Made by a program: the position numbers and the translations under genes. A stretch of 64,000 nt of DNA, taken from assembly GCF_001544015.1 (NCBI RefSeq), contig NZ_AP014924.1:1550001-1614000 (forward strand), in the 5' to 3' direction. Shown here in pieces: positions 1-64,000 of the stretch (position 1 is its first letter; each line of letters begins with the position of its first letter). The stretch is from Limnochorda pilosa (GTDB taxonomy: Bacteria; Bacillota; Limnochordia; Limnochordales; Limnochordaceae). Under the pieces are notes generated by a model. The model saw only the letters and a list, made by a program, of their open reading frames with translations, searched no databases and had not been told where the DNA came from.

Positions 1-552
1 CCGTAGAGAATGATGATCCCGGCCCACTTGATCACGTGATCCCCACGCGCGTGGGGGTGAACCGCGAACTCGGGACCCGCCACCATGCCCAACGGTGTGA
101 TCCCCACGCGCGTGGGGGTGAACCGAAGGCAGCGAGAACTTCTCATCGGCCTTTGTGGTGATCCCCACGCGCGTGGGGGTGAACCGATGCTCGCGAAGCC
201 CGCCTTGATGAAGTCGATGTGATCCCCACGCGCGTGGGGGTGAACCGACCGCGCATAGAGGTTCCATCCGACTCGCTGCGTGATCCCCACGCGCGTGGGG
301 GTGAACCGGTGAGGCCCCGGATGAGGCCACAGGCGATGAAGTGATCCCCACGCGCGTGGGGGTGAACCGGTCAGCAGGCAGCAGGCGCTAGGAATGTTGG
401 TGTGATCCCCACGCGCGTGGGGGTGAACCGGCGTTGCGAGCTGGAGGGCCGTTGCGTTTCCAGTGATCCCCACGCGCGTGGGGGTGAACCGCCGGGGGAT
501 CCGTGCCATCCGCTGGCGGCAGGGTGATCCCCACGCGCGTGGGGGTGAATGG
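1..552 (+). CRISPR. Type I-E CRISPR array, truncated by the left window edge
   Basis: Nine 29-bp repeats begin at 36, 97, 158, 219, 280, 341, 402, 463 and 524, exactly 61 bp apart, with 32-bp spacers. Bases 1-3 (ccg) are the end of a further repeat and 4-35 is a ninth spacer, so the array continues to the left. The repeat core is CCCCACGCGCGTGGGG, a stem with a GCGC loop, followed by GTGAACCG, which is the usual form of the type I-E crRNA 5' handle. This orientation implies left-to-right transcription with the leader off the window. The last repeat (524-552) has a changed 3' end (gtgaatgg), as expected at the trailer end. Cas6e, encoded at 7899-8636, should cleave at the base of the hairpin. 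Confidence 0.97.
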
Positions 553-612
553 GAGAACCCGAGCTGCCCGTGGCGGATCGGCTGTTAGCAAGCTGCACCA
601 GGCGCGACCCAA

Positions 613-641
613 GTCATTCCCACGCGGCCTGGGGGCGGAAT
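613..641 (+). repeat. Decayed CRISPR repeat 1
   Basis: The stretch starts gtcattcccacgcgg and continues ctgggggcgga. It matches the array repeat over most of both arms but has substitutions and one inserted base. It lies 89 bp after the start of the last array repeat, out of the 61-bp register, so a deletion seems to have accompanied the decay. Confidence 0.6.
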
Positions 642-656
642 CTCGTGTACTACTCC

Positions 657-686
657 GTACGTTCCCACGCGCTCGCAGGTGAGCCA
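657..686 (+). repeat. Decayed CRISPR repeat 2
   Basis: It reads gttcccacgcgc followed by a damaged second arm and gtgagcca, where an intact repeat has gtgaaccg. The hairpin arms no longer pair well. It is probably a fossil of older, trailer-end array units. Confidence 0.45.
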
Positions 687-936
687 TACGCCTACCGGTG
701 GCGGGACATGGCCCAGCCATCTAGGCATACGTAGCCGGGTGCACTAAGAGGAAACGTACCTTGGCGGGCGAATGCATGTACGGGAGGTGTGAGGGAGTCG
801 TCGGATCACTCGACGGGTGGACCCGCGAATTCGCATGGTCTGTCTCGTTTCGGTTCTTGGAGAGCCTTGAGCGACGGTGCCTCATGGGACCGCTGAGGTG
901 GGTGGATTCACGACTGACTGGAGGCCTGGACACTCC

Positions 937-3768
937 ATGGATCCGCTCTTTCTGTTGTGGGGGAAGACCACTCGAGGACAGCGGGAGACAGCCTACCAGC
1001 CGCAGCAGGAACTCGTCTTTCATCCCCTCCTTCTTCACATGATTGATACCGCAGAGGTTGCTCGAGCGATATGGCGTCGTGCGTTGGGGGCCTCCCTTCG
1101 TGGTCGCTGGGCTCGAGCGTGGGGGGTCGACGTGGACAGCGCCGAAGCCGCAGTGGCCTGTCTGGCAGGCAGTCACGACCTGGGCAAGGCCTCCCCACCG
1201 TTCCAGGTGAAGTGGGCGTCTGGGGCGACGGCGCTCCAAAACGCTGGTTTGCGGTTCCCGCGACCCATCGGGACGGCCCCGCACGGGATTGTCACTGCGA
1301 GCGAGTTGCCCCAGATTCTGAGCGCGATGGGGATCTCTCGTAACGTGGCGGATCACCTCTCTCGGGCCGTGGGTGGTCATCATGGCGCGTTGCCAGCCTA
1401 TCACGACACGGAACTCGTGTCGGAAGTGGTGAGCGAGGTCGGGGACGATGACTGGAAGAGCATGCGGAAGGAGTTGTTCGGGAGACTGGCCATCGTAGAG
1501 GATGCCGATCCGGTCCTCGCGACGCTCGCAACGCTGGGCGATGTTCCGGCATGGACGCTTATGTGTTTGGCTGGGTTGGCCAGCGTTGCCGACTGGATCG
1601 CGTCCGACCTCGATTCGTTCCCAACCGAAGGGCGGCTGGACGGCGCTCTCCAGGGAACTCTTCCGTCCTACCGACTGCACGCGGAGCAGCGGGCGCAGGC
1701 TGCCATGGATCGGCTCCTGTGGACGTCTCCACCCGCCAGGAATGGTCGACCGGCTTTCCAGCAGTTGTTCGCATTCAGCCCCAACAGCTTGCAGCAACAG
1801 ATCGGTGAGCTCGCCGTGGACCTCGGCACGCCTTCGCTCGTCATCATTGAGGCCCCCACGGGACAGGGAAAGAGCGAAGCCGCGCTTTACGCGGCACACC
1901 TGCTCACTAAACAGCAGGGGCGGCACGGGCTCTATTTCGCCTTGCCCACAGAGGCTACCAGTAACCAAATGTTCCGGCGGGTTGTGAGGTACCTCAGTAA
2001 GGCGTACCCCGGCTATCCTGTGAACACCCAGCTGCTTCACGGGCATGCAGCCCTCTCTGCCGAGCTGGAGGCACTGCTTGGGCGCAGCGGGTCGCTACTC
2101 AATCCGCAAGGGGTGGGCGACGAGGGGGCAACGAACGAGGATGCCACGCCTAACGTTCTGGCGTCAGAGTGGTTCCTCCCCAGGAAGCGTGGGTTGCTTG
2201 CACCCTTCGGCATCGGGACGGTGGACCAGGTCCTCTTGGGTGTTCTACGGATTCGTCATTTCTTCGTGCGCCTCTTCGGGCTTGCCGGCAAGACCGTGAT
2301 CATCGACGAGGTCCATGCTTACGACGCCTACATGATCACGCTCCTAAACTCCCTTCTGGAGTGGCTGGCCCATATGGGATCGTCGGTGATAGTGCTGTCG
2401 GCCACGCTTCCCGCGAAACGCCGTGAGGAACTGGTGCAGGCGTTTGCCAGGGGAGCCGGGATCTCGGAGGCCGCAGAACATGACCATGTATCAGCCTCGT
2501 ACCCGAGGATCACATGGGTAACGGAAGGGCGGCCGCCCCGGAGCGCGTCGATCCCGGTTGACGACACTGCATCGCGCCTCATTCGGCTCCGCTGGGTGTC
2601 CGAGAGCGATGATCCGCAGGGCTTGGAGCGCCTTGGCCAGAGCCTAGACTCAAGGTTGTTGGGCGGCGGCTGCGCAGCTGTGATCTGCAACACTGTGGCG
2701 GAAGCGCAACGGGTGTTTAGGGCGCTGACCCCGATCTTCACGTCCCAAGACGCTGGCGATGGTGCGCCTGAACTCGAGCTTTTCCACGCGCAGTTCCCTC
2801 TATGCCAGCGCCAGGAGATCGAGCGGCGCGTCGTCTCTCGCTTTGGCAAAGTCGGGAGCGAAGGCGTGCGCCGGCCATGGCGAGCGGTTCTGGTCGCAAC
2901 CCAGGTGATCGAGCAAAGCCTGGATCTCGACTTTGACGTCATGGTGACGCAGATGGCTCCGGCGGACTTGGTGGTGCAGCGGGCTGGGCGATTGTGGCGC
3001 CATCCCACCACACCTCGGCCCGCGGGACCGAACGATGCGGAGCTGTGGATTTGGCAGGGGCATCCCGATCAGGACGGGGCACCGTCGTTTCCCAAAGGCG
3101 ATCTGCGGGTCTACGACGAGTATGTTCTCCTTTGCTCGTGGCTGGCGTTACGAAATCGTGATCGGTTACGCATCCCGGATGACGTGGAGGGTCTTGTTGA
3201 ATCTGTGTACAGTGAGTCGGATTGTCCGAATGGGCTGACAAGCGAGTTTAGCCTGCGCTTCAGGCGCGCGAGGGAGGTCATGTTGCGTCATCGAGACCTC
3301 TACGAGGTGGAGGCCGAAAGGCGAGTTGTGCGGGTGCCGGCCGGAGCATGGGAGCTCTTCATGGGCGAACGCCAGTTGAGCGAGCCGGAAGACGACCATG
3401 TGGAGGTGAACGCTGCACTGCAGGCGCTCACGCGGATTGGGGTACCCAGCATAACGGCGATCATCCTCCAGGGAACAGAGAATGGGCCGTGGTTCATCCC
3501 AGGGGAGCATAGGGAGCTGGACCGAAACCACCGCCCGGATGTAGATGTGGTGAAAAGGCTCCTGGCGTGGTCCGTGAGGATCTCACATCATGGGGTGGTT
3601 CGCGCAATGAGCGGGCGAGAAGGGCTTCCGCCGTCGTGGAGACAGTCGCCCCTCTTACGAGGCTGTCGAGTCCTGCTCATCGACGAGGGCGGCCTGGGAC
3701 GAGCGGGTGATTGGATCGTGCACATCGACCCGCGCCTGGGTTTGGTCATCGAGGATGCGACGAGTTAG
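937..3768 (+). CDS. cas3: CRISPR-associated nuclease-helicase Cas3 (type I-E)
   Basis: This is the effector recruited by Cascade to unwind and degrade target DNA in the cytoplasm. The 943-residue protein has an N-terminal HD nuclease domain (HDLGK with HD at residues 80-81, and a later GGHHG) and then a superfamily 2 helicase: Walker A APTGQGKS near 305, DEVH at 457-460, SATLP, and motif VI QRAGRLWRH near 680. The ATG at 937 is preferred because the protein then begins MDPLFLLWGK, like other type I-E Cas3 proteins, and GGAGG lies 12 bases upstream; an ATG at 877 would add 20 unconserved residues. It is followed after 67 bp by casA, which has its own promoter. All catalytic motifs appear intact. 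Confidence 0.95.
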   Translation: MDPLFLLWGKTTRGQRETAYQPQQELVFHPLLLHMIDTAEVARAIWRRALGASLRGRWARAWGVDVDSAEAAVACLAGSHDLGKASPPFQVKWASGATALQNAGLRFPRPIGTAPHGIVTASELPQILSAMGISRNVADHLSRAVGGHHGALPAYHDTELVSEVVSEVGDDDWKSMRKELFGRLAIVEDADPVLATLATLGDVPAWTLMCLAGLASVADWIASDLDSFPTEGRLDGALQGTLPSYRLHAEQRAQAAMDRLLWTSPPARNGRPAFQQLFAFSPNSLQQQIGELAVDLGTPSLVIIEAPTGQGKSEAALYAAHLLTKQQGRHGLYFALPTEATSNQMFRRVVRYLSKAYPGYPVNTQLLHGHAALSAELEALLGRSGSLLNPQGVGDEGATNEDATPNVLASEWFLPRKRGLLAPFGIGTVDQVLLGVLRIRHFFVRLFGLAGKTVIIDEVHAYDAYMITLLNSLLEWLAHMGSSVIVLSATLPAKRREELVQAFARGAGISEAAEHDHVSASYPRITWVTEGRPPRSASIPVDDTASRLIRLRWVSESDDPQGLERLGQSLDSRLLGGGCAAVICNTVAEAQRVFRALTPIFTSQDAGDGAPELELFHAQFPLCQRQEIERRVVSRFGKVGSEGVRRPWRAVLVATQVIEQSLDLDFDVMVTQMAPADLVVQRAGRLWRHPTTPRPAGPNDAELWIWQGHPDQDGAPSFPKGDLRVYDEYVLLCSWLALRNRDRLRIPDDVEGLVESVYSESDCPNGLTSEFSLRFRRAREVMLRHRDLYEVEAERRVVRVPAGAWELFMGERQLSEPEDDHVEVNAALQALTRIGVPSITAIILQGTENGPWFIPGEHRELDRNHRPDVDVVKRLLAWSVRISHHGVVRAMSGREGLPPSWRQSPLLRGCRVLLIDEGGLGRAGDWIVHIDPRLGLVIEDATS

Positions 3769-3786
3769 GTAGCTACAGCAATACAC

Positions 3787-3815
3787 TTGACACCAAGGAA
3801 GATTCTTCCTATGCT
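3787..3815 (+). promoter_or_regulatory. Promoter of the Cascade operon with embedded palindrome
   Basis: TTGACA at 3787-3792 and TATGCT at 3810-3815 are 17 bp apart, a near-consensus housekeeping promoter, with a predicted transcript start near 3822 just before the casA ribosome binding site. The spacer holds a perfect 15-bp palindrome, AGGAAGATTCTTCCT (3796-3810), placed where a repressor would block RNA polymerase. Its binding protein is unknown. Confidence 0.7.
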
Positions 3816-3835
3816 GAGGATCAGGAGGTGATCCA

Positions 3836-5410
3836 GTGGCCACGTTCAACCTGATTGATGAACCGTGGATCCCCGCAGTAGATCAACAGGGCGCAGCACG
3901 CGAGGTCGGATTACGAGAGGCGCTCGTAGACGCCCACCTTCTGTCGAGCGTGCGACACGCCTCGCCCTTGGCGACCGTGGCGCTTCATCGCCTGATGCTA
4001 GCCGTGCTCCACCGCATCTTCGGTCCACGTGACCCAGGCGAATGGGTCGAGTTGTGGCGACAGGGTCAGTGGGATGGGGCTGCCCTACAGGACTATCTGG
4101 ATCACTGGAGAGACCGGTTTGATCTCTTCGACCCGGTGCATCCTTTCTATCAGGTCCCACAGATGCCCGATGCGGTGACCCATCCTCCCGAGCATCTCAT
4201 GCTGGAGGCGGCCAGCGGCAACAACGCGACCTTGTTCGACCACCATCACGAGCGTCGCCGCGTGCCTCTGCGCGCGGCGGATGCGGCATGCTACCTCCTG
4301 GCCCAGCAGAGCTACGCCATAGGGTTCGGCAAGAGCTCGCCCTTTTACTTCTCTGATGCTCCTCTCGTGCGAGGCTTCACAGTGCTGATTCACGGCGAGA
4401 CCCTGTTCGAAACACTCATGCTCAACCTGCAGAACTACACTCCTACGAGCAGAGACCTTCCGGCCTGGGAAGACGACGCACCGCGCGAACCTGATCGAGA
4501 CGGCACGTTGCCTCGAGGATACCTGGACTATCTTACGTGGCAGAGTCGGCGTATCCACCTGATCGCAGATGGTGATCCGCCTTACGTGATCGGGTGCCAG
4601 ATCCAGCAGAACCTGAAACTCCGTGGGGACGAGTCGGACCCATTCAAGGTCTACCGGTCAGACAAGGAGCGGGGCATGGTACCGCTGTCGTTGGTGCCGG
4701 GACGGGCCGTCTGGCGGAACGCGGATGCGCTCTTTCACCTGCCCGAAGCGACGCGGATGGGGCCGCAGGACCAGAGCACAACACCTCCCAGAAGCTTCCG
4801 ATGGTTGAGTGTGGTTCGCCAACAGGCCCGGGGAAGCACTGTCGAGTTGCGGTCGGTTTACCGGTTCGGAGTGTACGGTATGGCTACGCAGCCCGGGAAG
4901 GCCGCGTCGGTCGTCCTTTGGGCGCAGGAAGAGCTCCCTCTTCCGCTCGATCTCCTAGATGATGCTCAACAGGTGCATGATCTCGCTGACGGCCTGGGTC
5001 TCGCCGAGAGGGCAGGCTCCATCGAACGAAGGGCGGTCCAGCATCTAGCTTCCCTGCTCCTCACGCCTGAGTCAGACTTGCAGGACGGACGCAGGGCGGA
5101 TCCCAAAGCGATTCACAGCTTGGCAGAGCACATGGATCCGACCCCGGACTACTGGGCTGCGCTGGGAGGGACCTTCGGCAGGTTCATGGTGGGATTGACC
5201 GTTGACCGCGTCCCAGCTCTCCAAGAGTGGGCCGATGCGGTTCGGATCGCGTCGATCGACTCGTTCGGGCGGCTTGTTCGAAGCCTCGGCACCTCCGCAC
5301 GCGAGCTCAAGGCGATCGTCCGTGCAGAGAGAGCATTCCGGTTGTGGCTGAACAGCGAAGTGTCTGAATGGAAGGAGCGAGTGGGATATGAATCGGCCCA
5401 GCCAGCGTGA
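3836..5410 (+). CDS. casA: Cascade large subunit Cas8e (Cse1/CasA)
   Basis: This is the large subunit of the type I-E Cascade complex, which recognises the PAM and recruits Cas3. The 524-residue protein has the family's usual length and the typical N-terminus FNLIDEPWIPA. The GTG start is fixed by an almost perfect Shine-Dalgarno, AGGAGGTGATC, ending 3 bases before it. The gene overlaps casB by 23 bp and opens a tightly packed five-gene operon (casA-B-C-D-E), so equal transcription of the Cascade subunits is expected. No damage is visible. Confidence 0.93.
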   Translation: MATFNLIDEPWIPAVDQQGAAREVGLREALVDAHLLSSVRHASPLATVALHRLMLAVLHRIFGPRDPGEWVELWRQGQWDGAALQDYLDHWRDRFDLFDPVHPFYQVPQMPDAVTHPPEHLMLEAASGNNATLFDHHHERRRVPLRAADAACYLLAQQSYAIGFGKSSPFYFSDAPLVRGFTVLIHGETLFETLMLNLQNYTPTSRDLPAWEDDAPREPDRDGTLPRGYLDYLTWQSRRIHLIADGDPPYVIGCQIQQNLKLRGDESDPFKVYRSDKERGMVPLSLVPGRAVWRNADALFHLPEATRMGPQDQSTTPPRSFRWLSVVRQQARGSTVELRSVYRFGVYGMATQPGKAASVVLWAQEELPLPLDLLDDAQQVHDLADGLGLAERAGSIERRAVQHLASLLLTPESDLQDGRRADPKAIHSLAEHMDPTPDYWAALGGTFGRFMVGLTVDRVPALQEWADAVRIASIDSFGRLVRSLGTSARELKAIVRAERAFRLWLNSEVSEWKERVGYESAQPA

Positions 5411-6005
5411 GATCAACTTCGTCCGGTTCCTCGAGGAACGGCTCGGGGTACGGTCGGACGGAGCACATCGAGAACCAACACCGGAACAACGTTCGACCCG
5501 AGCTACCCTTCGCCGTGCCCTAGGGAAGCCTCCAGGGTCAGTACCAGAGACGTATTCGTACGTGGAACCGTGGCTGGGGCCGCAGGCCGCACCGTGGCAG
5601 GTGGAGAACTTCTACTCCATTGCAGCCCTGATGGCCTGGCACCCCGTCGGCTGGCACGAAGACGATACGCCGCAATCACCGACCAACCTGGGGGCATCGT
5701 TCGTCAGGCTGGCACGGACGCAGCGAGAGTTTCATGGAGAGGTACCTGCAGGACTCGAACGGCGCCTGGTCGCGATGCTCAATGCGTCCCAAACAGACCT
5801 CACCGAGCATCTTCGTCACGCGATCGGGCTTCTCAAGACACACGAGGTCCCTGTGAACTGGGTGCAGTTGCTAGCGGATCTGCGATCCTGGGAATGGTCA
5901 TCCCGCGAAGTTCAACGACGTTGGGCGTATGGCTTCTGGGGCTCGGCACCCCAGGACACCGAACGGCAGGGAGCCGTGGAGGAGGATGAGAGAGATGCTG
6001 GTTGA
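5388..6005 (+). CDS. casB: Cascade small subunit Cse2 (CasB)
   Basis: This is the small subunit of type I-E Cascade, which forms the belly of the complex and stabilises the R-loop. The protein has 205 residues and is mostly helical. The family signature includes a WQVENFYSIAALMAWHPVG-like stretch near residue 70. It starts with ATG inside the end of casA (23-bp overlap) and overlaps casC by 11 bp, so the three are translationally coupled. The assignment rests on sequence character and on position between cas8e and cas7e. Confidence 0.9.
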   Translation: MNRPSQREINFVRFLEERLGVRSDGAHREPTPEQRSTRATLRRALGKPPGSVPETYSYVEPWLGPQAAPWQVENFYSIAALMAWHPVGWHEDDTPQSPTNLGASFVRLARTQREFHGEVPAGLERRLVAMLNASQTDLTEHLRHAIGLLKTHEVPVNWVQLLADLRSWEWSSREVQRRWAYGFWGSAPQDTERQGAVEEDERDAG

Positions 6006-7158
6006 GCTTCACATCGTTCAGAATTTCGCCCCTTCCAATCTCAACCGCGACGATACCAATGCCCCAAAGGATTGCGAGTTCGGTGGCTACCGGCGAGCCC
6101 GCATTTCCAGCCAATCGGTGAAAAGGGCCATCCGAACCTACTTCAAGGAAGCAGGACTCCTGGGTGACGCGGAGCTGTCGGTGCGAACCAAGCGCTTGGT
6201 GGAGGAGCTGTCCCGGCGCCTTGCTGCCCGAGGCCGTGGCCCTGAGGAGGCGCATCAAGTGGCCGTCACCGTCGTGAATGGGATTCCGGCCAGCACGGAT
6301 AGCGACGACAAGACCGAGTACCTCCTGTTCCTGGGTGATCGGGAGGTGGACGCCCTCGCCGGCGTATGTGACCAGCATTGGGACGCGTTGCTACAGGTCG
6401 GTGAGCGGAGCTCGGAGGCGGCCAACCGTCGCGAAGCCAAGAAGGCGGCCAAGGCAGCTGTTGATGCCGTGCGTCAGCACATTGTCGGTGCCCTGAACGG
6501 GGGTAAGGCAGTCGATCTCGCTCTATTCGGCCGGATGATCGCCGACCTCCCGGACCGCAACGTCGACGCTGCCTGCCAGGTGGCGCATTGCATCTCCACC
6601 CATCGCGTCAACACGGAGTTCGACTTCTATACGGCCGTGGATGACCTGCGCCCCGAGGATACACAAGGTGCGGACATGATGGGTACCATTGAGTTCAACT
6701 CAGCGTGCTACTACCGCTACGCCAACGTGGACGTGGACCAGCTCATTAGCAACCTCGACGGTGATGAAGAGCTGGCGAAACGCGGGCTCAGAGCCTTCCT
6801 CGTCGCTGCTGCGCAAGCGGTGCCGACGGGGAAGCAGAACTCCATGGCGGCGCACAACCCTCCTTCGCTGGTATACACCGTGGTCCGGAAGACCAGCCGG
6901 TGGCCCTGGAACCTCGCGAACGCGTTCGTCCAGCCCGTCCGTCCTCGAGTCGACGAAGACCTGATCGCGCGATCGATCTCGGCACTCATCGACTATGCGT
7001 CGCGGTTGAAGGCCGCCTACGGAACCGACACCATTGCCGCAGAGCACGCACTCACGCTGGACGAACTCGGGTGGCCGGATCCCGCGCCGAGACGTGCTGG
7101 AACCTTGGACGATCTGGTCAGCAACACGGTGAACGCGGCCTTCAACAGGGGGACGTGA
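5995..7158 (+). CDS. casC: Cascade backbone subunit Cas7e (Cse4/CasC)
   Basis: Several copies of this protein form the helical backbone that holds the crRNA spacer. The protein of 387 residues begins MLVELHIVQNFAPSNLNRDD, matching the conserved Cas7e N-terminus (IHILQNFPPSNLNRDD in relatives). An ATG at 5986 is also in frame, but it touches the GGAGGAGG site directly. The ATG at 5995 has proper spacing and is chosen. The gene lies between casB and casD with an 11-bp overlap and a 3-bp gap. It contains the SRAR-like RARISSQSVKRA segment typical of Cas7 proteins. Confidence 0.94.
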   Translation: MLVELHIVQNFAPSNLNRDDTNAPKDCEFGGYRRARISSQSVKRAIRTYFKEAGLLGDAELSVRTKRLVEELSRRLAARGRGPEEAHQVAVTVVNGIPASTDSDDKTEYLLFLGDREVDALAGVCDQHWDALLQVGERSSEAANRREAKKAAKAAVDAVRQHIVGALNGGKAVDLALFGRMIADLPDRNVDAACQVAHCISTHRVNTEFDFYTAVDDLRPEDTQGADMMGTIEFNSACYYRYANVDVDQLISNLDGDEELAKRGLRAFLVAAAQAVPTGKQNSMAAHNPPSLVYTVVRKTSRWPWNLANAFVQPVRPRVDEDLIARSISALIDYASRLKAAYGTDTIAAEHALTLDELGWPDPAPRRAGTLDDLVSNTVNAAFNRGT

Positions 7159-7161
7159 TCG

Positions 7162-7917
7162 ATGGCAACCTTGCTCTTCCGCTTGGAGGGTCCCCTCCAG
7201 TCATGGGGTACAGGAAGCCGGTTCTCCACTCGCGAGACGGGCTTGGAACCGTCCAAGTCCGGCGTCATCGGGCTCATCTGCGCGGCGTTGGGCAAACCAC
7301 GGGAGGAACATCCAGAGTACGTCCACCAATGGCCATCGTTGGCTTCGTTGACGGCTCTCCGATTGGGTGTACGGGTTGACCGCGCCGGCCGTCTCCAAAG
7401 AGACTTTCACACAGCCGGCGGGAGTCGTTCCACGGCCAAGGGGCAGGGCGTCATCCGCGCCGACGCGAGTGGGTCCGACACGGTCACCTCGCAACGCTAC
7501 TACTTGGCCGATGCAAGTTTCCTGGTGGGCTTGGAGGGCGACCCGGGACTCTTGAGCCAGGTCGAGTCGGCGCTGCGCGAGCCCGTGTGGCCGATCTTCT
7601 TGGGACGCAAGGCGTGCGTCCCAAGCCGGCCAGCTCATCTCCCCGACGGCTGGCGCGAAGGGCCACTACCGCAGGCACTGGCTACATATCCGTGGCTGGC
7701 ACGAACGCTGGAAGAGGAGAACGCGCACCGGTCGGGCGTGCGCGTCAAGGCTGTCCTTGATGCCGTCCCCGATGAACGAGACAACGCTGATCAGCGCTTC
7801 GACGTGCCCCTGTCCTTTGCGGAGCGACGGTTCGCACCACGCCGTGTGGTTACGATGTGGATGGATTTGTCGGCGGATCAGATAAGGAGGGACCCGCTGT
7901 GTACCTTTCCCGCTTGA
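7162..7917 (+). CDS. casD: Cascade subunit Cas5e (CasD)
   Basis: This subunit caps the 5' handle of the crRNA in Cascade. The 251-residue protein has the RAMP-like N-terminus LLFRLEGPLQSWGTGSRF and the following TRETGLEPSKSGVIGLICAALG that characterises Cas5e. The ATG lies 3 bases after the casC stop, and the 3' end overlaps casE by 19 bp. No defects are visible. Confidence 0.93.
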   Translation: MATLLFRLEGPLQSWGTGSRFSTRETGLEPSKSGVIGLICAALGKPREEHPEYVHQWPSLASLTALRLGVRVDRAGRLQRDFHTAGGSRSTAKGQGVIRADASGSDTVTSQRYYLADASFLVGLEGDPGLLSQVESALREPVWPIFLGRKACVPSRPAHLPDGWREGPLPQALATYPWLARTLEEENAHRSGVRVKAVLDAVPDERDNADQRFDVPLSFAERRFAPRRVVTMWMDLSADQIRRDPLCTFPA

Positions 7918-8636
7918 TCCTGAACCCTCGGAACCGAGCCGTTCGCCGAGATCTCGCTGACGTTCAGGGCCTACACCGCACTCTCATGCGTGGTTTCCCA
8001 GCCATCGAAGCTCACGCGGAGGCGCGTCAACGCTTCGGCATGCTGTATCGGCTGGAGTCACCGCCCCTGGCCCCGCGTCTGCAACTCCTGGTACAGTCAA
8101 CCACTGCGCCGGACTGGTCCGGTCTCGAGCGCGACTACCTAGCGCGAATGGGGGGGAACCCTAGCGTAAAGCAAGTCAGCGAGTTGTACGCTTCCATCCA
8201 AACCGGGCAGGTGCTCCGATTTCGGTTGCGAGCCAATCCGACGAAGAAGATCGACACGAAAAGCGCGGCGGATGGCAGCAAGCGTAACGGGAGACGAGTC
8301 GTTCTGCGCGGAGACGAGGCTCTGCAAGAATGGCTCCACCGCAAAGCTGACGAGGCTGGCTTCAGGCTCCTGACCGTGCGGTTCGATCCGGGTGTCGCCG
8401 ATGTTCGCACGCTAGATGCCGGCAGGCAGGTTGCACGCATCACTGGGCACCATGGCCGGGGTGTGCTGACCATCGACGCTGTGATGTATGAAGGGCGCCT
8501 GCAGGTGACCAACCGAGAACGATTCCTCGAGGCCTTGGTGAGAGGGATCGGGCCTGCGAAGGCCTACGGATGCGGACTGCTTTCGGTGGCTCCGGCTGCC
8601 GTGCATGTCGACGTCGATGTCCGCAGGACTGGATGA
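7899..8636 (+). CDS. casE: CRISPR RNA endonuclease Cas6e (CasE/Cse3)
   Basis: Cas6e cuts the pre-crRNA at the base of each repeat hairpin and stays bound to the 3' hairpin. The 245-residue protein begins with GTG at 7899 (VYLSRLILNPRNRAVRRDLAD), set by AAGGAGG 8 bases upstream; the longer in-frame ATG at 7857 would add 14 residues unlike the family. His26 in LHRTL occupies the position of the catalytic histidine known from the Thermus enzyme. The C-terminal glycine-rich loop GIGPAKAYGCGLLSVAP is intact. Its substrate is expected to be the CCCCAC-GCGC-GTGGGG hairpin of the array, and possibly similar hairpins elsewhere in this window. Confidence 0.94.
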   Translation: MYLSRLILNPRNRAVRRDLADVQGLHRTLMRGFPAIEAHAEARQRFGMLYRLESPPLAPRLQLLVQSTTAPDWSGLERDYLARMGGNPSVKQVSELYASIQTGQVLRFRLRANPTKKIDTKSAADGSKRNGRRVVLRGDEALQEWLHRKADEAGFRLLTVRFDPGVADVRTLDAGRQVARITGHHGRGVLTIDAVMYEGRLQVTNRERFLEALVRGIGPAKAYGCGLLSVAPAAVHVDVDVRRTG

Positions 8637-8733
8637 CAAGCCTTTCGCCAGTAGACAAGCGCATGCGTTAGGTGGGATCCGATCCGGCGTGCTGGAGGCA
8701 GGCTGTTCTTCCCTCAGCTCGCCGGAGCTTTCA

Positions 8734-8823
8734 TTAGTCCCCACGCGTGTGGGGGTGAACCGTGTATGGCTGTGACCGTTCACGTTGGTAGGCTGCGTTC
8801 CCCACGCGTGTGGGGGTGAACCG
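8734..8823 (+). CRISPR. Mini-CRISPR: two variant repeats and one spacer between casE and cas1
   Basis: Two repeats at 8734-8762 and 8795-8823 are exactly 61 bp apart around a 32-bp spacer, the same geometry as the main array. Both carry CCCCACGCGTGTGGGGGTGAACCG, with loop GCGT where the main array has GCGC. The first five bases differ from the main array and from each other. The stem and the GTGAACCG handle are preserved, so Cas6e should still process them. The flanking region 8637-9022 holds no gene. Confidence 0.88.
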
Positions 8824-8955
8824 TCTGCGATGGATCCGCTGCGCTGTTGGAGGGGTCTCTCGCTCAGGTGTGGAGGCGGGAAGCAGTCTGACGAGGTAGG
8901 TGGGGGGCTCTCGAGAGTTATCGGACAGCGCCGACAAATAGAGGGGGCGGGAGGT

Positions 8956-8983
8956 GTCAGGTCGTAGCACGCTCTGACCTGAC
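8956..8983 (+). promoter_or_regulatory. Inverted repeat in the cas1 leader
   Basis: GTCAGGTC (8956-8963) and GACCTGAC (8976-8983) form perfect 8-bp arms around a 12-base loop, about 40 bp before cas1. It could be an operator or an RNA hairpin in the cas1 leader. No T-run follows, so it is not a typical terminator. Confidence 0.4.
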
Positions 8984-9022
8984 CGGTGGTTGCCCAGGTT
9001 CTCTGACGGGGGGTGACATGGA

Positions 9023-9976
9023 ATGCTGAAGGACCTCCACATGCTGCCGAAAGTACGCGACGCGTGGAGCTACCTCTACGTCGAGCACTGCAAGATCGAC
9101 CGGGACGCTCGAGCGATCATGCTGCACGACGCTCGAGGTCGGGTGCCCGTGCCGTGTGCCAGCCTAAGCCTCCTGATGCTGGGACCGGGTACCTCGATAA
9201 CACACGCGGCCATTTCGTCCCTGGCGGACAACGGGTGTCTCGTGGCCTGGTCTGGCGAGCAGGGCGTAAGGTTTTACGCTCAAGGTATGGGGGAGACCAG
9301 GAGTGCGGCGAACCTCCTCAAGCAGGCAGCCTTGTGGGCCGATCCGCAACTGCACCTGAAGGTAGTCATTCGCATGTACGAGTTTCGTTTCGGTGAACCG
9401 ATCGAGCCTCGGATGACGCTCCGACAGATTCGAGGCAAGGAGGGCGTCCGAGTTCGGGAGGCTTACGCCCGCGCAAGTCGGGTGAGTGGCGTACCCTGGG
9501 AGGGCAGATCTTACGATCGGAGTTCTTGGGGCCGTTCCGACCCCATCAACCGGGCGCTATCGGCGGCTAACAGCTGCTTGTACGGGATCTGCCACGCGGC
9601 CATCGTATCTGCAGGCTTCTCGCCAGCTCTGGGATTCGTCCACACGGGAAAGATGTTGTCGTTCGTCTACGACGTGGCCGACCTCTACAAGACCGAGTTC
9701 TCGATTCCCGTGGCGTTCACGGAAACCGCAAAAGGGACGGAGAAGCTGGAAAGCCGGGTACGGCGGACATGTCGAGACGCGTTCACGGAGGGGCAGCTCT
9801 TGGCCAGGATCGTGCCCGATATTCAGTCCATCCTCAACGTCCCGCTACCACCGGGGGCCACGTCGACGGGTGCGTTTGATTCAGATGCAGCTCTTCCCGG
9901 AGGACTTTGGGACCCCGACGCCGGAAGCGTTGTCGGAGGCACGAACTTCGCCGTGGAAGGGAATGAGGCCTCGTGA
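9023..9976 (+). CDS. cas1: CRISPR integrase Cas1 (type I-E)
   Basis: With Cas2, Cas1 integrates new spacers at the leader end of the array. The protein has 317 residues. The metal-binding residues are in place: a glutamate in GVRVREAY, His207 in GFVHTGKMLSFVYD, and Asp217/Asp220 in YDVADLYKTE. These match Glu141, His208, Asp218 and Asp221 of the E. coli enzyme closely in spacing. The ATG at 9023 follows a G-rich site. Cas2 overlaps its end by four bases (GTGA). The mini-array lies directly upstream. Confidence 0.95.
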   Translation: MLKDLHMLPKVRDAWSYLYVEHCKIDRDARAIMLHDARGRVPVPCASLSLLMLGPGTSITHAAISSLADNGCLVAWSGEQGVRFYAQGMGETRSAANLLKQAALWADPQLHLKVVIRMYEFRFGEPIEPRMTLRQIRGKEGVRVREAYARASRVSGVPWEGRSYDRSSWGRSDPINRALSAANSCLYGICHAAIVSAGFSPALGFVHTGKMLSFVYDVADLYKTEFSIPVAFTETAKGTEKLESRVRRTCRDAFTEGQLLARIVPDIQSILNVPLPPGATSTGAFDSDAALPGGLWDPDAGSVVGGTNFAVEGNEAS

Positions 9977-10248
9977 CGGTGCTCATTCTGGAGAGCGTCT
10001 CCCCAGGCCTCCGTGGCGAGATCACCCGCTGGCTGCTCGAGCTCAAGCCAGGAGTATTCGTCGGCACTCTGTCGGCCATGGTTCGGGATCTTCTCTGGGA
10101 GAAGGTCTGCAACGAGGCGGCTGACGGCGGATGCGTCCTGGTGCATCGGGCGGCGAACGAGCAAGGCTTCGCGATTCGTATGGAGGGGCGCACCAGCAAA
10201 GTGGTTGAGGATTTCGAAGGGCTCCTCTTGATGAGAGTGCCAGAGTGA
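9973..10248 (+). CDS. cas2: CRISPR adaptation protein Cas2 (type I-E)
   Basis: Cas2 bridges two Cas1 dimers in the spacer-integration complex. The 91-residue protein has the short form and the N-terminus MTVLILESVSPGLRGEITRW typical of type I-E Cas2, plus the conserved GVFVGTLSAMVRDLLWEKV segment. The GTG start overlaps the cas1 stop, indicating coupled translation. It ends the CRISPR-Cas locus; decayed sequence follows. Confidence 0.94.
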   Translation: MTVLILESVSPGLRGEITRWLLELKPGVFVGTLSAMVRDLLWEKVCNEAADGGCVLVHRAANEQGFAIRMEGRTSKVVEDFEGLLLMRVPE

Positions 10249-10390
10249 CCGGGCCCGTGCCAAGCGTCGCCGCGCATGTGCGTTGACGCGCCGTGACGGG
10301 TGTGTTCGGCGCCCGCGTCGGCCCGCCCCCGGGCACGTTGCTGCTGAACTCTGCACCGGTTTGGAGAGTCCACGGGCAGCGAGGATCGAG

Positions 10391-10650
10391 TTATTGATCG
10401 AGTAGCCGCCGCACATCCTCCACCACATCCCCGGGCCCACCCCGAACGCATAGCTCAGCCGCAGCCGTGCTGCGGGGTCAATGAGGAAGAGCGCGGCCCT
10501 GTGGTTCATCCAGTACCCGTCCGGGGCGGTGGCGTCGGCGACCCGCTCGGCGTAGACGCCGTAGGCCTCGCGCACCTGAGCGAGATCTGCGGGCGTGCCG
10601 GTGAGGCCGACGAAGCTCGGGTCGAAGTAGGCCAGGTACCGGCGGAGCCC
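10391..10650 (-). pseudogene. SCO1/SenC family remnant, truncated and frameshifted
   Basis: On the minus strand the sequence reads RRYLAYFDPSFVGLTG and then YGVYAERV, GYWMNHRAALFLIDPAARL and LSYAFGVGPG, as in the C-terminal half of SCO1 copper-chaperone proteins. After GVGPG the family continuation (DVVEDVRRLLDQ and stop at 10391-10393) is found only in another frame, so there is a frameshift near 10440. The N-terminal half with the CxxxC copper site is absent. The remnant directly abuts the 3' edge of the CRISPR-Cas locus. The remaining sequence between 10249 and 10800 shows nothing else recognisable. Confidence 0.65.
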
Positions 10651-10800
10651 TGTGGAAGATGCTCAAGGGTGGCCTGGGTGAGAGGGGATCGGCACCGGTG
10701 GATGGGGAGACGAGCGGGGCGCCCAGCCACCCTCGGGTGTGAGGGATCGGGCTTGCCCTGCTCGCAGCTCCCCGCTTGTCGTGCATCCGCAACCTGGCCC

Positions 10801-12297
10801 CTACCGGTAAACCTTGCTCAGCTCCAGCGCCTGGCCCAGGTGGAGGATGCCCGCACCCAGGCCGTCGGTGGCCAGGGGGTCGCCGTTGGGCAGGCCGTCG
10901 GGTGGCGGGGTGGCGGAGCGAGCCAAGAGGTCGAGGACCACCCGGTCGATGCCCCGCTCCAGGGTGACGCCGGCCGGCCAGTGGGAGATCGCCTGGAGCA
11001 TGAGGGCCGAGGCGCCGGCCACCAGGGGCGTGGAGAAGGAGGTTCCCGCGTCCATGGCCACGTAGCCCGAGAAGGCGGCCTCGGGGTGCGAGGCGGCCAT
11101 GCCGATGAGGTCGTCGGTGTCTCCGGGGCCGGGTACGCCCAGGGCCTCGCCGCCGGGGGCGGCGATGTCGCCCCGGTGCGAGTAGCTTGCCCGTTGGCCC
11201 GCGCGGGTGGCGGCCGCGACGGCGATGGTGTACGGAAGCGACGCGGGCGGCTGGGCGGCGGGGATGGCCGACGCCTTGGCCGCCACGGCCGCGGTGTTCC
11301 CGGCCGCGGCACACGTGACGCCGCCCTGCTCGGCGAAGGCCATGAGCGCTTGCGCGAGGACGCCGTCGGTCCCCGAGGCGGGGCAGGTGCTTCCCAGGCT
11401 GAGGTTCATCACCGCGAACCGGCCCCGGCTACGGGTGGCGAAATCGGCCACAGCCCGCAGGAGGCCGAAGAGGTCGCCCTCGCCTGCATCGTTCAGCACC
11501 CGGTAGAGGTGGATCTCCGCGGCCGGGGCCACGGCGTGAACCAAAGAGGCACAGATGAGGCCGTGATCGGAGAGGTCCCGGAACTCTGTCCAGGAGGGTG
11601 TCACCAGGCCCGGAGTGGGTGCGCCCGGGTGGATGGTAAGCCAGGCGGGAGGGAAGGGGGTCGGGCTCACGCGGCGGGCGGGGGCCGTGTCCAGCACGGC
11701 CACCATCACCTGGGCCCCGTCTTCTTCGGGCGGGAGCAGGCGCCGGCCCGTCTCGTCGGTCAGGCCGATCATGCGAAAGGCGGGCTGGCTCAGGAAGAGG
11801 CGCTCCCCCCCAGCGGGGTCCTCGCCCACGTGCATCACCCGGCGAGCCAGCGTGTCGGTTTCCCACTCCAGGGGATCTCCGACGATGCAGTGGGGTTCCA
11901 CGTGCACGGCGAGGCCGGCGTCGGCCGCCAGCGCCCTCAGGCCGTCGGCCGCCTCTTCCAGGGCGCCGGTGGCCGCTGGGCCCAGGACGGGGCTGCGCTC
12001 GCTGCCCTCCCCTGCGGCCAGGGCCGGAAGGCGCAGGCGCACCACGTCCACGCTGGCTGTACCCGGCGCGGGAGGTACCCCCGCCCAGGGGTCGCCCGAG
12101 ACAGGTGGCCGCCTGCGGAAGGATCGGGACGCAGGAAGGGCCAGCCGGTCCAGGAGATCCAGGCGCGTGCCCGCCGCGGGGGCTCGTTGGAGCAGCTGCT
12201 GCACGTCGGCCTCTAGGCCGAGGATGAGTACCTCGCCGGGCACGTATCGGGGGCGCCGGGGCCGCAGGTTCGCAATGCCGTGGATGCCTCGCATCAT
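10801..12297 (-). CDS. Subtilisin-like serine protease (S8), apparently cytosolic
   Basis: A 498-residue S8 family protease. The catalytic triad is visible as Asp203 (VMVAVLDTAP), His245 (DHGLICAS) and Ser420 (GTSFSTPLVAGAS), with the oxyanion asparagine in AAAGNTAA. There is no signal peptide, no membrane segment and no classical propeptide; residues 1-190 form an unrecognised N-terminal region. It begins 42 bp after the TPR-CHAT gene and is the last gene of the set sigma factor, zinc-finger protein, TPR-CHAT, subtilase. I infer that the CHAT protease and this protease act in one pathway, perhaps one activating the other. The substrate cannot be told from sequence. Confidence 0.9.
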   Translation of the reverse strand: MMRGIHGIANLRPRRPRYVPGEVLILGLEADVQQLLQRAPAAGTRLDLLDRLALPASRSFRRRPPVSGDPWAGVPPAPGTASVDVVRLRLPALAAGEGSERSPVLGPAATGALEEAADGLRALAADAGLAVHVEPHCIVGDPLEWETDTLARRVMHVGEDPAGGERLFLSQPAFRMIGLTDETGRRLLPPEEDGAQVMVAVLDTAPARRVSPTPFPPAWLTIHPGAPTPGLVTPSWTEFRDLSDHGLICASLVHAVAPAAEIHLYRVLNDAGEGDLFGLLRAVADFATRSRGRFAVMNLSLGSTCPASGTDGVLAQALMAFAEQGGVTCAAAGNTAAVAAKASAIPAAQPPASLPYTIAVAAATRAGQRASYSHRGDIAAPGGEALGVPGPGDTDDLIGMAASHPEAAFSGYVAMDAGTSFSTPLVAGASALMLQAISHWPAGVTLERGIDRVVLDLLARSATPPPDGLPNGDPLATDGLGAGILHLGQALELSKVYR

Positions 12298-12339
12298 CGT
12301 CTTCGCCTCCCGTGAGATCGTCCACGCACGTCCGCGGGG

Positions 12340-15180
12340 TCAGAGGGGGCCGGCCGCCCCCACCAGGCCGAAAGCAGCCCAGAAGAAGGGGTGGCTCCAC
12401 CGCGAGCGCAACATCTGGTTCTGGGCCGAGCGCAGCGCGCCCGCCTTGGTCGCGCCGTCCAGGAGCGCGGCGTAGAAGGCGCGCATGAAGGGCACGGTGG
12501 CCGCGTCGCTGATCCGCCAGCGGCTCACCACCAGGGAGCGGCAGCCGCCCATGAGGAAGCCCGCCGCCAGACCTGCCAGCTCGTCCGCCTGGGTCACGTG
12601 CCCCGCCCCCGACTGGCAGCTGCTCAGCACCGCCAGGGAGGCGTGCAGCCGAAGCTGCGCCGCATCGCGGGCGGTGAAGGGGCCGTCGGCCAGGTGGAGG
12701 GCGGAGAAGCGGGGGCTCTCCATGCGAAACTCGCCGTGGGCCGCCACGTGCAACAGCCGGGCGCCAGGGTCTGCGAGGGCACCGGAGACGGCCCTGTCGC
12801 CCGTGAGAGGCCGGGTGCCCAGCAGACCGGCCACCTCCTCCGCCTCGGCATCGACCCCGGGGAGCAGCCCTCCGGGCGAGTGGGCGAGCACCAGAGCGTT
12901 GCGGGCCGGCGGCGACCGGTGGGCCGCATCCCGCTCGGCCTCGGTCACGTGCCGCCACAGGGCGACCGAGGGGGCCAGAACCGTCTCCTGGTGTTCCACC
13001 GCGTGGACTTCACCGTCGAAGAGCGCGGCGAAGGGGACGGTGTGGAGGAAGCCGTGCGGTACCACCAGCACCCGCTCGAGGCTGGCCAGGGTATCGCCGA
13101 AGGGCCGGTAGAGGTGGTCGTGAAGGCGTGCGAGCAGGGCCCGGGCGTTGGCGCCCAGGGCGGCCAGAGAGGCCGAGCCGGGCCGGCTCAGGGCCGGGCC
13201 GAGCTGCTGCACGGCCTGGGCGGTCGCCTCGGCGTTCAAGTAGAAGAGCGACAGGTTTCGGTGCACGGGCTCGGCGGAGCCCAGATCCAGCGCGAGGCGG
13301 AGCCCCCGCCGGTCCGAGAGGAAGCCGAGGATCCGGCTCCGGGTGACGAAGTACTCCAGGACGCCCTCGCCCCGGGCCAGGCGGAGCGGCCCGCCGGGGG
13401 CGTGCGAGATGCCCGCGGCCGGGTGCCGCGCGGCCCGGAGGAGCTCGAGCTCGTCGGAGAGGGCGACGATGCGGCTCTCCAGCTCCCGGCGCCGGTCGGC
13501 CGTGGCCAGGGAGGCGGGCGCGGCGCGCAGGCCCATGTCCTTCTGCTCGGCGTCGGGCAGGGGCAAGGCCGGGGCGCTCAGGCTGCGGTACGCCCGTTGT
13601 GCCTCGGCCAGGTCGCCGAGCAAGCGGGTCTCCCGGGGGTCCTCGGCGGGACCGTCCGTGTCGGGGGCGACCAGGAGGTCCACCAGGGTGCGGGCCTTGA
13701 TGCGGTCCACCAAGCGGTGGGCGTCGCGGGGCCGCCCGCTGCCCCAACGCGCCTCCACCAGGTCCTGATAGGCGCTGGCCCGGCCATCGAGGAAGGTGGC
13801 GCGGAACGCTGGTTGGAGGGTCACCCGCAGGCGCTCGGCCAGACCGATGGCCCGGGTGAGATGCCGGGCGGCGCCGGCTCCATCCCCCTGGAGGAGCGCG
13901 AGGCGACCCCTCTGATGGGCGAGCCGGAAGGTGAGGCCGGGCAAGCTCTCCCGCCGGGCGACGCGCCCGGCTCGAAGCAGCAGAGGTCGCACCTCTTCCT
14001 CGACGTGCACGTCCGGAACGCTCCCGGCGCGGCCCAAGAGCGCCTCAGCCCTGGCCAGGTCCGCCTGGGCCGCCGACGCGGCCATCTTGGTCTGGGCAAA
14101 GACACGCCCGGCGCTGGCCGCAGACGCCTCAGCCTCGGCCCACGCCCCGGCCCGCAAGGCCAGCTCGGCCTGCTCCAGATCCGTGTACGCGGCCCAGGAC
14201 GCGTAGCCGTGCTCTGCAAACCAGCGACCAGCCTCCCGCAAGGCGGCTCGGGCCGCCTCCACCTCGCCGAGCCGGCCAAGCGCGACCCCCCGGTAGGTGT
14301 GCGCACAGGCCACCTCAAAGGGCGCTTGGTCCTGGGAGACCAGCCGGGCGGCGCTTTCCGCCCGCGCCGCGGTCTCCTCCAGGCGGCCCAGCTCCAGGTA
14401 GCAGGCGGAGAGGAAGAGCTCGCAGACCAGCACGTCCCGCGGCATCGAGTGCTCGGCGAAGATCGCGCGGGACCGCCCCAGAGCCACCAGGCTCTCGCCG
14501 TAGCGGCCCAGCTGCAGCAGGGCCGCGCCCTGCACCATGAGGCTGCGGGCGGTGGAGACGTGGAGCCCTTCGGAGGCGAAGAAGGCGCCGGCCTGCCGGG
14601 CGGCCTCCAGGGACTCGGCGAACCGGCCGAGCTGCTGCAGCACCACGGCCCGGCTGTGGTTGCGGCGGGCGTCGGCGGCGGGGTCCGGCGGGGCCAGCCG
14701 GGCGAGCTCCGCAGACCGGTCGTAGCAGGTGAGCGCCTTGGCGGGCCGACCCAGGTAGTAGTGGATGCCGGCCATGTTGCTGAGCAGGCGGGAGGCATTG
14801 GCGTGGCGGCCCAGGGCCTGGAGGACCTCGAGCCCCGCCTGGCCGGCCTCCAGAGCCTCGGCATGGCGGCCCACCTGGCAGAGCGCGGGGATGCGGGCCG
14901 TCTGGGTGGACGCCCACCCCACGCGGTCTCCCGCCCGCTCGAACTCCGACAGGGCCTGGTCCAGCATGGAGAGGGCCTCCTCGGGGCGACCGGCGGCCCG
15001 CAGCGTGTTTCCCCGAGCCCTCAGCGCCCGGGCACGCGCCTCGCCCGGCTCCGCCGCCCGCGCCAGGAAGGCCTCGGAGCGCTCCAGGGCGCGGGACAGG
15101 TCCGTGCGGAGCAGGCGCTTCACCTCTTCCTCCAGGGCGGCCGCTTCGTCGGGACCTATGGAGTCACGGTGTGGGAGCAT
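12340..15180 (-). CDS. TPR-repeat CHAT-domain cysteine protease
   Basis: The protein of 946 residues has an N-terminal and central array of tetratricopeptide repeats (about residues 15-500, many A-x-x-x-G-x-x-x-E-A units such as GRPEEALSMLDQAL) and a C-terminal CHAT domain (about 660-946). CHAT domains are caspase-like proteases related to separase. The catalytic pair appears as His815 in LLHVAAHGEF and Cys855 in VLSSCQSGAG, 40 residues apart as usual for the family. It overlaps the upstream zinc-finger gene by 17 bp and precedes a subtilase. Known TPR-CHAT proteins act in type III-E CRISPR and in gasdermin-type cell-death systems; a related role here is inference. Confidence 0.9.
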   Translation of the reverse strand: MLPHRDSIGPDEAAALEEEVKRLLRTDLSRALERSEAFLARAAEPGEARARALRARGNTLRAAGRPEEALSMLDQALSEFERAGDRVGWASTQTARIPALCQVGRHAEALEAGQAGLEVLQALGRHANASRLLSNMAGIHYYLGRPAKALTCYDRSAELARLAPPDPAADARRNHSRAVVLQQLGRFAESLEAARQAGAFFASEGLHVSTARSLMVQGAALLQLGRYGESLVALGRSRAIFAEHSMPRDVLVCELFLSACYLELGRLEETAARAESAARLVSQDQAPFEVACAHTYRGVALGRLGEVEAARAALREAGRWFAEHGYASWAAYTDLEQAELALRAGAWAEAEASAASAGRVFAQTKMAASAAQADLARAEALLGRAGSVPDVHVEEEVRPLLLRAGRVARRESLPGLTFRLAHQRGRLALLQGDGAGAARHLTRAIGLAERLRVTLQPAFRATFLDGRASAYQDLVEARWGSGRPRDAHRLVDRIKARTLVDLLVAPDTDGPAEDPRETRLLGDLAEAQRAYRSLSAPALPLPDAEQKDMGLRAAPASLATADRRRELESRIVALSDELELLRAARHPAAGISHAPGGPLRLARGEGVLEYFVTRSRILGFLSDRRGLRLALDLGSAEPVHRNLSLFYLNAEATAQAVQQLGPALSRPGSASLAALGANARALLARLHDHLYRPFGDTLASLERVLVVPHGFLHTVPFAALFDGEVHAVEHQETVLAPSVALWRHVTEAERDAAHRSPPARNALVLAHSPGGLLPGVDAEAEEVAGLLGTRPLTGDRAVSGALADPGARLLHVAAHGEFRMESPRFSALHLADGPFTARDAAQLRLHASLAVLSSCQSGAGHVTQADELAGLAAGFLMGGCRSLVVSRWRISDAATVPFMRAFYAALLDGATKAGALRSAQNQMLRSRWSHPFFWAAFGLVGAAGPL

Positions 15181-15964
15181 CGGCGTCGCCCCTCGCGGAG
15201 TCCGTGCTAGGCCCCAACCGGATGCCCTTCACCCAGATGCGGGCTGCAGCGTGCTGCACCGCCAGGTCGTAGGCGCCCGCGGCCAGCCCGGCCAAAACGG
15301 CGTTCCCTGCGGGGTCCGTGCGAGCCGAGGCCACGATGTCCCCCTCGTGCCGCAGCCAGACGGGGAGATCGCCGGGGCTTCCCTCGACGGGCGCCACCAG
15401 CACCAGAAGGTCGAAACGGCCATGTGGGGCGGGCCTGGCCTGCAGGGCCACCATCGCCTCGTCCGAAGCGAAGGTGAGACCCAGGGCCGCGCCGCCTTCG
15501 TGCGACGGGGAGGCGCCACCCGGCGCCATCCGCCGTCCCGGAGCCCCTCGCACGCCCGCCGGAACAGGCATCGCAGGGCCGGAGATGCCTGCGCGCCCCG
15601 CCGTCTGGGGGCCCAGCAGGGAGGCAAGGGCGTCCGTCCACTGGAAGAGCCGTTCTTTGAAGGAGCCGGGCGCTCCGGGGGCCCGAGACGAGCTGAGATC
15701 CGCCGCCGGCGGCTCGGGGGTCTCGTCGGAACGCTCCAGGAACCGTTCCAGCAGCTCGAGCTCCTCCCGGCAGTGGGGGCACGTGGAAAGGTGGCGCGCG
15801 ATGCGGGCCTGCTCCGGCCCTGTCGAGAGTCCCAGGCGGTGCTCGCCCAGGGTCTGCGGGGACGGGCAGTCGGAACGAAGGGATGCGGCGAGGACCGCCT
15901 CGAGAGCCAAGAGCTCTGCGCCGCTCGGTTCAGGACGCCGCGTGCCGCGGCCCTCGTGGTTCAC
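15164..15964 (-). CDS. Zinc-finger anti-sigma-like protein with C-terminal beta domain
   Basis: A 266-residue protein. Residues about 25-75 carry the HxxxCxxC motif (HLSTCPHC) of zinc-finger anti-sigma factors. A proline/alanine-rich linker follows, and the C-terminus (about 165-255) looks like a small beta-sandwich of the carboxypeptidase-regulatory type (TDPAGNAVLAGLAAGAYDLAV). Unlike most ECF anti-sigma factors it has no transmembrane segment, so any signal should be cytosolic. The GTG start follows GGGGAGGTGAGC. It lies 83 bp after the sigma gene and overlaps the CHAT gene, which ties sigma activity to the protease set. The anti-sigma role is inferred from motif and position. Confidence 0.7.
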   Translation of the reverse strand: MNHEGRGTRRPEPSGAELLALEAVLAASLRSDCPSPQTLGEHRLGLSTGPEQARIARHLSTCPHCREELELLERFLERSDETPEPPAADLSSSRAPGAPGSFKERLFQWTDALASLLGPQTAGRAGISGPAMPVPAGVRGAPGRRMAPGGASPSHEGGAALGLTFASDEAMVALQARPAPHGRFDLLVLVAPVEGSPGDLPVWLRHEGDIVASARTDPAGNAVLAGLAAGAYDLAVQHAAARIWVKGIRLGPSTDSARGDADAPTP

Positions 15965-16047
15965 GCGCTCACCTCCCCTATGGGTAACGCTCGGAACCCT
16001 GCGTTTCGCGTGCGCTCCGCCCGTGCGGGCGCGCCCTCGCGCGGCCC

Positions 16048-16659
16048 TCAGCCTCGCCGGGCAAGGAAGTCCTCGAGTTCGGGGCTCCGGGCGAGCCGCT
16101 CCAGCACCCGGCGCTTGAGGGTATACACTTCCTGCACTGACGCGAAGAGGGCCGGGAACCGCGCGGCGATCTCGCGAGGAGGCAGGCCGCGCACGAAGGA
16201 AGCCTCGAGCAGGAGGCGTTCCCTTGCGCCGCGCACCACCCTCGCCACCAGCGACCAGAGGGCATCGCGTTCCTCCGAAGCCAAGGCCTGATCCTCAGGG
16301 CCGGGCGAGGGATCCGGCAGGCTGGGAGTGAGCTCGTCCAGACGCTCGGAGGCCTTCGGCGCCGGCCCTCGGAGCTCGTCCATGATCACGCTGTGCACGC
16401 AGAGCTTGAGGTACTGGAGCAGGGCCGGCCCTTCCTGGAAGCGGGCGGCCTTTGCCGGATCAACGGCCTGCCAGAGCCGCTCCAGCGCCCGGTTGGTGAA
16501 GTAGTCGGCGTCCTCCCCCGAAAGCCGAAAGGAGGGGTGCGCGTGCACCCAGGCCTGGACGCGCGGCGACAGAACGGCGTAGAGCCGCTCCCAGTCGTCG
16601 TCGCGTCGTTGGGCCAGCGCCCTTTGGAGGAGGGCGACGGCCTCGGGCTCCACCGTCAT
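16048..16659 (-). CDS. ECF-like RNA polymerase sigma factor
   Basis: The protein of 203 residues has a sigma region 2 (about 25-95, including DADYFTNRALERLWQAV and YLKLCVHSVIMDELR) and a region 4 helix-turn-helix (about 140-195, SFVRGLPPREIAARFP then TLKRRVLERL). The two are joined by an acidic, proline-rich linker. It is the first gene of the minus-strand set that includes the zinc-finger protein, CHAT protease and subtilase, so it probably drives that operon, perhaps itself too. The ATG lacks a strong ribosome binding site. Sigma factors of this type are often linked to CHAT genes in other bacteria. Confidence 0.85.
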   Translation of the reverse strand: MTVEPEAVALLQRALAQRRDDDWERLYAVLSPRVQAWVHAHPSFRLSGEDADYFTNRALERLWQAVDPAKAARFQEGPALLQYLKLCVHSVIMDELRGPAPKASERLDELTPSLPDPSPGPEDQALASEERDALWSLVARVVRGARERLLLEASFVRGLPPREIAARFPALFASVQEVYTLKRRVLERLARSPELEDFLARRG

Positions 16660-16826
16660 CCCAATCGGTTCACCGACCCCCGGGGCTTCTTAGCCACGGT
16701 TTCGGTGTCTGGAAGCGCGTTCCTGCGAACGACAGGTGAGAGGCAGGCGATCGGCGGGTGGGCGGAGCGTGCCGGGGCTTCCGGCTCTCAACCCCGCCCC
16801 ACCGCTTCACAGCCTGGCCCAACCGC

Positions 16827-16855
16827 TTGCCCGGGATGCCCCGGTCTGGTAACCT
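16827..16855 (+). promoter_or_regulatory. Probable promoter of the MFS gene
   Basis: TTGCCC (16827-16832) and TAACCT (16850-16855) are 17 bp apart, in the intergenic region between the divergent sigma factor and MFS genes, about 85 bp before the MFS start. Confidence 0.45.
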
Positions 16856-16941
16856 GATGGCCGGTATGTCGCTTCCGCCGGGACCAGCGGGCGGGACAGG
16901 CACGATGGGGCGCGAAGGCAAGAGAGGAGAGCGGGAAACAC

Positions 16942-18216
16942 GTGGGCAGGGCCTTCTGGATCCTGGTGGCGGGGCGGTTCGTGAGCGCGCTGGGGGATGG
17001 CTTCTTCTTTCCCTTCACGGCGCTCTTCCTGAGCCGCGTGCACGGTGTGCCGCCAGCGGAGGTGGGGCTCATCATGGCGGCGGCGGGCCTGGGCTCCCTG
17101 GCGGGGAGGTTGCCCGGGGGCGCCCTGACGGACCGCATCGGCTTCAAGCCCGTGGTGCTGGCCGCCATGATCGGCGCGGGTGGAGCGGTGATCGCAGCTG
17201 GCTTCGCACCGAGCAAGGGCGGCTTCGCCCTCGCGTACGCCGCCCTCAGCTTCCTGGTGTGGGGGAGCTTCCCGGCCTTCACCCACGGGCTGGCCAGCCT
17301 GGCACCGGCCCATCGCCGCGAGGAGGCGTTCAGCATCATGAACCTGCTGCAGAACGCGGCCATCGCGATCGGGCCCTTGGTGGGCGCCTGGATGGTGGCC
17401 CGCGACTTTCGCCTGCTCTTCGTGGCCGACGGTCTCTCGTTCTTCGCGTTCGCGCTGATCGTCGGGCTCTTCGTTCCCGGGCAGCGAGCGTCGGGCGAGC
17501 GCGTCTCCCTGCCTGAGGGTTTGGGGGAGGCAGCTTCGACAGCGGCCGCGGATGCGGGGACGTCGGCCCCGATGCACGGCGGGCGGGCGGGGGTCGCCGG
17601 CCTGGTCCGGGAGGTGCGGCGGGTCTTCTGGTTGCCCCCGCCCTCGGAGGGACGGTTCTGGCGGGTCGCCGTGGGGTCGTGCCTCATGGCGCTCTTCTAC
17701 AGCCAGATGGGCTCGGCGTTGCCCATCGACATCGAGCTGCGGTTCGGCAGGGCGGAGTGGTACAGCCTGCTCTGGACGGTGAACGGAGCGATGATCGCGC
17801 TGCTCCAGCTGCCCACGACCCGCTGGACGCACCATTACCCCAGGCGGGTGCGCATGGCGGTGGCGGCCCTGGTCTATGCGGCAGCGGGCCTGCTCTTCCT
17901 GGGCGCCTGGCCCGTGGCGCCGTACGTGGTCGCCTTCGTGGTGCTCACCGCGGGGGAAATGCTCTTCATGCCGCTGGTTCCCGCCGAGCTGGCCAGCGTC
18001 GCCCCGGTGGGACAGGGCGGGCGCTACCAAGCCGCCGGCAGCTTCGTCAACGGCGCGGGCTGGGCCCTGGGCCCGCTGGTGGGCGGCCAGATCCTGGGGC
18101 GCCTGGGCCACGACGCCCTCTGGTGGACCATGGTGGGCACGGCGCTCCTCGCGGCGTGGGTCATGCGCCCCCTCCCCGAACGGCCTTTCCACCCGATCGA
18201 GCCATCCTTCCCATGA
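16942..18216 (+). CDS. MFS transporter
   Basis: A 424-residue integral membrane protein of the major facilitator superfamily, with about 12 hydrophobic segments and a central loop rich in Ala/Gly near residue 200. The loop after the second helix, GGALTDRIGFKPVV, matches the MFS signature (GxLaDrxGrkpv). The GTG start has GAGGAGAGCGG upstream. It stands alone, divergent from the sigma factor gene. The substrate is unknown; drug or sugar efflux are both possible. Confidence 0.85.
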   Translation: MGRAFWILVAGRFVSALGDGFFFPFTALFLSRVHGVPPAEVGLIMAAAGLGSLAGRLPGGALTDRIGFKPVVLAAMIGAGGAVIAAGFAPSKGGFALAYAALSFLVWGSFPAFTHGLASLAPAHRREEAFSIMNLLQNAAIAIGPLVGAWMVARDFRLLFVADGLSFFAFALIVGLFVPGQRASGERVSLPEGLGEAASTAAADAGTSAPMHGGRAGVAGLVREVRRVFWLPPPSEGRFWRVAVGSCLMALFYSQMGSALPIDIELRFGRAEWYSLLWTVNGAMIALLQLPTTRWTHHYPRRVRMAVAALVYAAAGLLFLGAWPVAPYVVAFVVLTAGEMLFMPLVPAELASVAPVGQGGRYQAAGSFVNGAGWALGPLVGGQILGRLGHDALWWTMVGTALLAAWVMRPLPERPFHPIEPSFP

Positions 18217-18612
18217 GGATTCGACGGAATGCCAGGCAATCTTGCGCTACTCTGAAGGGGACCGCTCGTCCACGAGGAGGCGGTGGCGCTCCAGCGGCTG
18301 CGACATGATCCGGAGCTCCTGTCCGGCAGAGGCAGCAGGAATCGGCCTGCCGGTGGCGTATTTACCGCCCATACCGGAGTCTGAGCGGAGCCGAGCTGAG
18401 AAACGAAGAGCCGAGGCGAGTTCCCTGGCGGGCGATCTCCTTCGACGGCCCATCGCCCAGGGCGTACGGCACCTCCCGCTCGGGCCCTGACTCCGGCCAC
18501 GGGCCCACCTTGAGCACCCTCCGGCTTCGCACGCGACCCGTGTGCGGAGCCTGGCGTGGTGGGGTCAACCTACTGCGTCTGGGGCCCGAGACCAACGAGG
18601 GAGGTTTCGTGG
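18217..18612 (+). other. Long leader upstream of the ECF transporter operon
   Basis: This 396-bp stretch has no convincing gene. It contains several short inverted repeats, for example GGTGG-N8-CCGCC at 18352-18369 around a rare AT-rich loop (CGTATTTA). A leader of this length before an ECF transporter often holds a riboswitch or T-box, but I find no T-box core (GGTGGNACC) or thiamine, cobalamin or FMN box. Treat it as unassigned. Confidence 0.3.
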
Positions 18613-19179
18613 GTGTCCCATCCGTCCTCTTCCGTTCCTCGCATGCGATCCGGCTCTTCCCAGGGTCGTCTGAGTGCCCAGGACGTGACGTTGATGGCGC
18701 TCCTCCTGGCGGTGGGCGCGGTGTTGAAGGTGGTCACGCCGCCGCTGGGGGGCATCTCGCCCAACTGGATCGTCGCCCTCTTCACCCTGGCGGTGCTTCT
18801 GGTGAAGCCCACCTACGCCCAGGGCATCGGCCTGGGGCTGGTGGCGGGCGCCGTGGGCATGACGGTCTCGAAGGCGCCCATCCCATGGTTCCTGCTGGTG
18901 AGCGAGCCGGCCGCGGCTTTGGTGGCGGTCTTCCTGGTCCGATCGGGCCTCCACCGGTCCCTTCGCCTGGGCGCCGTGGCCCTGGGGCCGCTGGTGGTGT
19001 CGGCGCTGGTCACCTTCGTGAGCGGCCTGGTCTTCGTGGGGCTCACGGCGCTCTTCGTACCGGCGGCCGTCTTTGCCGCCATGATCACCACGGTGGTGGT
19101 GGTGAGTGCGGTCAACGCCGTGATCACCGAGGTGCTCTACCTCCCGTCGGCCCGCCTGCTGCGGCGCGGGGAGGCCTGA
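18613..19179 (+). CDS. ECF transporter substrate-binding (S) component, TrpP-like
   Basis: A 188-residue membrane protein with about six hydrophobic helices, resembling the TrpP group of S components (LMALLLAVGAVLKVV, then a PPLGGISPNWIV loop). It should bind a small vitamin or amino acid and pass it to the ECF module encoded next. The GTG at 18613 is chosen because GAGGGAGG lies 8 bases upstream; an ATG at 18643 would also leave the membrane part intact. It is followed after 3 bp by the fused ATPase. Tryptophan is only a guess for the substrate. Confidence 0.75.
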   Translation: MSHPSSSVPRMRSGSSQGRLSAQDVTLMALLLAVGAVLKVVTPPLGGISPNWIVALFTLAVLLVKPTYAQGIGLGLVAGAVGMTVSKAPIPWFLLVSEPAAALVAVFLVRSGLHRSLRLGAVALGPLVVSALVTFVSGLVFVGLTALFVPAAVFAAMITTVVVVSAVNAVITEVLYLPSARLLRRGEA

Positions 19180-19182
19180 GGC

Positions 19183-21003
19183 GTGGAAGGATCGACGGCC
19201 CCCGGGCAGGTTCTGGTGGAGGCCCGCGGGCTCTCCTTCCGGTACGCGGGGTCCCGCCGGCCGGAGCCGGCTCTGGACGGGGTCTCCCTGACCCTTCGGG
19301 CGGGTGAGTTCGTGGGCGTCACGGGGCCCACGGGGGCGGGCAAGAGCACCCTCTGCGCCTTCCTGAACGGCCTGATCCCGCACACCCTGCCGGGCGAGGC
19401 CTACGGCCAGGTGCGCATCGACGGCCTTTCCACCGCGGAGGTGCGGCCCAACCGCCTGGCCCGCCTGGTGGGGAGCGTCTTCCAGAATCCGGAGGATCAG
19501 ATCGTCTCCTTCCACGTGGACGAGGAGGTGGCCTTCGGGCCCGAGAACCTGGCCGTGCCTGCCGACGAGATCGGGCGCCGGGTACGGGAGGCCCTGGAGG
19601 CCACAGGCCTCTGGGCGCTGCGGGGAAAGCCCACCGCGGCCCTCTCCGGAGGGCAGAAGCAGCGGCTCGCAATCGCCGCCGTCCTGGCCTGCCGGCCGTC
19701 GCTGCTGGTGCTGGACGAACCCACGGCCGAGCTGGACCCGGCCGGAACCCGGGACGTCTTCGAGGCGCTGGCCCGCCTGAACGCGGAGCACGGCGTGACC
19801 GTGCTGGTGGTGGAGCACAAGACCGAGTGGTTGGCCCGCCACGCGAGCCGGCTGCTGGTGCTCGACCGCGGCCGCCTGGTGGCCGACGGGCGGCCCGCAG
19901 AGGTCCTGGGCGACCTGCCGGTCATGGAGGCCCTGGGCATCCCCGTGCCGGCCCGGATCCGCTGGGCCCGGCGGCGGGTGGATGGTGTCCCTGCCGGTAA
20001 CGGCGAGGTGCGCCCTGCCTCCAAGGGTGGAGGCGAGGACCCCGGCGCCGCCATCGGGATCGGTGCCACGCCCCGAGCGACCACCGGCAACGGTGTGATC
20101 GTGGGAGCGGACGTGGGCGGCCCCCTGCTCGAGGTAGCGGGCCTGGTCTCGGGTTACGGCCCCGAGCCCGTGCTTCACGGTGTGGACCTGACCGTCCGCC
20201 GGGGCGAGATGCTGGCGCTGGTGGGCGAGAACGGGGCGGGGAAGACCACCCTGGTGAAGCATTGGGTGGGGCTCCTGCGGCCCCACGCGGGGAGCGTGCG
20301 GTTGGGGGGACAGGATGCGGCACGCCGTCCCGTCCACGAGCTGGCCCGGAGCGTCGGCTACGTCTGGCAGAACCCGGACCACGCCCTCTTCCTGGGCAGC
20401 GTGCGGGAGGAGCTGGCCTTCGGCCCGCGCAACCTGGGGCTGGGCGCAGCAGAGGTGGGCCGGCGCGTGGCTGCGGTGAGCGCCTCCCTGGGGCTCGACG
20501 AGCTGCTGGACGAGGATCCGGGCGAGCTCAGCCGCGGGCAACGGCAGCGGGTGGCCGTGGGCGCGGTGCTGGCCATGGAGCCCGACCTCCTGGTGCTGGA
20601 CGAGCCCACCACGGGCCAAGACGCGCGGGAAAGCCGGGAGATCATGGACCTCCTGGCCCGAGTGAACGCCCAGGGCACGGCCATCTGCTTCATCACCCAC
20701 GACATGGAGCTGGTGGCCCGGTATGCCCGCCGGGTGGTGGTGGTGGCCCACGGCCGGGTCCTGGTTGACGGGTCGCCCCGGCAGGTCTTCGCCAGCCCGC
20801 GGCTCCTGCAGGAGGCGGGCCTCGATCTGCCGCCGGCCACCCGCCTGGCCCGCGAGCTCCTGGGCGAGGGAGCCCCCGTCTGCCTCACCCTGGAGGAGCT
20901 GGAGGAGACGCTCCGGGGTGCCGCAGGGGTCGCGGGCGGGAAGGGAGGTGAGGCTCGTGCGGGGGTGGCTCCAGTACCTCCCGGTTCCTTCGCCCGTCCA
21001 TAG
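19183..21003 (+). CDS. Fused ECF transporter ATPases (EcfA-EcfA')
   Basis: A 606-residue protein with two ABC ATPase domains in tandem, energising the ECF transporter at the membrane. Domain 1 (about 1-245) has Walker A GPTGAGKST, signature LSGGQKQR and Walker B LLVLDEPTAELD. Domain 2 (about 310-550) has GENGAGKTT, the variant signature LSRGQRQR and LLVLDEPTTGQD. Each has its Q-loop (VFQNPEDQI, VWQNPDHAL). Many Bacillota encode the two ATPases separately, so the fusion is a moderately unusual form. It overlaps the T component by 47 bp. Confidence 0.9.
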   Translation: MEGSTAPGQVLVEARGLSFRYAGSRRPEPALDGVSLTLRAGEFVGVTGPTGAGKSTLCAFLNGLIPHTLPGEAYGQVRIDGLSTAEVRPNRLARLVGSVFQNPEDQIVSFHVDEEVAFGPENLAVPADEIGRRVREALEATGLWALRGKPTAALSGGQKQRLAIAAVLACRPSLLVLDEPTAELDPAGTRDVFEALARLNAEHGVTVLVVEHKTEWLARHASRLLVLDRGRLVADGRPAEVLGDLPVMEALGIPVPARIRWARRRVDGVPAGNGEVRPASKGGGEDPGAAIGIGATPRATTGNGVIVGADVGGPLLEVAGLVSGYGPEPVLHGVDLTVRRGEMLALVGENGAGKTTLVKHWVGLLRPHAGSVRLGGQDAARRPVHELARSVGYVWQNPDHALFLGSVREELAFGPRNLGLGAAEVGRRVAAVSASLGLDELLDEDPGELSRGQRQRVAVGAVLAMEPDLLVLDEPTTGQDARESREIMDLLARVNAQGTAICFITHDMELVARYARRVVVVAHGRVLVDGSPRQVFASPRLLQEAGLDLPPATRLARELLGEGAPVCLTLEELEETLRGAAGVAGGKGGEARAGVAPVPPGSFARP

Positions 21004-21757
21004 GCTCCACTCGCTCACCAAGCTGGCCTGGGCGGTGGCGGTCTTCGTGGTGGCGGTGGCCCTGCGCCCGGTGTGGGCCCTGGCCCTGCTCTACCTCTCG
21101 GTCCTGGCCGTGGCGGCGGCCGCACGGCTGCTCGGGCCGAACCGGGCCTACTACGTCTCCCTGGGGGTCTTCGGCGGCGTGATCCTCCTGGGGCAGATTC
21201 TCTTCGACCACCCAGGCAGCACGCTGGTGGCGCTCGCACCGACGCACTGGCCGATCCTGGGACCCGCCCTCCGGATCACGGACGTGAGCCTGGTCCGGGG
21301 CCTGCAGATGGCCCTTCGAATGCTGGCGGTGACGGGCGTCTTCCCCGTGCTGCTGGGCGCCACCCAACCACGGGACCTGGTGATGGCGCTGGTGGAGCGG
21401 CTGCGGGTTCCCTACGACTACGCCTTCCTCTTCGTGACCACCCTTCGCTGGATGCCCATGCTGGTCGACGAGTTCGACCAGGTGCAGCAGGCCCAGCGCT
21501 CGCGGGCGTACCGCCCGGCAGGGCGCGGCCCCCTGGCAAAGGCCCGGGCCTATGCGCCCCTGGCCGTGCCGCTGGTGCTGCTCTCCATGCGGCACGCCCA
21601 GCGGCTGGCGGTGGCCATGGAGACCCGAGGCTACGGTGCCGGTGAGCGCACCTACTGGCGGCCGGCGGTCATGGGTACGGCCGATCGAGTGCTGCTGGCA
21701 CTCCTGGCGCTGGTGGGTGGTGTCGCGGTGGCGGGGGCGTTCGGGGTCTTGCGGTAG
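20957..21757 (+). CDS. ECF transporter transmembrane (T) component
   Basis: A 266-residue membrane protein of the EcfT/CbiQ family that couples the ATPases to the S component. It has several hydrophobic helices and the conserved cytoplasmic coupling helices, including QAQRSRAYRPAGRG and RHAQRLAVAMETRGYG. The GTG at 20957 has GGGAGG 8 bases upstream. Starts further upstream lie inside the ATPase gene and would give an unconserved tail. It completes the S-A-A'-T operon. Confidence 0.88.
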   Translation: MRGWLQYLPVPSPVHRLHSLTKLAWAVAVFVVAVALRPVWALALLYLSVLAVAAAARLLGPNRAYYVSLGVFGGVILLGQILFDHPGSTLVALAPTHWPILGPALRITDVSLVRGLQMALRMLAVTGVFPVLLGATQPRDLVMALVERLRVPYDYAFLFVTTLRWMPMLVDEFDQVQQAQRSRAYRPAGRGPLAKARAYAPLAVPLVLLSMRHAQRLAVAMETRGYGAGERTYWRPAVMGTADRVLLALLALVGGVAVAGAFGVLR

Positions 21758-21759
21758 GC

Positions 21760-21870
21760 CTCATTCTCCAGCGGGTGCGGCTCCTCCTCACCACCCACGG
21801 CGCCAAAGGCCTGACCGATAACGACGTCCAGCTGGCCCGGCGGATCGAGGCGGTGGCGCTGGCGAAGTAA
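21760..21870 (+). pseudogene. Remnant of a pterin-4a-carbinolamine dehydratase gene
   Basis: In one frame the sequence reads LILQRVRLLLTTHGAKGLTD followed by NDVQLARRIEAVALAK and a stop. This is the conserved C-terminal end of the PCD/DCoH family (LTTH..GGLT..D..LA..ID). Only about 37 codons remain, with no start codon or N-terminal half, directly after the T-component stop. Confidence 0.6.
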
Positions 21871-21913
21871 AGGGTCGCCTCGGGACGCGGCCGAGCCCCA
21901 GGACCGGGAAGGG

Positions 21914-22708
21914 GTGGATCCCTTGATAGACGCAGCGTTCCTCTCGGACCTCTTCGGCCTCGACGGGCACGTCGCCCTGGTGACGGGCGGCTCCCGGGGG
22001 TTGGGTCTGGAGATGGCCGAAGCCTTGGGTCGGGCCGGCGCCCGGCTGGCCCTGGTGGCCCGCCGCGCCCAGTGGCTGGACCCGGCGGTGGAAAGCCTCC
22101 GGGCCGCGGGCATGGAAGCGGCGGGGTGGACCTGCGACGTGGCGGATCCGGACGGGGTGGCCCGGGTGGTGGAGGCGGCCGAGGCCGAGCTGGGGCCCAT
22201 CTCGGTGCTGGTGAACGCGGCCGGCCGCTCCTGGGGCGCGCCCGCGCTGGAGATGCCCCTGGAGCGCTGGCGCGAGGTGATGGAGGCCAACGCCACGGGC
22301 GCGTTCGTGGTCTCCCAGGCGGTGGGGCGGCGGATGCGGGTCCGCGGCTACGGGCGCATCATCCACGTCACGTCGGTGGCGGGCCTCGCGGGCTCCCCGC
22401 CCGAGGTCCTGGACGCGGTGGGCTACAGTGCGAGCAAGGGGGCGATCGTGGCCTTGACCCGCGACCTGGCGGTCAAGTGGGCCCGCTACGGCATCACCGT
22501 CAACGCCATGGCACCCGGCTACTTTCCCACCCGCATGTCCGCGGCCGTGATCGAGCAGGCGGGCGAAGCGCTCACCCGTGCGGTCCCCCTGGGACGGGTC
22601 GGCCAGGCGGGAGAGCTGAGGGCGACGGTGCTCTTCCTGGCCTCCCGGGCCTCCTCCTACGTCACGGGGCAGATCCTGGCCGTGGACGGGGGCATGTCCG
22701 CGATGTAG
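21914..22708 (+). CDS. Short-chain dehydrogenase/reductase (gluconate 5-dehydrogenase-like)
   Basis: The 264-residue protein has the classical SDR fold: the nucleotide-binding TGGSRGLG near residue 25, NAAGRSWG near 98, the catalytic Ser in HVTSVAG and YSASKGA (Tyr-x-x-x-Lys), and the C-terminal VDGGMSAM. It should oxidise or reduce a sugar acid or other hydroxyl compound with NAD(P)H. The GTG start at 21914 has GAAGGGG upstream. It stands alone between a decayed gene and gerB. The substrate is not determined by the sequence. Confidence 0.88.
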   Translation: MDPLIDAAFLSDLFGLDGHVALVTGGSRGLGLEMAEALGRAGARLALVARRAQWLDPAVESLRAAGMEAAGWTCDVADPDGVARVVEAAEAELGPISVLVNAAGRSWGAPALEMPLERWREVMEANATGAFVVSQAVGRRMRVRGYGRIIHVTSVAGLAGSPPEVLDAVGYSASKGAIVALTRDLAVKWARYGITVNAMAPGYFPTRMSAAVIEQAGEALTRAVPLGRVGQAGELRATVLFLASRASSYVTGQILAVDGGMSAM

Positions 22709-22921
22709 GCGAGCATCGTGCGTCTTGCTCCGGCCTCATTTCCCCAAAGAGCGTCCTTGGGCCCCTCGCTTCCTCCCCCACACCATGCTGTCGCCAGCCT
22801 CCAGTCGAAGATGGAAGTGCTTCCGTTGGGAGACGCTATCTCCGAGACCGGCATGAGGGATCGGTGTGCTGCACCGTACTCCGGATTCGGGGGCTTCGTG
22901 CAGCAGAGGCGGGGGCGACAA

Positions 22922-24076
22922 ATGCCCGGACGGGTCGACGGCGGAAAGATCTCTGCTCTCGAGGGCAGCCTGCTCGTGGTCAGTGCCATCCTACCCTGGG
23001 CGGTGCTGTTCATCCCGGTTCTCGCGATCGAGACGGCCGGTCAGGACGCTTGGCTCTCGTCCGTTCCGGCGACCCTTCTGGGTATCGGGGTGGCCTTCCT
23101 CGCCACCGCCCTGGCGCGCCGGTTTCCGGGCGAGACGCTCATCGGCTTCACGCTCAAGACCATGGGCAGACCGCTGGGATACCTCATCGGCGCGGCCTAC
23201 GTCGTGTGGCTCACCTCCGTTGCAGCTCTCACCGCCCGGGGGTTCGGCGAGCTAATCACCACCATGATCCTTCCGCGGACGCCGATTTCCGTCGTGATCG
23301 GGGCCCTGATCGCGGTGGTTGCCACGAACGTCAGGGGCGGCATCGAGGTGATCGCCCGGGCCAACCAGGTGATCGTTCCGATCGTCGTCGCCTTCCTGGC
23401 GACCCTGGCGGTTCTTTCGTTCAAGGACGTGGACCCTCGAAACTGGCAACCGGTGCTCGAGCGCGGGCTTCTTCCCGTATTGCAGGGCCAATACATAGCC
23501 GGGGGCTTCTTTGGAGAGGTGATGGTCGCGGCCATCATGATCCTGCCCTTCCTGAATCGAAAGGCGGCGAGCCTGCGGGTCCTGGTGCTCCCTATCCTCG
23601 CCCTCGGACTCCTGATGATGGGCACGTCGCTCTGGTACGTGGGTGTCCTGGGGGCCGAGGTCGCCGGACGCCTCGTCTTCCTCCCCGTCGAAATAGCCAA
23701 GCACGTGAGCATCGCCAACTTCCTGGAGCGTCTGGAGGCGGTCTCCGTTTCCCTTTGGGTGACCGCGAGCTTCGCCAAGCTCAGCATCTGGTGTTACGGG
23801 GCGACCCTCGCGGCCGCAGAGCTCCTCCGATTGCAGGACTATCGCCCGCTTGCATGGCCTATCGGGCTGCTCGTCGGAGAACTCTCCGTGCTCTTCTTCA
23901 ATGATCAGGCGGAGTTCTTTCGCTTCGTCCGCTGGTCGGCGACCCCGTACATGCTCGTCTTCGAAGCCGTCATCCCGCTCCTGCTCTTGGGCGTGGCCTC
24001 GGCCCGAGGAGCCCGCGGTCCCCGGCCAGGGACCGCCTCTACCTTGGAGGAACCACCCTCTCCCCCAAAGGTCTGA
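22922..24076 (+). CDS. Spore germination permease, GerAB/YndE type
   Basis: A 384-residue membrane protein of the spore-germination amino-acid permease family, part of the nutrient receptor in the inner spore membrane. It has about ten hydrophobic segments beginning with GSLLVVSAILPWAVLFIPVL. The ATG at 22922 is preferred; the upstream in-frame start at 22718 would add 68 unconserved residues. It is convergent with the other germination genes (gerA, gerC and a small gene on the minus strand), and its 3' end overlaps the small gene by 38 bp. Confidence 0.88.
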   Translation: MPGRVDGGKISALEGSLLVVSAILPWAVLFIPVLAIETAGQDAWLSSVPATLLGIGVAFLATALARRFPGETLIGFTLKTMGRPLGYLIGAAYVVWLTSVAALTARGFGELITTMILPRTPISVVIGALIAVVATNVRGGIEVIARANQVIVPIVVAFLATLAVLSFKDVDPRNWQPVLERGLLPVLQGQYIAGGFFGEVMVAAIMILPFLNRKAASLRVLVLPILALGLLMMGTSLWYVGVLGAEVAGRLVFLPVEIAKHVSIANFLERLEAVSVSLWVTASFAKLSIWCYGATLAAAELLRLQDYRPLAWPIGLLVGELSVLFFNDQAEFFRFVRWSATPYMLVFEAVIPLLLLGVASARGARGPRPGTASTLEEPPSPPKV

Positions 24077-24269
24077 AAACGGCCTCGATCGCCTGGATCG
24101 GATTGGGAACGGGGAGGTCGAGAATCATGGCGAGGCCGAGGGCGACGGCCAAAGCCATGCCCACCGAGAAGGCGATCACCTCGCGCCGTCCTCCGCCGTA
24201 TTTTCGGATGCGGGCGAGCTCGTACCAGAAGATCAGGCCCGATGCGATGAGAAAACCGGCAATCAGCAC
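24039..24269 (-). CDS. Small two-helix membrane protein at the end of the ger operon
   Basis: A 76-residue protein with two hydrophobic helices (VLIAGFLIASGLIFWY and EVIAFSVGMALAVALGLAMI) separated by a basic loop. The GTG start at 24269 lies 2 bases after the gerC stop and is preceded by GGAGGGGAAG within the gerC end, so it should be translated with gerC. Small membrane proteins of this sort accompany germinant receptors in Bacillota and modulate them; that role is inferred. It overlaps the 3' end of the convergent permease gene. Confidence 0.65.
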   Translation of the reverse strand: MLIAGFLIASGLIFWYELARIRKYGGGRREVIAFSVGMALAVALGLAMILDLPVPNPIQAIEAVFRPLGERVVPPR

Positions 24270-24271
24270 CC

Positions 24272-25594
24272 CTACTTCCCCTCCAGCATCTCCCTGAGAT
24301 CGCCAGCGTCCAGCAGGCCACGCTCCTTCACGCCCAGAGGCTTGTCGCTGGCGCCCGTCCGGCGGATGAACGCCTGGATGTCCAGGTCCAGCTCGACCTC
24401 CGGAAACACCTGCTCCCAGCGGTGCTTCAGCTCTTCCCACCGCCGGGGGTCGGCGCGACGGACCGCCTCGCCGAAGCCGAACACGTCCGTGCGGAATCCC
24501 TTCTGGACCTTCTCGGAAGCCCTGCGAATGCGTTCGGCGACGGATTCGGCCACCTCTTGCTGGAGCAGCCTGATCACCGCCGGATCGCTCGCGTCCACGC
24601 CCGCCGCGTTCTCGCTGAGATCGCCCTCGGTGAAGACCTTGACCTGCATGACGACGCGGTCACCGTGAAACCGGGGCGTCAGCGTCGACTCGGCCCGGAC
24701 CAGGTAGAAGCTCACCCGCCGCCGGGGATCTCCCAACGTCACCGTGATGGTGGCTCTCTGCAGCTCGTTCCGGAGCCACAGGACCCCCCGGGTCTCGACG
24801 TCATCGAGGAAGCCGACCAGACGGTCTCCCTTGAACAGTGCGGCCCCGGTGACCGCCGGCTGGGGCGGATCCTTCTGGATCATCGGCCCGGCGTTCCCGC
24901 CGTCCTGTGGCGCTTCGAGCATGCCCGGCTCCGCCGCGCCGCTGTGGACGACCTGCACCCTGGCGGCGATGGGCTCCTGGCCCTCGGCCGAGAGGGCCGC
25001 AGCGAAGTCCAGCACGGTCGTCATGACGCTGGTCCGGAAGCTCTGGATGTCCCGGATCGCCGTGGGGGTGATCGGCTGGAGCGGCGTCACCACCGCCAGC
25101 ACGTCCTTCGCCCTTCCGGGAACCACGCCGATGACCGTTCGCAGTCGGGCCTCTCGCTGGCGCGAGAAGAACTCGATCACCGGGCTGACCCCCTCTCGGG
25201 CGAGGTCTTCACCGATGAGGATGACCGCGTTGTGGGCCCAGAAGAGCCGGCGCGACAGCTTCTCCTGCATGTACGACAGGGCGTCCGGCACCGTTCGTCC
25301 CTGAGTTGCCCTCGTGGTGGTCGGTGGGAGCTGCGCCCCTCCCCCGCCGGGAGAACTCGGCGGCGTGATACGCGCGGGAACGGCGAGGGCGATGGTCAGC
25401 TCCAACGAGTCGGGTCCGGCCCTGTCCAGCGCGACCCCGTTGACGATGGCCAGATCGTTCACCTCGGTACGGTCCCAACACCCGCCCGATGCGAGCGCCA
25501 CGAGACTCAGCAGGGCCACGTGAGCAAGGCGGCGGAGGGCACGTACCTTCGGCGCCCGTCCAGAGGACGGGATGTCGCCTGAGATGATCATCAC
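24272..25594 (-). CDS. Spore germination lipoprotein, GerC family
   Basis: A 440-residue Ger(x)C protein, the lipoprotein C-subunit of the spore germinant receptor. The N-terminus is a lipoprotein signal ending LVALASGGCWDRTEVNDLAI, with the lipidated Cys in the lipobox and the family WDRTEV motif. The GTG start overlaps the gerA stop by 4 bases. It works with GerA and the permease at the inner membrane of the spore. Confidence 0.92.
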   Translation of the reverse strand: MMIISGDIPSSGRAPKVRALRRLAHVALLSLVALASGGCWDRTEVNDLAIVNGVALDRAGPDSLELTIALAVPARITPPSSPGGGGAQLPPTTTRATQGRTVPDALSYMQEKLSRRLFWAHNAVILIGEDLAREGVSPVIEFFSRQREARLRTVIGVVPGRAKDVLAVVTPLQPITPTAIRDIQSFRTSVMTTVLDFAAALSAEGQEPIAARVQVVHSGAAEPGMLEAPQDGGNAGPMIQKDPPQPAVTGAALFKGDRLVGFLDDVETRGVLWLRNELQRATITVTLGDPRRRVSFYLVRAESTLTPRFHGDRVVMQVKVFTEGDLSENAAGVDASDPAVIRLLQQEVAESVAERIRRASEKVQKGFRTDVFGFGEAVRRADPRRWEELKHRWEQVFPEVELDLDIQAFIRRTGASDKPLGVKERGLLDAGDLREMLEGK

Positions 25595-27216
25595 CCTTCC
25601 GCTCTCCCGGCCCCGTCATCCCGTGGGACCTGGTCGTCCTCGTACGGACCGCGTGGGGCTCTCGCCCGCTCAGGCTGCCGGCGGGGGTTGGCATGGCCCA
25701 CGAGCCGCGGGCGAAGCCCCCGCAGCCAGATCGGGACCCGTAGCGCTGCGTCGGCCAGGTCCCCGGTGGTGAGCGGCGTGACGGGGGACAGGTAAGGAAT
25801 GCCGAAGCTCCTGAGCCTGCAGAGGTGGACGAGGATGCCGAGGAGCCCGAGGATGATGCCGTACAGGCCCAGGGTGGCGGCCAGGAAGATCATCGGGAAG
25901 CGTATCAGTCGGATGGTGATCCCGAGGTTGAATCGGGGAAAGGTGAACGAGGCGATGCCCGTGAGCGCGACGATGATGACGACGGGAGCGCTGACGATTC
26001 CGGCCTGTACCGAGGCCTGGCCGATGACGAGGGCGCCGACGATGGTGACGGCCTGCCCGATGGGCTTGGGCAGCCGGATCCCTGCTTCCCGCAGCGCCTC
26101 GAAGGAGACTTCCATCATGAGGACTTCTACGATGGAGGGGAACGGGATGCCCTCCCGGGTCGCGGCCAGCGTGAGCAGCAGCGCGGTGGGGATCATCTCC
26201 TGATGGAACGTGGTGATCGCCACGTAGAGAGACGGGAGCAGGAGGGCGAGGAACGCGAAGAGGTACCGGAGCGCCCGAAGGGCCGTTCCGACGTAGAACC
26301 GCTCGTAGTAGTCCTCGCTGGCCTGCATGAGCCCGAACAGGGTCGTGGGAACGACCAGGGCGAAGGGCGAGCCGTCCACCAGGATCGCCACACGGCCCTC
26401 CAGAAGGTTGCCGGCCACGGCGTCGGGGCGTTCGGTGACCAGTGCCTGGGGGAACGGGGAGTAGGGGTAGTCCTCGATGAGCTCTTCGATGTAGGCGCTG
26501 TCGATGACACCGTCGATTCGGATGCCGGAGACCCGCCGCTGCACTTCCCGGACGAGCGTCTCCGGCGCGACGCCGCGGACGTAGGCGATCACCACGTCGG
26601 TTCGAGAGAGGTGCCCGACCCTCGAGCGGTCCAGCTTCAACTGCGGCGTCCGGATGCGCCGGCGGAGAAGGGCGGTGTTGGTGTTCAAGCTCTCGACGAA
26701 CCCCTCGTGGGGGCCGCGGATGACGGACTCGCTCTCCGGCTCGTCCACGCTGCGGTGCTCGAAGGCGCGGGCGTTCAGGAGGGTGCCCGAGCTCTCCCCG
26801 TCGACGAGAAGGGCTGCATCTCCGTGGAGGATGCCGTCGGCCAGCTCGCTCACGGTCGTGACCTTCTTCACGTGGGAGAGCGCGACCGCATGCTGCTCGA
26901 GGATGCGGCCCACCTCCTCCCCGCCGGCGACGTGCGTGCGGATGGGAAACGCCTCGTAGAGGAGGGGCCTGAGGACCGAGTCGTCGAGTCGGGCCGAATC
27001 GAGCAGCCCGTCGAGATAGGCGATGGCCGCCTTCCTGCCCCCGGCGATGCGGAAGCTGCGGCAAACCCAGTCCGAAGAGCCGTGGAACAGCCGGTCCAAG
27101 GTACCCAAGTTCAGGTCGAGGCTCTCGCTGAGAGGGAGTTCCTCCAGGATCTCGGCGGCCGCTCGCAGGGCTTCGAGGCCTTCGGCCTGGTCCCGGTGAA
27201 CGCCCGTGCGCTCCAT
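25591..27216 (-). CDS. Spore germination protein, GerA family
   Basis: The A-subunit of the germinant receptor, 541 residues if started at the ATG at 27216. It has a soluble N-terminal half (SESLDLNLGTLDRLFHGSSD, as in GerA relatives) and a C-terminal half with about five membrane helices (near residues 295-500). The start at 27216 has GAGGAAG close upstream. The frame is open to a GTG at 27450, which would add a 78-residue low-complexity extension without a ribosome binding site. The gene overlaps gerC. Expression late in sporulation is expected, but I see no clear forespore promoter. Confidence 0.9.
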   Translation of the reverse strand: MERTGVHRDQAEGLEALRAAAEILEELPLSESLDLNLGTLDRLFHGSSDWVCRSFRIAGGRKAAIAYLDGLLDSARLDDSVLRPLLYEAFPIRTHVAGGEEVGRILEQHAVALSHVKKVTTVSELADGILHGDAALLVDGESSGTLLNARAFEHRSVDEPESESVIRGPHEGFVESLNTNTALLRRRIRTPQLKLDRSRVGHLSRTDVVIAYVRGVAPETLVREVQRRVSGIRIDGVIDSAYIEELIEDYPYSPFPQALVTERPDAVAGNLLEGRVAILVDGSPFALVVPTTLFGLMQASEDYYERFYVGTALRALRYLFAFLALLLPSLYVAITTFHQEMIPTALLLTLAATREGIPFPSIVEVLMMEVSFEALREAGIRLPKPIGQAVTIVGALVIGQASVQAGIVSAPVVIIVALTGIASFTFPRFNLGITIRLIRFPMIFLAATLGLYGIILGLLGILVHLCRLRSFGIPYLSPVTPLTTGDLADAALRVPIWLRGLRPRLVGHANPRRQPERARAPRGPYEDDQVPRDDGAGRAEG

Positions 27217-27647
27217 GTCTTCCTCGTAGGGCGTGAGGATGCGGGGTCCGAGGCCTGTCTCGGCCGCGTCCCCGCGAAGGCCGGCGCCTCCGTCTTGGGA
27301 ACCCGTCGAGGCGACAGAGCCGGCGGCTTCTCCTGACCGCTCCTCGTTCTGCGCGCCTGAAGCCTCGCTCTGGAACCGCCGCGGGTCGATCGGCCACGAA
27401 CCTCCCAGACTCCACGGTCTCGCCCGTGGACCAGGCAAGACCTTGGGCACTTTGTGGGGCTTGTCTCACCGAGGAGAGGTCTGAAGAGAGTCTTTGCAGG
27501 ACGGGCAGACACTATGTCTCAGGCACCCGGCGTTGGCGCCGCTCGGCGTCCAGACGAGCCTCAGCTGGGCTTCGCGCTTCTCTCGGCGGAACGTGCTGGA
27601 GCCGTGAAGGGTTGCCACGTGCTGCCGGAAAGAGGAGCGCCCCCGTG

Positions 27648-28304
27648 TCACGATTCGGGGTGCTGGGTCCGCCCGTAACCCTCGAAGCGTTCTCGGAGCC
27701 GCTCCAGCTCTTCCGGGGGAAGGGGCTCGGGGAAGCCCAGCTGCAGGGCCAGGAAGCTCACCTCGGCCACGTGCTCCACGGCCAGGGCTCGGTCGAAGGC
27801 CTCCTCCGGGGTGGCGCCCACGGCCAGCACACCGTGCCGCTCCAGAAGCACCGCCCCGTACCGGTCCGCCAGGGTCTCCACGGCGGAAGCCGCGAGCTCC
27901 GCGGTCCCGAAGGTGGCGTAGGGGGCCAGGGGCACCCGATCGCCCACGGCCGCCACCATGTAGTGGAAGGGCGGGATCTCCCGCCCGGCGGTGGCGAAGG
28001 CAGAGGCGTAACGGCTGTGGGTGTGCACCACGCCGCCTACGTCGGGCCGGCGGCGGTAGACCTCCAGGTGCATGGGCGTCTCGGAGGAGGGCCGGCGGGC
28101 GCCTTCCAGACGTTCGCCGTCCGGTGCCAGCAGGGCCAGGTCGCCGGGCGCCATCTCCTGGTACGGAACGCCGCTGGGGGTGATCAGGACCCCCGACGGC
28201 GTGCGCATGCTCAGGTTGCCGCCGGTGCCCGAGACGAGCCGCTCCTCCAGCAGGCGTCGCCCCAGGGCCACCAGCCGGCGCCTGGGTTCTTGGTCGTCAC
28301 GCAT
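27648..28304 (-). CDS. Class II aldolase/adducin family protein (fuculose-phosphate aldolase-like)
   Basis: A 218-residue zinc-dependent aldolase relative. The metal-binding HTHSRYA motif is near residue 94 and the later His in LLERHGVLAVG near 155; the glutamate in SSETPMH near 74 would be catalytic. It probably cleaves a sugar phosphate such as L-fuculose 1-phosphate or ribulose phosphate, or acts in a methylthioribulose-type pathway. It stands alone with gaps of about 200 bp on both sides. The ATG at 28304 follows GGAGGGCGG. The substrate is uncertain. Confidence 0.85.
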   Translation of the reverse strand: MRDDQEPRRRLVALGRRLLEERLVSGTGGNLSMRTPSGVLITPSGVPYQEMAPGDLALLAPDGERLEGARRPSSETPMHLEVYRRRPDVGGVVHTHSRYASAFATAGREIPPFHYMVAAVGDRVPLAPYATFGTAELAASAVETLADRYGAVLLERHGVLAVGATPEEAFDRALAVEHVAEVSFLALQLGFPEPLPPEELERLRERFEGYGRTQHPES

Positions 28305-28518
28305 CGTCGATCACCGCCCTCCCTCCACGACCGAATCCGCACGGCAGGTGAGACAGTCCCAGGGCGGCAGCCATCGGGGAGCTGCGCACGGGTGCGGCCG
28401 TGGCCACCTGACCTCCATTCTAGTCCAGTGAAGCGAGGAATGGAAAGGCGATCACGCGCAGGAAGGGGGAGGCAGAGGCGGTCGCTCGAGCCGGGGTTCC
28501 CCTGACGCCGGAGGCGGT

Positions 28519-29160
28519 CTAGAGCCGGGCTCGTGCCTGCATCACCTTCTCCACGTGGCGGGCGGAGATCCGCTGGACCGTGCTGGCGGGGCGGGAGGGG
28601 CCCGCGTTGTAGTAGGCGACGGCCAGACGCACGTCACCGCCGGCCAGCTGGAGCATCATGGCCAGGTAGCGGGTGCCCAGGTCCACGTTCTCCCGCCAGT
28701 CCCACGGATCCCGGCCGCCCAGGGCCCGGAAGGTGGACGGCATGACCTGCATGGGTCCCACCTCACCCCGGCGGCCCAGGGCCCGTACGTTCCAGTCGGA
28801 CTCGGTCTGCCCCACGGCCACCACCAGCATGGGATCCACGCCGTAACGGCGGCTGGAGCGGTCCACCTGCGCGGCCAGGGCCCAGGGATCCACGCGGCTC
28901 TGGGATCCCAGCCGGGCTGCGATGGGGCGGATCCGCTCGAAGTAGGCCTCGTACTCCCGCAGCCGCTTCTCGGTGGAGCGCAGCGTCGATTGGAGCCTTT
29001 CCAGCTCCGCCTGCTTCGCCTCGGCCTCGGCGCGGCTTGCCTCCAGCGCTTGCTCGGAGAGGCGGATGATGGCCTGCTGGCCCGCCAGAGCCCAACTGAA
29101 GAGGACGCAAAGAAAGAGGATGGCCCCCCACAGGGCATGGGGGCGTTTCGTGCTCCGCAT
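28519..29160 (-). CDS. Membrane-anchored lytic transglycosylase
   Basis: The 213-residue protein has an N-terminal membrane segment (ALWGAILFLCVLFSWALAG), a coiled coil (about 34-75), and an SLT domain (about 95-200) with the catalytic glutamate in VGQTESDWNVRALG followed by GEVGPMQVMP and a YNAG motif. It should cut peptidoglycan outside the membrane. The ATG has GGAGGGAGG upstream. A second transglycosylase of similar type lies at 51158-51748. Confidence 0.88.
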   Translation of the reverse strand: MRSTKRPHALWGAILFLCVLFSWALAGQQAIIRLSEQALEASRAEAEAKQAELERLQSTLRSTEKRLREYEAYFERIRPIAARLGSQSRVDPWALAAQVDRSSRRYGVDPMLVVAVGQTESDWNVRALGRRGEVGPMQVMPSTFRALGGRDPWDWRENVDLGTRYLAMMLQLAGGDVRLAVAYYNAGPSRPASTVQRISARHVEKVMQARARL

Positions 29161-29278
29161 GGGCCTGCCTCCCTCCGGGACAAGTCTATTTCGGAGGGAT
29201 GGGGGGCAGAACGCCCCACGCGCTTGGGATGACGGGGGAGGGGGACGTGGCAGGGCTGAATCCGCCCAGGGTGAGCTC

Positions 29279-29692
29279 TCAGGGAGGCAGCTCGGGCTCG
29301 TCGCCCCGGATGAGGCCGGGGTCAGGGGAGAGGCGGGGGAAGGGTGGGGGAGGCTCCAGCGGGCTGAGGCCGGGCCCGGCGAGGGCTTGCTGCGCCAGCC
29401 GAGTCCAGCGGCTGGCCTGGTGCAGGATCTCTTCCACGTCCAGGCCCAGGTGGTGCGGGCGGTAGGGCTCCAGGCGGGTGCGTGCCTTCGCCATCTGCTT
29501 CACCACACCCGCCGGGTTGGCCCGCTGGGCGTGGACGAAGGCCGAAGCGTAGATGATGAGGCCCTGGTAGAAGGGGCTCCGGTTCCGCCGCCAGGCGCCC
29601 TCCAGGACCTCGTGGCTCTCCCAGAAGAGCTCCTGGTTGAAGAGCTCCAGGAAGCGCAGGAACTCGGCCTGGAAGCGGCTCGCTCCGCTCAC
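29279..29692 (-). CDS. DUF309 family protein
   Basis: A 137-residue protein of the DUF309 family, recognised by FNQELFWESHEVLEGAWR and the following FYQGLIIYASAFVHAQR. The family is helical and its function is unknown. The C-terminal 25 residues are proline-rich. The GTG start at 29692 has GAGGGGG upstream. A 15-base poly-C tract (poly-G on this gene's strand) lies 35 bp upstream, between it and yjbQ, and may affect its expression. Confidence 0.8.
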   Translation of the reverse strand: MSGASRFQAEFLRFLELFNQELFWESHEVLEGAWRRNRSPFYQGLIIYASAFVHAQRANPAGVVKQMAKARTRLEPYRPHHLGLDVEEILHQASRWTRLAQQALAGPGLSPLEPPPPFPRLSPDPGLIRGDEPELPP

Positions 29693-29726
29693 CCGGACCG
29701 CCCCCTCGTCAGCGTGACCCCATGGG

Positions 29727-29741
29727 CCCCCCCCCCCCCCC
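29727..29741. repeat. Homopolymer tract of 15 C
   Basis: Fifteen consecutive C residues (G on the minus strand) lie between the stop of the yjbQ-like gene and the start of the DUF309 gene. Tracts of this length are prone to slippage. It is in the leader of the DUF309 gene if the two are co-transcribed. Confidence 0.9.
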
Positions 29742-29747
29742 GGCCGT

Positions 29748-30182
29748 CTACTCGCCCAGGACCTTGATGATCACCCGCTTCTTCCGCTGCCCGTCCCACT
29801 CGCCGTAGAAGACCCGCTGCCAGGGCCCGAAGTCCAGCCGACCCTCGGTGACGGGGACGATCACCTCGTGCCCCAGGGTGAGGCTGCGCAGGTGTGCGGC
29901 GCCGTTGTCCTCGCCGGTGCGGTTGTGGAGGTAGTCGTCGCCCCGGGATGGGTGATGGTCCCATGGGGCCACGTGGCCCTCGAGCCAGTCGAGGATGTCC
30001 TGCCAGAGGCCGCTCTCGTGGTCGTTGACGAAGACGGAGGCGGTGATGTGCATGGCGCTCACCAGCACCATCCCCTCGCGCACGCCGGACTTCTCGAGCG
30101 CCCCCTGCACCCGGTCCGTGATGTCGATGATCTCCTGCCGCTTGCGGGTGTTGAAGGTGAGGTACTCGGTGTGGCTCTTCAT
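29748..30182 (-). CDS. YjbQ family protein (secondary thiamine-phosphate synthase)
   Basis: A 144-residue protein of the YjbQ/UPF0047 family. It starts [20 protein letters not shown] and contains [32 protein letters not shown] and [13 protein letters not shown], all family hallmarks with the conserved histidines. Members have weak thiamine-phosphate synthase activity in vitro, and the physiological role is unsettled. The ATG at 30182 follows GGAGGGAG. Its upstream region (30183-30441) is shared with the divergent ketopantoate reductase gene. Confidence 0.88.
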
Positions 30183-30400
30183 GACGGGCGCTCCCTCCGG
30201 GCTGGGGTCTCCAGTCAGCCTGCGCGGAGGGAGTTTTCCCCGAAGGGTGGCGGACTCCTGCCAGGGGAGCTTCTCGTCGGGCTGCCGCGGCGCTTCGTAC
30301 CGCGGCGCCCGTGCCGACCGTGCGGCCGGAGCAGGGAACGATCCTGGAGCGGTCGAAGGCAACGGGGTACGGCTCGAGAGCAGCACGTGGCGCCAATGGC

Positions 30401-30429
30401 GCCGCCCCCACGCGCGTGTGGGTGAACCG
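30401..30429 (+). repeat. Solitary CRISPR-repeat-like hairpin upstream of the panE-like gene
   Basis: The 29-bp stretch matches the array repeat at 24 of 29 positions, including CCCCACGCGCGTG and GGGTGAACCG. The CCCAC/GTGGG stem is kept. No second copy lies 61 bp away. The GGAGG ribosome binding site of the next gene begins on the last bases of the element. Confidence 0.75.
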
Positions 30430-30441
30430 GAGGCGAGCAGG

Positions 30442-31368
30442 TTGCGGATCGGAGTGGTGGGGGTGGGGGCCGTGGGAGGTTTCTTCGGGTGCCTCCTCAG
30501 CCGGGCGGCGGCCGAGGTGACCCTTCTGGCGCGGGGGGCGCACCTGGAGGCCATCCGGCGCGACGGGTTGCGGGTGCGGAGCCCCCTGGCCGCCGACGAC
30601 GGGGGAGAGTGGGTGGCCCGGCCCGCCGCCACGGACGATCCGGCCCTGGCCGGCCCCCAGGATCTGATCCTCTTCGCCGTGAAGAGCTACGACACCGAGG
30701 AGGTCGCCCGCATCATGGCCCCCATGGTGGCGTCCGAGACGACGATCCTTTGCCTTCAGAACGGCGTCGACAACGAGGCGAAGCTGGCGGCGCTCTACGG
30801 TGAGGATCGGGTGCTGCCGGGCGTGGTCTACATCGGGGCGGAGCGGGTGGCACCCGGGCTCATCGAGCACCGGGCCCGGGGCGAGATCCTCTTCGGAGAG
30901 GCCGCGGGCGGGCGCAGCGAGCGGGTCGAGCGCATCCGGCAGGTGCTGGCGGCCGCGGGCATCCAGGTGCATGCGGTGGACGACATCCGCTCCGCCAAGT
31001 GGGAGAAGTTCCTCTTCAACGTGGGGCTCAACGCCTTCAGCGCCCTCACCGGGGGCACGGCGGCCCGCCTGGTGGCCACCCCGGCGGCCCGGTGGGTCTT
31101 CGAGACCAGCCTGGGGGAGGCCCTGGCCGTGGCCCGGGCGAGCGGGGTGGACCTGGGCGAGGACGTGATCGAGCGGCTGGTGCGGACGGCTTCCGCCATG
31201 CACGTGACCAGCTCTATGGAGCAGGACCTGAGCCACGGAAGGCCCCTGGAGCTCGACACCTTCAACGGGTACGTCGTCCGGGAGGGCCGCCGCCTGGGGC
31301 TGGAGACCCCGGTGAACGCCACCCTCTACGGGGTGATGGAGGTGCGGGCGGAGGTGGGTCGGGGCTAG
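30442..31368 (+). CDS. panE: 2-dehydropantoate 2-reductase (ketopantoate reductase family)
   Basis: A 308-residue NADPH-dependent reductase of the ApbA/PanE family, which makes pantoate for coenzyme A synthesis. The N-terminus [18 protein letters not shown] is the dinucleotide-binding GxGxxG. KSYDTEE and LQNGVDNE follow, and the C-terminal domain has [20 protein letters not shown] with the catalytic lysine. The TTG at 30442 is the start: GGAGG lies 10 bases before it and the Rossmann strand begins directly. The CRISPR-like hairpin ends just before that ribosome binding site. Family members also reduce other 2-keto acids. Confidence 0.87.
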
Positions 31369-31378
31369 GTGCAAGGGC

Positions 31379-31407
31379 TTGCGCCCGCCCGAGCCCTCTG
31401 GTACCAT
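31379..31407 (+). promoter_or_regulatory. Promoter of the tRNA-Leu gene
   Basis: TTGCGC (31379-31384) and TACCAT (31402-31407) are exactly 17 bp apart. The expected start lies about 12 bp before the tRNA. Confidence 0.6.
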
Positions 31408-31425
31408 AACGTCAGCGATACCCGG

Positions 31426-31509
31426 GCCGAAGTGGCGGAATGGCAGACGCGGGCGACTCAAAATCGTCTGGGGCAACCCATGCGGGTTCGACTCCCGCCT
31501 TCGGCACCA
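31426..31509 (+). tRNA. tRNA-Leu (anticodon CAA)
   Basis: An 84-base tRNA with encoded CCA. The acceptor arms GCCGAAG (31426-31432) and CTTCGGC (31499-31505) pair fully. The anticodon stem GGCGA/TCGTC encloses loop CTCAAAA with anticodon CAA, reading UUG. The T-arm has GGTTCGACTCC, and there is a long variable arm as in class II tRNAs. It has its own promoter and a strong terminator. Confidence 0.96.
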
Positions 31510-31518
31510 AGCCCTTAA

Positions 31519-31570
31519 CCCCCAGGGGGTACCGAAACCGCTCTGTAGCGGGCCTCCTGGGGGTCTTTTC
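31519..31570 (+). terminator. Rho-independent terminator of tRNA-Leu
   Basis: CCCCCAGG (31519-31526) and CCTGGGGG (31556-31563) form the stem, followed by TCTTTTC. It begins 9 bases after the tRNA end. Confidence 0.85.
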
Positions 31571-31584
31571 TTCCTCCCCGCGCC

Positions 31585-31635
31585 AACCCCCAGATCACCG
31601 ATCCGAACGTCATCTTCGTGGGGCAGCGGATCTGC
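31585..31635 (+). pseudogene. LysM domain remnant
   Basis: The sequence [17 protein letters not shown] is the C-terminal half of a LysM peptidoglycan-binding motif (usually NPQI.DPN.I.PGQ.IC.P). Nothing of the N-terminal half remains, as the tRNA terminator precedes it directly. The rest of 31571-31989 shows no other recognisable gene. Confidence 0.5.
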
Positions 31636-31989
31636 CCCGGGGAACTGCGTCACGGTACGGGCGGTCAACCTGGCCCAGGGTACCTTCGGTCCCATCGTGC
31701 TGGCGGCCATGGTGCGGGAGTGCCGGGGACCTGCGTGACGGTTGCCATGGCTCGGCATGGCCCGCCAGGTGACCGTTTCCACGCGGCGCCGGTGTCGCCG
31801 GACCAGGGAGCACGGCAGGGAGGACGGTTTCTGGGGAGCGCGCGCTCCCGCACCCTCAAGCCGTTCCCGCGCCCCGCCGAAGCAAGGAGACGGGGAGGTG
31901 GCGGCACCCGCCGCCCGGGACACGGGCCTGATTCGGTGGCCCCTCGGGCGGCGGGTGCCGATGCCACGCGGGGAGTGGGGGTCGGAGCC

Positions 31990-33801
31990 ATGGGCAAGCC
32001 GGTTTTCACAGAAACGACGGGCAGGTTCGACGAAGGGACCCAAGCCGACGGGGCCGTTCCTGGCGGGGGGGCCTGGGCGGACGGCGCCGCGGGAGAGCGG
32101 GGCGACGGCGCAGCCAGCGGTCCCCCCACCCTTCACGCTCCCCGCCGCGGCCGCCTGGGCCTGGGCCGGAGGCTCGGCGCCCAGTCGCTCGCCCGGCAGA
32201 TGGTGCTGGGCTTCACGGTGGTCATGGCGGGGTTCGTCTTCTTCGGCGCAGGGACCCTCTACCTCCTGGGCCAGTTGGGCTCTGGGCTCGATCGCCTCTT
32301 GGAGCAGAGCCGGGCCACCGCCGCGCTGGCCCGCGTCCAGCAATCGCTCGCGGTGATGGAGGCGGACCTGCAGGCCAAGCAGGCCGCCTTCGACCTCCTG
32401 GAGACCATGGATCTGAAGATCTCGGCCTTCTCGGCCGAGGCCCGGCGGATCGCGAGCGAAGGGGTTCCCGCCGTCACCCGCTACCTTTCGGAGGATCAGG
32501 CCGCCCGTCTGGAGCAGGCGGCCCGCTCGGCCGCCGGAGCCCTGGCCGGGCTTGGCGTCGAGGCCCCTCGCGCCCGCAAGCTCGACGGCCTCACCCGGGC
32601 GGGCGAGGCTTTCGACCTGCTGACGGGTGCGGTCCGGAGCGCAGGCGTGGAGCTCGCCCAGGCAGGGGACGGGGTGTGGACCGAGCAGATGCGCCTGGAG
32701 CAGGTGGGACGCTGGGCCGCGGCCGCCATCCTGGGTGTGGGCCTCCTCATGGCCGTGGCCGTGACGCTTCTCTTCCTCCGCCGGCTGCGGAGCACCGTGC
32801 ACCGCCTGCGGACCCTGTCGGATGAGTCGGCCGGGGGCTCTGCCCGGGCGGAGAAGGCCGTGGAGGAGCTGGGAGTGTTCGGACAGGAGCTCTCGGGAAC
32901 CTTCGCCGAGATGAAGCGCTCCTTCGACGAGGTGGCGGCGGGCAGCCGCTCGGCGGCCGACGGTGCGGCGCGCATCACCGAAGCCATGGGGCGCACGGCC
33001 GAAGAGGCGGCCGCCCTGGAGCAGGCCGCCGCCGAGGCCCGGGATCTGGCCGCACGCTCGGGTGAGGCCGTGGAGGCCACCGCCGGCGAGGTGGGGCGGG
33101 GCCGGCAGGGAGCGGGCGCGATGGTGGAGGCCGTGCGCCAGGCCAGCACCGAGGCGGTGGAGGTGCACGGCCTGGTGGCCTCGTTCGCGGAGCAGATGGG
33201 CCGCATCAGCGAGATCCTGGACACCATGGAGGCCATCGCCGCCCAGACCAACCTGCTCGCCCTCAACGCGGCCATCGAGGCGGCGCGGGCGGGCGAGCAG
33301 GGCCGGGGGTTCGCGGTGGTGGCGGCCGAGGTGCGCAAACTGGCCAGCGAGAGCGGAGCGGCAGCAGGTCAGATCCGGCAGATCGCCGGACAGGTGGAAG
33401 GTGCCACGCGCCAGGTGGTTCAGGCGGTGCAGGGCATCGCCTCGGGGATCGATGCCGTGGAGGAGCGGGCGAAGGAGGTGGCCGGCGCCCTGGAGGCGGT
33501 GGCGGCCACCTTCGACGAGCTGAAGCGGAACGTGATGACAGTCCAGGAGACGGCCACCTCCCAGTTCGAGCAGGTGGCCCGGGTGAGCCGCCGCACCGAA
33601 GAGGTGGTAGCCACCACCCAGGAGATCGTGGCCCAGTTCGAGGAGACAGGCGCCGCCCTGGAAGGCCTCACCGATCGGGTGCATCATCTGGAGGCCGGGG
33701 CCGCCAGGCTCGCCGCCCGGCTGCAGGAGCTGAGGGGGGTGGCCGAGAATCAGGCCGAGGCCGCCCGAGCCGTTCACGGGCAGGTGGGGGATCTCGCCTG
33801 A
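31990..33801 (+). CDS. Methyl-accepting chemotaxis protein
   Basis: A chemoreceptor of 603 residues from the ATG at 31990. An N-terminal Gly/Ala-rich cytoplasmic tail (about 1-65) precedes TM1 ([20 protein letters not shown]), then a helical extracytoplasmic region of about 140 residues, TM2 ([20 protein letters not shown]), and a long signalling domain. The hairpin tip [20 protein letters not shown] followed by [19 protein letters not shown] is the hallmark that contacts CheA/CheW. Upstream in-frame starts to 31618 would run through the LysM remnant and are rejected. No che or flagellar genes are in the window. Confidence 0.9.
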
Positions 33802-33844
33802 GGCTGCGAGCGAGCCATCGACTCGGACCTGAGGATGCAAGGCG

Positions 33845-33930
33845 TTGCCAGATCGTCGCTCCCGCACGTATTCTCCCCTGGACACCCTAGATGTAGGTTA
33901 CTAGATTGTTAACGGGTCCATATCTTGTGG
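33845..33930 (+). promoter_or_regulatory. Possible promoter and NrdR-like site upstream of nrdJ
   Basis: TTGCCA (33845-33850) and TATTCT (33869-33874) are 18 bp apart. Downstream, 33915-33930 (containing ATATCTTGTG) agrees with the NrdR-box consensus ACACWATATWTWGTGT at about 10 of 16 positions, mainly in one half. The promoter is plausible; the NrdR site is weak. Confidence 0.3.
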
Positions 33931-34083
33931 ATCCGGGGCCGGCCCGGTGTCGTCGCGACAAGGCGGACTCCGGGGCTGGACGCGAACGTGCGTTTGCTGT
34001 ATGCTGAAGGGGAGACGGTTGCGGGGCCGGCACCGGCTGCTACCGGGCGTGGCGCGGTCTCGCCGCACTGGGAGGAAGACGGC

Positions 34084-37000
34084 ATGGAGCTCACCCCCAA
34101 TGCCCGAACGGTGTTGGAGCACCGCTACCTGCGGCGCGAGGGCGGCCGCATCGTGGAGACGCCGGAAGAGCTCTTCCGGCGGGTGGCGCACAACCTCGCG
34201 TCCGTGGACGGTGAGGTGTACGGCAAGGACGCAGACGAGGTGCGGGCCCTCGAGGAACGCTTCTACCGGTTCATGACGGAGCTGGAGTTCCTCCCCAACT
34301 CGCCCACGCTGATGAACGCGGGGCTCGCCCTACAGCAACTGTCCGCCTGCTACGTCCTCCCTGTGGAGGATTCCCTCGAGGGCATCTTCGACAGCCTGAA
34401 GGCGGCGGCGCTGATTCACCAGTCCGGAGGAGGCTGCGTGGCCGGTGACTCGCTGGTACACACCACCTTCTGCGGCCTGGAGGAGATCGAGACCCTGTAC
34501 CAGCGCGTGGCTGCCACGGGCTGCCACGCCGAGGATCGCGGAGACCATCGGGTGATGGATGTGGGGCACCTGGGCATCCGCACCCTGGCCGTGGACCCGC
34601 GAACCGGACGGTTTGAGGCTAAGCGGATCACCCATTTGTGGGAATGGGACGTGCCCTCCGACGCCCAGGTGACCGTGCGCGGCTCCGACGGGAGCGAGGT
34701 GACGACCAGTGCCTGGCACCCCTTCTACGTCTTCGACGGCAAGGGCCTGGTGGAGCGGCGGGCCGATCAGCTCCGCAAGGGCGACATCTTGCTGACGGCC
34801 AACGCGTCGTGCCGGGAAAGCTGGCCCTTCACCGAGTATCGTTCGGTGGGCGGCTTGATCCTGGACGAGGAGATGGGCTGGCTCCTGGGATACTTCCTCG
34901 GAGATGGCTCCCTCGATATCGTCCACGACCGGCAAGCAGGCTCCACTGCGCCTCGTATCCGATTCGTCGACGGCCGGCGGGATTCGATCGACTACGCCGC
35001 GAGCGTGCTTTCCAGACTCGGGGTGAAGGTCACCCCCCACAGGGACGGGCGCGGTCCGTTCAGGTTGTCTGCGACCCTACGGTCCTTCACGGAGCCTTTC
35101 GTCAAGCTGGCCCAGGTTCAGCCTGGGGCGCAGCGCAACCTTACCCTCCCGGAGATGGTCGGCAAGTCGCCTCTCAGCGTGGTGGCTGCCTTTCTGGGGG
35201 GCCTGGTGGACGCGGACGGACACGTAAACGTGAGCCACCGGCGGGTGGAGGTCTTCACCATCCACCACGACCTCGCCAGGCGGTTGATGGGCCTGCTGAG
35301 CACCCTGGGTTTCGATCCGACCCTCAGGGTCAAGAAGCCGCATGGGAAGGCGCTTCGCCAGGGCTATGCGGTGGAGCTCGCGAGCGGCAAGAAGGCGCAT
35401 GAACTGGTGGAGTTGATCAGGCCGTGGGTCCACGACCCGCTGAAGGCGGAGCGGCTGGGCCAGCTCACGATGGCCGTGCGGCACAATACCCGGCTCAACC
35501 TGCCGATCCCGTTCGAGTGGGTGCGAGACCTCCTCGACGCAGCGGGTGTGCAGGTGTACACCACATCGATCCATCGGGGGCCGCTGCAGGTCGGCCGGCA
35601 CCGGATCCGGCTCCACCCCACGCGCCGGGGCCTAGGCATCGACGAGCAGAAGCTCCGCGAGCTCGTTGCGGCCCTGCGCGAGGTGCTCCCCGCGGAATAC
35701 GACGCGCGGCTCGAATTGCTCGATCGCCTAGCCAACGGATGGACGACGGTGGAGGACGTTCGGCTCAACCGGGAGCCAAGACGCTTCTACGACTTCACGG
35801 TGGACGGGTACAACAACTATCTGGCAGGGGCCGGAAAGATGTGGGTCGTGCACAACACCGGCTTCTCCTTCAGCCGCCTCCGCCCCCAGGGTTCCCCGGT
35901 GCACACCTCGGGCGGGGTGGCCAGCGGTCCCGTCTCCTTCATGAAGGTCTTCGACGCGGCCACCCACTCCATCAAGCAGGGCGGGAAGCGGCGGGGCGCC
36001 AACATGGGGATCCTGCGGGTGGACCACCCGGACATCCTCCAGTTCATCACGTGCAAGGCGTCCGGAGTCGACGTGACCAACTTCAACATCTCCGTGGCCG
36101 TGACCGACGCGTTCATGGAGGCGCTGGAGGCCGACGGCGAGTACGACCTGGTCAACCCGAGCGACGGGCGGGTGGTGGGCCGCTTGCGGGCCCGGGACGT
36201 CTGGGAGATGATGGCCGAGAACGCGTGGCGGAACGGCGACCCAGGCGTGGTCTTCATCGACCGGATCAACCGGGAGAACCCCAACCGCCACGCAGAGGTC
36301 ATCGAAGCGACCAACCCCTGCGTCACCGGCGACACCTGGGTGCAGACGAGCGAGGGCCCGCGCCAGGTGCGCGAGCTCCTGGGCCGCCCCTTCTTCGCCC
36401 GGGTGGACGGGAAGGACGTGCCCTCAGGGCCGGTGGGTTTCTTCGTCACGGGAACCAAGCCTGTCGTGCGGCTCCGCACCGCGGAGGGGCACACGCTCAA
36501 GCTGACCCCGGACCACCGGCTCCGCCGGGTGAGCCGGGTGACCCCTTGGGGCATCGAGAGCACCTGGTGCGAGGCACGGGACCTGCAGCCGGGCGACCTG
36601 GTGCTGCTTCACGACCACAACGCCGCCCCGACGTGGGCGGGTTCCCACACCTTCGAGGAAGGGTACCTGGCGGGACTGCTGGTGGCGGGGGGCACGCTGC
36701 TCGCGGATGCGGCCGAGCTCTTGGTTACGAGCCCCGCGGCCGTCGCCAACGGGACCGACTCCCAACAGGGGGAGGCGGCCGCCGCCATGGCCCGTGCCGT
36801 GGAGCAGGCGGCCAGGACCTTGCCCGAGCCGGGCGGCTTCCCCGGGTGGAGCCCGCCGGCCGCCGGGACGCGGCGGGTACGGCTGGCCTCTCTCAAGGCC
36901 CTCGCGACGGGGCTGGGGTTGGCTACGGGCCGAAGGGGGATCACCCCCCAGGTGGAACGCGCATCCAGCGCGTTCTACCGGGGCTTCCTCCGGGGCCTCT

Positions 37001-39144
37001 TCGACATCCACGCAACCCTGGAGGGCTCCGAGAATGGGGTCCTGCGGGTGCGTCTCCATCTGCCCGACCCGGCCCAGGCCCCAGGAGTCCAGCGGATGCT
37101 GCTGCGAATGGGCATCGCCTCGCGCCTGGCCAGGCGCCCGCACGATGGGGCGCGCCGGAAGGGCGCGGCCGGAGAGGCTCGTCTCGCGACCCGAGGCGCT
37201 ACGGCTTCGGAGCTGGTGGTGACGGGCGAGAACGTGGAGCGCTTCGCCACGCGGGTCGGCTTCAGCGACCCGGGCCGCCAGATCAGGCTGGGGCGCCTGC
37301 TGCGGGATCGCCGGCAGCGTCCGGCCCGGGAGCCTTTCGTGGCCCGCGTGGAGCGGGTGGAGCCGGCGGGCGTCGAGGACGTCTTCGACGTCCAGGTGCC
37401 CGGCATCCACGCCTTCGACGCGAACGGCTTCGTCGCCCACAACTGCGGCGAGCAACCCCTTCCGCCCTACGGTAGCTGCAACCTGGGCTCGATCAACCTT
37501 GCCCGCTTCGTCCGGGAGCCCTTCACCGAGCAGGCCGGCGTGGACTGGGAGAGGCTCGGCGAGGCGACGCGCCTGGCCACCCACTTCCTGGACAACGTCA
37601 TCGACGCCAACCGGTACCCGCTGCCCGAGATCCGGGAGAAGTCGCTTCAGGACCGGCGGATCGGCCTGGGCGTGATGGGCTGGGCCGACCTCCTGGCCCA
37701 GATGGGCATTCCCTACGACTCCGAGGCGGCGGTGGCCAAGGCCAGCGAGGTGATGGGGTTCATCGAGCGGGAGGCCATTGAAGCGTCGAAGCGCCTGGCC
37801 GAGGAGCGGGGCGTCTACCCCTTGTGGAAGGGGTCCGTCTGGGAAGAGCGCGGCCTGCGGGTGCGGAACGCCACCCTCACCACCATTGCCCCCACGGGCA
37901 CCATCAGCATCATCGCAGGGGCCTCCAGCGGCATCGAGCCCTTCTTCAGCCTGGCCTTCACCCGGCACGTGCTGGACGGCGAGACGCTGAAGGAAGTGAA
38001 CCCGCTCCTGGAGCAGGTCGCCCGGATGCGGGGCTTCTGGAGCGAGGAGCTGGCGCAGCGGGTCGCGGAGAAGGGCAACGTGGACGGGCTGGAAGAGGTT
38101 CCCGAGGACGTCCGGCGGGCCTTCGTGACCGCCCACCAGATCGAGCCGGAGTGGCACGTGCGCATGCAGGCGGCCTTCCAGGCGCACGTCCACAGCGCGG
38201 TGAGCAAGACGGTCAACTTCCCGCACTCGGCCACGCCTCAGGACGTGGAGCACGTCTACCGGCTGGCCTGGGAACTGGGCTGCAAGGGCGTCACCATCTA
38301 CCGCGACGGCTCGCGGGCGGGCCAGGTGCTCACCGTGGGCACCGGCGAGCAGGAGTCGCTCGAGGCTCGGGAGGCCGTCGAGGCGGTCGCAGACGCCGAG
38401 GCGGAGCCGGATGCGGCCGGTTCCACAGGACAGAAGGTCAACGGAAGCTGGGGGCACATCCACCCCATCTCCCGGCCGGCCCGGCTCCACGGCATCACCG
38501 ACGCCCGGCAGACGCCGTTGGGCAAGCTCTTCCTGACCCTCAACCTGCTGGGTGACCACCCCATCGAGCTCTTCGCCCAGATCGGCAAGGCGGGAAGCGA
38601 CGTGAGCGCCTTCACCGAGGCCATCGCCCGCCTCGTCTCCCTGGCGCTGCGGAGCGGCATCGACCCCCACGAGATCGTCCACCAGCTGGAGGGCATCGGG
38701 GGGAGCCGCTCCGTGGGCTTCGGCCCCGGCCGGGTTCGCTCGGTTCCCGACGCCATCGGGCGCTTCATCGCCGACTACCTGCGGGAGCGGGAGGAAGGGC
38801 GCGAGAGCAGCCGGCCCCGGCCGGCGGGGTCGGTGACCGGCAGCGCTGCAGGGGCCGGGCCGGCAGCACCGGCAGCAGAGGAAGGCGCCGAGGGGCTACG
38901 GCTTCGGTTACCCTCCGGAGAGGGTGAGGTGCCCCAGAGCTCGCCATCCAGGGATCCGGTCGCCACGGCCACCGAGGCAGTGGGGAGCCCAGTGGCTCCG
39001 TCTCCGGCCTCGCAGAACGGCCACACGGGTCCGAAGAAGGCTGCGCCGGTGCGCTCGGACCTCTGTCCCCAGTGCGGCATGGATGCCCTGGTACACGAGG
39101 AGGGCTGCCTGAAGTGCATGAGCTGCGGCTTCTCCGAGTGCTGA
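34084..39144 (+). CDS. nrdJ: Class II (B12-dependent) ribonucleotide reductase with two inteins
   Basis: This gene encodes adenosylcobalamin-dependent ribonucleoside reductase, which makes deoxyribonucleotides with or without oxygen. The precursor has 1686 residues; removal of the 474- and 375-residue inteins leaves about 837. Extein landmarks are FLPNSPTLMNAG, GGG joined to TGFSFSRLRP, ATNP joined to CGEQPLPPYGSCNLGSINL (active-site cysteine), and TIAPTGTISIIAGASSGIEP. The C-terminus carries a CPQC/CMSC zinc-ribbon-like segment. The ATG at 34084 has GGGAGGAAG upstream; the frame's earlier start at 33925 lies in the promoter region. Confidence 0.95.
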   Translation: MELTPNARTVLEHRYLRREGGRIVETPEELFRRVAHNLASVDGEVYGKDADEVRALEERFYRFMTELEFLPNSPTLMNAGLALQQLSACYVLPVEDSLEGIFDSLKAAALIHQSGGGCVAGDSLVHTTFCGLEEIETLYQRVAATGCHAEDRGDHRVMDVGHLGIRTLAVDPRTGRFEAKRITHLWEWDVPSDAQVTVRGSDGSEVTTSAWHPFYVFDGKGLVERRADQLRKGDILLTANASCRESWPFTEYRSVGGLILDEEMGWLLGYFLGDGSLDIVHDRQAGSTAPRIRFVDGRRDSIDYAASVLSRLGVKVTPHRDGRGPFRLSATLRSFTEPFVKLAQVQPGAQRNLTLPEMVGKSPLSVVAAFLGGLVDADGHVNVSHRRVEVFTIHHDLARRLMGLLSTLGFDPTLRVKKPHGKALRQGYAVELASGKKAHELVELIRPWVHDPLKAERLGQLTMAVRHNTRLNLPIPFEWVRDLLDAAGVQVYTTSIHRGPLQVGRHRIRLHPTRRGLGIDEQKLRELVAALREVLPAEYDARLELLDRLANGWTTVEDVRLNREPRRFYDFTVDGYNNYLAGAGKMWVVHNTGFSFSRLRPQGSPVHTSGGVASGPVSFMKVFDAATHSIKQGGKRRGANMGILRVDHPDILQFITCKASGVDVTNFNISVAVTDAFMEALEADGEYDLVNPSDGRVVGRLRARDVWEMMAENAWRNGDPGVVFIDRINRENPNRHAEVIEATNPCVTGDTWVQTSEGPRQVRELLGRPFFARVDGKDVPSGPVGFFVTGTKPVVRLRTAEGHTLKLTPDHRLRRVSRVTPWGIESTWCEARDLQPGDLVLLHDHNAAPTWAGSHTFEEGYLAGLLVAGGTLLADAAELLVTSPAAVANGTDSQQGEAAAAMARAVEQAARTLPEPGGFPGWSPPAAGTRRVRLASLKALATGLGLATGRRGITPQVERASSAFYRGFLRGLFDIHATLEGSENGVLRVRLHLPDPAQAPGVQRMLLRMGIASRLARRPHDGARRKGAAGEARLATRGATASELVVTGENVERFATRVGFSDPGRQIRLGRLLRDRRQRPAREPFVARVERVEPAGVEDVFDVQVPGIHAFDANGFVAHNCGEQPLPPYGSCNLGSINLARFVREPFTEQAGVDWERLGEATRLATHFLDNVIDANRYPLPEIREKSLQDRRIGLGVMGWADLLAQMGIPYDSEAAVAKASEVMGFIEREAIEASKRLAEERGVYPLWKGSVWEERGLRVRNATLTTIAPTGTISIIAGASSGIEPFFSLAFTRHVLDGETLKEVNPLLEQVARMRGFWSEELAQRVAEKGNVDGLEEVPEDVRRAFVTAHQIEPEWHVRMQAAFQAHVHSAVSKTVNFPHSATPQDVEHVYRLAWELGCKGVTIYRDGSRAGQVLTVGTGEQESLEAREAVEAVADAEAEPDAAGSTGQKVNGSWGHIHPISRPARLHGITDARQTPLGKLFLTLNLLGDHPIELFAQIGKAGSDVSAFTEAIARLVSLALRSGIDPHEIVHQLEGIGGSRSVGFGPGRVRSVPDAIGRFIADYLREREEGRESSRPRPAGSVTGSAAGAGPAAPAAEEGAEGLRLRLPSGEGEVPQSSPSRDPVATATEAVGSPVAPSPASQNGHTGPKKAAPVRSDLCPQCGMDALVHEEGCLKCMSCGFSEC
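34435..35856 (+). other. Intein 1 in nrdJ, with LAGLIDADG endonuclease
   Basis: A 474-residue intein between GGG and TGFSFSRL of the host protein. It starts CVAGDSLVHT (Cys1), has the TxxH-type block B (TSAWHPF), and ends with block F/G FYDFTVDGYNNYLAG then MWVVHN, with Thr as the +1 residue. The homing endonuclease motifs LLGYFLGDGSL (about 34876-34911) and FLGGLVDADGHV (about 35188-35226) keep their catalytic acidic residues, so it may still be mobile. Confidence 0.93.
36319..37443 (+). other. Intein 2 in nrdJ, with decayed endonuclease
   Basis: A 375-residue intein inserted directly before the active-site cysteine (NP/CGEQPL). It starts CVTGDTWVQTSEGP, has block B LTPDHRL, and ends VFDVQVPGIHAFDANGFVAHN with Cys at +1. 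The LAGLIDADG positions read LAGLLVAGG (about 36667-36693) and LRGLFDIHA (about 36987-37013), so the catalytic aspartate is replaced in both (G and H). Splicing residues look intact; DNA cleavage is probably lost. Confidence 0.9.
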
Positions 39145-39262
39145 GACAGCCGCATCCGGCCTGACCGCCTGATCCACGCCAAGGTGCCCGGGATCTCGGT
39201 CCCGGGCGCCGCGCGTGACGGGATACCTGGCAGGCCCCATTCAACCCGCGAGTACGCCGGCC

Positions 39263-39292
39263 GGACCACGGGCACCAGGGCTGTGCTATAAT
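39263..39292 (+). promoter_or_regulatory. Promoter of the MNT/HepT module
   Basis: A perfect TATAAT (39287-39292) preceded by TGC (extended -10) lies 33 bp before the MNT start. A weak -35 (GGACCA, 39263-39268) sits 18 bp upstream. The extended -10 compensates for the poor -35. Confidence 0.6.
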
Positions 39293-39325
39293 CCATCCGA
39301 GGAGCCCGAGGGTGGGTGGTCAACC

Positions 39326-39787
39326 GTGGCCCGGGAGCACGAGCGGTACGCATCCTATGCCGCCGCCTGGAAGCGAAGAATCGACGAGCGAGAGGCCGAG
39401 AGGCGGTCGCGGTACCACGAGGCGCTTGCGGACGCGCACCGGCTGGCCGCGTTCCTGGCCGAGCAGCCTGGGGTACGGCGGGTCTGGCTCTTTGGCTCGG
39501 TTCTCCGCCCGGACGACTTCCGCTTGGACTCCGACCTGGACCTGGCGGTTGAGGGCCTTGGAGCGAGCCGGTTTTTCTGGGTCGCTTCCCGGTTGCAGGA
39601 ACGAACCGAGTTCGCCGTGGACCTGGTAGCATGGGAGGACGCCACCGAAGCGCTTCGCGCCGCGATCAGGACGGAGGGAGCGTTGCTCCATGGACGAGCA
39701 CCGGAAACAGAGCCAGCGTCTCCGCCGCCTCAAGGAGGAGATCCGAGCCGAGCTCGCCGAACTCGAGGAGGTGGTGCGCACCGGTGA
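39326..39787 (+). CDS. MNT-type nucleotidyltransferase, probable antitoxin
   Basis: A 153-residue protein with a minimal nucleotidyltransferase domain: the GS motif in LFGSVLRP and the metal-binding DSDLDLAVEG (GS..DxD). In MntA/HepT modules such enzymes AMPylate the HepT toxin and silence it. The GTG at 39326 follows the promoter at 39287. The last 30 or so residues are Pro/Arg-rich, unlike the family, and overlap the next gene by 98 bp in another frame. Confidence 0.8.
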   Translation: MAREHERYASYAAAWKRRIDEREAERRSRYHEALADAHRLAAFLAEQPGVRRVWLFGSVLRPDDFRLDSDLDLAVEGLGASRFFWVASRLQERTEFAVDLVAWEDATEALRAAIRTEGALLHGRAPETEPASPPPQGGDPSRARRTRGGGAHR

Positions 39788-40262
39788 TGAACTCACGCGA
39801 GGTATGGGCGTTGCCGTGCCCGACGAGCTCCGAAGAAGGGGCTTGGCCACCTTCCTGCAAGACTTCTACACGGGCTGCGAGCGCATCTTTCAGCGCATCG
39901 CCGAGGAATTCGACGGGGGCGCGCCCAGCAGCAGCGACTGGCACCGCCGCCTGCTCAACCAGATGGCCCGCACCGTTGAGGGCTTTCGCCCTGCCGTCCT
40001 GAGCGAACCCGCCACCCAGACGCTCGACGAGTACCTGCGTTTTCGGCACCTCTTCCGTAACCTGTATGGGCGCCACCTGGACTGGGAACGGATGCGCCCT
40101 CTGCTCGCCGCTCTGCCTGGAGCCTTCAGGACCGTTCGGGGCGAGATCGAATCGTTCTTCAGGTTCATCGACCGCCTGGTAGAGGTCCATGCCCGCTCAG
40201 CGGACGAGACCACGGAAGACCAGGACGAGGGGGCCGCCAGCCCCGGCCAGGGTCCTGTTTAG
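39690..40262 (+). CDS. HepT-like HEPN protein, probable RNase toxin
   Basis: A 190-residue helical protein resembling HepT-like toxins, partner of the MNT enzyme. The segment YLRFRHLFRNLYGRHLDWERMRP corresponds to the HEPN active-site region (R..RH..RNLYG). The ATG at 39690 lies inside the MNT gene with GGAGGGAG 9 bases upstream. Family members cut or degrade RNA (some tRNA) when not AMPylated. The exact target here is unknown. Confidence 0.75.
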   Translation: MDEHRKQSQRLRRLKEEIRAELAELEEVVRTGDELTRGMGVAVPDELRRRGLATFLQDFYTGCERIFQRIAEEFDGGAPSSSDWHRRLLNQMARTVEGFRPAVLSEPATQTLDEYLRFRHLFRNLYGRHLDWERMRPLLAALPGAFRTVRGEIESFFRFIDRLVEVHARSADETTEDQDEGAASPGQGPV

Positions 40263-40430
40263 CGACGACCGCCTCTGTGGCGAACGCAACGGGCTCGCGC
40301 CGTCTTGGCACGGGGGCGTGGCTTGAAGCACCACCCTTGCGCGGTGGGTCGCGGGGCAGAAGGAGTTTGGCTTCGGAGACAATAAAGAACACGAAAAGCT
40401 CATACACCTAACACCGGGGGAGGATCGCCC

Positions 40431-41558
40431 GTGAAGAGGGCCGAGCGGGTCGCAAGCCGCCTCCGAGCTTTCCGGGAGGCTCGGGGGCTGACGCAGGAGC
40501 AGCTGGCGCGCCTCTCGGGGCTCACCCGACAGACCGTGAGCGCGGTGGAGCAGGAAAGGGCATCGGTTTCCGCGGCCTCGGCGCTCCGCCTGGCCCGGGC
40601 GCTCGGCTGCACGGTGGAGGAGCTCTTCGCCCTGGAGGCTCCTGTGGGGGTCACCGCCCGGTGGGCGGGCGCGGAGGCACATCTCGTCCCTGGGCAACGG
40701 ATCTTCGTCGTCCAGCAGGCGGAAGGGTTCGTGGCCCTTCCCCTGGAGCGGGAGATCTGGTCCCTGCCGGCCGACGGGCGGGTGGACGCGGTGGCGCGTG
40801 ACGGGACGGTGGCGGTGGACCTCTGGCGCCGGCCCGCCGGGGAGGGCGCCCGTGCCATCCTCGCCGGATGCGATCCGGCGCTGCCCCTGCTGGGCCAGAG
40901 TGTGACCGCTCAGGGACGCGGGTTTGGGGTGGCGTGGCGGAACGCCACCAGCGGCCAGGCGCTGAGGCTGCTCGCCCAGGGCCTGGTGGCCGTGGCGGGC
41001 GTGCACCTGCTGGAAGAGGAGAGCGGGGAGTACAACCTCCCCTTCGTGCGGGCGGCCCTCAGCGGCCAGGCGGTGCGGCTCGTGCACCTGGCCTACGTCC
41101 ACGAGGGGTTGGCGGTGACGCCCGGCAATCCGCTGGGCATCCGGGGGCCGGAGGACCTGGCTCGGCCGGGAGTCCGCTTCGTCAACCGGCCTCGGGGCTC
41201 GGGGGCCCGGGCGCTCCTGGACCGCGAGCTCCGCCGGGCGGGTATACCGGCGTCGGCGGTCCTCGAATACGAGCGTGAGCTCCCCGGGCACCTGGATGTG
41301 GCCAGGGCCGTGGCCCTGGGGCTGGCCGACGCGTGCGTGACCACCGAATCGGCCGCTGTCTTGCTGGGCCTCGCCTTCGTGCCTCTGGCCCGGGAGCGCT
41401 ACGATCTGGCGGTTGCAGGCTCCTGCCTGGAGTGGCCGGTGGTGCGCGCCCTGCTGGACGTCCTGCACGAGACGGCCTTCCGGCGGGAGCTGGCGGCCCT
41501 GGGTCCCTACGAGGTGGGGGAGACCGGGAGGGAGCTGGCCCGCCTGGAGGCGGCGTGA
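40431..41558 (+). CDS. XRE-type regulator with a periplasmic-binding-protein-like sensor domain
   Basis: A 375-residue one-component regulator. Residues 1-65 form an XRE helix-turn-helix (RGLTQEQLARLSGLTRQTVS, AVEQERASVSAASALRLARA). Residues about 165-375 resemble a substrate-binding-protein (PBP-like) domain (GIRGPEDLARPGVRFVNRPRG, GSGARALLDREL). Such proteins control molybdate or tungstate genes. It precedes modA by 17 bp, with an excellent ribosome binding site between, so it probably regulates its own operon. A MerR- or ModE-type DNA site could not be identified. Confidence 0.82.
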   Translation: MKRAERVASRLRAFREARGLTQEQLARLSGLTRQTVSAVEQERASVSAASALRLARALGCTVEELFALEAPVGVTARWAGAEAHLVPGQRIFVVQQAEGFVALPLEREIWSLPADGRVDAVARDGTVAVDLWRRPAGEGARAILAGCDPALPLLGQSVTAQGRGFGVAWRNATSGQALRLLAQGLVAVAGVHLLEEESGEYNLPFVRAALSGQAVRLVHLAYVHEGLAVTPGNPLGIRGPEDLARPGVRFVNRPRGSGARALLDRELRRAGIPASAVLEYERELPGHLDVARAVALGLADACVTTESAAVLLGLAFVPLARERYDLAVAGSCLEWPVVRALLDVLHETAFRRELAALGPYEVGETGRELARLEAA

Positions 41559-41575
41559 CATCAGGAGGTGAGCCG

Positions 41576-42436
41576 ATGGGAGCCAAGGGACGGAGCGCGT
41601 GGCCGGTACGGTTGGGACGAGGGGCGTTCGCGGCGCTGGCCGTGGCAGCCCTCGGGGTGGCGACGGTGCTGGCAGGGGCCTCTGCGGCCAAGAGCGCCGC
41701 CGGTAGCCGGGAGACCGTCACCGTCTTCGCCGCGGCCTCGTTGCATGAGGCGTTCCGGGAGCTGGGTCGGCGGTTCGAGGCGGCCCATCCGGGAACCAGG
41801 GTGGTTTTCAGCTTTGCAGGAACCCAGGTGCTCCGGGCACAGATCGGCCAGGGTGCCCCGGCGGACGTCTTCGCCTCGGCCGACGAGGAGCACATGCAGG
41901 CGGCGGAGGAGGAGGGTCTCATCGTTCCGCCGGCGGAGCTCTTCGCCCGGAACCGCCTGGTGGTCATCGTGCCGGCGGAGAACCCCGCGGGCATTGAGGA
42001 CCTTCGGGATTTGGCTCATGACGGGGTGAAGCTGGTGCTGGCCCACTCCGACGTCCCCGCTGGCCGCTACGGCCGCGGGGTGCTGGAAGCCCTGGGCACA
42101 GACCCGAGGTTCGGCGAGGGTTACCCGGCGCGGGTGCTGGGCCGGCTGGTCTCGGAGGAGACGAACGTGCGCCAGGTGGTGGCCAAGGTGCAGCTGGGCG
42201 AGGCGGACGCGGGCATCGTCTACGCGACCGACGTGACGCCCGCCGTGCGGGATGCGCTGCGGGTGATCGAGATCCCCGCGGCTTTCAACGTCGTCGCCCG
42301 ATACCCCATCGCCGTCGTGCGCGGGGCACCCAACCCCGAATGGGCCGAGGCTTTCGTGAGGTACGTCCTCTCGCCGCAGGGACAAGCGGTGCTCCAGGCG
42401 TTCGGATTCGGACCGGGGGACGAGCCCCGTGGCTGA
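41576..42436 (+). CDS. modA: Molybdate/tungstate ABC transporter substrate-binding protein
   Basis: A 286-residue extracytoplasmic binding protein of the ModA family: VTVFAAASLHEAFRELGRRF, FSFAGTQVLRAQI, GAPADVFASADEEHM. The signal peptide ends near ASAAKSAAG without a lipobox cysteine, so it would be released as a soluble protein. The ATG at 41576 is fixed by TCAGGAGGTGA. It overlaps modB by 8 bp. Confidence 0.92.
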   Translation: MGAKGRSAWPVRLGRGAFAALAVAALGVATVLAGASAAKSAAGSRETVTVFAAASLHEAFRELGRRFEAAHPGTRVVFSFAGTQVLRAQIGQGAPADVFASADEEHMQAAEEEGLIVPPAELFARNRLVVIVPAENPAGIEDLRDLAHDGVKLVLAHSDVPAGRYGRGVLEALGTDPRFGEGYPARVLGRLVSEETNVRQVVAKVQLGEADAGIVYATDVTPAVRDALRVIEIPAAFNVVARYPIAVVRGAPNPEWAEAFVRYVLSPQGQAVLQAFGFGPGDEPRG

Positions 42437-43340
42437 ACCCGCCCCCAACGCATGGGTTCGGGAGGCGAGCCCGGCGGCCCGCCGCAAGGGCGTTGGGGCG
42501 CCGGGGGGCTGGACGCTGGGCGCCCTGGCCGGGCTGCTGGTGGCCTTCTTCGCCCTTCCCCTGGCCGCGCTGGCGTGGAAGGCCGCCGGATCCTCCGCGT
42601 TCTGGCCCATCCTCACCCGTCCTCTGGTGATGCAGGCGCTCCGCCTCAGCCTGGTGACCACCGGGGTGACGCTCCTGGCCTCGCTCGCGGCCGGGACGCC
42701 GCTTGCCTACCTGCTCGCCCGCCGTCGATTCCGGGGGCGGTGGGTGGTGGAGGTGGTCACCGAGCTTCCCATCGTGCTCCCGCCGGTGGTGGCCGGCGTG
42801 GGCCTCCTGACGGCGTTCGGGCGGAAGGGGCTCCTCGGCTCGACCCTGAACCTGCTGGGGGTGCAGCTTCCCTTCAGCACCGCGGCGGTGGTCCTCGCGC
42901 AGCTCTTCGTGGCCGCACCGTACTACGTGCGGAGCGCCGCAGGCGGATTCGAGGGCGTCGACCGGGAGGTGGAAGAGGCGGCGGCGGTGGATGGCGCCTC
43001 ACCCGCGCAGGTGCTCCGTTACGTGACCATGCCCCTGGCCGCCTCGGCCCTGGGCGCTGGCGCGGTCCTCACGTGGGCCCGAGCGCTTTCCGAGTTCGGG
43101 GCGACCCTCATGTTCGCAGGCAACTTCCTCGGACGCACCCAGACCATGCCTCTGGCCATCATGTCCGCCATGGAGACGGATCTGGACGCCGCGGTCGCCC
43201 TGGCCGTGCTCCTGGTGGGGGGCGCGGCCGCCGTGCTGGCCGCCTCCCGCCTTCTCACCCGTGCAGCGTCACACCGTGGAGCAACATCCCCAGGCAGAGG
43301 CCGGCCAGATCCCGGGGTTCCGCAGCCTTCCGCTCGATGA
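42429..43340 (+). CDS. modB: Molybdate/tungstate ABC transporter permease
   Basis: A 303-residue inner-membrane permease of the ModB/CysTW type with about six helices and the EAA loop EEAAAVDGASPAQVLRYVTMP. The GTG start overlaps modA. No modC ATPase follows. The last 28 residues (from about 43255) are Arg/Pro-rich, unlike the family, and run antisense to a probable TetR remnant; the gene may have been fused to foreign sequence by a deletion that also removed modC. Confidence 0.9.
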   Translation: MAEPAPNAWVREASPAARRKGVGAPGGWTLGALAGLLVAFFALPLAALAWKAAGSSAFWPILTRPLVMQALRLSLVTTGVTLLASLAAGTPLAYLLARRRFRGRWVVEVVTELPIVLPPVVAGVGLLTAFGRKGLLGSTLNLLGVQLPFSTAAVVLAQLFVAAPYYVRSAAGGFEGVDREVEEAAAVDGASPAQVLRYVTMPLAASALGAGAVLTWARALSEFGATLMFAGNFLGRTQTMPLAIMSAMETDLDAAVALAVLLVGGAAAVLAASRLLTRAASHRGATSPGRGRPDPGVPQPSAR

Positions 43341-43491
43341 GGACGTCGAGAAGCAGAGCATGGCTCATCCCCATCACGGCCACGGCCACCCGGTCGGGTG
43401 GGGCGGAGGGGTCGAAGAGGCCTGCCGCACCGCGGGGACGACCGGAAGGTGGAAGAGGGCCCAGCCGTCGGGGCCTCCGTGGATGGAGCAT
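43255..43491 (-). pseudogene. Possible TetR regulator C-terminal remnant
   Basis: On the minus strand the frame reads GLFDPSAPPDRVAVAVMGMS, then HALLLDVLIERKAAEPRDLA and a final helix GLCLGMLLHGV, similar to the ligand-binding C-terminus of TetR regulators. No helix-turn-helix region is present. It overlaps the 3' end of modB. The resemblance is moderate. Confidence 0.38.
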
Positions 43492-43507
43492 CCGGTCGCG
43501 GGTCCGG

Positions 43508-44659
43508 CTAGAAGAGGCTCCGCACCATCGGGTTGGCCCCGGGCTGAAGGGTGAGCCACACGAAGCCCACCAGGGCCACCGAGGCCACCACGGCCGCTCC
43601 CAGCGCCCCGGGGCGCCCGGAGCGGGCCAGGTCCAGCGGGGAGGGGCCGGGTGCGCCGGCCACGAATCCGGCCGCGAAGCCGCCCACCAGGCCTCCCAGG
43701 TGGCCCCAGACGTCGATGCGCGGCAGCACGAAGGTGATGAAGACGTTGAGGAGCAGGATGCCGAGAACCCACTGGCGGAGCTCGGCGGGTACCACTCGAG
43801 GGCGCTGCCAGCGGGCGTAGAGGATGTACCCCATCAGGCCGAAGATGGCCCCGGAGGCGCCGACGCTGAGGGTGAGGGGCGAGAAGTAGAGGCTGGCGGC
43901 CGAGCCCATCAGGGCGCTGATGAGGTAGACCAGCAGGAAGCGGCGGGCGCCCAGCATGTTCTCGACGACGGGCCCGATGATGTAAATGGAGAACGCGTTG
44001 GTGGCCAGGTGCATGAGGCCGGCGTGAAGGAAGGCGGAGGTGATCAGCCGGTACCACTGCCCGCCCCAGATCGCGGGGCCGTACTTGGCCCCGGCGCGCA
44101 GGAGCCAGCCGCCGGTCAGCATGTCAAGGACGAAGATGGCGGCGATCACGACCAGCAGGGTCTGGGTCATGCTCCGGCCACCTCCCAGGCGCACGGGGCG
44201 GCGGGGCCGGGACAGGGGGGAGTCGGGGTCCGCCTCCGATCGCTGCAGGCGCTGCCACCGCCGGTTGAGGTCGCTCTCGACGCGGTCCAGCCGGGCGAGC
44301 TCCGCCCGGAGGGCCCGCTCCCGCAGGGGCAACGCCGCCCTGCGGGCCTCGATCTGGCGCCTGAGGAGCTCGACCTCCTCCTCGGGAGAACGCTCACCGG
44401 GTGCGAGGTCGACTTCGCCCGGCACGCCCGCCTCCTGGGCGGCGCCATCGAAGGAGGGATCGGGCAGGCCCGCGATGGGGTCGGGCTCGCCCAGCCGCTC
44501 GGCCAGGCGGGTGACCTCCCGCCGGCGCTCCACCACCTCCACTTCACGCAGGTTGAGCCGGATCTCCTCCCGTGAGATCTGGCGGTCCTGCTCTTCCAGT
44601 TGCCTCCGCTGGCGCTCGATCCATCCCCGGCGAAGGCGGCTCCCCATGGAATCGGCCAC
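43508..44659 (-). CDS. Rhomboid family intramembrane serine protease
   Basis: A 383-residue protein with an N-terminal coiled coil (about 1-150, Glu/Arg-rich) and a rhomboid domain. The catalytic pair appears as Ser in VGASGAIFGLMGY and His in VWGHLGGLVGGF, and the conserved TSAFLHAGLMHLATNAFSI is present. It cleaves membrane proteins within the bilayer. The GTG at 44659 has AGGAGGGG 6 bases upstream. A TAGAAT-like -10 (complement of 44685-44690) lies close upstream. The coiled-coil N-terminus may recruit a partner. Confidence 0.92.
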   Translation of the reverse strand: MADSMGSRLRRGWIERQRRQLEEQDRQISREEIRLNLREVEVVERRREVTRLAERLGEPDPIAGLPDPSFDGAAQEAGVPGEVDLAPGERSPEEEVELLRRQIEARRAALPLRERALRAELARLDRVESDLNRRWQRLQRSEADPDSPLSRPRRPVRLGGGRSMTQTLLVVIAAIFVLDMLTGGWLLRAGAKYGPAIWGGQWYRLITSAFLHAGLMHLATNAFSIYIIGPVVENMLGARRFLLVYLISALMGSAASLYFSPLTLSVGASGAIFGLMGYILYARWQRPRVVPAELRQWVLGILLLNVFITFVLPRIDVWGHLGGLVGGFAAGFVAGAPGPSPLDLARSGRPGALGAAVVASVALVGFVWLTLQPGANPMVRSLF

Positions 44660-44899
44660 GAACGCCCCTCCTTCTGCTGAGGGTATTCTACCACAGGGGT
44701 CTGGATGAGGCGAAGCGGGGACGGGTCAGGCGGCCCGCCGTACGGGCATTGGGCAGAGCAAGCCGGGGACGCTGGAACATACCGGAGACGGGCGGGAACA
44801 CGAAGCCGGGCGGGCCCGTGGGGGTCCGCCCGGCGGCGAGGCCTGCGAGGAGGAGCGGTAGGGCGACGGCTGGCATCGCCGCCTCCCCCTGGCCGCCTG

Positions 44900-46120
44900 C
44901 TAGCCCTCGGGGAAGAGGTAGCGCTCCAGGATCTGCCCGGCGGCCTCCGATTGGGCCAGCTCCTGGGCGCGGCCCCAGTCGCCGTCCAGCAGCGCCCGGG
45001 TGAGCTCCGCAGGCAGCTGCAGGTAATCGCTGAGCGCCGTGGAGAGCCGGTCCTTGCCGAGGCCGGTGAGGGAGCTCCAATCCTCCTGGAGGATCGCCTC
45101 GGCCTCGAAGGGGGTGGCGCCCCGCTCGACCATCAGGTCGTAGAGGGAGAGGCGGAGCTCCTGGCCGGCCCGGCCCCAGTCGCCTGCGACCAGGGCGGAG
45201 AGCTGTTCCTTGGTGAGGATCTGCCGGGCCAGGTCCTTGGCCTCGTCGGTCACCCGGGCTGCCGGCGAGGGAGCCTCGGCCTCCACGATGCGGGCCCGGC
45301 CGTAGGCATCGGCGACGACCCGTACCGGCACCTCCGTGGTGAGGGAACCGGCGTCGGCCAGCCGGCCGGCTTGCACCAGGCGGGCGTCGGAGGGCAGGAT
45401 GAGGCTGCGGGTGCCCTTCTCGGTCTTCAACACCAGGCTCTGGCTCTCGGCGTCGGCCTGGGTGAGGGTGCCGTCAAGCACCTCGAGCTTCAGGGAGCGG
45501 GCCACCATGTAGGCCGTCTCGGCCCGGGTGGCTGCCTGCGAGGGCTCGAAGCGGTCGCGCACGTAGGGGGGCAGGATGCCCTCCTGGTGGGCGGTCTCGG
45601 CGGCGTTGAAGGCCCAGTGGTCCGCGGGTACGTCCCTGAAGGTGGCCTGCCAGCCCGAGCGGTTGGGCAGGTCGGCCGTGAGGTCGTGGAGCCGGTCCAC
45701 CGCCCGCTGCACCATCGCGACCATCTCGGCCCGGGTGATCTTCTCCGAGGGCCGGAAGGTCCCGTCGGGGTAGCCCTTGATGATGCCTGCCACCGTGAGC
45801 TTGCTCACCGCGTCCCGGGCCCAGTGGTCCTTCATGTCCCGGAAGCTCGGCGCCTGCTCGGCCGGTGGCAGCTCGTACGCCCGGGCCAGGACGGTGGCGA
45901 ACTCGGCCCGGGTGATGGGCCGCTCGGCCTTGAAGCTGCCGTCGGGATAGCCGGTGATGACCCGCTGGTCGGCCAGGTCGCGGATCTCGCGCTCGGCCCA
46001 GTGGCCCTCCACGTCGGAAAGCTCTTCCTTGGCCTCGCCAGGCAGGGTGAGGGGGCGCAGCCCGCCCACCAGCAGGGCCGCAACGGCCAGGAGGAGTACC
46101 ATGACACGGAAACGTCGCAC
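44900..46120 (-). CDS. S-layer homology (SLH) domain protein
   Basis: A 406-residue exported protein with a signal peptide (RVMVLLLAVAALLVGGL) and three SLH modules: SDVEGHWAEREIRDLADQRV at about 35-85, SFRDMKDHWARDAVSKL at about 92-145, and TFRDVPADHWAFNAAETA at about 160-215. Each carries the ITRAEF or ITRAEM-type motif. SLH domains bind secondary cell-wall polymer or peptidoglycan. The C-terminal half (about 220-406) has beta-rich and helical parts that I do not recognise. It is divergent from polA. Confidence 0.92.
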   Translation of the reverse strand: MRRFRVMVLLLAVAALLVGGLRPLTLPGEAKEELSDVEGHWAEREIRDLADQRVITGYPDGSFKAERPITRAEFATVLARAYELPPAEQAPSFRDMKDHWARDAVSKLTVAGIIKGYPDGTFRPSEKITRAEMVAMVQRAVDRLHDLTADLPNRSGWQATFRDVPADHWAFNAAETAHQEGILPPYVRDRFEPSQAATRAETAYMVARSLKLEVLDGTLTQADAESQSLVLKTEKGTRSLILPSDARLVQAGRLADAGSLTTEVPVRVVADAYGRARIVEAEAPSPAARVTDEAKDLARQILTKEQLSALVAGDWGRAGQELRLSLYDLMVERGATPFEAEAILQEDWSSLTGLGKDRLSTALSDYLQLPAELTRALLDGDWGRAQELAQSEAAGQILERYLFPEG

Positions 46121-46438
46121 GTTGCATGCCTCCCTGGTCCCCCAACCGTCCGGCGGTGAGGGCCCACGTCAGCCATGAACTGGCTGGCCAGGCAGGATGG
46201 GGATGGGATCCATCCTCCTGTGCCTGGTGAGGGTTCGTTCCCCCTCCGGAGGACCCTTCAAGCAATGTGCGGCGCGGATGCCAGGAAAGACCGGCCGCGC
46301 CGGCCCGCGCCGGTCCTGCCGGGGAGCGGTGCGGGAGGGTTTACCTGGGGGGCGTGGAATAAGGGACGTGGCCTGGAGGGCGGGGCCGTCCACGTGGGCT
46401 GCAGGAAGCGCTCCCCACGGGCATGGGGGGATCCAGTC
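46121..46438. other. Divergent intergenic region SLH protein / polA
   Basis: A 318-bp region with both genes reading outward. No convincing promoter pair is seen. It holds a repeat-like hairpin next to the polA start (listed separately). Confidence 0.5.
46408..46436 (+). repeat. CRISPR-repeat-like element at the polA ribosome binding site
   Basis: It matches the array repeat at about 20 of 29 positions, chiefly TCCCCACG and TGGGGG, with CCCCA/TGGGG arms around CGGGCA. The 3' handle is not conserved. The G-run is also the likely Shine-Dalgarno of polA, so a hairpin would mask it. The relation to CRISPR repeats is uncertain. Confidence 0.35.
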
Positions 46439-49219
46439 ATGGCGGAAGGGACCGGACGAGGGACCGGCGAGGGCACCCTGGTGCTGGTGGATGCGCACAG
46501 CCTCATCCACCGGGCGTACCACGCCCTGCCGCCCCTGCGGACCCGAGACGGGCAGCCCACCCAGGCGGTCTACGGCTTCACCGCCATGCTCATCAAGCTC
46601 CTGCAGGAGGAGCGTCCCGAGTACGTGGCCGTCTCCTTCGACCTCCAGGGCCCCACCTTCCGGCACCAGGCCTTCGCCGGGTACAAGGCCCAGCGCCCAT
46701 CCATGGACGACGAGCTGGCGAGCCAGATCCCCCTGGTGTATCAGGTGGTGGAGAGCCTCCGCCTGCCGGTCCACCAGTTGGAGGGCTTCGAGGCCGACGA
46801 CTGCCTGGGCACGCTGGCCCGCCAGGGCGAGGCCTTGGGCCTGCGGGTGCTGCTCCTCACGGGCGACCGGGACCTCCTCCAGCTCGTGGACGGCTCCGTT
46901 TCGGCCCTCTTGACACGTAAGGGCCTCAGCGAGCTGGAACGGCTGGACCCGCCGGGCGTGGAACGGCTGCTGGGGGTGCCGCCTGAGAAGGTGACCGACT
47001 ACAAGGCCCTGGTGGGCGATCCTTCCGACAACATCCCCGGCGTTCCGGGGGTCGGACCCAAGACGGCGGCGCGCCTGCTCGCGCAGTACGGCAGCCTCGA
47101 GGCGGTGCTGGACCACGCCGCTGAGGTCGCGGGGCGCACGGGCCAGGCCCTCCGGGAGAACCGGGAGGCCGCCCTCCAGGGGAAGATGCTCACCACCATC
47201 CGCTGCGACCTCCCGCTGGAGCTGGACCTGGACCGCTGCCGCGTGCGTCCCCCCGAGGCCGGCCCGGTGCGCGACCTCTTCCACCGCCTGGAGTTCACCT
47301 CACTCCTGCACCGGCTGGGCGTTCTCTTTCCCGGGGCGGGCCTCGATGGCGCAGGAGCGGAAGGCGGCGGCACCGGGGGCGCAGGCGAGGGGAAGGAGGG
47401 GGAGGCGACGGGCCCCGGGCGGAGCCCGGAAGCCCAGGCGACGGTCCTGGCCGACGGCGCGGCCCTGGCCCGCTGGCTGGAGGATCTGCCCCCCGGGGAA
47501 CCCGTGGCGGTCGAGTGGCTGGCCGACGGGCCGGACGCCCTGGCAGCTCCCCTGGTGGGGGTGTCCGTGGGCCGGCCCGGCGAGGTGGCCTACCTACCCT
47601 TGGACAAGGGCGCACGGAACGGCTTGGAGGCCCTGGGCGAGCTCCTCGCGAGCGGGCGGATCAAGTGGGTCCACGACCTGAAGCGCCAAATCCACCTGGG
47701 CCGCCGCCTGGGGCTGGAGCTGAAGCCTCCCGCCTTCGACCTCCTGCTGGCCGGCTACCTCCTGCGGCCGGGCGAGGGACGCTACGATCCGGGGGACCTG
47801 GCCAGGCGCTGGCTCGACGACGAGCTGCCGCTCCTGCAGGAAGAGGTGGAAGGGCGCGGCAAGAAGCTGGAACCCCTGGCAACGGTTCCGCCCGAGCGGC
47901 TGGCCGGCCGGCTCGCGGCGCGGCTGCGCCGGTACGGGGCCCTGGCCCACCGGCTGGAGGCCGAGATGGAGCAGGACGGCCTGCTCTCCCTCTTCCGGGA
48001 GGTGGAGCTGCCCCTGGCCTGGGTGCTGGCGGGCATGGAGGAGCGGGGCGTCCGGGTGGACCCCGAGGTGCTCCGGCGGTTGAGCGACGAGCTGGACGGC
48101 CGCATCGAGGCGCTGGCCGAAGGGGTCTACGGCATCGCGGGGGAGCGGTTCAACCTCAACTCCCCCAAGCAGCTGGGCGTGATCCTCTTCGAGCGGCTGG
48201 GCCTGCCCGTTCTCCAACGGACCAAGACGGGCCCCTCCACCTCGGCCGAGGTGCTGGAGGAGCTGGCCGACCAGCACGAGGTCGCGGCGCTCATCCTGGT
48301 CCACCGCCAGCTCGTGAAGCTGAAGGGCACCTACATCGACGCCCTCCCGGAGCTGATCCGCCCCGGGACGGGCCGGGTCCACACCACCTTCCACCAGACG
48401 GTCGCGGCCACGGGGAGGCTCTCCAGCTCGGATCCCAACCTCCAGAACATCCCCATCCGGACGGGTGAGGGCGAGAAGATCCGGGCCGCCTTCGTGCCGG
48501 GCGAGCCGGGCTGGGTCCTGCTGGCCGCCGACTACTCGCAGATCGAGCTCAGGGTGCTGGCCCACATCTCGGGCGACCCGGGGCTGATCGATGCCTTTCG
48601 CAGCGGCATGGACATCCACACCCGCACCGCGGCCGAGGTCTTCGGGGTTGCCCCCGAGCAGGTGTCGTCCTCCATGCGCACCGCCGCCAAGGCCATCAAC
48701 TTCGGGATCGTCTACGGCATCTCGAGCTACGGCCTGGCCCGGGGCACGGGCCTCTCCCGGGCCGAGGCCCAGGCGTACATCGACGGCTACTTCGCCCGTT
48801 ACCCCGGGGTGAGGCGGTACATGGACGAGGTGGTGGAGCAGGCGCGCCGGGAAGGGTACGTCACCACCCTCCTGGGGCGCCGCCGGTACCTGCCGGACCT
48901 GCTGGCCCGCGACCGGACCCGGCGCGCCTTCGCCGAGCGAACCGCCATGAACACGCCCATCCAGGGGAGCGCGGCCGACATCATCAAGCTGGCCATGCTC
49001 CGGGTGGACGAGCGCCTGCGGCAAGCGGGCCACCAAGCCCGGATGCTCCTGCAGGTCCACGACGAGCTGGTCTTCGAGTGCCCACAGGAGGAGGTGGCAG
49101 GGGTGGCCGGGCTGGTGCGGGAGGCCATGGAAGGGGTGGTCTCCCTGGAGGTTCCCCTCCGGGCGGAGGTGGAGGCGGGGCCCAACTGGCTCGAGACGCG
49201 CCCCGTGGCCGATTCCTGA
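46439..49219 (+). CDS. polA: DNA polymerase I
   Basis: A 926-residue family A polymerase for Okazaki-fragment maturation and repair. The N-terminal 5' nuclease (about 1-300) has VDAHSLIHRAYHAL and the helix-hairpin-helix GVPGVGPKTAARLL. The middle exonuclease-like domain lacks the DxE motif (VAVEWLADG at that place), so proofreading is probably absent, as in Bacillus stearothermophilus Pol I. The polymerase domain has DYSQIELRVLAHISGD, KAINFGIVYGIS and VHDELVFE. The ATG at 46439 is chosen for MAEGTGRG...LVLVDAHSLIHRA; earlier starts add unconserved sequence. mutM overlaps its end. Confidence 0.95.
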   Translation: MAEGTGRGTGEGTLVLVDAHSLIHRAYHALPPLRTRDGQPTQAVYGFTAMLIKLLQEERPEYVAVSFDLQGPTFRHQAFAGYKAQRPSMDDELASQIPLVYQVVESLRLPVHQLEGFEADDCLGTLARQGEALGLRVLLLTGDRDLLQLVDGSVSALLTRKGLSELERLDPPGVERLLGVPPEKVTDYKALVGDPSDNIPGVPGVGPKTAARLLAQYGSLEAVLDHAAEVAGRTGQALRENREAALQGKMLTTIRCDLPLELDLDRCRVRPPEAGPVRDLFHRLEFTSLLHRLGVLFPGAGLDGAGAEGGGTGGAGEGKEGEATGPGRSPEAQATVLADGAALARWLEDLPPGEPVAVEWLADGPDALAAPLVGVSVGRPGEVAYLPLDKGARNGLEALGELLASGRIKWVHDLKRQIHLGRRLGLELKPPAFDLLLAGYLLRPGEGRYDPGDLARRWLDDELPLLQEEVEGRGKKLEPLATVPPERLAGRLAARLRRYGALAHRLEAEMEQDGLLSLFREVELPLAWVLAGMEERGVRVDPEVLRRLSDELDGRIEALAEGVYGIAGERFNLNSPKQLGVILFERLGLPVLQRTKTGPSTSAEVLEELADQHEVAALILVHRQLVKLKGTYIDALPELIRPGTGRVHTTFHQTVAATGRLSSSDPNLQNIPIRTGEGEKIRAAFVPGEPGWVLLAADYSQIELRVLAHISGDPGLIDAFRSGMDIHTRTAAEVFGVAPEQVSSSMRTAAKAINFGIVYGISSYGLARGTGLSRAEAQAYIDGYFARYPGVRRYMDEVVEQARREGYVTTLLGRRRYLPDLLARDRTRRAFAERTAMNTPIQGSAADIIKLAMLRVDERLRQAGHQARMLLQVHDELVFECPQEEVAGVAGLVREAMEGVVSLEVPLRAEVEAGPNWLETRPVADS

Positions 49220-50042
49220 GCTTCCGGAGGTGGAGCGGATCCGCCGGGAGCTGGCTCAGGTGCTGGTGGGGCGGCGCATCACGGGGATCGAGCTCCTGGA
49301 GGAGCGCCTGCCCCAGAACACGGGCCCTGAGGAGCTGGAGGCGGTGGTGGGGCGCAGGGTGCGGCGGGTCCGCCGGCGGGGGAAGTACCTGCTGCTGGAC
49401 CTGGAGGGGCGCGGGCTCCTGGTGCTCCACCTGCGCATGAGCGGGCGCCTCCTCTTCCGGGAGCCGGGACGCGACGGGGCCGTCCGACCCTCCCACGTCC
49501 GCCTGCGTTTGGGTGTGGAGGGTGGGGGAGAGCTGGTGCTGGTCGATCCGCGCCGCTTCGGCCTCCTCTACTGGCTGCCCGCGGGCGGGGCGCGGCGGGT
49601 GCCGGGTCTGGCGGCCATGGGCCCGGAACCGCTGGGCCGGCGGTTCACGCGGGAGGAACTGGGCCGCATCCTGTCGGGGCGGGCGGCGGCGGTGAAGGCC
49701 GTGCTCATGGACCAGCGGCGGCTCGCGGGCGTGGGGAACATCTATGCGGACGAGGCGCTCTTCCGGGCGGGGATCCGCCCCGACCGGCCCGCGGGCAGCC
49801 TCTCGGCCCAGGAAGTGGGCCGGCTGCACCAGGCGCTGCGGGCGGTGCTGCGGGAAGGCATCCGCCGGGGAGGGGTGACCGTGCGCTCGTACGCCGGAAT
49901 CCACGGCGAGATGGGGCGCTTCCAAGAGGTGCTCCAGGTGTACGGCCGGAAGGGCGAGCCATGCCTCCGGTGCGGGGCCCCCTTGCGCGGGGCGCGGGTG
50001 AGCGGCCGCAGCTCCGTCTACTGCCCGGCCTGCCAGCGGTGA
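49212..50042 (+). CDS. mutM: Formamidopyrimidine-DNA glycosylase, starting at ATT
   Basis: The base-excision enzyme that removes 8-oxoguanine. The conserved N-terminus PELPEVERIRREL is encoded from 49215. The proline must be residue 1 after Met removal because it is the catalytic nucleophile. The codon before it is ATT (49212-49214), and no ATG, GTG or TTG lies in frame upstream. A GTG at 49230 would delete Pro and the catalytic Glu. The C-terminal zinc finger (CLRCGAPL and CPACQ) and lysine loop (RRRGKYLLL) are intact. It overlaps the polA stop, so coupled translation from ATT is inferred. Length is 276 residues. Confidence 0.85.
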   Translation: MPELPEVERIRRELAQVLVGRRITGIELLEERLPQNTGPEELEAVVGRRVRRVRRRGKYLLLDLEGRGLLVLHLRMSGRLLFREPGRDGAVRPSHVRLRLGVEGGGELVLVDPRRFGLLYWLPAGGARRVPGLAAMGPEPLGRRFTREELGRILSGRAAAVKAVLMDQRRLAGVGNIYADEALFRAGIRPDRPAGSLSAQEVGRLHQALRAVLREGIRRGGVTVRSYAGIHGEMGRFQEVLQVYGRKGEPCLRCGAPLRGARVSGRSSVYCPACQR

Positions 50043-50063
50043 CGGAAGGAGGGCCTCCACGGA

Positions 50064-50693
50064 GTGCCGGTGCGGGTTCTGGGCGTAACGGGCGGGGTGG
50101 CCACGGGCAAGAGCCTGGTGGCCCGTTTCCTGGAGGAGCTGGGGGCGGCGGTGGTCGACGCGGACCAGCTGGCCCGCGAGGTGGTGGAGCCCGGCGAGCC
50201 AGCGCTGGAGGAGATCCGGCAGGTCTTCGGCCCGGGGGTGCTCACCCCCGAAGGACGCCTGGACCGCAAAGCCCTGGCGAGGCGGGTCTTCTCCGACGAG
50301 GGCGCCCGCCGGAGGCTGGAGGCCATCATCCATCCCAGGGTCCGCCGGCGGATGGAGGAGGCGGTGGCCCGGCTGCGGGAGGCGGGGGCACCGTTGATCG
50401 TACTCGAGATTCCCCTCCTCTTCGAGGGCGGCGAGCCCGTCAGGCGCTTGGTGGACCGGGTGCTGGTGGTGACGGCGCCGGAGGCGGTGCAGCTCGAGCG
50501 GCTCCGGCAGCGGAACGGGCTGACGGAGGCCGAGGCCCGCGCCCGCATGGCGGCCCAGATGCCGCTGGAGGAGAAGGTGCGCCGGGCGGACTACGTGGTG
50601 GACAACGGCGGGACGCCGGAGGAGACGCGCCGGCAGGTGCAGCGGGTCTGGGAGGCGATGCGGCGTGAGGATCGCACTGATCGCCCACGATAA
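50064..50693 (+). CDS. coaE: Dephospho-CoA kinase
   Basis: The last step of coenzyme A synthesis, adding phosphate to dephospho-CoA. A 209-residue protein with P-loop [11 protein letters not shown], the [13 protein letters not shown] segment, HPRVRRRM and [10 protein letters not shown], all typical. The GTG at 50064 is 21 bp after mutM, and it overlaps mgsA by 29 bp. The polA-mutM-coaE order is common in Bacillota. Confidence 0.93.
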
Positions 50694-51135
50694 GAAGAAG
50701 GCCGAGATGATCGAGTTCGTGAAGGCGTACCGGGAGCTCCTGGCCGTGCACGAGCTGGTGGCCACGGGCACCACGGGGAGGCGCATCCAGGAGGAGGCGG
50801 GGCTCTCGGTGGAGCGCATGCTCTCAGGGCCGCTGGGGGGCGACCAGCAGATCGGCGCCCGCATCGCCTCGGGGCTGGTGGACGCGGTGATCTTCCTGAG
50901 GGATCCTCTCACCGCCCAGCCCCATGAGCCGGACATCACCGCCCTGCTGCGGGTCTGCGACGTGCACAACGTGCCGCTGGCCACCAACCGGGCCTCCGCG
51001 GAGCTGCTCCTCCTGGGCCTGGCCGAGTACCAGCCCGAGAAGCGCCACGTGCGCGCCCGGGGAGGGCCTGTCGCCCTCACGTCTCACGAGGATCCGCCCG
51101 CCGCGCCCGGCGGGCAGCGGGCCGGGGAGGCGTAG
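50665..51135 (+). CDS. mgsA: Methylglyoxal synthase
   Basis: Converts dihydroxyacetone phosphate to methylglyoxal and phosphate. The protein of 156 residues has the family motifs [37 protein letters not shown] (with the catalytic Asp) and [20 protein letters not shown]. The C-terminal 25 residues are a Pro/Gly-rich extension. The GTG start lies inside coaE, indicating coupling. Confidence 0.94.
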
Positions 51136-51157
51136 GCGGGTGGGGAAGGGGGGGAGG

Positions 51158-51748
51158 ATGGCCGGCCGGATGCTGGTCGCAGTCGTGGTGGGCATCGCGG
51201 TGCTGGCGGCCCTCTACTGGCGACCCGTCGGCCGCCTCTTCTACCCTTTTCCGTACCGGGAGACGGTGGAGCACTGGTCGGCCGAGTACGGGGTGGACCC
51301 CCGGCTGGCGGCGGCCGTGGCCCGGGTGGAAAGCAGTTTTCGACCCTCGGCCCGGTCGGCGCGGGGCGCCCGCGGCCTGATGCAGGTGATGCCCGAGACG
51401 GGTGAGTGGGTCGCGGGGCAGCTGGGGCTGGACTCCTTCGAGCCAGAGGATCTCGACGATCCCAAGCTGAACCTGCGGGTGGGCATCTGGTACCTGGCCT
51501 ACCAGGTGCGGGTCTTCAACGGTGACCTGGTGCTGGCCCTCGCAGCCTACAACGGCGGAGGGACCAACGTGCGCCGCTGGCTGGAGGAGGAGCGCTGGAG
51601 CGGCTCGGTGGACGAGCTCCGCCGCATCCCCTTCCCCGAGACCCGCACGTACCTGATGCGCGTCTTTGCCGCGTACGAACGCTATCGGCTGCTCTACCCC
51701 GAGGTGGGCGTGTCGAGCGATGGGGGAGGTCGGTGGAAGCATGGATGA
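51158..51748 (+). CDS. Lytic transglycosylase, membrane-anchored
   Basis: A 196-residue SLT-domain enzyme with an N-terminal membrane segment (MLVAVVVGIAVLAALYW). The catalytic glutamate is in AVARVESSFRPSARSARG, followed by GARGLMQVMPETG and AAYNGGGTNV. It is shorter than the other transglycosylase at 28519 and lacks its coiled coil. The ATG at 51158 has a G-rich AGGGGGGGAGG site. The gene overlaps the next by 8 bp. Confidence 0.88.
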   Translation: MAGRMLVAVVVGIAVLAALYWRPVGRLFYPFPYRETVEHWSAEYGVDPRLAAAVARVESSFRPSARSARGARGLMQVMPETGEWVAGQLGLDSFEPEDLDDPKLNLRVGIWYLAYQVRVFNGDLVLALAAYNGGGTNVRRWLEEERWSGSVDELRRIPFPETRTYLMRVFAAYERYRLLYPEVGVSSDGGGRWKHG

Positions 51749-52775
51749 GCTGGAGCGACTGCAGGATGTGACCGCGTGGCGGCCCGAACCGGGCCGGCGG
51801 TTCTTCTCGGCGTCCCACGAGGAGATCGCCGCGGGGCTCACGACCGATGTGTACTTCATCAAGACGCGGGAAACCCTGCGGGCCGAGGGCGTGGCCGAAG
51901 CCCACGTGGTGGCCGAGATCTTCCCGCGGGAAGACGGGGTCTTCGCCGGCCTGCCCGAGGTGGAAGCGCTCCTGCGAGGCCGCGGGGTGAAGCTCTGGGC
52001 GCTGCCCGAGGGGAGCAACTTCGCCGCCCGGGAGGTGGTCGCGCGGATCGAGGGGCCTTACGACCGGTTCGGCCTTTACGAGACACCGATCCTGGGCTTC
52101 CTGGCCTCATCCAGCGGCTGGGCCACCGCCGCCCGCAGGGCCCGCCTCGCCGCGGGCGGCAAGCCGGTCTTCTGCTTCGGAGCCCGGCACGTCCACCCGG
52201 CGGTGGCGCCGGTGATGGAGCGGGCCGCGCTGGTGGGGGGCGCGCAGGGAGCGGCCTGCATCCTGGCCGCGAAGCTAGCGGGCCAGGAGCCCGTGGGCAC
52301 CGTGCCCCACGCGCTCTTCCTCATCCTGGGCGACACCGTGCAGGGAGCCCGGGCCTATCACCGGGTGATGCCGCCTGAGGAGCCCCGCACCATCCTGGTG
52401 GACACGTACAAGGACGAGGCCGAGGAGAGCCTGCGGGTGGCAGAGGCGCTGGGCGACGCCTTGGCGGGCGTCCGGCTCGACACCCCGGGGGAGCGGGGCG
52501 GCGTGACACCGGACCTGGTCCGCGAGCTTCGCGCCCGCCTGGACCAGGCGGGCCACCGGAACGTGACCGTCTTCGTCTCGGGCGGGCTCACCCCCGAACG
52601 CCTCAGCGCCCTGGCCGAAGCCGGGGCCGACGCCTTCGGGGTGGGAAGCTACATCTCCTCGGCGGCGCCCATCGACATGACCATGGACCTAAAGGAGGTG
52701 GCCGGGAAGCCCCGCACCAAGCGGGGGCGGATCCCGGGCCGGACCCCGAACCCCCGGCTGGTGGAGGTGCTCTAG
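51741..52775 (+). CDS. Nicotinate phosphoribosyltransferase
   Basis: Salvages nicotinate to nicotinate mononucleotide for NAD synthesis. The 344-residue protein is of the shorter type found in archaea and some Bacillota. It has HEEIAAGLTTDVYF, ETPILGFLASSSGW, GARHVHPA and the phosphate-binding VFVSGGLTPERL...GVGSYISS segments. The ATG at 51741 overlaps the transglycosylase gene end. It closes the polA operon; a hairpin follows. Confidence 0.85.
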   Translation: MDELERLQDVTAWRPEPGRRFFSASHEEIAAGLTTDVYFIKTRETLRAEGVAEAHVVAEIFPREDGVFAGLPEVEALLRGRGVKLWALPEGSNFAAREVVARIEGPYDRFGLYETPILGFLASSSGWATAARRARLAAGGKPVFCFGARHVHPAVAPVMERAALVGGAQGAACILAAKLAGQEPVGTVPHALFLILGDTVQGARAYHRVMPPEEPRTILVDTYKDEAEESLRVAEALGDALAGVRLDTPGERGGVTPDLVRELRARLDQAGHRNVTVFVSGGLTPERLSALAEAGADAFGVGSYISSAAPIDMTMDLKEVAGKPRTKRGRIPGRTPNPRLVEVL

Positions 52776-52786
52776 GGGGCCACGTC

Positions 52787-52827
52787 GCCGCTGGCTGGAG
52801 AGGCCGCGCCGGGCTTCCAGCGGCTTT
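52787..52827 (+). terminator. Probable terminator after the polA operon
   Basis: GCCGCTGG (52787-52794) pairs with CCAGCGGC (52817-52824) and is followed by TTTC. The T-run is short. The rest of 52776-53088 holds nothing recognisable. Confidence 0.45.
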
Positions 52828-53088
52828 CGCGCGAGGCGCTGCGAACCGTTCTCAGTAACTTTCTTCCACGGGCACGGAATGGAAGAAGGAGGGACAAGCC
52901 ACCAGGGCAGGAGAAGGGTGGGGTTCCTCGAATCTAGGAAGGAGGACACGACGAAAAGCGCACCGAAATCGCCTGCGCCGGCCTGGCGTCCGGCTGTAGA
53001 CGCTTTCGGGCGCGGCGGGGTCCGCAGGGAGAACCCGCCGGATCCATCTCAGCATCGAGCAAACCCGTGAAAGGGGCGAGGCCAAACG

Positions 53089-54768
53089 ATGTTAAGGCGT
53101 ATGACCAGCTTGCTCCTGGCCCTGGCGCTGGTGGCTGCCCTCGGCAGTTTCGCCGCGGCCCAGGGTACGCCCAAGTACGGCGGGATCTGGAAGGATGCCC
53201 TCGCGAGCAACCCGCCGCAGTTGGATCCGGTCTTTGCCACCGACACCACCTCGGCCGAGGTGGACTATCAGATCTTCGAGACCTTGCTGGAGTACGCCCC
53301 GGACGGCAGCCTGGCGCCGCTCCTGGCCGAGTCCTACGAGATCAGCAACGGCGGCCAGACCGTCACGTTCAAGCTGCGCAAGGGCGTCCGCTTCCACGCG
53401 ACCACCGAGGGCGGCACGCCCACGGCCAACGGCGGGCGGGAGGTCACCGCGCAGGACTGGGTCTGGACCTTCAACTACATCACCGATCCTGAGGTCAACT
53501 CGCCGCGGGCCTACTTCATCGACATGGTGAAGGGGTACGCGGAGTACCAGAGCGGCGAGGCCGACCACCTGGCCGGCGTCAAGGCCCTGGACGACTACAC
53601 CCTCCAGTTCGAGCTTTCCTACCCCTTCGCGCCTTTCCCGCAGGTGATCGCGTACAACACCTTCACGGTGCTGCCGCGGGAGGACGTGGAGAAGTGGGGC
53701 AAGGACGACTTCAACTTCCACCCCGTGGGCACCGGCGCCTTCAAGTTCGAGGAGTGGCGCCAGGACGACGTGGTGCGGCTCTCCAAGAACGAGAACTATT
53801 GGATGAAGGATGAGAACGGCAACCAGCTGCCCTACATGGACGGCATCGAGTTCCGGGTCATCCCTGGCGGCGGCGCCACCGAGTGGACCGAGTACCAGCT
53901 GGGGAACATCTACGCGGTCAACAAGGTGGATGATCCTTACTTCCCGCAGGTCACTCAGGGTGTCAAGACCGACCTGGGCAACGGTTTCGTCCGATACGAC
54001 GGACCCAACGGTGTCTTCCTGCAGAGGCCCCAGCCCGGCACCTACTACTACGGGTTCAACACCGAGATCGTGACCGACAAGCGGGTGCGCCAGGCCCTCA
54101 ACTACGCGATCAACCGCGAGGCCATGATCAAGCTGGTCATCAACGGGCGGGCGGCCCCGGCCAAGGGCGTGCTACCCCCGGCCATCCCTGGCTACAACCC
54201 CGAGCTGAAGGGCTACAACTACGATCCCAACAAGGCGAAGGAGCTCCTCGCCCAGGCCGGGTACGGCCCCAGCAACCCGCTGAACCTAACCCTCCAGTAT
54301 AACACCCACCCTGCTCACCAGCGGATCGCCGAGGCGCTCCAGGCCCAGCTCAAGCAGATCGGGGTCAACCTCACCCTGCGTGAGGTGGAGTGGGGCACCC
54401 ATCTGGACACGACGGAGCGGGGCGAGGTCGGCTTCTTCCGCATGGGCTGGGTGGCCGACTACCTGGACGCGGACAACTTCCTCTACGTCCTGCTCAACTC
54501 GGACAACATCGGCCCCGAGGGGAACTACTCGCGCTTCAACAACCCGACCTTCGACACGCTCACCAAGGCGGCCCGGCTCTCCACCGATCAGGCGGAGCGG
54601 ATCCGGCTCTACCGCGAGGCGGAGAAGATCGCCGTCGAGGAGGCGCCCTGGCTCTTCATCTACTACTACACCGACGACAACCTGATCAAGCCCTTCGTGC
54701 GGAACTACGAGCTGCCGGCCTTCGGCCAGTACTCGAACAAGTTCCGCAACGTCTGGCTCGATCTGTAA
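53089..54768 (+). CDS. Peptide ABC transporter substrate-binding protein (family 5)
   Basis: A 559-residue extracytoplasmic binding protein of the OppA/DppA type. The signal peptide (RMTSLLLALALVAALGSFAA) ends AAAQG, an ordinary signal-peptidase I site without a lipobox cysteine, unlike most monoderm binding proteins. Family segments include KYGGIWKDALASNPPQLDPVF, LRKGVRFH and YYYGFNTEIVTDKRVRQALN. It is separated from the permease genes by a strong hairpin, so it may be made in excess over them. The opp name is by similarity. Confidence 0.9.
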   Translation: MLRRMTSLLLALALVAALGSFAAAQGTPKYGGIWKDALASNPPQLDPVFATDTTSAEVDYQIFETLLEYAPDGSLAPLLAESYEISNGGQTVTFKLRKGVRFHATTEGGTPTANGGREVTAQDWVWTFNYITDPEVNSPRAYFIDMVKGYAEYQSGEADHLAGVKALDDYTLQFELSYPFAPFPQVIAYNTFTVLPREDVEKWGKDDFNFHPVGTGAFKFEEWRQDDVVRLSKNENYWMKDENGNQLPYMDGIEFRVIPGGGATEWTEYQLGNIYAVNKVDDPYFPQVTQGVKTDLGNGFVRYDGPNGVFLQRPQPGTYYYGFNTEIVTDKRVRQALNYAINREAMIKLVINGRAAPAKGVLPPAIPGYNPELKGYNYDPNKAKELLAQAGYGPSNPLNLTLQYNTHPAHQRIAEALQAQLKQIGVNLTLREVEWGTHLDTTERGEVGFFRMGWVADYLDADNFLYVLLNSDNIGPEGNYSRFNNPTFDTLTKAARLSTDQAERIRLYREAEKIAVEEAPWLFIYYYTDDNLIKPFVRNYELPAFGQYSNKFRNVWLDL

Positions 54769-54813
54769 GGTCCGGGGCTGAAGGAAAGGCCGATCGCGAC
54801 GTGTAAGGAGAGG

Positions 54814-54848
54814 GGGAGGGCCTGGACGCAACGGTCCCAGGCCCTCCC
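54814..54848 (+). terminator. Attenuating hairpin between binding protein and permease genes
   Basis: GGGAGGGCCTGG (54814-54825) and CCAGGCCCTCCC (54837-54848) form a 12-bp perfect stem with a short loop, followed by TTCCTG. It probably limits read-through into the permease genes or stabilises the upstream mRNA. Confidence 0.65.
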
Positions 54849-54908
54849 TTCCTGTGGACCGGCCCAGGAGGTGTTCGAGCCCGTCCTGGGTGCGAGGGGT
54901 GAGGCTGC

Positions 54909-55835
54909 GTGGCGCGCTACGCGCTGAGGCGCCTGCTCGAGGCGATTCCCGTCTTCCTCGGAGTGGTGCTGGTTGTCTTTCTGCTCTACAGCGTGGTGCC
55001 GGGCGACCCGGCCCGCCTGATGGCGGGCCAGCGGGGGGATCCGGCCACCATCGCCCGCATCCGGGCGGACATGGGGCTCGACAAGCCCATCCCCGAGCAG
55101 TTCGCGGACTTCCTCTGGTCTGCGGTCCGCTTCGACCTGGGGCGCTCCTACCGGAACAACATGCAGGTGATGGACGCCATTCTCCAGCGGGTTCCGGCGA
55201 CCCTGGAGCTGGTGGTGGCCTCCCTCCTGCTGGGAGGGCTCGTCGGGATCGTCGTGGGCATCATCTCGGCGATCCGGCAGAACACCGCCCTGGACTACAC
55301 CGCCATGACCGCCGCGGTGGTGGGGATCTCGGCGCCCACCTTCTGGATCGGCATGCTGCTCATCTTGTTCTTCGCCCTGGAGCTGCGCTGGATCCCGGGA
55401 ACCGGCTACGGCAGCGGGCGCTGGGTCTACCTGGTGCTCCCCACGTTGACCCTGGCCACCCGACCCATGGCGCTCCTGGCCCGCATCACCCGCTCTTCGA
55501 TGCTCGAAGCGATTCGGCAGGACTTCGTGCGGACCGCTCGGGCCAAGGGGCTCTCGGAGCGGGTGGTGGTGATCAAGCACGCGCTCCGGAACGCCCTCAT
55601 CCCGGTGGTGACCGTCCTCGGAACCGAGACCGCCGCCATGCTGGGAGGCGTCGTGGTCACCGAGACGGTCTTCAGCTGGCCGGGGCTTGGGCGTCTCTTC
55701 GTGGAGGCGCTGCTCTTCCGGGACTATCCGATCATCCGCGGGCAGGTCCTCTTCCTGGCCACGGTCTTCATCGCGGCCAACCTGTTGGTGGATCTCTCCT
55801 ACGCGATCTTCGACCCGCGGATCCGGTACGATTGA
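54909..55835 (+). CDS. Peptide ABC transporter permease (OppB/DppB family)
   Basis: A 308-residue inner-membrane permease with the typical N-terminus RYALRRLLEAIPVFLGVVLV, a conserved SVVPGDPARLM segment, and the EAA loop around FVRTARAKGLSERVVVIKHA. It opens the downstream four-gene operon and pairs with the second permease. The GTG start follows GAGGGGTGAGGC. Confidence 0.92.
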   Translation: MARYALRRLLEAIPVFLGVVLVVFLLYSVVPGDPARLMAGQRGDPATIARIRADMGLDKPIPEQFADFLWSAVRFDLGRSYRNNMQVMDAILQRVPATLELVVASLLLGGLVGIVVGIISAIRQNTALDYTAMTAAVVGISAPTFWIGMLLILFFALELRWIPGTGYGSGRWVYLVLPTLTLATRPMALLARITRSSMLEAIRQDFVRTARAKGLSERVVVIKHALRNALIPVVTVLGTETAAMLGGVVVTETVFSWPGLGRLFVEALLFRDYPIIRGQVLFLATVFIAANLLVDLSYAIFDPRIRYD

Positions 55836-55847
55836 GGGGTGGTCGGC

Positions 55848-56768
55848 GTGAGCGCGAGCACTGAAGCCGCTGCCGCAGGCGTGGTGGTGAAGGAGGTCAA
55901 GGGGAAGAGCCTCGGGTCCGACGCGCGGCGGCGCTTCTTCCGCAACCGCCTGGCCGTTCTGGGCCTGGTGATCACGGTGGGGCTGATCCTGGTGGCCGTC
56001 TTCGCCCCGTACGTGGCCCCCTACGATCCCATGGAGCAGCTCGCGTGGCAGGATCCAGCCTTGAGCCTGGCCGCGCCGTCGTGGGCCCACCCCTTCGGGA
56101 CGGACCTCTACGGGCGGGACCTCTTCTCGCGGGTGATCTTCGGGACGCGGATCTCGCTCGCCATCGCGGTGATGGCCGCGGTGGTGACCACCGCCATCGG
56201 CATCACCCTGGGCTCCTTGGCGGGCTACTTCCGGGGCTGGGTCGACTCGCTGATCACCTGGCTCATCAACGTGGTCTGGTCCTTCCCGTTCCTGCTCTTC
56301 GTGCTGGCCATCATCACCATCTTCCCCGAGGCGAGCCTCACCATCGTCTTCATCGCCATCGGGGTCGTCTCTTGGCCCGACATCGCCCGCATGACCCGGG
56401 GCCAGTTCCTGGCGGCCCGGGAGAACGAGTACGTGGAGGCGGCCCGGGCCGTGGGCGCCGGGGACTTCCTCATCATCTTCCGCCACATCCTGCCCAACAT
56501 CCTGGCGCCCATGCTCGTCCAGGCCACCCTGGCCATGGGGGCGTACATCCAGCTCGAGGCGGCGCTCTCCTTCCTGGGCTTCGGGGTGCCGCCGCCCACC
56601 CCCAGTTGGGGGCGCATGGCGTCCGAGGGGCAGAACTACCTGTTCTCGGGCCAGTGGTGGTGGTCCATCATGCCCGGCATCGCCATCATGATCACCGTGC
56701 TGGGCTTCAACCTGCTGGGCGACGGGCTACGGGACGCGCTGGACGTGCGACAGCAGACCGAGTCCTGA
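55848..56768 (+). CDS. Peptide ABC transporter permease (OppC/DppC family)
   Basis: The second inner-membrane permease, 306 residues from the GTG at 55848. Features are [36 protein letters not shown] and the EAA loop [20 protein letters not shown]. The start is chosen at 55848 because GAGGGG lies 8 bases upstream, whereas the GTG at 55839 abuts that site. It follows the first permease by 12 bp. Confidence 0.92.
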
Positions 56769-56871
56769 GCTCCGCGGCGAGCCGCCCGGGCGAGCGGGAA
56801 GAGGAGTCGGGCCGTCTCGGAACGAAGGAATGCGCTTAGCGCGGCGCGGCCCGTACAGAGGAGGCATCGGC

Positions 56872-57867
56872 GTGGCAGAGAAGCTTCTGGAGCTCCGCAA
56901 CCTGAAGACCTACTTCTTCACCGAGGACGGCACCGTGCCCGCCGTGGACGGGGTGAGCTTCGAGCTGAAGCGGGGTGGGAGCCTGGGGGTGGTGGGCGAG
57001 TCCGGCTGCGGCAAGAGCGTGACCGCCCTCTCCATCATGCGGCTCATCCCCCAGCCGCCCGGCAAGATCGTGGGCGGGCAGATCCTCTTCAACGGTGAGG
57101 ACCTGGCGAAGAAGAAGGAGAGCGAGATGCGCCGCATCCGCGGCAACGAGATCTCCATGATCTTCCAGGAGCCGATGACCTCCCTCAACCCGGTCTTCAC
57201 CGTGGGCGACCAGATCATGGAGGCGATCATCCTCCACCAGAAGCTCAACAAGCGAGAGGCCCGTGAACGGGCCATCGAGATGCTGAAGCTGGTGGGCATC
57301 CCCGACCCGGACCGGCGGGTGGACGAGTACCCCCACCAGATGAGCGGGGGCATGCGCCAGCGGGTGATGATCGCCATGGCGCTCTCATGCAACCCGAAGC
57401 TCCTCATCGCCGACGAGCCCACCACGGCCCTGGACGTGACCATCCAGGCCCAGATCCTGGACCTGATGCGCCGGCTCCGGAGCGAGGTGGGGGCGGCCAT
57501 CATCCTGATCACCCACGATCTGGGCGTGGTGGCCGAGCTGGTGGACGACGTGGTGGTCATGTACGCGGGCAAGGTGGTGGAGAAGACCGACGTCCGCTCC
57601 ATCTACGCGACCCCGCAGCACCCCTACACCGAGGGGCTGCTGGAGTCGATCCCCAAGCTCCACGAGGAGCGCGAGCGGCTCCAGACCATCGAGGGCGTCG
57701 TTCCCAGCCCTTACAGCATGCCTTCCGGCTGCCGCTTCCACCCCCGCTGCCCGCTGGCCCGGGACATCTGCAAGGTGGAGGAGCCGCCGCTTCTGGAGGT
57801 GGAGCAGGGCCACTGGGCGGCCTGCTGGAAGCACACCGATTTCGAGCCCATGAAGGAGGTGGGCTAG
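56872..57867 (+). CDS. Peptide ABC transporter ATPase (OppD/DppD family)
   Basis: An ATPase of 331 residues powering the transporter. Walker A is GESGCGKSV, the signature MSGGMRQRV, Walker [13 protein letters not shown]. The C-terminal [15 protein letters not shown] is the cysteine-rich segment of Opp ATPases, possibly a Fe-S site. The GTG at 56872 with AGAGGAGGC upstream is preferred over the earlier in-frame start. The stop is directly followed by the next gene. Confidence 0.93.
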
Positions 57868-58974
57868 GTGGCGGTTCAGCTCGAGGAACGGCCGCAAGCC
57901 CAGACGGACGCCACGCTCCTGCAGGTGCGTGACCTGGTGAAGCATTTCCCCATCACCCGGGGGATCATCTTCTCCAAGCAGGTGGGGGCGGTGAAGGCCG
58001 TCGACGGCGTCTCCTTCTTCATCAAACGGGGGGAGACCCTGGGGCTGGTGGGGGAGTCGGGGTGCGGCAAGTCCACCACGGGGCGCCTGGTGCTCCGGCT
58101 CATCGAGCCCACGGCGGGTGAGGTGACCTTCGAGGGCAAGAACGTCCTGGCGCTGGGCCGTGAGGAGCTGCGCGCCTTGCGCCGGGAGATGCAGATCATC
58201 TTCCAGGACCCCTACGCCTCCCTCAACCCCCGGATGACCGTGGGGGACATCATCGGGGAGCCGCTGGAGATCCACCACCTGGCCCGCAACCGGAAGGAGC
58301 GCGACCAGCGGGTGCGGGAGCTCCTGGACGTGGTGGGGCTCAGCGCCTACCATGCCCGGCGCTACCCCCACGAGTTCTCGGGCGGCCAGCGGCAGCGCAT
58401 CGGGGTGGCCCGGGCCCTGGCCGTGAACCCCAAGCTCATCGTGGCCGACGAGCCGGTTTCAGCCCTGGACGTCTCGATTCAGTCGCAGGTGATCAACCTG
58501 CTCCAGGACCTGCAGCGGGAGTTCGGGCTGGCCTACCTTTTCATCGCCCACGACCTGGCGGTGGTGAAGCACATCGCCCACCGGGTCGCGGTGATGTACC
58601 TGGGCAAGCTGGTGGAGCTCGCTTCGAAGAAGGAGCTCTACGACGACCCGCGCCACCCCTACACCCAGGCGCTCCTGTCGGCGGTACCCATCCCCGACCC
58701 CACGGTGAAGCGGGAGCGGGTGATCCTCACCGGCGACGTTCCCAGCCCCAGCCGGCCGCCCTCGGGCTGCCGCTTCCACACCCGCTGCCCCCTGGCCGAG
58801 GAGATCTGCACCCAGGTGGACCCGCCCTTCGGGGAGGCCAGCCCGGGCCACTGGGTCGCCTGCCACCTGGTAAAGCCAGGCAAGCCGGGCCCGAAGCTGG
58901 TGGCCTCGCCGGCAGGGATCGTCGCTGGGGACGGATCGCCCGGCGAGGAATTCCCGGGCGAGGGCGGGTCCTGA
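57868..58974 (+). CDS. Peptide ABC transporter ATPase (OppF/DppF family)
   Basis: The second ATPase, 368 residues, with Walker [10 protein letters not shown], signature FSGGQRQRI, Walker [13 protein letters not shown], and the C-terminal [14 protein letters not shown] segment. It begins with GTG immediately after the stop of the first ATPase. A glycine-rich tail closes the protein. With the other four genes it forms a complete peptide importer. Confidence 0.93.
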
Positions 58975-58987
58975 CGAGGCGGGAGCC

Positions 58988-59425
58988 GTGCGTTGCCCCG
59001 AGTGCCAGCAGGAGGTGGTCCTGGCCCGCACCTGCCCCTACTGCGGAGCGACCGTGCCGCAGCCGGAGGAGTCGGAACGCCCGGCCGGCGGCGGGCAGGA
59101 CCACCCCGGGAGCCAGCAGCATCCCCGGGGCCGTTTCCAGGGCCGCATGGAGCGCGAGGGGCCCAGATGGGATGCCTCCGCCTCCGGCGGGACGCGGCGG
59201 GGGGCCGGGCAGCACCCTGTGGGCTTCTGGGGGCGCCTGGCCCGCTACATGGTCCACCCGGCGGTACCGTTCCGCTCCAAGCTGCTGGTGGTGCTGGCCG
59301 GCCTCTACCTCCTGAGCCCCCTCGACTTGATCCCGGGCCTTCCACCCATCAGCTGGCTCGATGACGTGAGCCTCATGGCCGCGGTGTGGTGGTGGCTCTC
59401 CCGCGAGTTCGAGCGGTTCCGGTGA
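58988..59425 (+). CDS. DUF1232 protein with N-terminal zinc ribbon
   Basis: A 145-residue protein. Residues 3-19 ([17 protein letters not shown]) are a probable zinc ribbon. A Gly/Arg-rich linker follows, then the DUF1232 domain (about 90-140) with the membrane segment [20 protein letters not shown] and [12 protein letters not shown]. It may be a small membrane regulator; function unknown. The GTG start lies 13 bp after the transporter operon. Confidence 0.8.
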
Positions 59426-59621
59426 GGCCGGAACCCCTGCCTGCGCCCCGAGCGCGCAGAAGATAGCGAGCATTCCCTCATTCACCCGTGAAGGATCCAT
59501 GCCGGCAGGAGTTCGGCGAGAGGCCACGAAGTCCAATAGTCGGCCAACAAGAACGGGAACAGGTATCGCTAGGTTCGCGCCCGCGCGCACCAGCACGGGC
59601 GGCTCGCAGGGGGGTTCCCGA

Positions 59622-60392
59622 ATGTCGCGGGTCGGCAAGTGGATCACCCAGAACCGCATCTACCGCTCCATTTACCGCAACGCGTACCCGACCGACGACC
59701 GCAATCGGGTCCTGGTCATCCTGAACAGCCTCGCGCTCCACCTGCACCCCACCCGGGTGCCCAAGCGGGCCACGGACGTCTCCTACACGTGGGGGCTGGG
59801 CGGGCTCTCGATCTTCATGTTCGTCATCCTGACGGTGACGGGCGTCTTCCTCATGTTCTACTACATCCCGTCCACCAAGGACGCGTACTGGTCGATCCTG
59901 GAGCTGGAACGGAACGTGACCATGGGCTCCTTCATGCGCAACCTGCACCGGTGGGCGGCCCACGCCATGGTCATCACCGTCTTCCTCCACATGTGCCGGG
60001 TCTTCTACACGGGCTCCTACAAGCCGCCCCGGGAGTTCAACTGGGTGGTGGGGGTAGGGCTCCTGGTGCTCACCTTCCTGCTCAGCTTCACGGGCTACCT
60101 GCTGCCGTGGGATCAGCTGGCCTTCTGGGCCATCACCGTGGGCACCAACATCGCGAAGTCGACGCCCTTCATCGGCGACCAGGTGCAGTTCGCCCTCCTG
60201 GGCGGCTTCGAGATCGCCCAGCCCACCCTGATCCGGTGGTACACGCTGCACGTCATCTTCCTGCCTCTGGCGCTGATCGTGGTGGTCTCGTTCCACTTCT
60301 GGCGCGTGCGGAAGGACGGCAACATCTCGACGCCGGTCTACGAGGACGAGGAGGAGGCCGAGGAAGCCATCAGCCAGTCGCAGGCCGGGTAG
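59622..60392 (+). CDS. Cytochrome b6-type subunit of a bc complex
   Basis: A 256-residue membrane cytochrome b of the short (b6/QcrB) type with about four helices. Heme-ligating histidines appear in [20 protein letters not shown] and, further on, [21 protein letters not shown]. The Q-site loop follows [13 protein letters not shown]. It oxidises menaquinol together with subunit IV and the Rieske protein encoded next. The ATG at 59622 has GGGGGG upstream. Confidence 0.93.
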
Positions 60393-60453
60393 CGGGCTGG
60401 CTGGCCCGCTCGCCGCAGCCAAAGCCGCAGGAAGGCGAAGGGGTCCTCCTGGT

Positions 60454-60482
60454 CGCCTCACCACCGGTGTGGGGGTGAGACG
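60454..60482 (+). repeat. CRISPR-repeat-like element between the cytochrome b6 and subunit IV genes
   Basis: About 20 of 29 positions match the mini-array repeat, including an unbroken 12-base core GTGTGGGGGTGA. The last bases are GACG, not ACCG. A CCAC/GTGG stem with loop CGGT is possible. It lies in the 135-bp gap before the subunit IV gene. Confidence 0.4.
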
Positions 60483-60527
60483 GATCCCAGCCGGGTCGCT
60501 GAGCTTGACGCCGAAGGAGGCCGCGCG

Positions 60528-61316
60528 ATGGAACAGAAAGAGCCGCTCCGCCCGCTCCGCAAGGGGGCTCCCAGGGCGCGCTCGCCCGTGGTCGAAAAGG
60601 TGGTTGCACGCCGGGAGCAGCGCGTCTATGTCTGGCCGTACCTGGTCAGCGTGGAGATGATGGGCGCCCTGGTCTTCCTGGTGCTCCTCTCGATCATGTC
60701 GGTGGTCATCAAGGCGCCCCTGGGCAGCCTCGCCAACCCCGAGCTCACCCCGGACCCGGCCAAGGCGCCGTGGTACTTCCTTGGTCTGCAGGAGCTGCTG
60801 CTGCACATGAACGCATCGCTCGCGGGCGTCATCGTGCCCACGGCGGCGTTGCTGGGGCTGGCGGCGCTGCCGTACGTGGATCGTAGGAGGAAGGGCACGG
60901 GGATCTGGTTCAGCGGTCCGAAGGGTCCGGCCATCGCCGGCTTCTCCGCTTTCTACACCATCGCCTGGGAGCTGGCCCTCATCTTCATGGACGAGTGGCT
61001 CATGGTGCCCGGGGGCGAGGCGCACGGTATCCGTCCCTATATCATCCACCTGATGAGCCCGCTCAACCTGCACCCCATCATCCCGGAGACCATCGGGGGG
61101 TGGATCGTGCCCATCCTCTTCATGCTCTTCATCCCGTACTCGCTGACCGTGATCGTGCGCCGCCACTGGAAGGCCGATACCCGGGACGTCGCCATCGCCC
61201 TCTACACCTTCTTCGTGGCGTCGTTCCTGGTGCTCACGGTGGTGGGCACCGCCTTCCGGGGGCACGGCATGCGGCTCATGTGGCCCTGGGAGGTCGGGCG
61301 GCCCGTGGGCTTCTGA
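60528..61316 (+). CDS. Subunit IV-type half of cytochrome b
   Basis: The protein of 262 residues corresponds to cytochrome b6f subunit IV with extra helices. It carries the PWYFLGLQELL motif (PEWY-like quinol site) near residue 82 and about five hydrophobic segments. In the bc complex it completes the quinol-oxidising site with cytochrome b6. An in-frame ATG with GAAGGAGG upstream is used. Confidence 0.9.
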   Translation: MEQKEPLRPLRKGAPRARSPVVEKVVARREQRVYVWPYLVSVEMMGALVFLVLLSIMSVVIKAPLGSLANPELTPDPAKAPWYFLGLQELLLHMNASLAGVIVPTAALLGLAALPYVDRRRKGTGIWFSGPKGPAIAGFSAFYTIAWELALIFMDEWLMVPGGEAHGIRPYIIHLMSPLNLHPIIPETIGGWIVPILFMLFIPYSLTVIVRRHWKADTRDVAIALYTFFVASFLVLTVVGTAFRGHGMRLMWPWEVGRPVGF

Positions 61317-61407
61317 GGCGCGCGGGTGATGGGCGGGGCGGGAAGCTCCTGAGGCTCCCGTTGCCGAAAGCCGGAGACGCTGCAGCACACGTGGGGGGAA
61401 GGTGCCG

Positions 61408-61968
61408 ATGCCCGAGAGGTCTGAGACCAAAGTGAGTGCCAACTCGCAGGTGAAGGACGGAGCCGCAGTGGCCGCGCGGGCCCTGGAGAGCGGAGCCGGG
61501 AAAGAGGCGCTCTCGCGGCGGCAGTTCATGCGCTCGCTCATGTGGGGGTCCGCCGGGCTCTTCGCGCTGGAAGCGGCCCTGTCGGGCCTGGCCCTCTTCT
61601 GGCCCCGCAACGTGAAGGGGTTCGGCTCGACGATCCGGGTCGGCCCGCTGGCGGACTTCCCCGTGGGGAGCGTCACCAAGGTGCGGGAGGGCAAGTTCTA
61701 CGTCTCCCGCCTGGAGAACGGTTTCATCGCCCTCTACTGGCGGTGCACCCACCTGGGCTGCACGGTTCCGTGGCGGGAAGACGAGCAGCTCTTCCACTGC
61801 CCCTGCCACGGTTCGATGTACGAGCGCACGGGGCAGAACATCGCCGGGCCGGCGCCCCGGCCGCTCGACTACATGGAGTCCACCGTAGAGAGCGGGCAGA
61901 TCGTGGTGAACACAGGCAAGATCACCCAGCGGGAGCGGTACGAGCCTGGGCAGCTGACGCCGGTTTGA
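61408..61968 (+). CDS. Rieske iron-sulfur protein
   Basis: The 186-residue 2Fe-2S protein of the bc complex. A twin-arginine-type export segment (SRRQFMRSLMWGSAGLFALE) precedes the Rieske domain, where CTHLGCTVPW and CPCHGSMYE give the Cys/His ligands. The ATG at 61408 is preferred over the GTG two codons earlier because of spacing to GGGGGGAAGG. Confidence 0.93.
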   Translation: MPERSETKVSANSQVKDGAAVAARALESGAGKEALSRRQFMRSLMWGSAGLFALEAALSGLALFWPRNVKGFGSTIRVGPLADFPVGSVTKVREGKFYVSRLENGFIALYWRCTHLGCTVPWREDEQLFHCPCHGSMYERTGQNIAGPAPRPLDYMESTVESGQIVVNTGKITQRERYEPGQLTPV

Positions 61969-62001
61969 GCTCGTCGCCGGGCCGGGGAGGGGGCGTGAGG
62001 C

Positions 62002-62133
62002 GTGTTCGAGGTTGCGGAGTCGGTGGAGCTCGGATTGGTCTTCATTCTGATCGTGGGCGGGCTCGCCCTGCTCTACTTCCTTCAGAGGTGGGTCCGAAAG
62101 GCGGCCGAGGACGAAGAGGGCGAGGGATCATAG
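62002..62133 (+). CDS. Small single-helix membrane protein in the bc operon
   Basis: A 43-residue protein with one hydrophobic helix (LGLVFILIVGGLALLYFLQR) and an acidic tail (EDEEGEGS). It begins with GTG at 62002 after GGGGAGGGGGCGTGAGGC and ends TAG at 62133. The position between the Rieske and cytochrome c genes suggests a small accessory subunit of the complex, comparable in size to PetG- or CcoQ-like proteins. I do not recognise a family. Confidence 0.65.
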   Translation: MFEVAESVELGLVFILIVGGLALLYFLQRWVRKAAEDEEGEGS

Positions 62134-62193
62134 CCTGCCCCGGCAGCGCTGCCGCCGGCGCCTGCAGGAGTCGCTGAAAGGAGTCGTCCCCAC

Positions 62194-63135
62194 GTGCGCT
62201 ACCGCAAGTACCTGGTCGTCATCGCACTGGCCTGGATCCTCATCCTCACCTGGACCGCCTACCTGGTCCTCGAGAACCGCCGCATGGCCACCGCGGGCGA
62301 AGAGCAGACCGCGAGCCTGGTGGCCCGCGGGCTCGACATCTACGCGAACAACTGCGTCGTCTGTCACGGACCCATGGGTGAGGGGGTGGTCGGCCCACCG
62401 CTGAACCGGGAGGAGTTCCGGGGTGATCCTGAGGAGGCGACCGACGCTTACGACCTCATCTACCGTACGGTGAGCCAGGGGCGCCCGGGCAGCACCGAGA
62501 CGCACTGGGTGCGGCTGGCCACGGGCGAGTGGGCCTCCTTCACCTCCATGCCCACGTGGAGCCAGGACTTCGGCGGCCCCCTGAACGAGCAGGAGGTCCG
62601 GGCGGTGGCCACCTTCATCATGCTGGGCGACTGGACCCAGGTGAACGGGCGGATCCCGGCACCCCGGCTCCAGGGCGAGCTGCCCGACGCGGGCGTGGCG
62701 CCGGAAGTCAACCAGCAGGCCAAGGCGATCATCCAGGCCAAGGGGTGCCTGGCGTGCCACACCATCGGGCAGGTGGGCGGCTTCGTGGGCCCCGACCTCA
62801 CCAAGGTGGGAACGTGGGGGTTGGACGCCGATTTCCTCAAGACCTGGATCAGCGACCCACCGGCCATGAAGGACCGGGCGCCCGTCTATTGGTCCAACTA
62901 CGGGGGCCCGCTCCTGACGCCCCAGGGTATGCAGGCTCTGCAGTCCCAGCCTGGCGCGGGTACCGCCCAGGCCCGGGGAGAGGCCGGGGGTGGGGCGCCG
63001 GGCGGCGGGAGCCAGGCGGTGAAGGACCTGCCCCTGAACCCACCTGTCCCTCTGGGGCCGACGCAGATGCCGAAGCTCCTCTTCACGGACGACGAGCTGG
63101 ACGTGCTGGTGCAGTACCTGCTCGGCCTCAAGTGA
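62194..63135 (+). CDS. Membrane-anchored diheme cytochrome c
   Basis: A 313-residue protein with an N-terminal anchor (YLVVIALAWILILTWTAYLV) and two CxxCH heme sites, CVVCH near residue 54 and CLACH near 186. Methionine ligands are plausible in both domains. It probably takes electrons from the Rieske protein and passes them to a terminal oxidase. The Gly/Ala-rich insert near residue 255 is a linker. The GTG start follows GAAAGGAG. Confidence 0.92.
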   Translation: MRYRKYLVVIALAWILILTWTAYLVLENRRMATAGEEQTASLVARGLDIYANNCVVCHGPMGEGVVGPPLNREEFRGDPEEATDAYDLIYRTVSQGRPGSTETHWVRLATGEWASFTSMPTWSQDFGGPLNEQEVRAVATFIMLGDWTQVNGRIPAPRLQGELPDAGVAPEVNQQAKAIIQAKGCLACHTIGQVGGFVGPDLTKVGTWGLDADFLKTWISDPPAMKDRAPVYWSNYGGPLLTPQGMQALQSQPGAGTAQARGEAGGGAPGGGSQAVKDLPLNPPVPLGPTQMPKLLFTDDELDVLVQYLLGLK

Positions 63136-63160
63136 GGGCGGCGCGAAGGGAGGCGGGAAG

Positions 63161-63811
63161 GTGAGCGTGCGGTTGTGGGTGGGCCTGGCGGTGCTGGCCT
63201 TCGCGGCCGGCAGCCTGTTGCGCCTGGGCGTGGAGACGGGCGGGGCGGGCTTCACCATGTTCGGCATGGTCGCCTTCCTCCTCATCGGGGTGCTGGCGTT
63301 GCAGGAGGTCGCGGGGCAACAGGCCCGGGCCGGCCGAGGCCGTCTGGATGGGGTGCTGCGGCGGCAGGCCAGGCGCTGGCCGGTTCTGCGCCTCCCAGGA
63401 ACCTCCTGGGGCGGGGTGGTGTACCTGGCCCGTCCCGGCCCGTCCTGGGTGGCCCTTGCCGTGGACACCAGCTCGGAGGCGGGGCTCTGGGCGCTGGTCG
63501 GGCCGGCCCTCGCGGCCCGGGCCCGAAAGCTTCGGGAGGGAGCGGCCGCCCTACCGGTTGAGGGAGACGGAGCCGCCGTGCTCCCCGTGCTGGTGCTGGT
63601 CCGCCGGAAGGTGCGCGCGAGAGAGCGTGCCCTGGGCGAGGCCGCCGGCGTTCGGCTGGCCAACCCGGAGGACCTGCCGGTCCTCTTCGCCGAGCTGGCC
63701 GGAGAGACGGGCGCGTCCGGGGCGAGCAAGGCCGCCGACGAGGAGGCGCCTCCCGGGCCGGAGGGCCTGGCGGGCGTGGCCGACCGGCTCGGGGCGGTGG
63801 CGCTTCGCTGA
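63161..63811 (+). CDS. Hypothetical membrane protein
   Basis: A 216-residue protein with two N-terminal hydrophobic segments (LWVGLAVLAFAAGSLLRLG and FTMFGMVAFLLIGVLALQ) and a soluble C-terminal part rich in Ala, Arg and Gly. I do not recognise a family. It lies 25 bp after the cytochrome c gene and may belong to the same operon. Confidence 0.6.
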   Translation: MSVRLWVGLAVLAFAAGSLLRLGVETGGAGFTMFGMVAFLLIGVLALQEVAGQQARAGRGRLDGVLRRQARRWPVLRLPGTSWGGVVYLARPGPSWVALAVDTSSEAGLWALVGPALAARARKLREGAAALPVEGDGAAVLPVLVLVRRKVRARERALGEAAGVRLANPEDLPVLFAELAGETGASGASKAADEEAPPGPEGLAGVADRLGAVALR

Positions 63812-63949
63812 AGGCGGCGTGCCCGCCTACAACCAGGGGTCCGGGACGAGGCGGACCCGAGGCTCGGGTTGAGCCGTAGCTCTGCATGCGTATCGTGGGA
63901 GAAACGGGATCCCTCGGCTCCGGACAGCCGTGGCAAGGAGGTTGTCAGG

Positions 63950-64000
63950 ATGGCGCACTTCATCCGCGACACGTGCATCGGGTGTACGGCCTGTGTGAAG
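63950..64000 (+). CDS. 4Fe-4S ferredoxin, N-terminal part
   Basis: The window ends within this gene. The visible 17 residues, MAHFIRDTCIGCTACVK, contain the start of a CxxCxxC cluster motif. The ATG at 63950 has AAGGAGGTTGTC upstream. A weak promoter pair (TTGAGC 63869-63874, TATCGT 63891-63896, 16 bp apart) lies ahead of it. Confidence 0.8.
   Translation, partial: MAHFIRDTCIGCTACVK

Follow-up and report, generated by a model that had tools for sequence, protein, structure and literature searches.

Organization of the locus

The window, that is, the whole stretch of 64,000 nucleotides of Limnochorda pilosa DNA that was analysed, carries four consecutive genes which, in their order on the minus strand, encode a sigma factor, a small zinc-finger protein, a protein with TPR and CHAT domains and a subtilase, and which are adjoined by a cas operon convergent with them and not counted as part of the set. 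The features are as follows:

16048..16659, minus strand: divergent sigma-70 family (ECF-like) sigma factor of the 'type A' branch, 203 aa (TIGR02937, orthologues, profile)
15164..15964, minus strand: zinc-finger protein, predicted anti-sigma partner, 266 aa (profile, AlphaFold2 model, weak Pfam matches, fusions)
12340..15180, minus strand: TPR-CHAT protease, 946 aa, with TPR-like helical repeats at 10-585 and the CHAT domain at 681-941, His815/Cys855 (Pfam, AlphaFold2, profile, dyad)
10801..12297, minus strand: S8 subtilase, 498 aa, leaderless, with an N-terminal pro-like segment, Asp203/His245/Ser420 (Pfam S8, triad)
877..10248, plus strand: type I-E cas operon (cas3, cse1, cse2, cas7, cas5, cas6e, cas1, cas2), the assignment of cas7, cas5 and cas6e being based on position only

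The genes of the zinc-finger and CHAT proteins overlap by 17 nt, and 83 nt separate the sigma from the zinc-finger gene and 42 nt the CHAT from the subtilase gene; coordinates and order agree with the initial annotation, which had described four genes on the same strand with overlaps or short gaps. Its statement that both proteases retain their catalytic residues also holds: in the alignments, all five fall in columns that are conserved across every complete homologue, namely His815/Cys855 of the CHAT protein and Asp203/His245/Ser420 of the subtilase. Likewise, neither a hydrophobic leader in the window subtilase nor a membrane helix in the zinc-finger protein was found, as had been claimed.

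The sigma factor and its partner

The sigma factors of the set are of two types that share the same companions: type A, which is divergent and occurs in the window and in part of the Chloroflexota, and type B, which is a classical short ECF factor. The window sigma factor matches TIGR02937 (6.8e-11) at 0.8 bits under the cut-off, the same model matches four of the seven type A members, and type A orthologues with 25-35% identity occupy the same position in Chloroflexota sets. The best PDB match of the type A profile is a weak one (R. sphaeroides SigE, 0.016); because the profile barely reaches the solved sigma factors, the assignment of type A rests on TIGR02937 and on gene position.

The partner is built of a helical anti-sigma domain with the HxxxCxxC motif (about residues 15-80; HLSTCPHC in the window protein), a disordered linker (about 86-157) and a beta-sandwich resembling carboxypeptidase regulatory domains (about 160-250), and AlphaFold2 returned a confident four-helix N-terminus, some 70 disordered residues and a confident beta-sandwich. 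Pfam matches are weak, both for CarboxypepD_reg and for zf-HC2 (0.0012, under the Pfam cut-off). The first part of a profile of 17 partners (profile A2) matches RsiW (4.7e-6), RslA (2e-4; chain 3hug_B, which we take to be this protein), DdvA (4e-4) and ChrR (0.008), and its last part matches carboxypeptidase-regulatory-like or Cna-like beta-sandwiches. As a fold search with the partner model gave generic beta-sandwich matches only, none with E < 0.001, the sequence profile is the basis for the anti-sigma assignment, and it sustains the sigma/anti-sigma pair proposed in the initial annotation. Furthermore, sigma factor and partner form one open reading frame, with HxxxCxxC kept, in three Chloroflexota genomes (L114, L115 and L120), and such a fusion is also found upstream of CHAT in L141, L142 and L145, an arrangement that speaks for joint action of the two. 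The prediction that the small protein is a class I anti-sigma factor joined to a beta-sandwich is, therefore, well supported. Many type B partners no longer have the zinc ligands, which makes it improbable that the system is generally triggered by the sensing of zinc.

The two proteases

The TPR-CHAT protein matches Pfam CHAT (5.5e-55) besides TPRs, and its AlphaFold2 model (pLDDT 87, pTM 0.84) has separase, Csx29 and the transmembrane anti-sigma factor DdvA (8rot) as best fold matches. In profile comparisons the CHAT family reaches Csx29 at 5e-19 and DdvA at 4e-10, and by profile the set includes, as had been claimed, a Csx29-like TPR-CHAT protease, which combines the TPR-CHAT architecture with a His/Cys dyad, as expected for a Craspase-like protease, and lies outside the NCBIfam Csx29 family proper (22.5 bits against a cut-off of 300). 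The invariance of the dyad over a divergent clade argues for catalysis. The CHAT members checked showed neither a clear signal peptide nor a clear membrane segment at the N-terminus.

The window subtilase matches Peptidase_S8 (3e-22). Among the set subtilases with a readable N-terminus, 24 carry a signal peptide or an N-terminal membrane segment; the leaderless ones, namely that of the window and those of L026, L132, L137, L138 and L139, all belong to the type A branch as defined by their CHAT genes, and all six retain the catalytic triad and have a stretch of sequence N-terminal to the catalytic domain. The description 'cytosolic subtilase' is thus accurate for the window and five relatives but not for the family, most members of which have a leader. 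In one branch (L144, 5048-8731; L145, 4234-7953) the subtilase is replaced by a clostripain (C11) with NHL (beta-propeller) repeats and a signal peptide, which suggests that the set needs a second protease but not necessarily an S8 enzyme. As judged from the predicted leaders, the constant feature is a second protease that is usually exported.

Recurrence of the set across bacteria

A scan of many genomes with the CHAT alignment, in which loci were picked by CHAT alone, gave at least 80 loci in many phyla. The other genes of the set were not used for selecting the 80 listed CHAT loci; among these matches, a sigma gene lies directly upstream (of the small protein or of CHAT) in 21 and a subtilase directly downstream in 18. 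Sets were found in at least six phyla: Chloroflexota, Acidobacteriota, Actinomycetota (Rubrobacter, Modestobacter), Planctomycetota, Deinococcota (a rearranged set in Meiothermus) and Pseudomonadota (a single truncated locus, limited to CHAT and S8). Further sets came from a survey of 201 Chloroflexota genomes; S8 is absent from several sets.

The co-occurrence search that the initial annotation had proposed, therefore, finds the four families conserved together, in the order sigma-partner-CHAT-S8, in many phyla. Since it is conserved across phyla, the set is more than a chance cluster, and the comparison of gene neighbourhoods supports the view that the four genes form one conserved functional set. 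The module is a real, conserved and little-studied sigma/anti-sigma/protease set.

In 60 relatives from the class no gene for the CHAT protein was found, the weak matches there being to TPRs only. In a quick CHAT tree, computed with FastTree only and with long branches, the CHAT proteins with a set neighbourhood group apart from the others (45 rows, support 97) and the window CHAT is placed among the Chloroflexota sets (support 99); this placement would fit horizontal acquisition of the set by the window's lineage. One Anaerolineae genome (G070) encodes at least six full-length paralogous CHAT proteins of this family, and all four paralogues examined there (L024, L146, L147 and L148) have a partner and a subtilase as neighbours.

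A proposed mechanism and its alternatives

The set probably converts a stress signal into gene expression. In the mechanism that we propose, to which we would give an even chance, the sigma factor would be held back by a soluble anti-sigma factor, from which the cytosolic TPR-CHAT protein would bring about its release, with the second protease as the output. The long TPR superhelix may sense an intracellular ligand or a damaged protein and thereby switch CHAT on; CHAT would then either cleave the partner, probably within the disordered linker, or strip it from the sigma factor; and the sigma factor so freed would transcribe target genes. These would probably include the set operon itself, raising the level of the second protease (the subtilase); the upstream regions of the sigma genes showed no shared promoter motif of the ECF type, so that this element of autoregulation is unsupported. 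The output protease would be exported in most members, and the leaderless ones, including that of the window, would act in the cytosol. By analogy with type III-E Craspase and DdvA, the nearest solved counterparts of this logic, gating of the sigma factor by a protease is a good hypothesis.

The presence of an anti-sigma domain and a CHAT domain in the single chain of DdvA supports sigma gating by TPR-CHAT proteins, but it also counts against the proposal, in that a TPR-CHAT protein can be a component of the anti-sigma factor rather than its protease. The TPR-CHAT protein of the set could, accordingly, have a structural role, as a sensor or co-inhibitor which retains the sigma/anti-sigma complex in the manner of DdvA, with its protease activity acting elsewhere or not being used for release. 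The closeness of the TPR-CHAT model to DdvA in the fold search is in favour of such an arrangement, which we consider distinctly less probable than proteolytic release in the light of the invariant His/Cys dyad.

With regard to the cytosolic two-protease cascade of the initial annotation, the export of the second protease in most members argues against it as a general mechanism, and it could operate only in the leaderless branch, where CHAT would activate the subtilase by removal of the pro-segment. The six leaderless subtilases, with their triads and N-terminal segments, are suited to this; however, the same operon commonly includes an exported subtilase or a clostripain, so that cleavage of S8 by CHAT is not the general logic of the set, and even for the leaderless branch a cascade seems rather unlikely. 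Control by direct degradation of the sigma factor, by which the proteases would keep the system off and the small protein would serve as a substrate adaptor only, was published from the same gene context (PMC8999054) but is improbable here, given that the small protein has an anti-sigma domain and, in some genomes, forms one chain with the sigma factor, and that export of the subtilase in most members would keep it from meeting the sigma factor.

The neighbouring cas operon

The module as proposed above would be self-contained; a phage- or CRISPR-linked defence module, in which the sigma factor would control the neighbouring cas genes or the subtilase would be an abortive-infection effector, is suggested by the position of the set about 550 bp from the neighbouring operon, which is the only cas1 locus of the genome, and by the CRISPR linkage of Csx29 systems. 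In addition, DdvS/DdvA reportedly controls a CRISPR-Cas operon in Myxococcus xanthus.

The distribution of the set is, however, at odds with such a link. Cas1 was found near the set in none of 22 other genomes, lying on the same contig in one of them at a distance of 50 kb, and it is absent from 12 of the 23 genomes with the set that were searched, many of these assemblies being incomplete. The G+C content is about 62% in the cas operon as against 74% in the set and 71-74% in the chromosome to its right, with a sharp step from about 63% to 73-75% at 10400-10600 of the window (about 10.5 kb), which marks the cas operon as compositionally foreign, and no motif common to the upstream regions of the sigma and cas genes was found. 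The neighbouring MFS gene, too, is absent from 13 relatives; set and cas genes therefore lie in an accessory region, which suffices to explain their proximity. Thus, the link to CRISPR that had been suggested is not borne out, and the position of the set beside CRISPR in this genome looks like coincidence.

A broader connection with phage defence, for which the distance to defence genes had been put forward as a check, fares no better: the flanks encode, by their Pfam tally, largely metabolic and regulatory functions and mostly housekeeping genes, and matches to defence models among the 93 flanking open reading frames are few, mostly to one methyltransferase. PADLOC gave no strong defence match, the weak and generic ones being to 'subtilase' (2e-9), IetS (5e-5) and BovA (2.5e-4), and nothing was found when viral contigs were scanned with single proteins or when the subtilase was searched against plasmids. 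Taken with the distribution of Cas1, the composition step and the accessory region, this makes a defence role very unlikely.

Some further features of the window may be recorded here. Type I-E repeats with 61-nt spacing lie to the left of cas3 (36-552), and two copies of a slightly different repeat form an array between cas6e and cas1 (8734-8823). No terminator was found between the set and cas2, where a frame on the minus strand (10440-10650) resembles by eye the C-terminus of SCO1/SenC and may be a gene remnant, with no Pfam match. At 33925-39144 a ribonucleotide reductase is interrupted by intein and LAGLIDADG matches.

Relation to known systems

As a gene neighbourhood the module is already known through the ECF54 group, in which a carboxypeptidase, a subtilase and a CHAT protein are conserved around the sigma gene, and for which it has been proposed that the sigma factor itself is controlled by proteolysis and that no anti-sigma factor takes part (PMC8999054). 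The same three companion domains surround the ECF sigma factor in the sets described here, where the sigma gene adjoins CHAT, subtilase and carboxypeptidase-like genes, and type B members (e.g. L016, L017, L044) fit that group, whereas the window sigma factor belongs to the separate and divergent type A branch, unlike classical ECF members. Moreover, ECF54 was assumed to lack an anti-sigma factor, whereas the 'carboxypeptidase' protein of the set carries an anti-sigma domain. This domain, the fusions with the sigma factor, the distribution of leaders and the exchange of subtilase for clostripain are new here. Should the partner prove to be the anti-sigma factor so far missing from ECF54-like sets, a group of sigma factors described without one would gain a testable mechanism.

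The DdvS/DdvA pair of Myxococcus xanthus likewise consists of an ECF sigma factor and its anti-sigma factor. The latter unites TPR-CHAT with an anti-sigma domain related to that of the set, the partner and CHAT profiles matching the DdvA chain (8rot_B) at 3-129 and 833-976, respectively. DdvA is, however, a single transmembrane chain (as stated in the PDB title), whereas the set has separate genes, with no membrane helix in the partner or in the CHAT N-terminus. DdvS acts once the anti-sigma factor DdvA is inactivated, by a trigger that is not known there (PMC4374960).

In type III-E systems, the TPR-CHAT protease Csx29 cleaves Csx30, the inhibitor of the ECF sigma factor CASP-sigma (PMC10028731). 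Like Craspase, the set encodes together a TPR-CHAT protease, an inhibitor and an ECF-like sigma factor, and the CHAT domains are related by profile; it differs in that no relative of Cas7-11 or Csx30 was seen, the neighbouring operon being of type I-E, and in the presence of the subtilase. We tentatively suggest, as a possibility short of an even chance, that the set is a widespread CRISPR-independent counterpart of Craspase, in which an all-soluble sigma/anti-sigma pair is gated by a TPR-CHAT protein sensing an intracellular signal and is coupled to a second protease, exported or cytosolic, and that the CRISPR-linked versions (type III-E, DdvA) may derive from such sets. If so, protease-gated transcription by TPR-CHAT proteins would be a regulatory circuit general to bacteria, with the CRISPR-guided Craspase as one specialized case.
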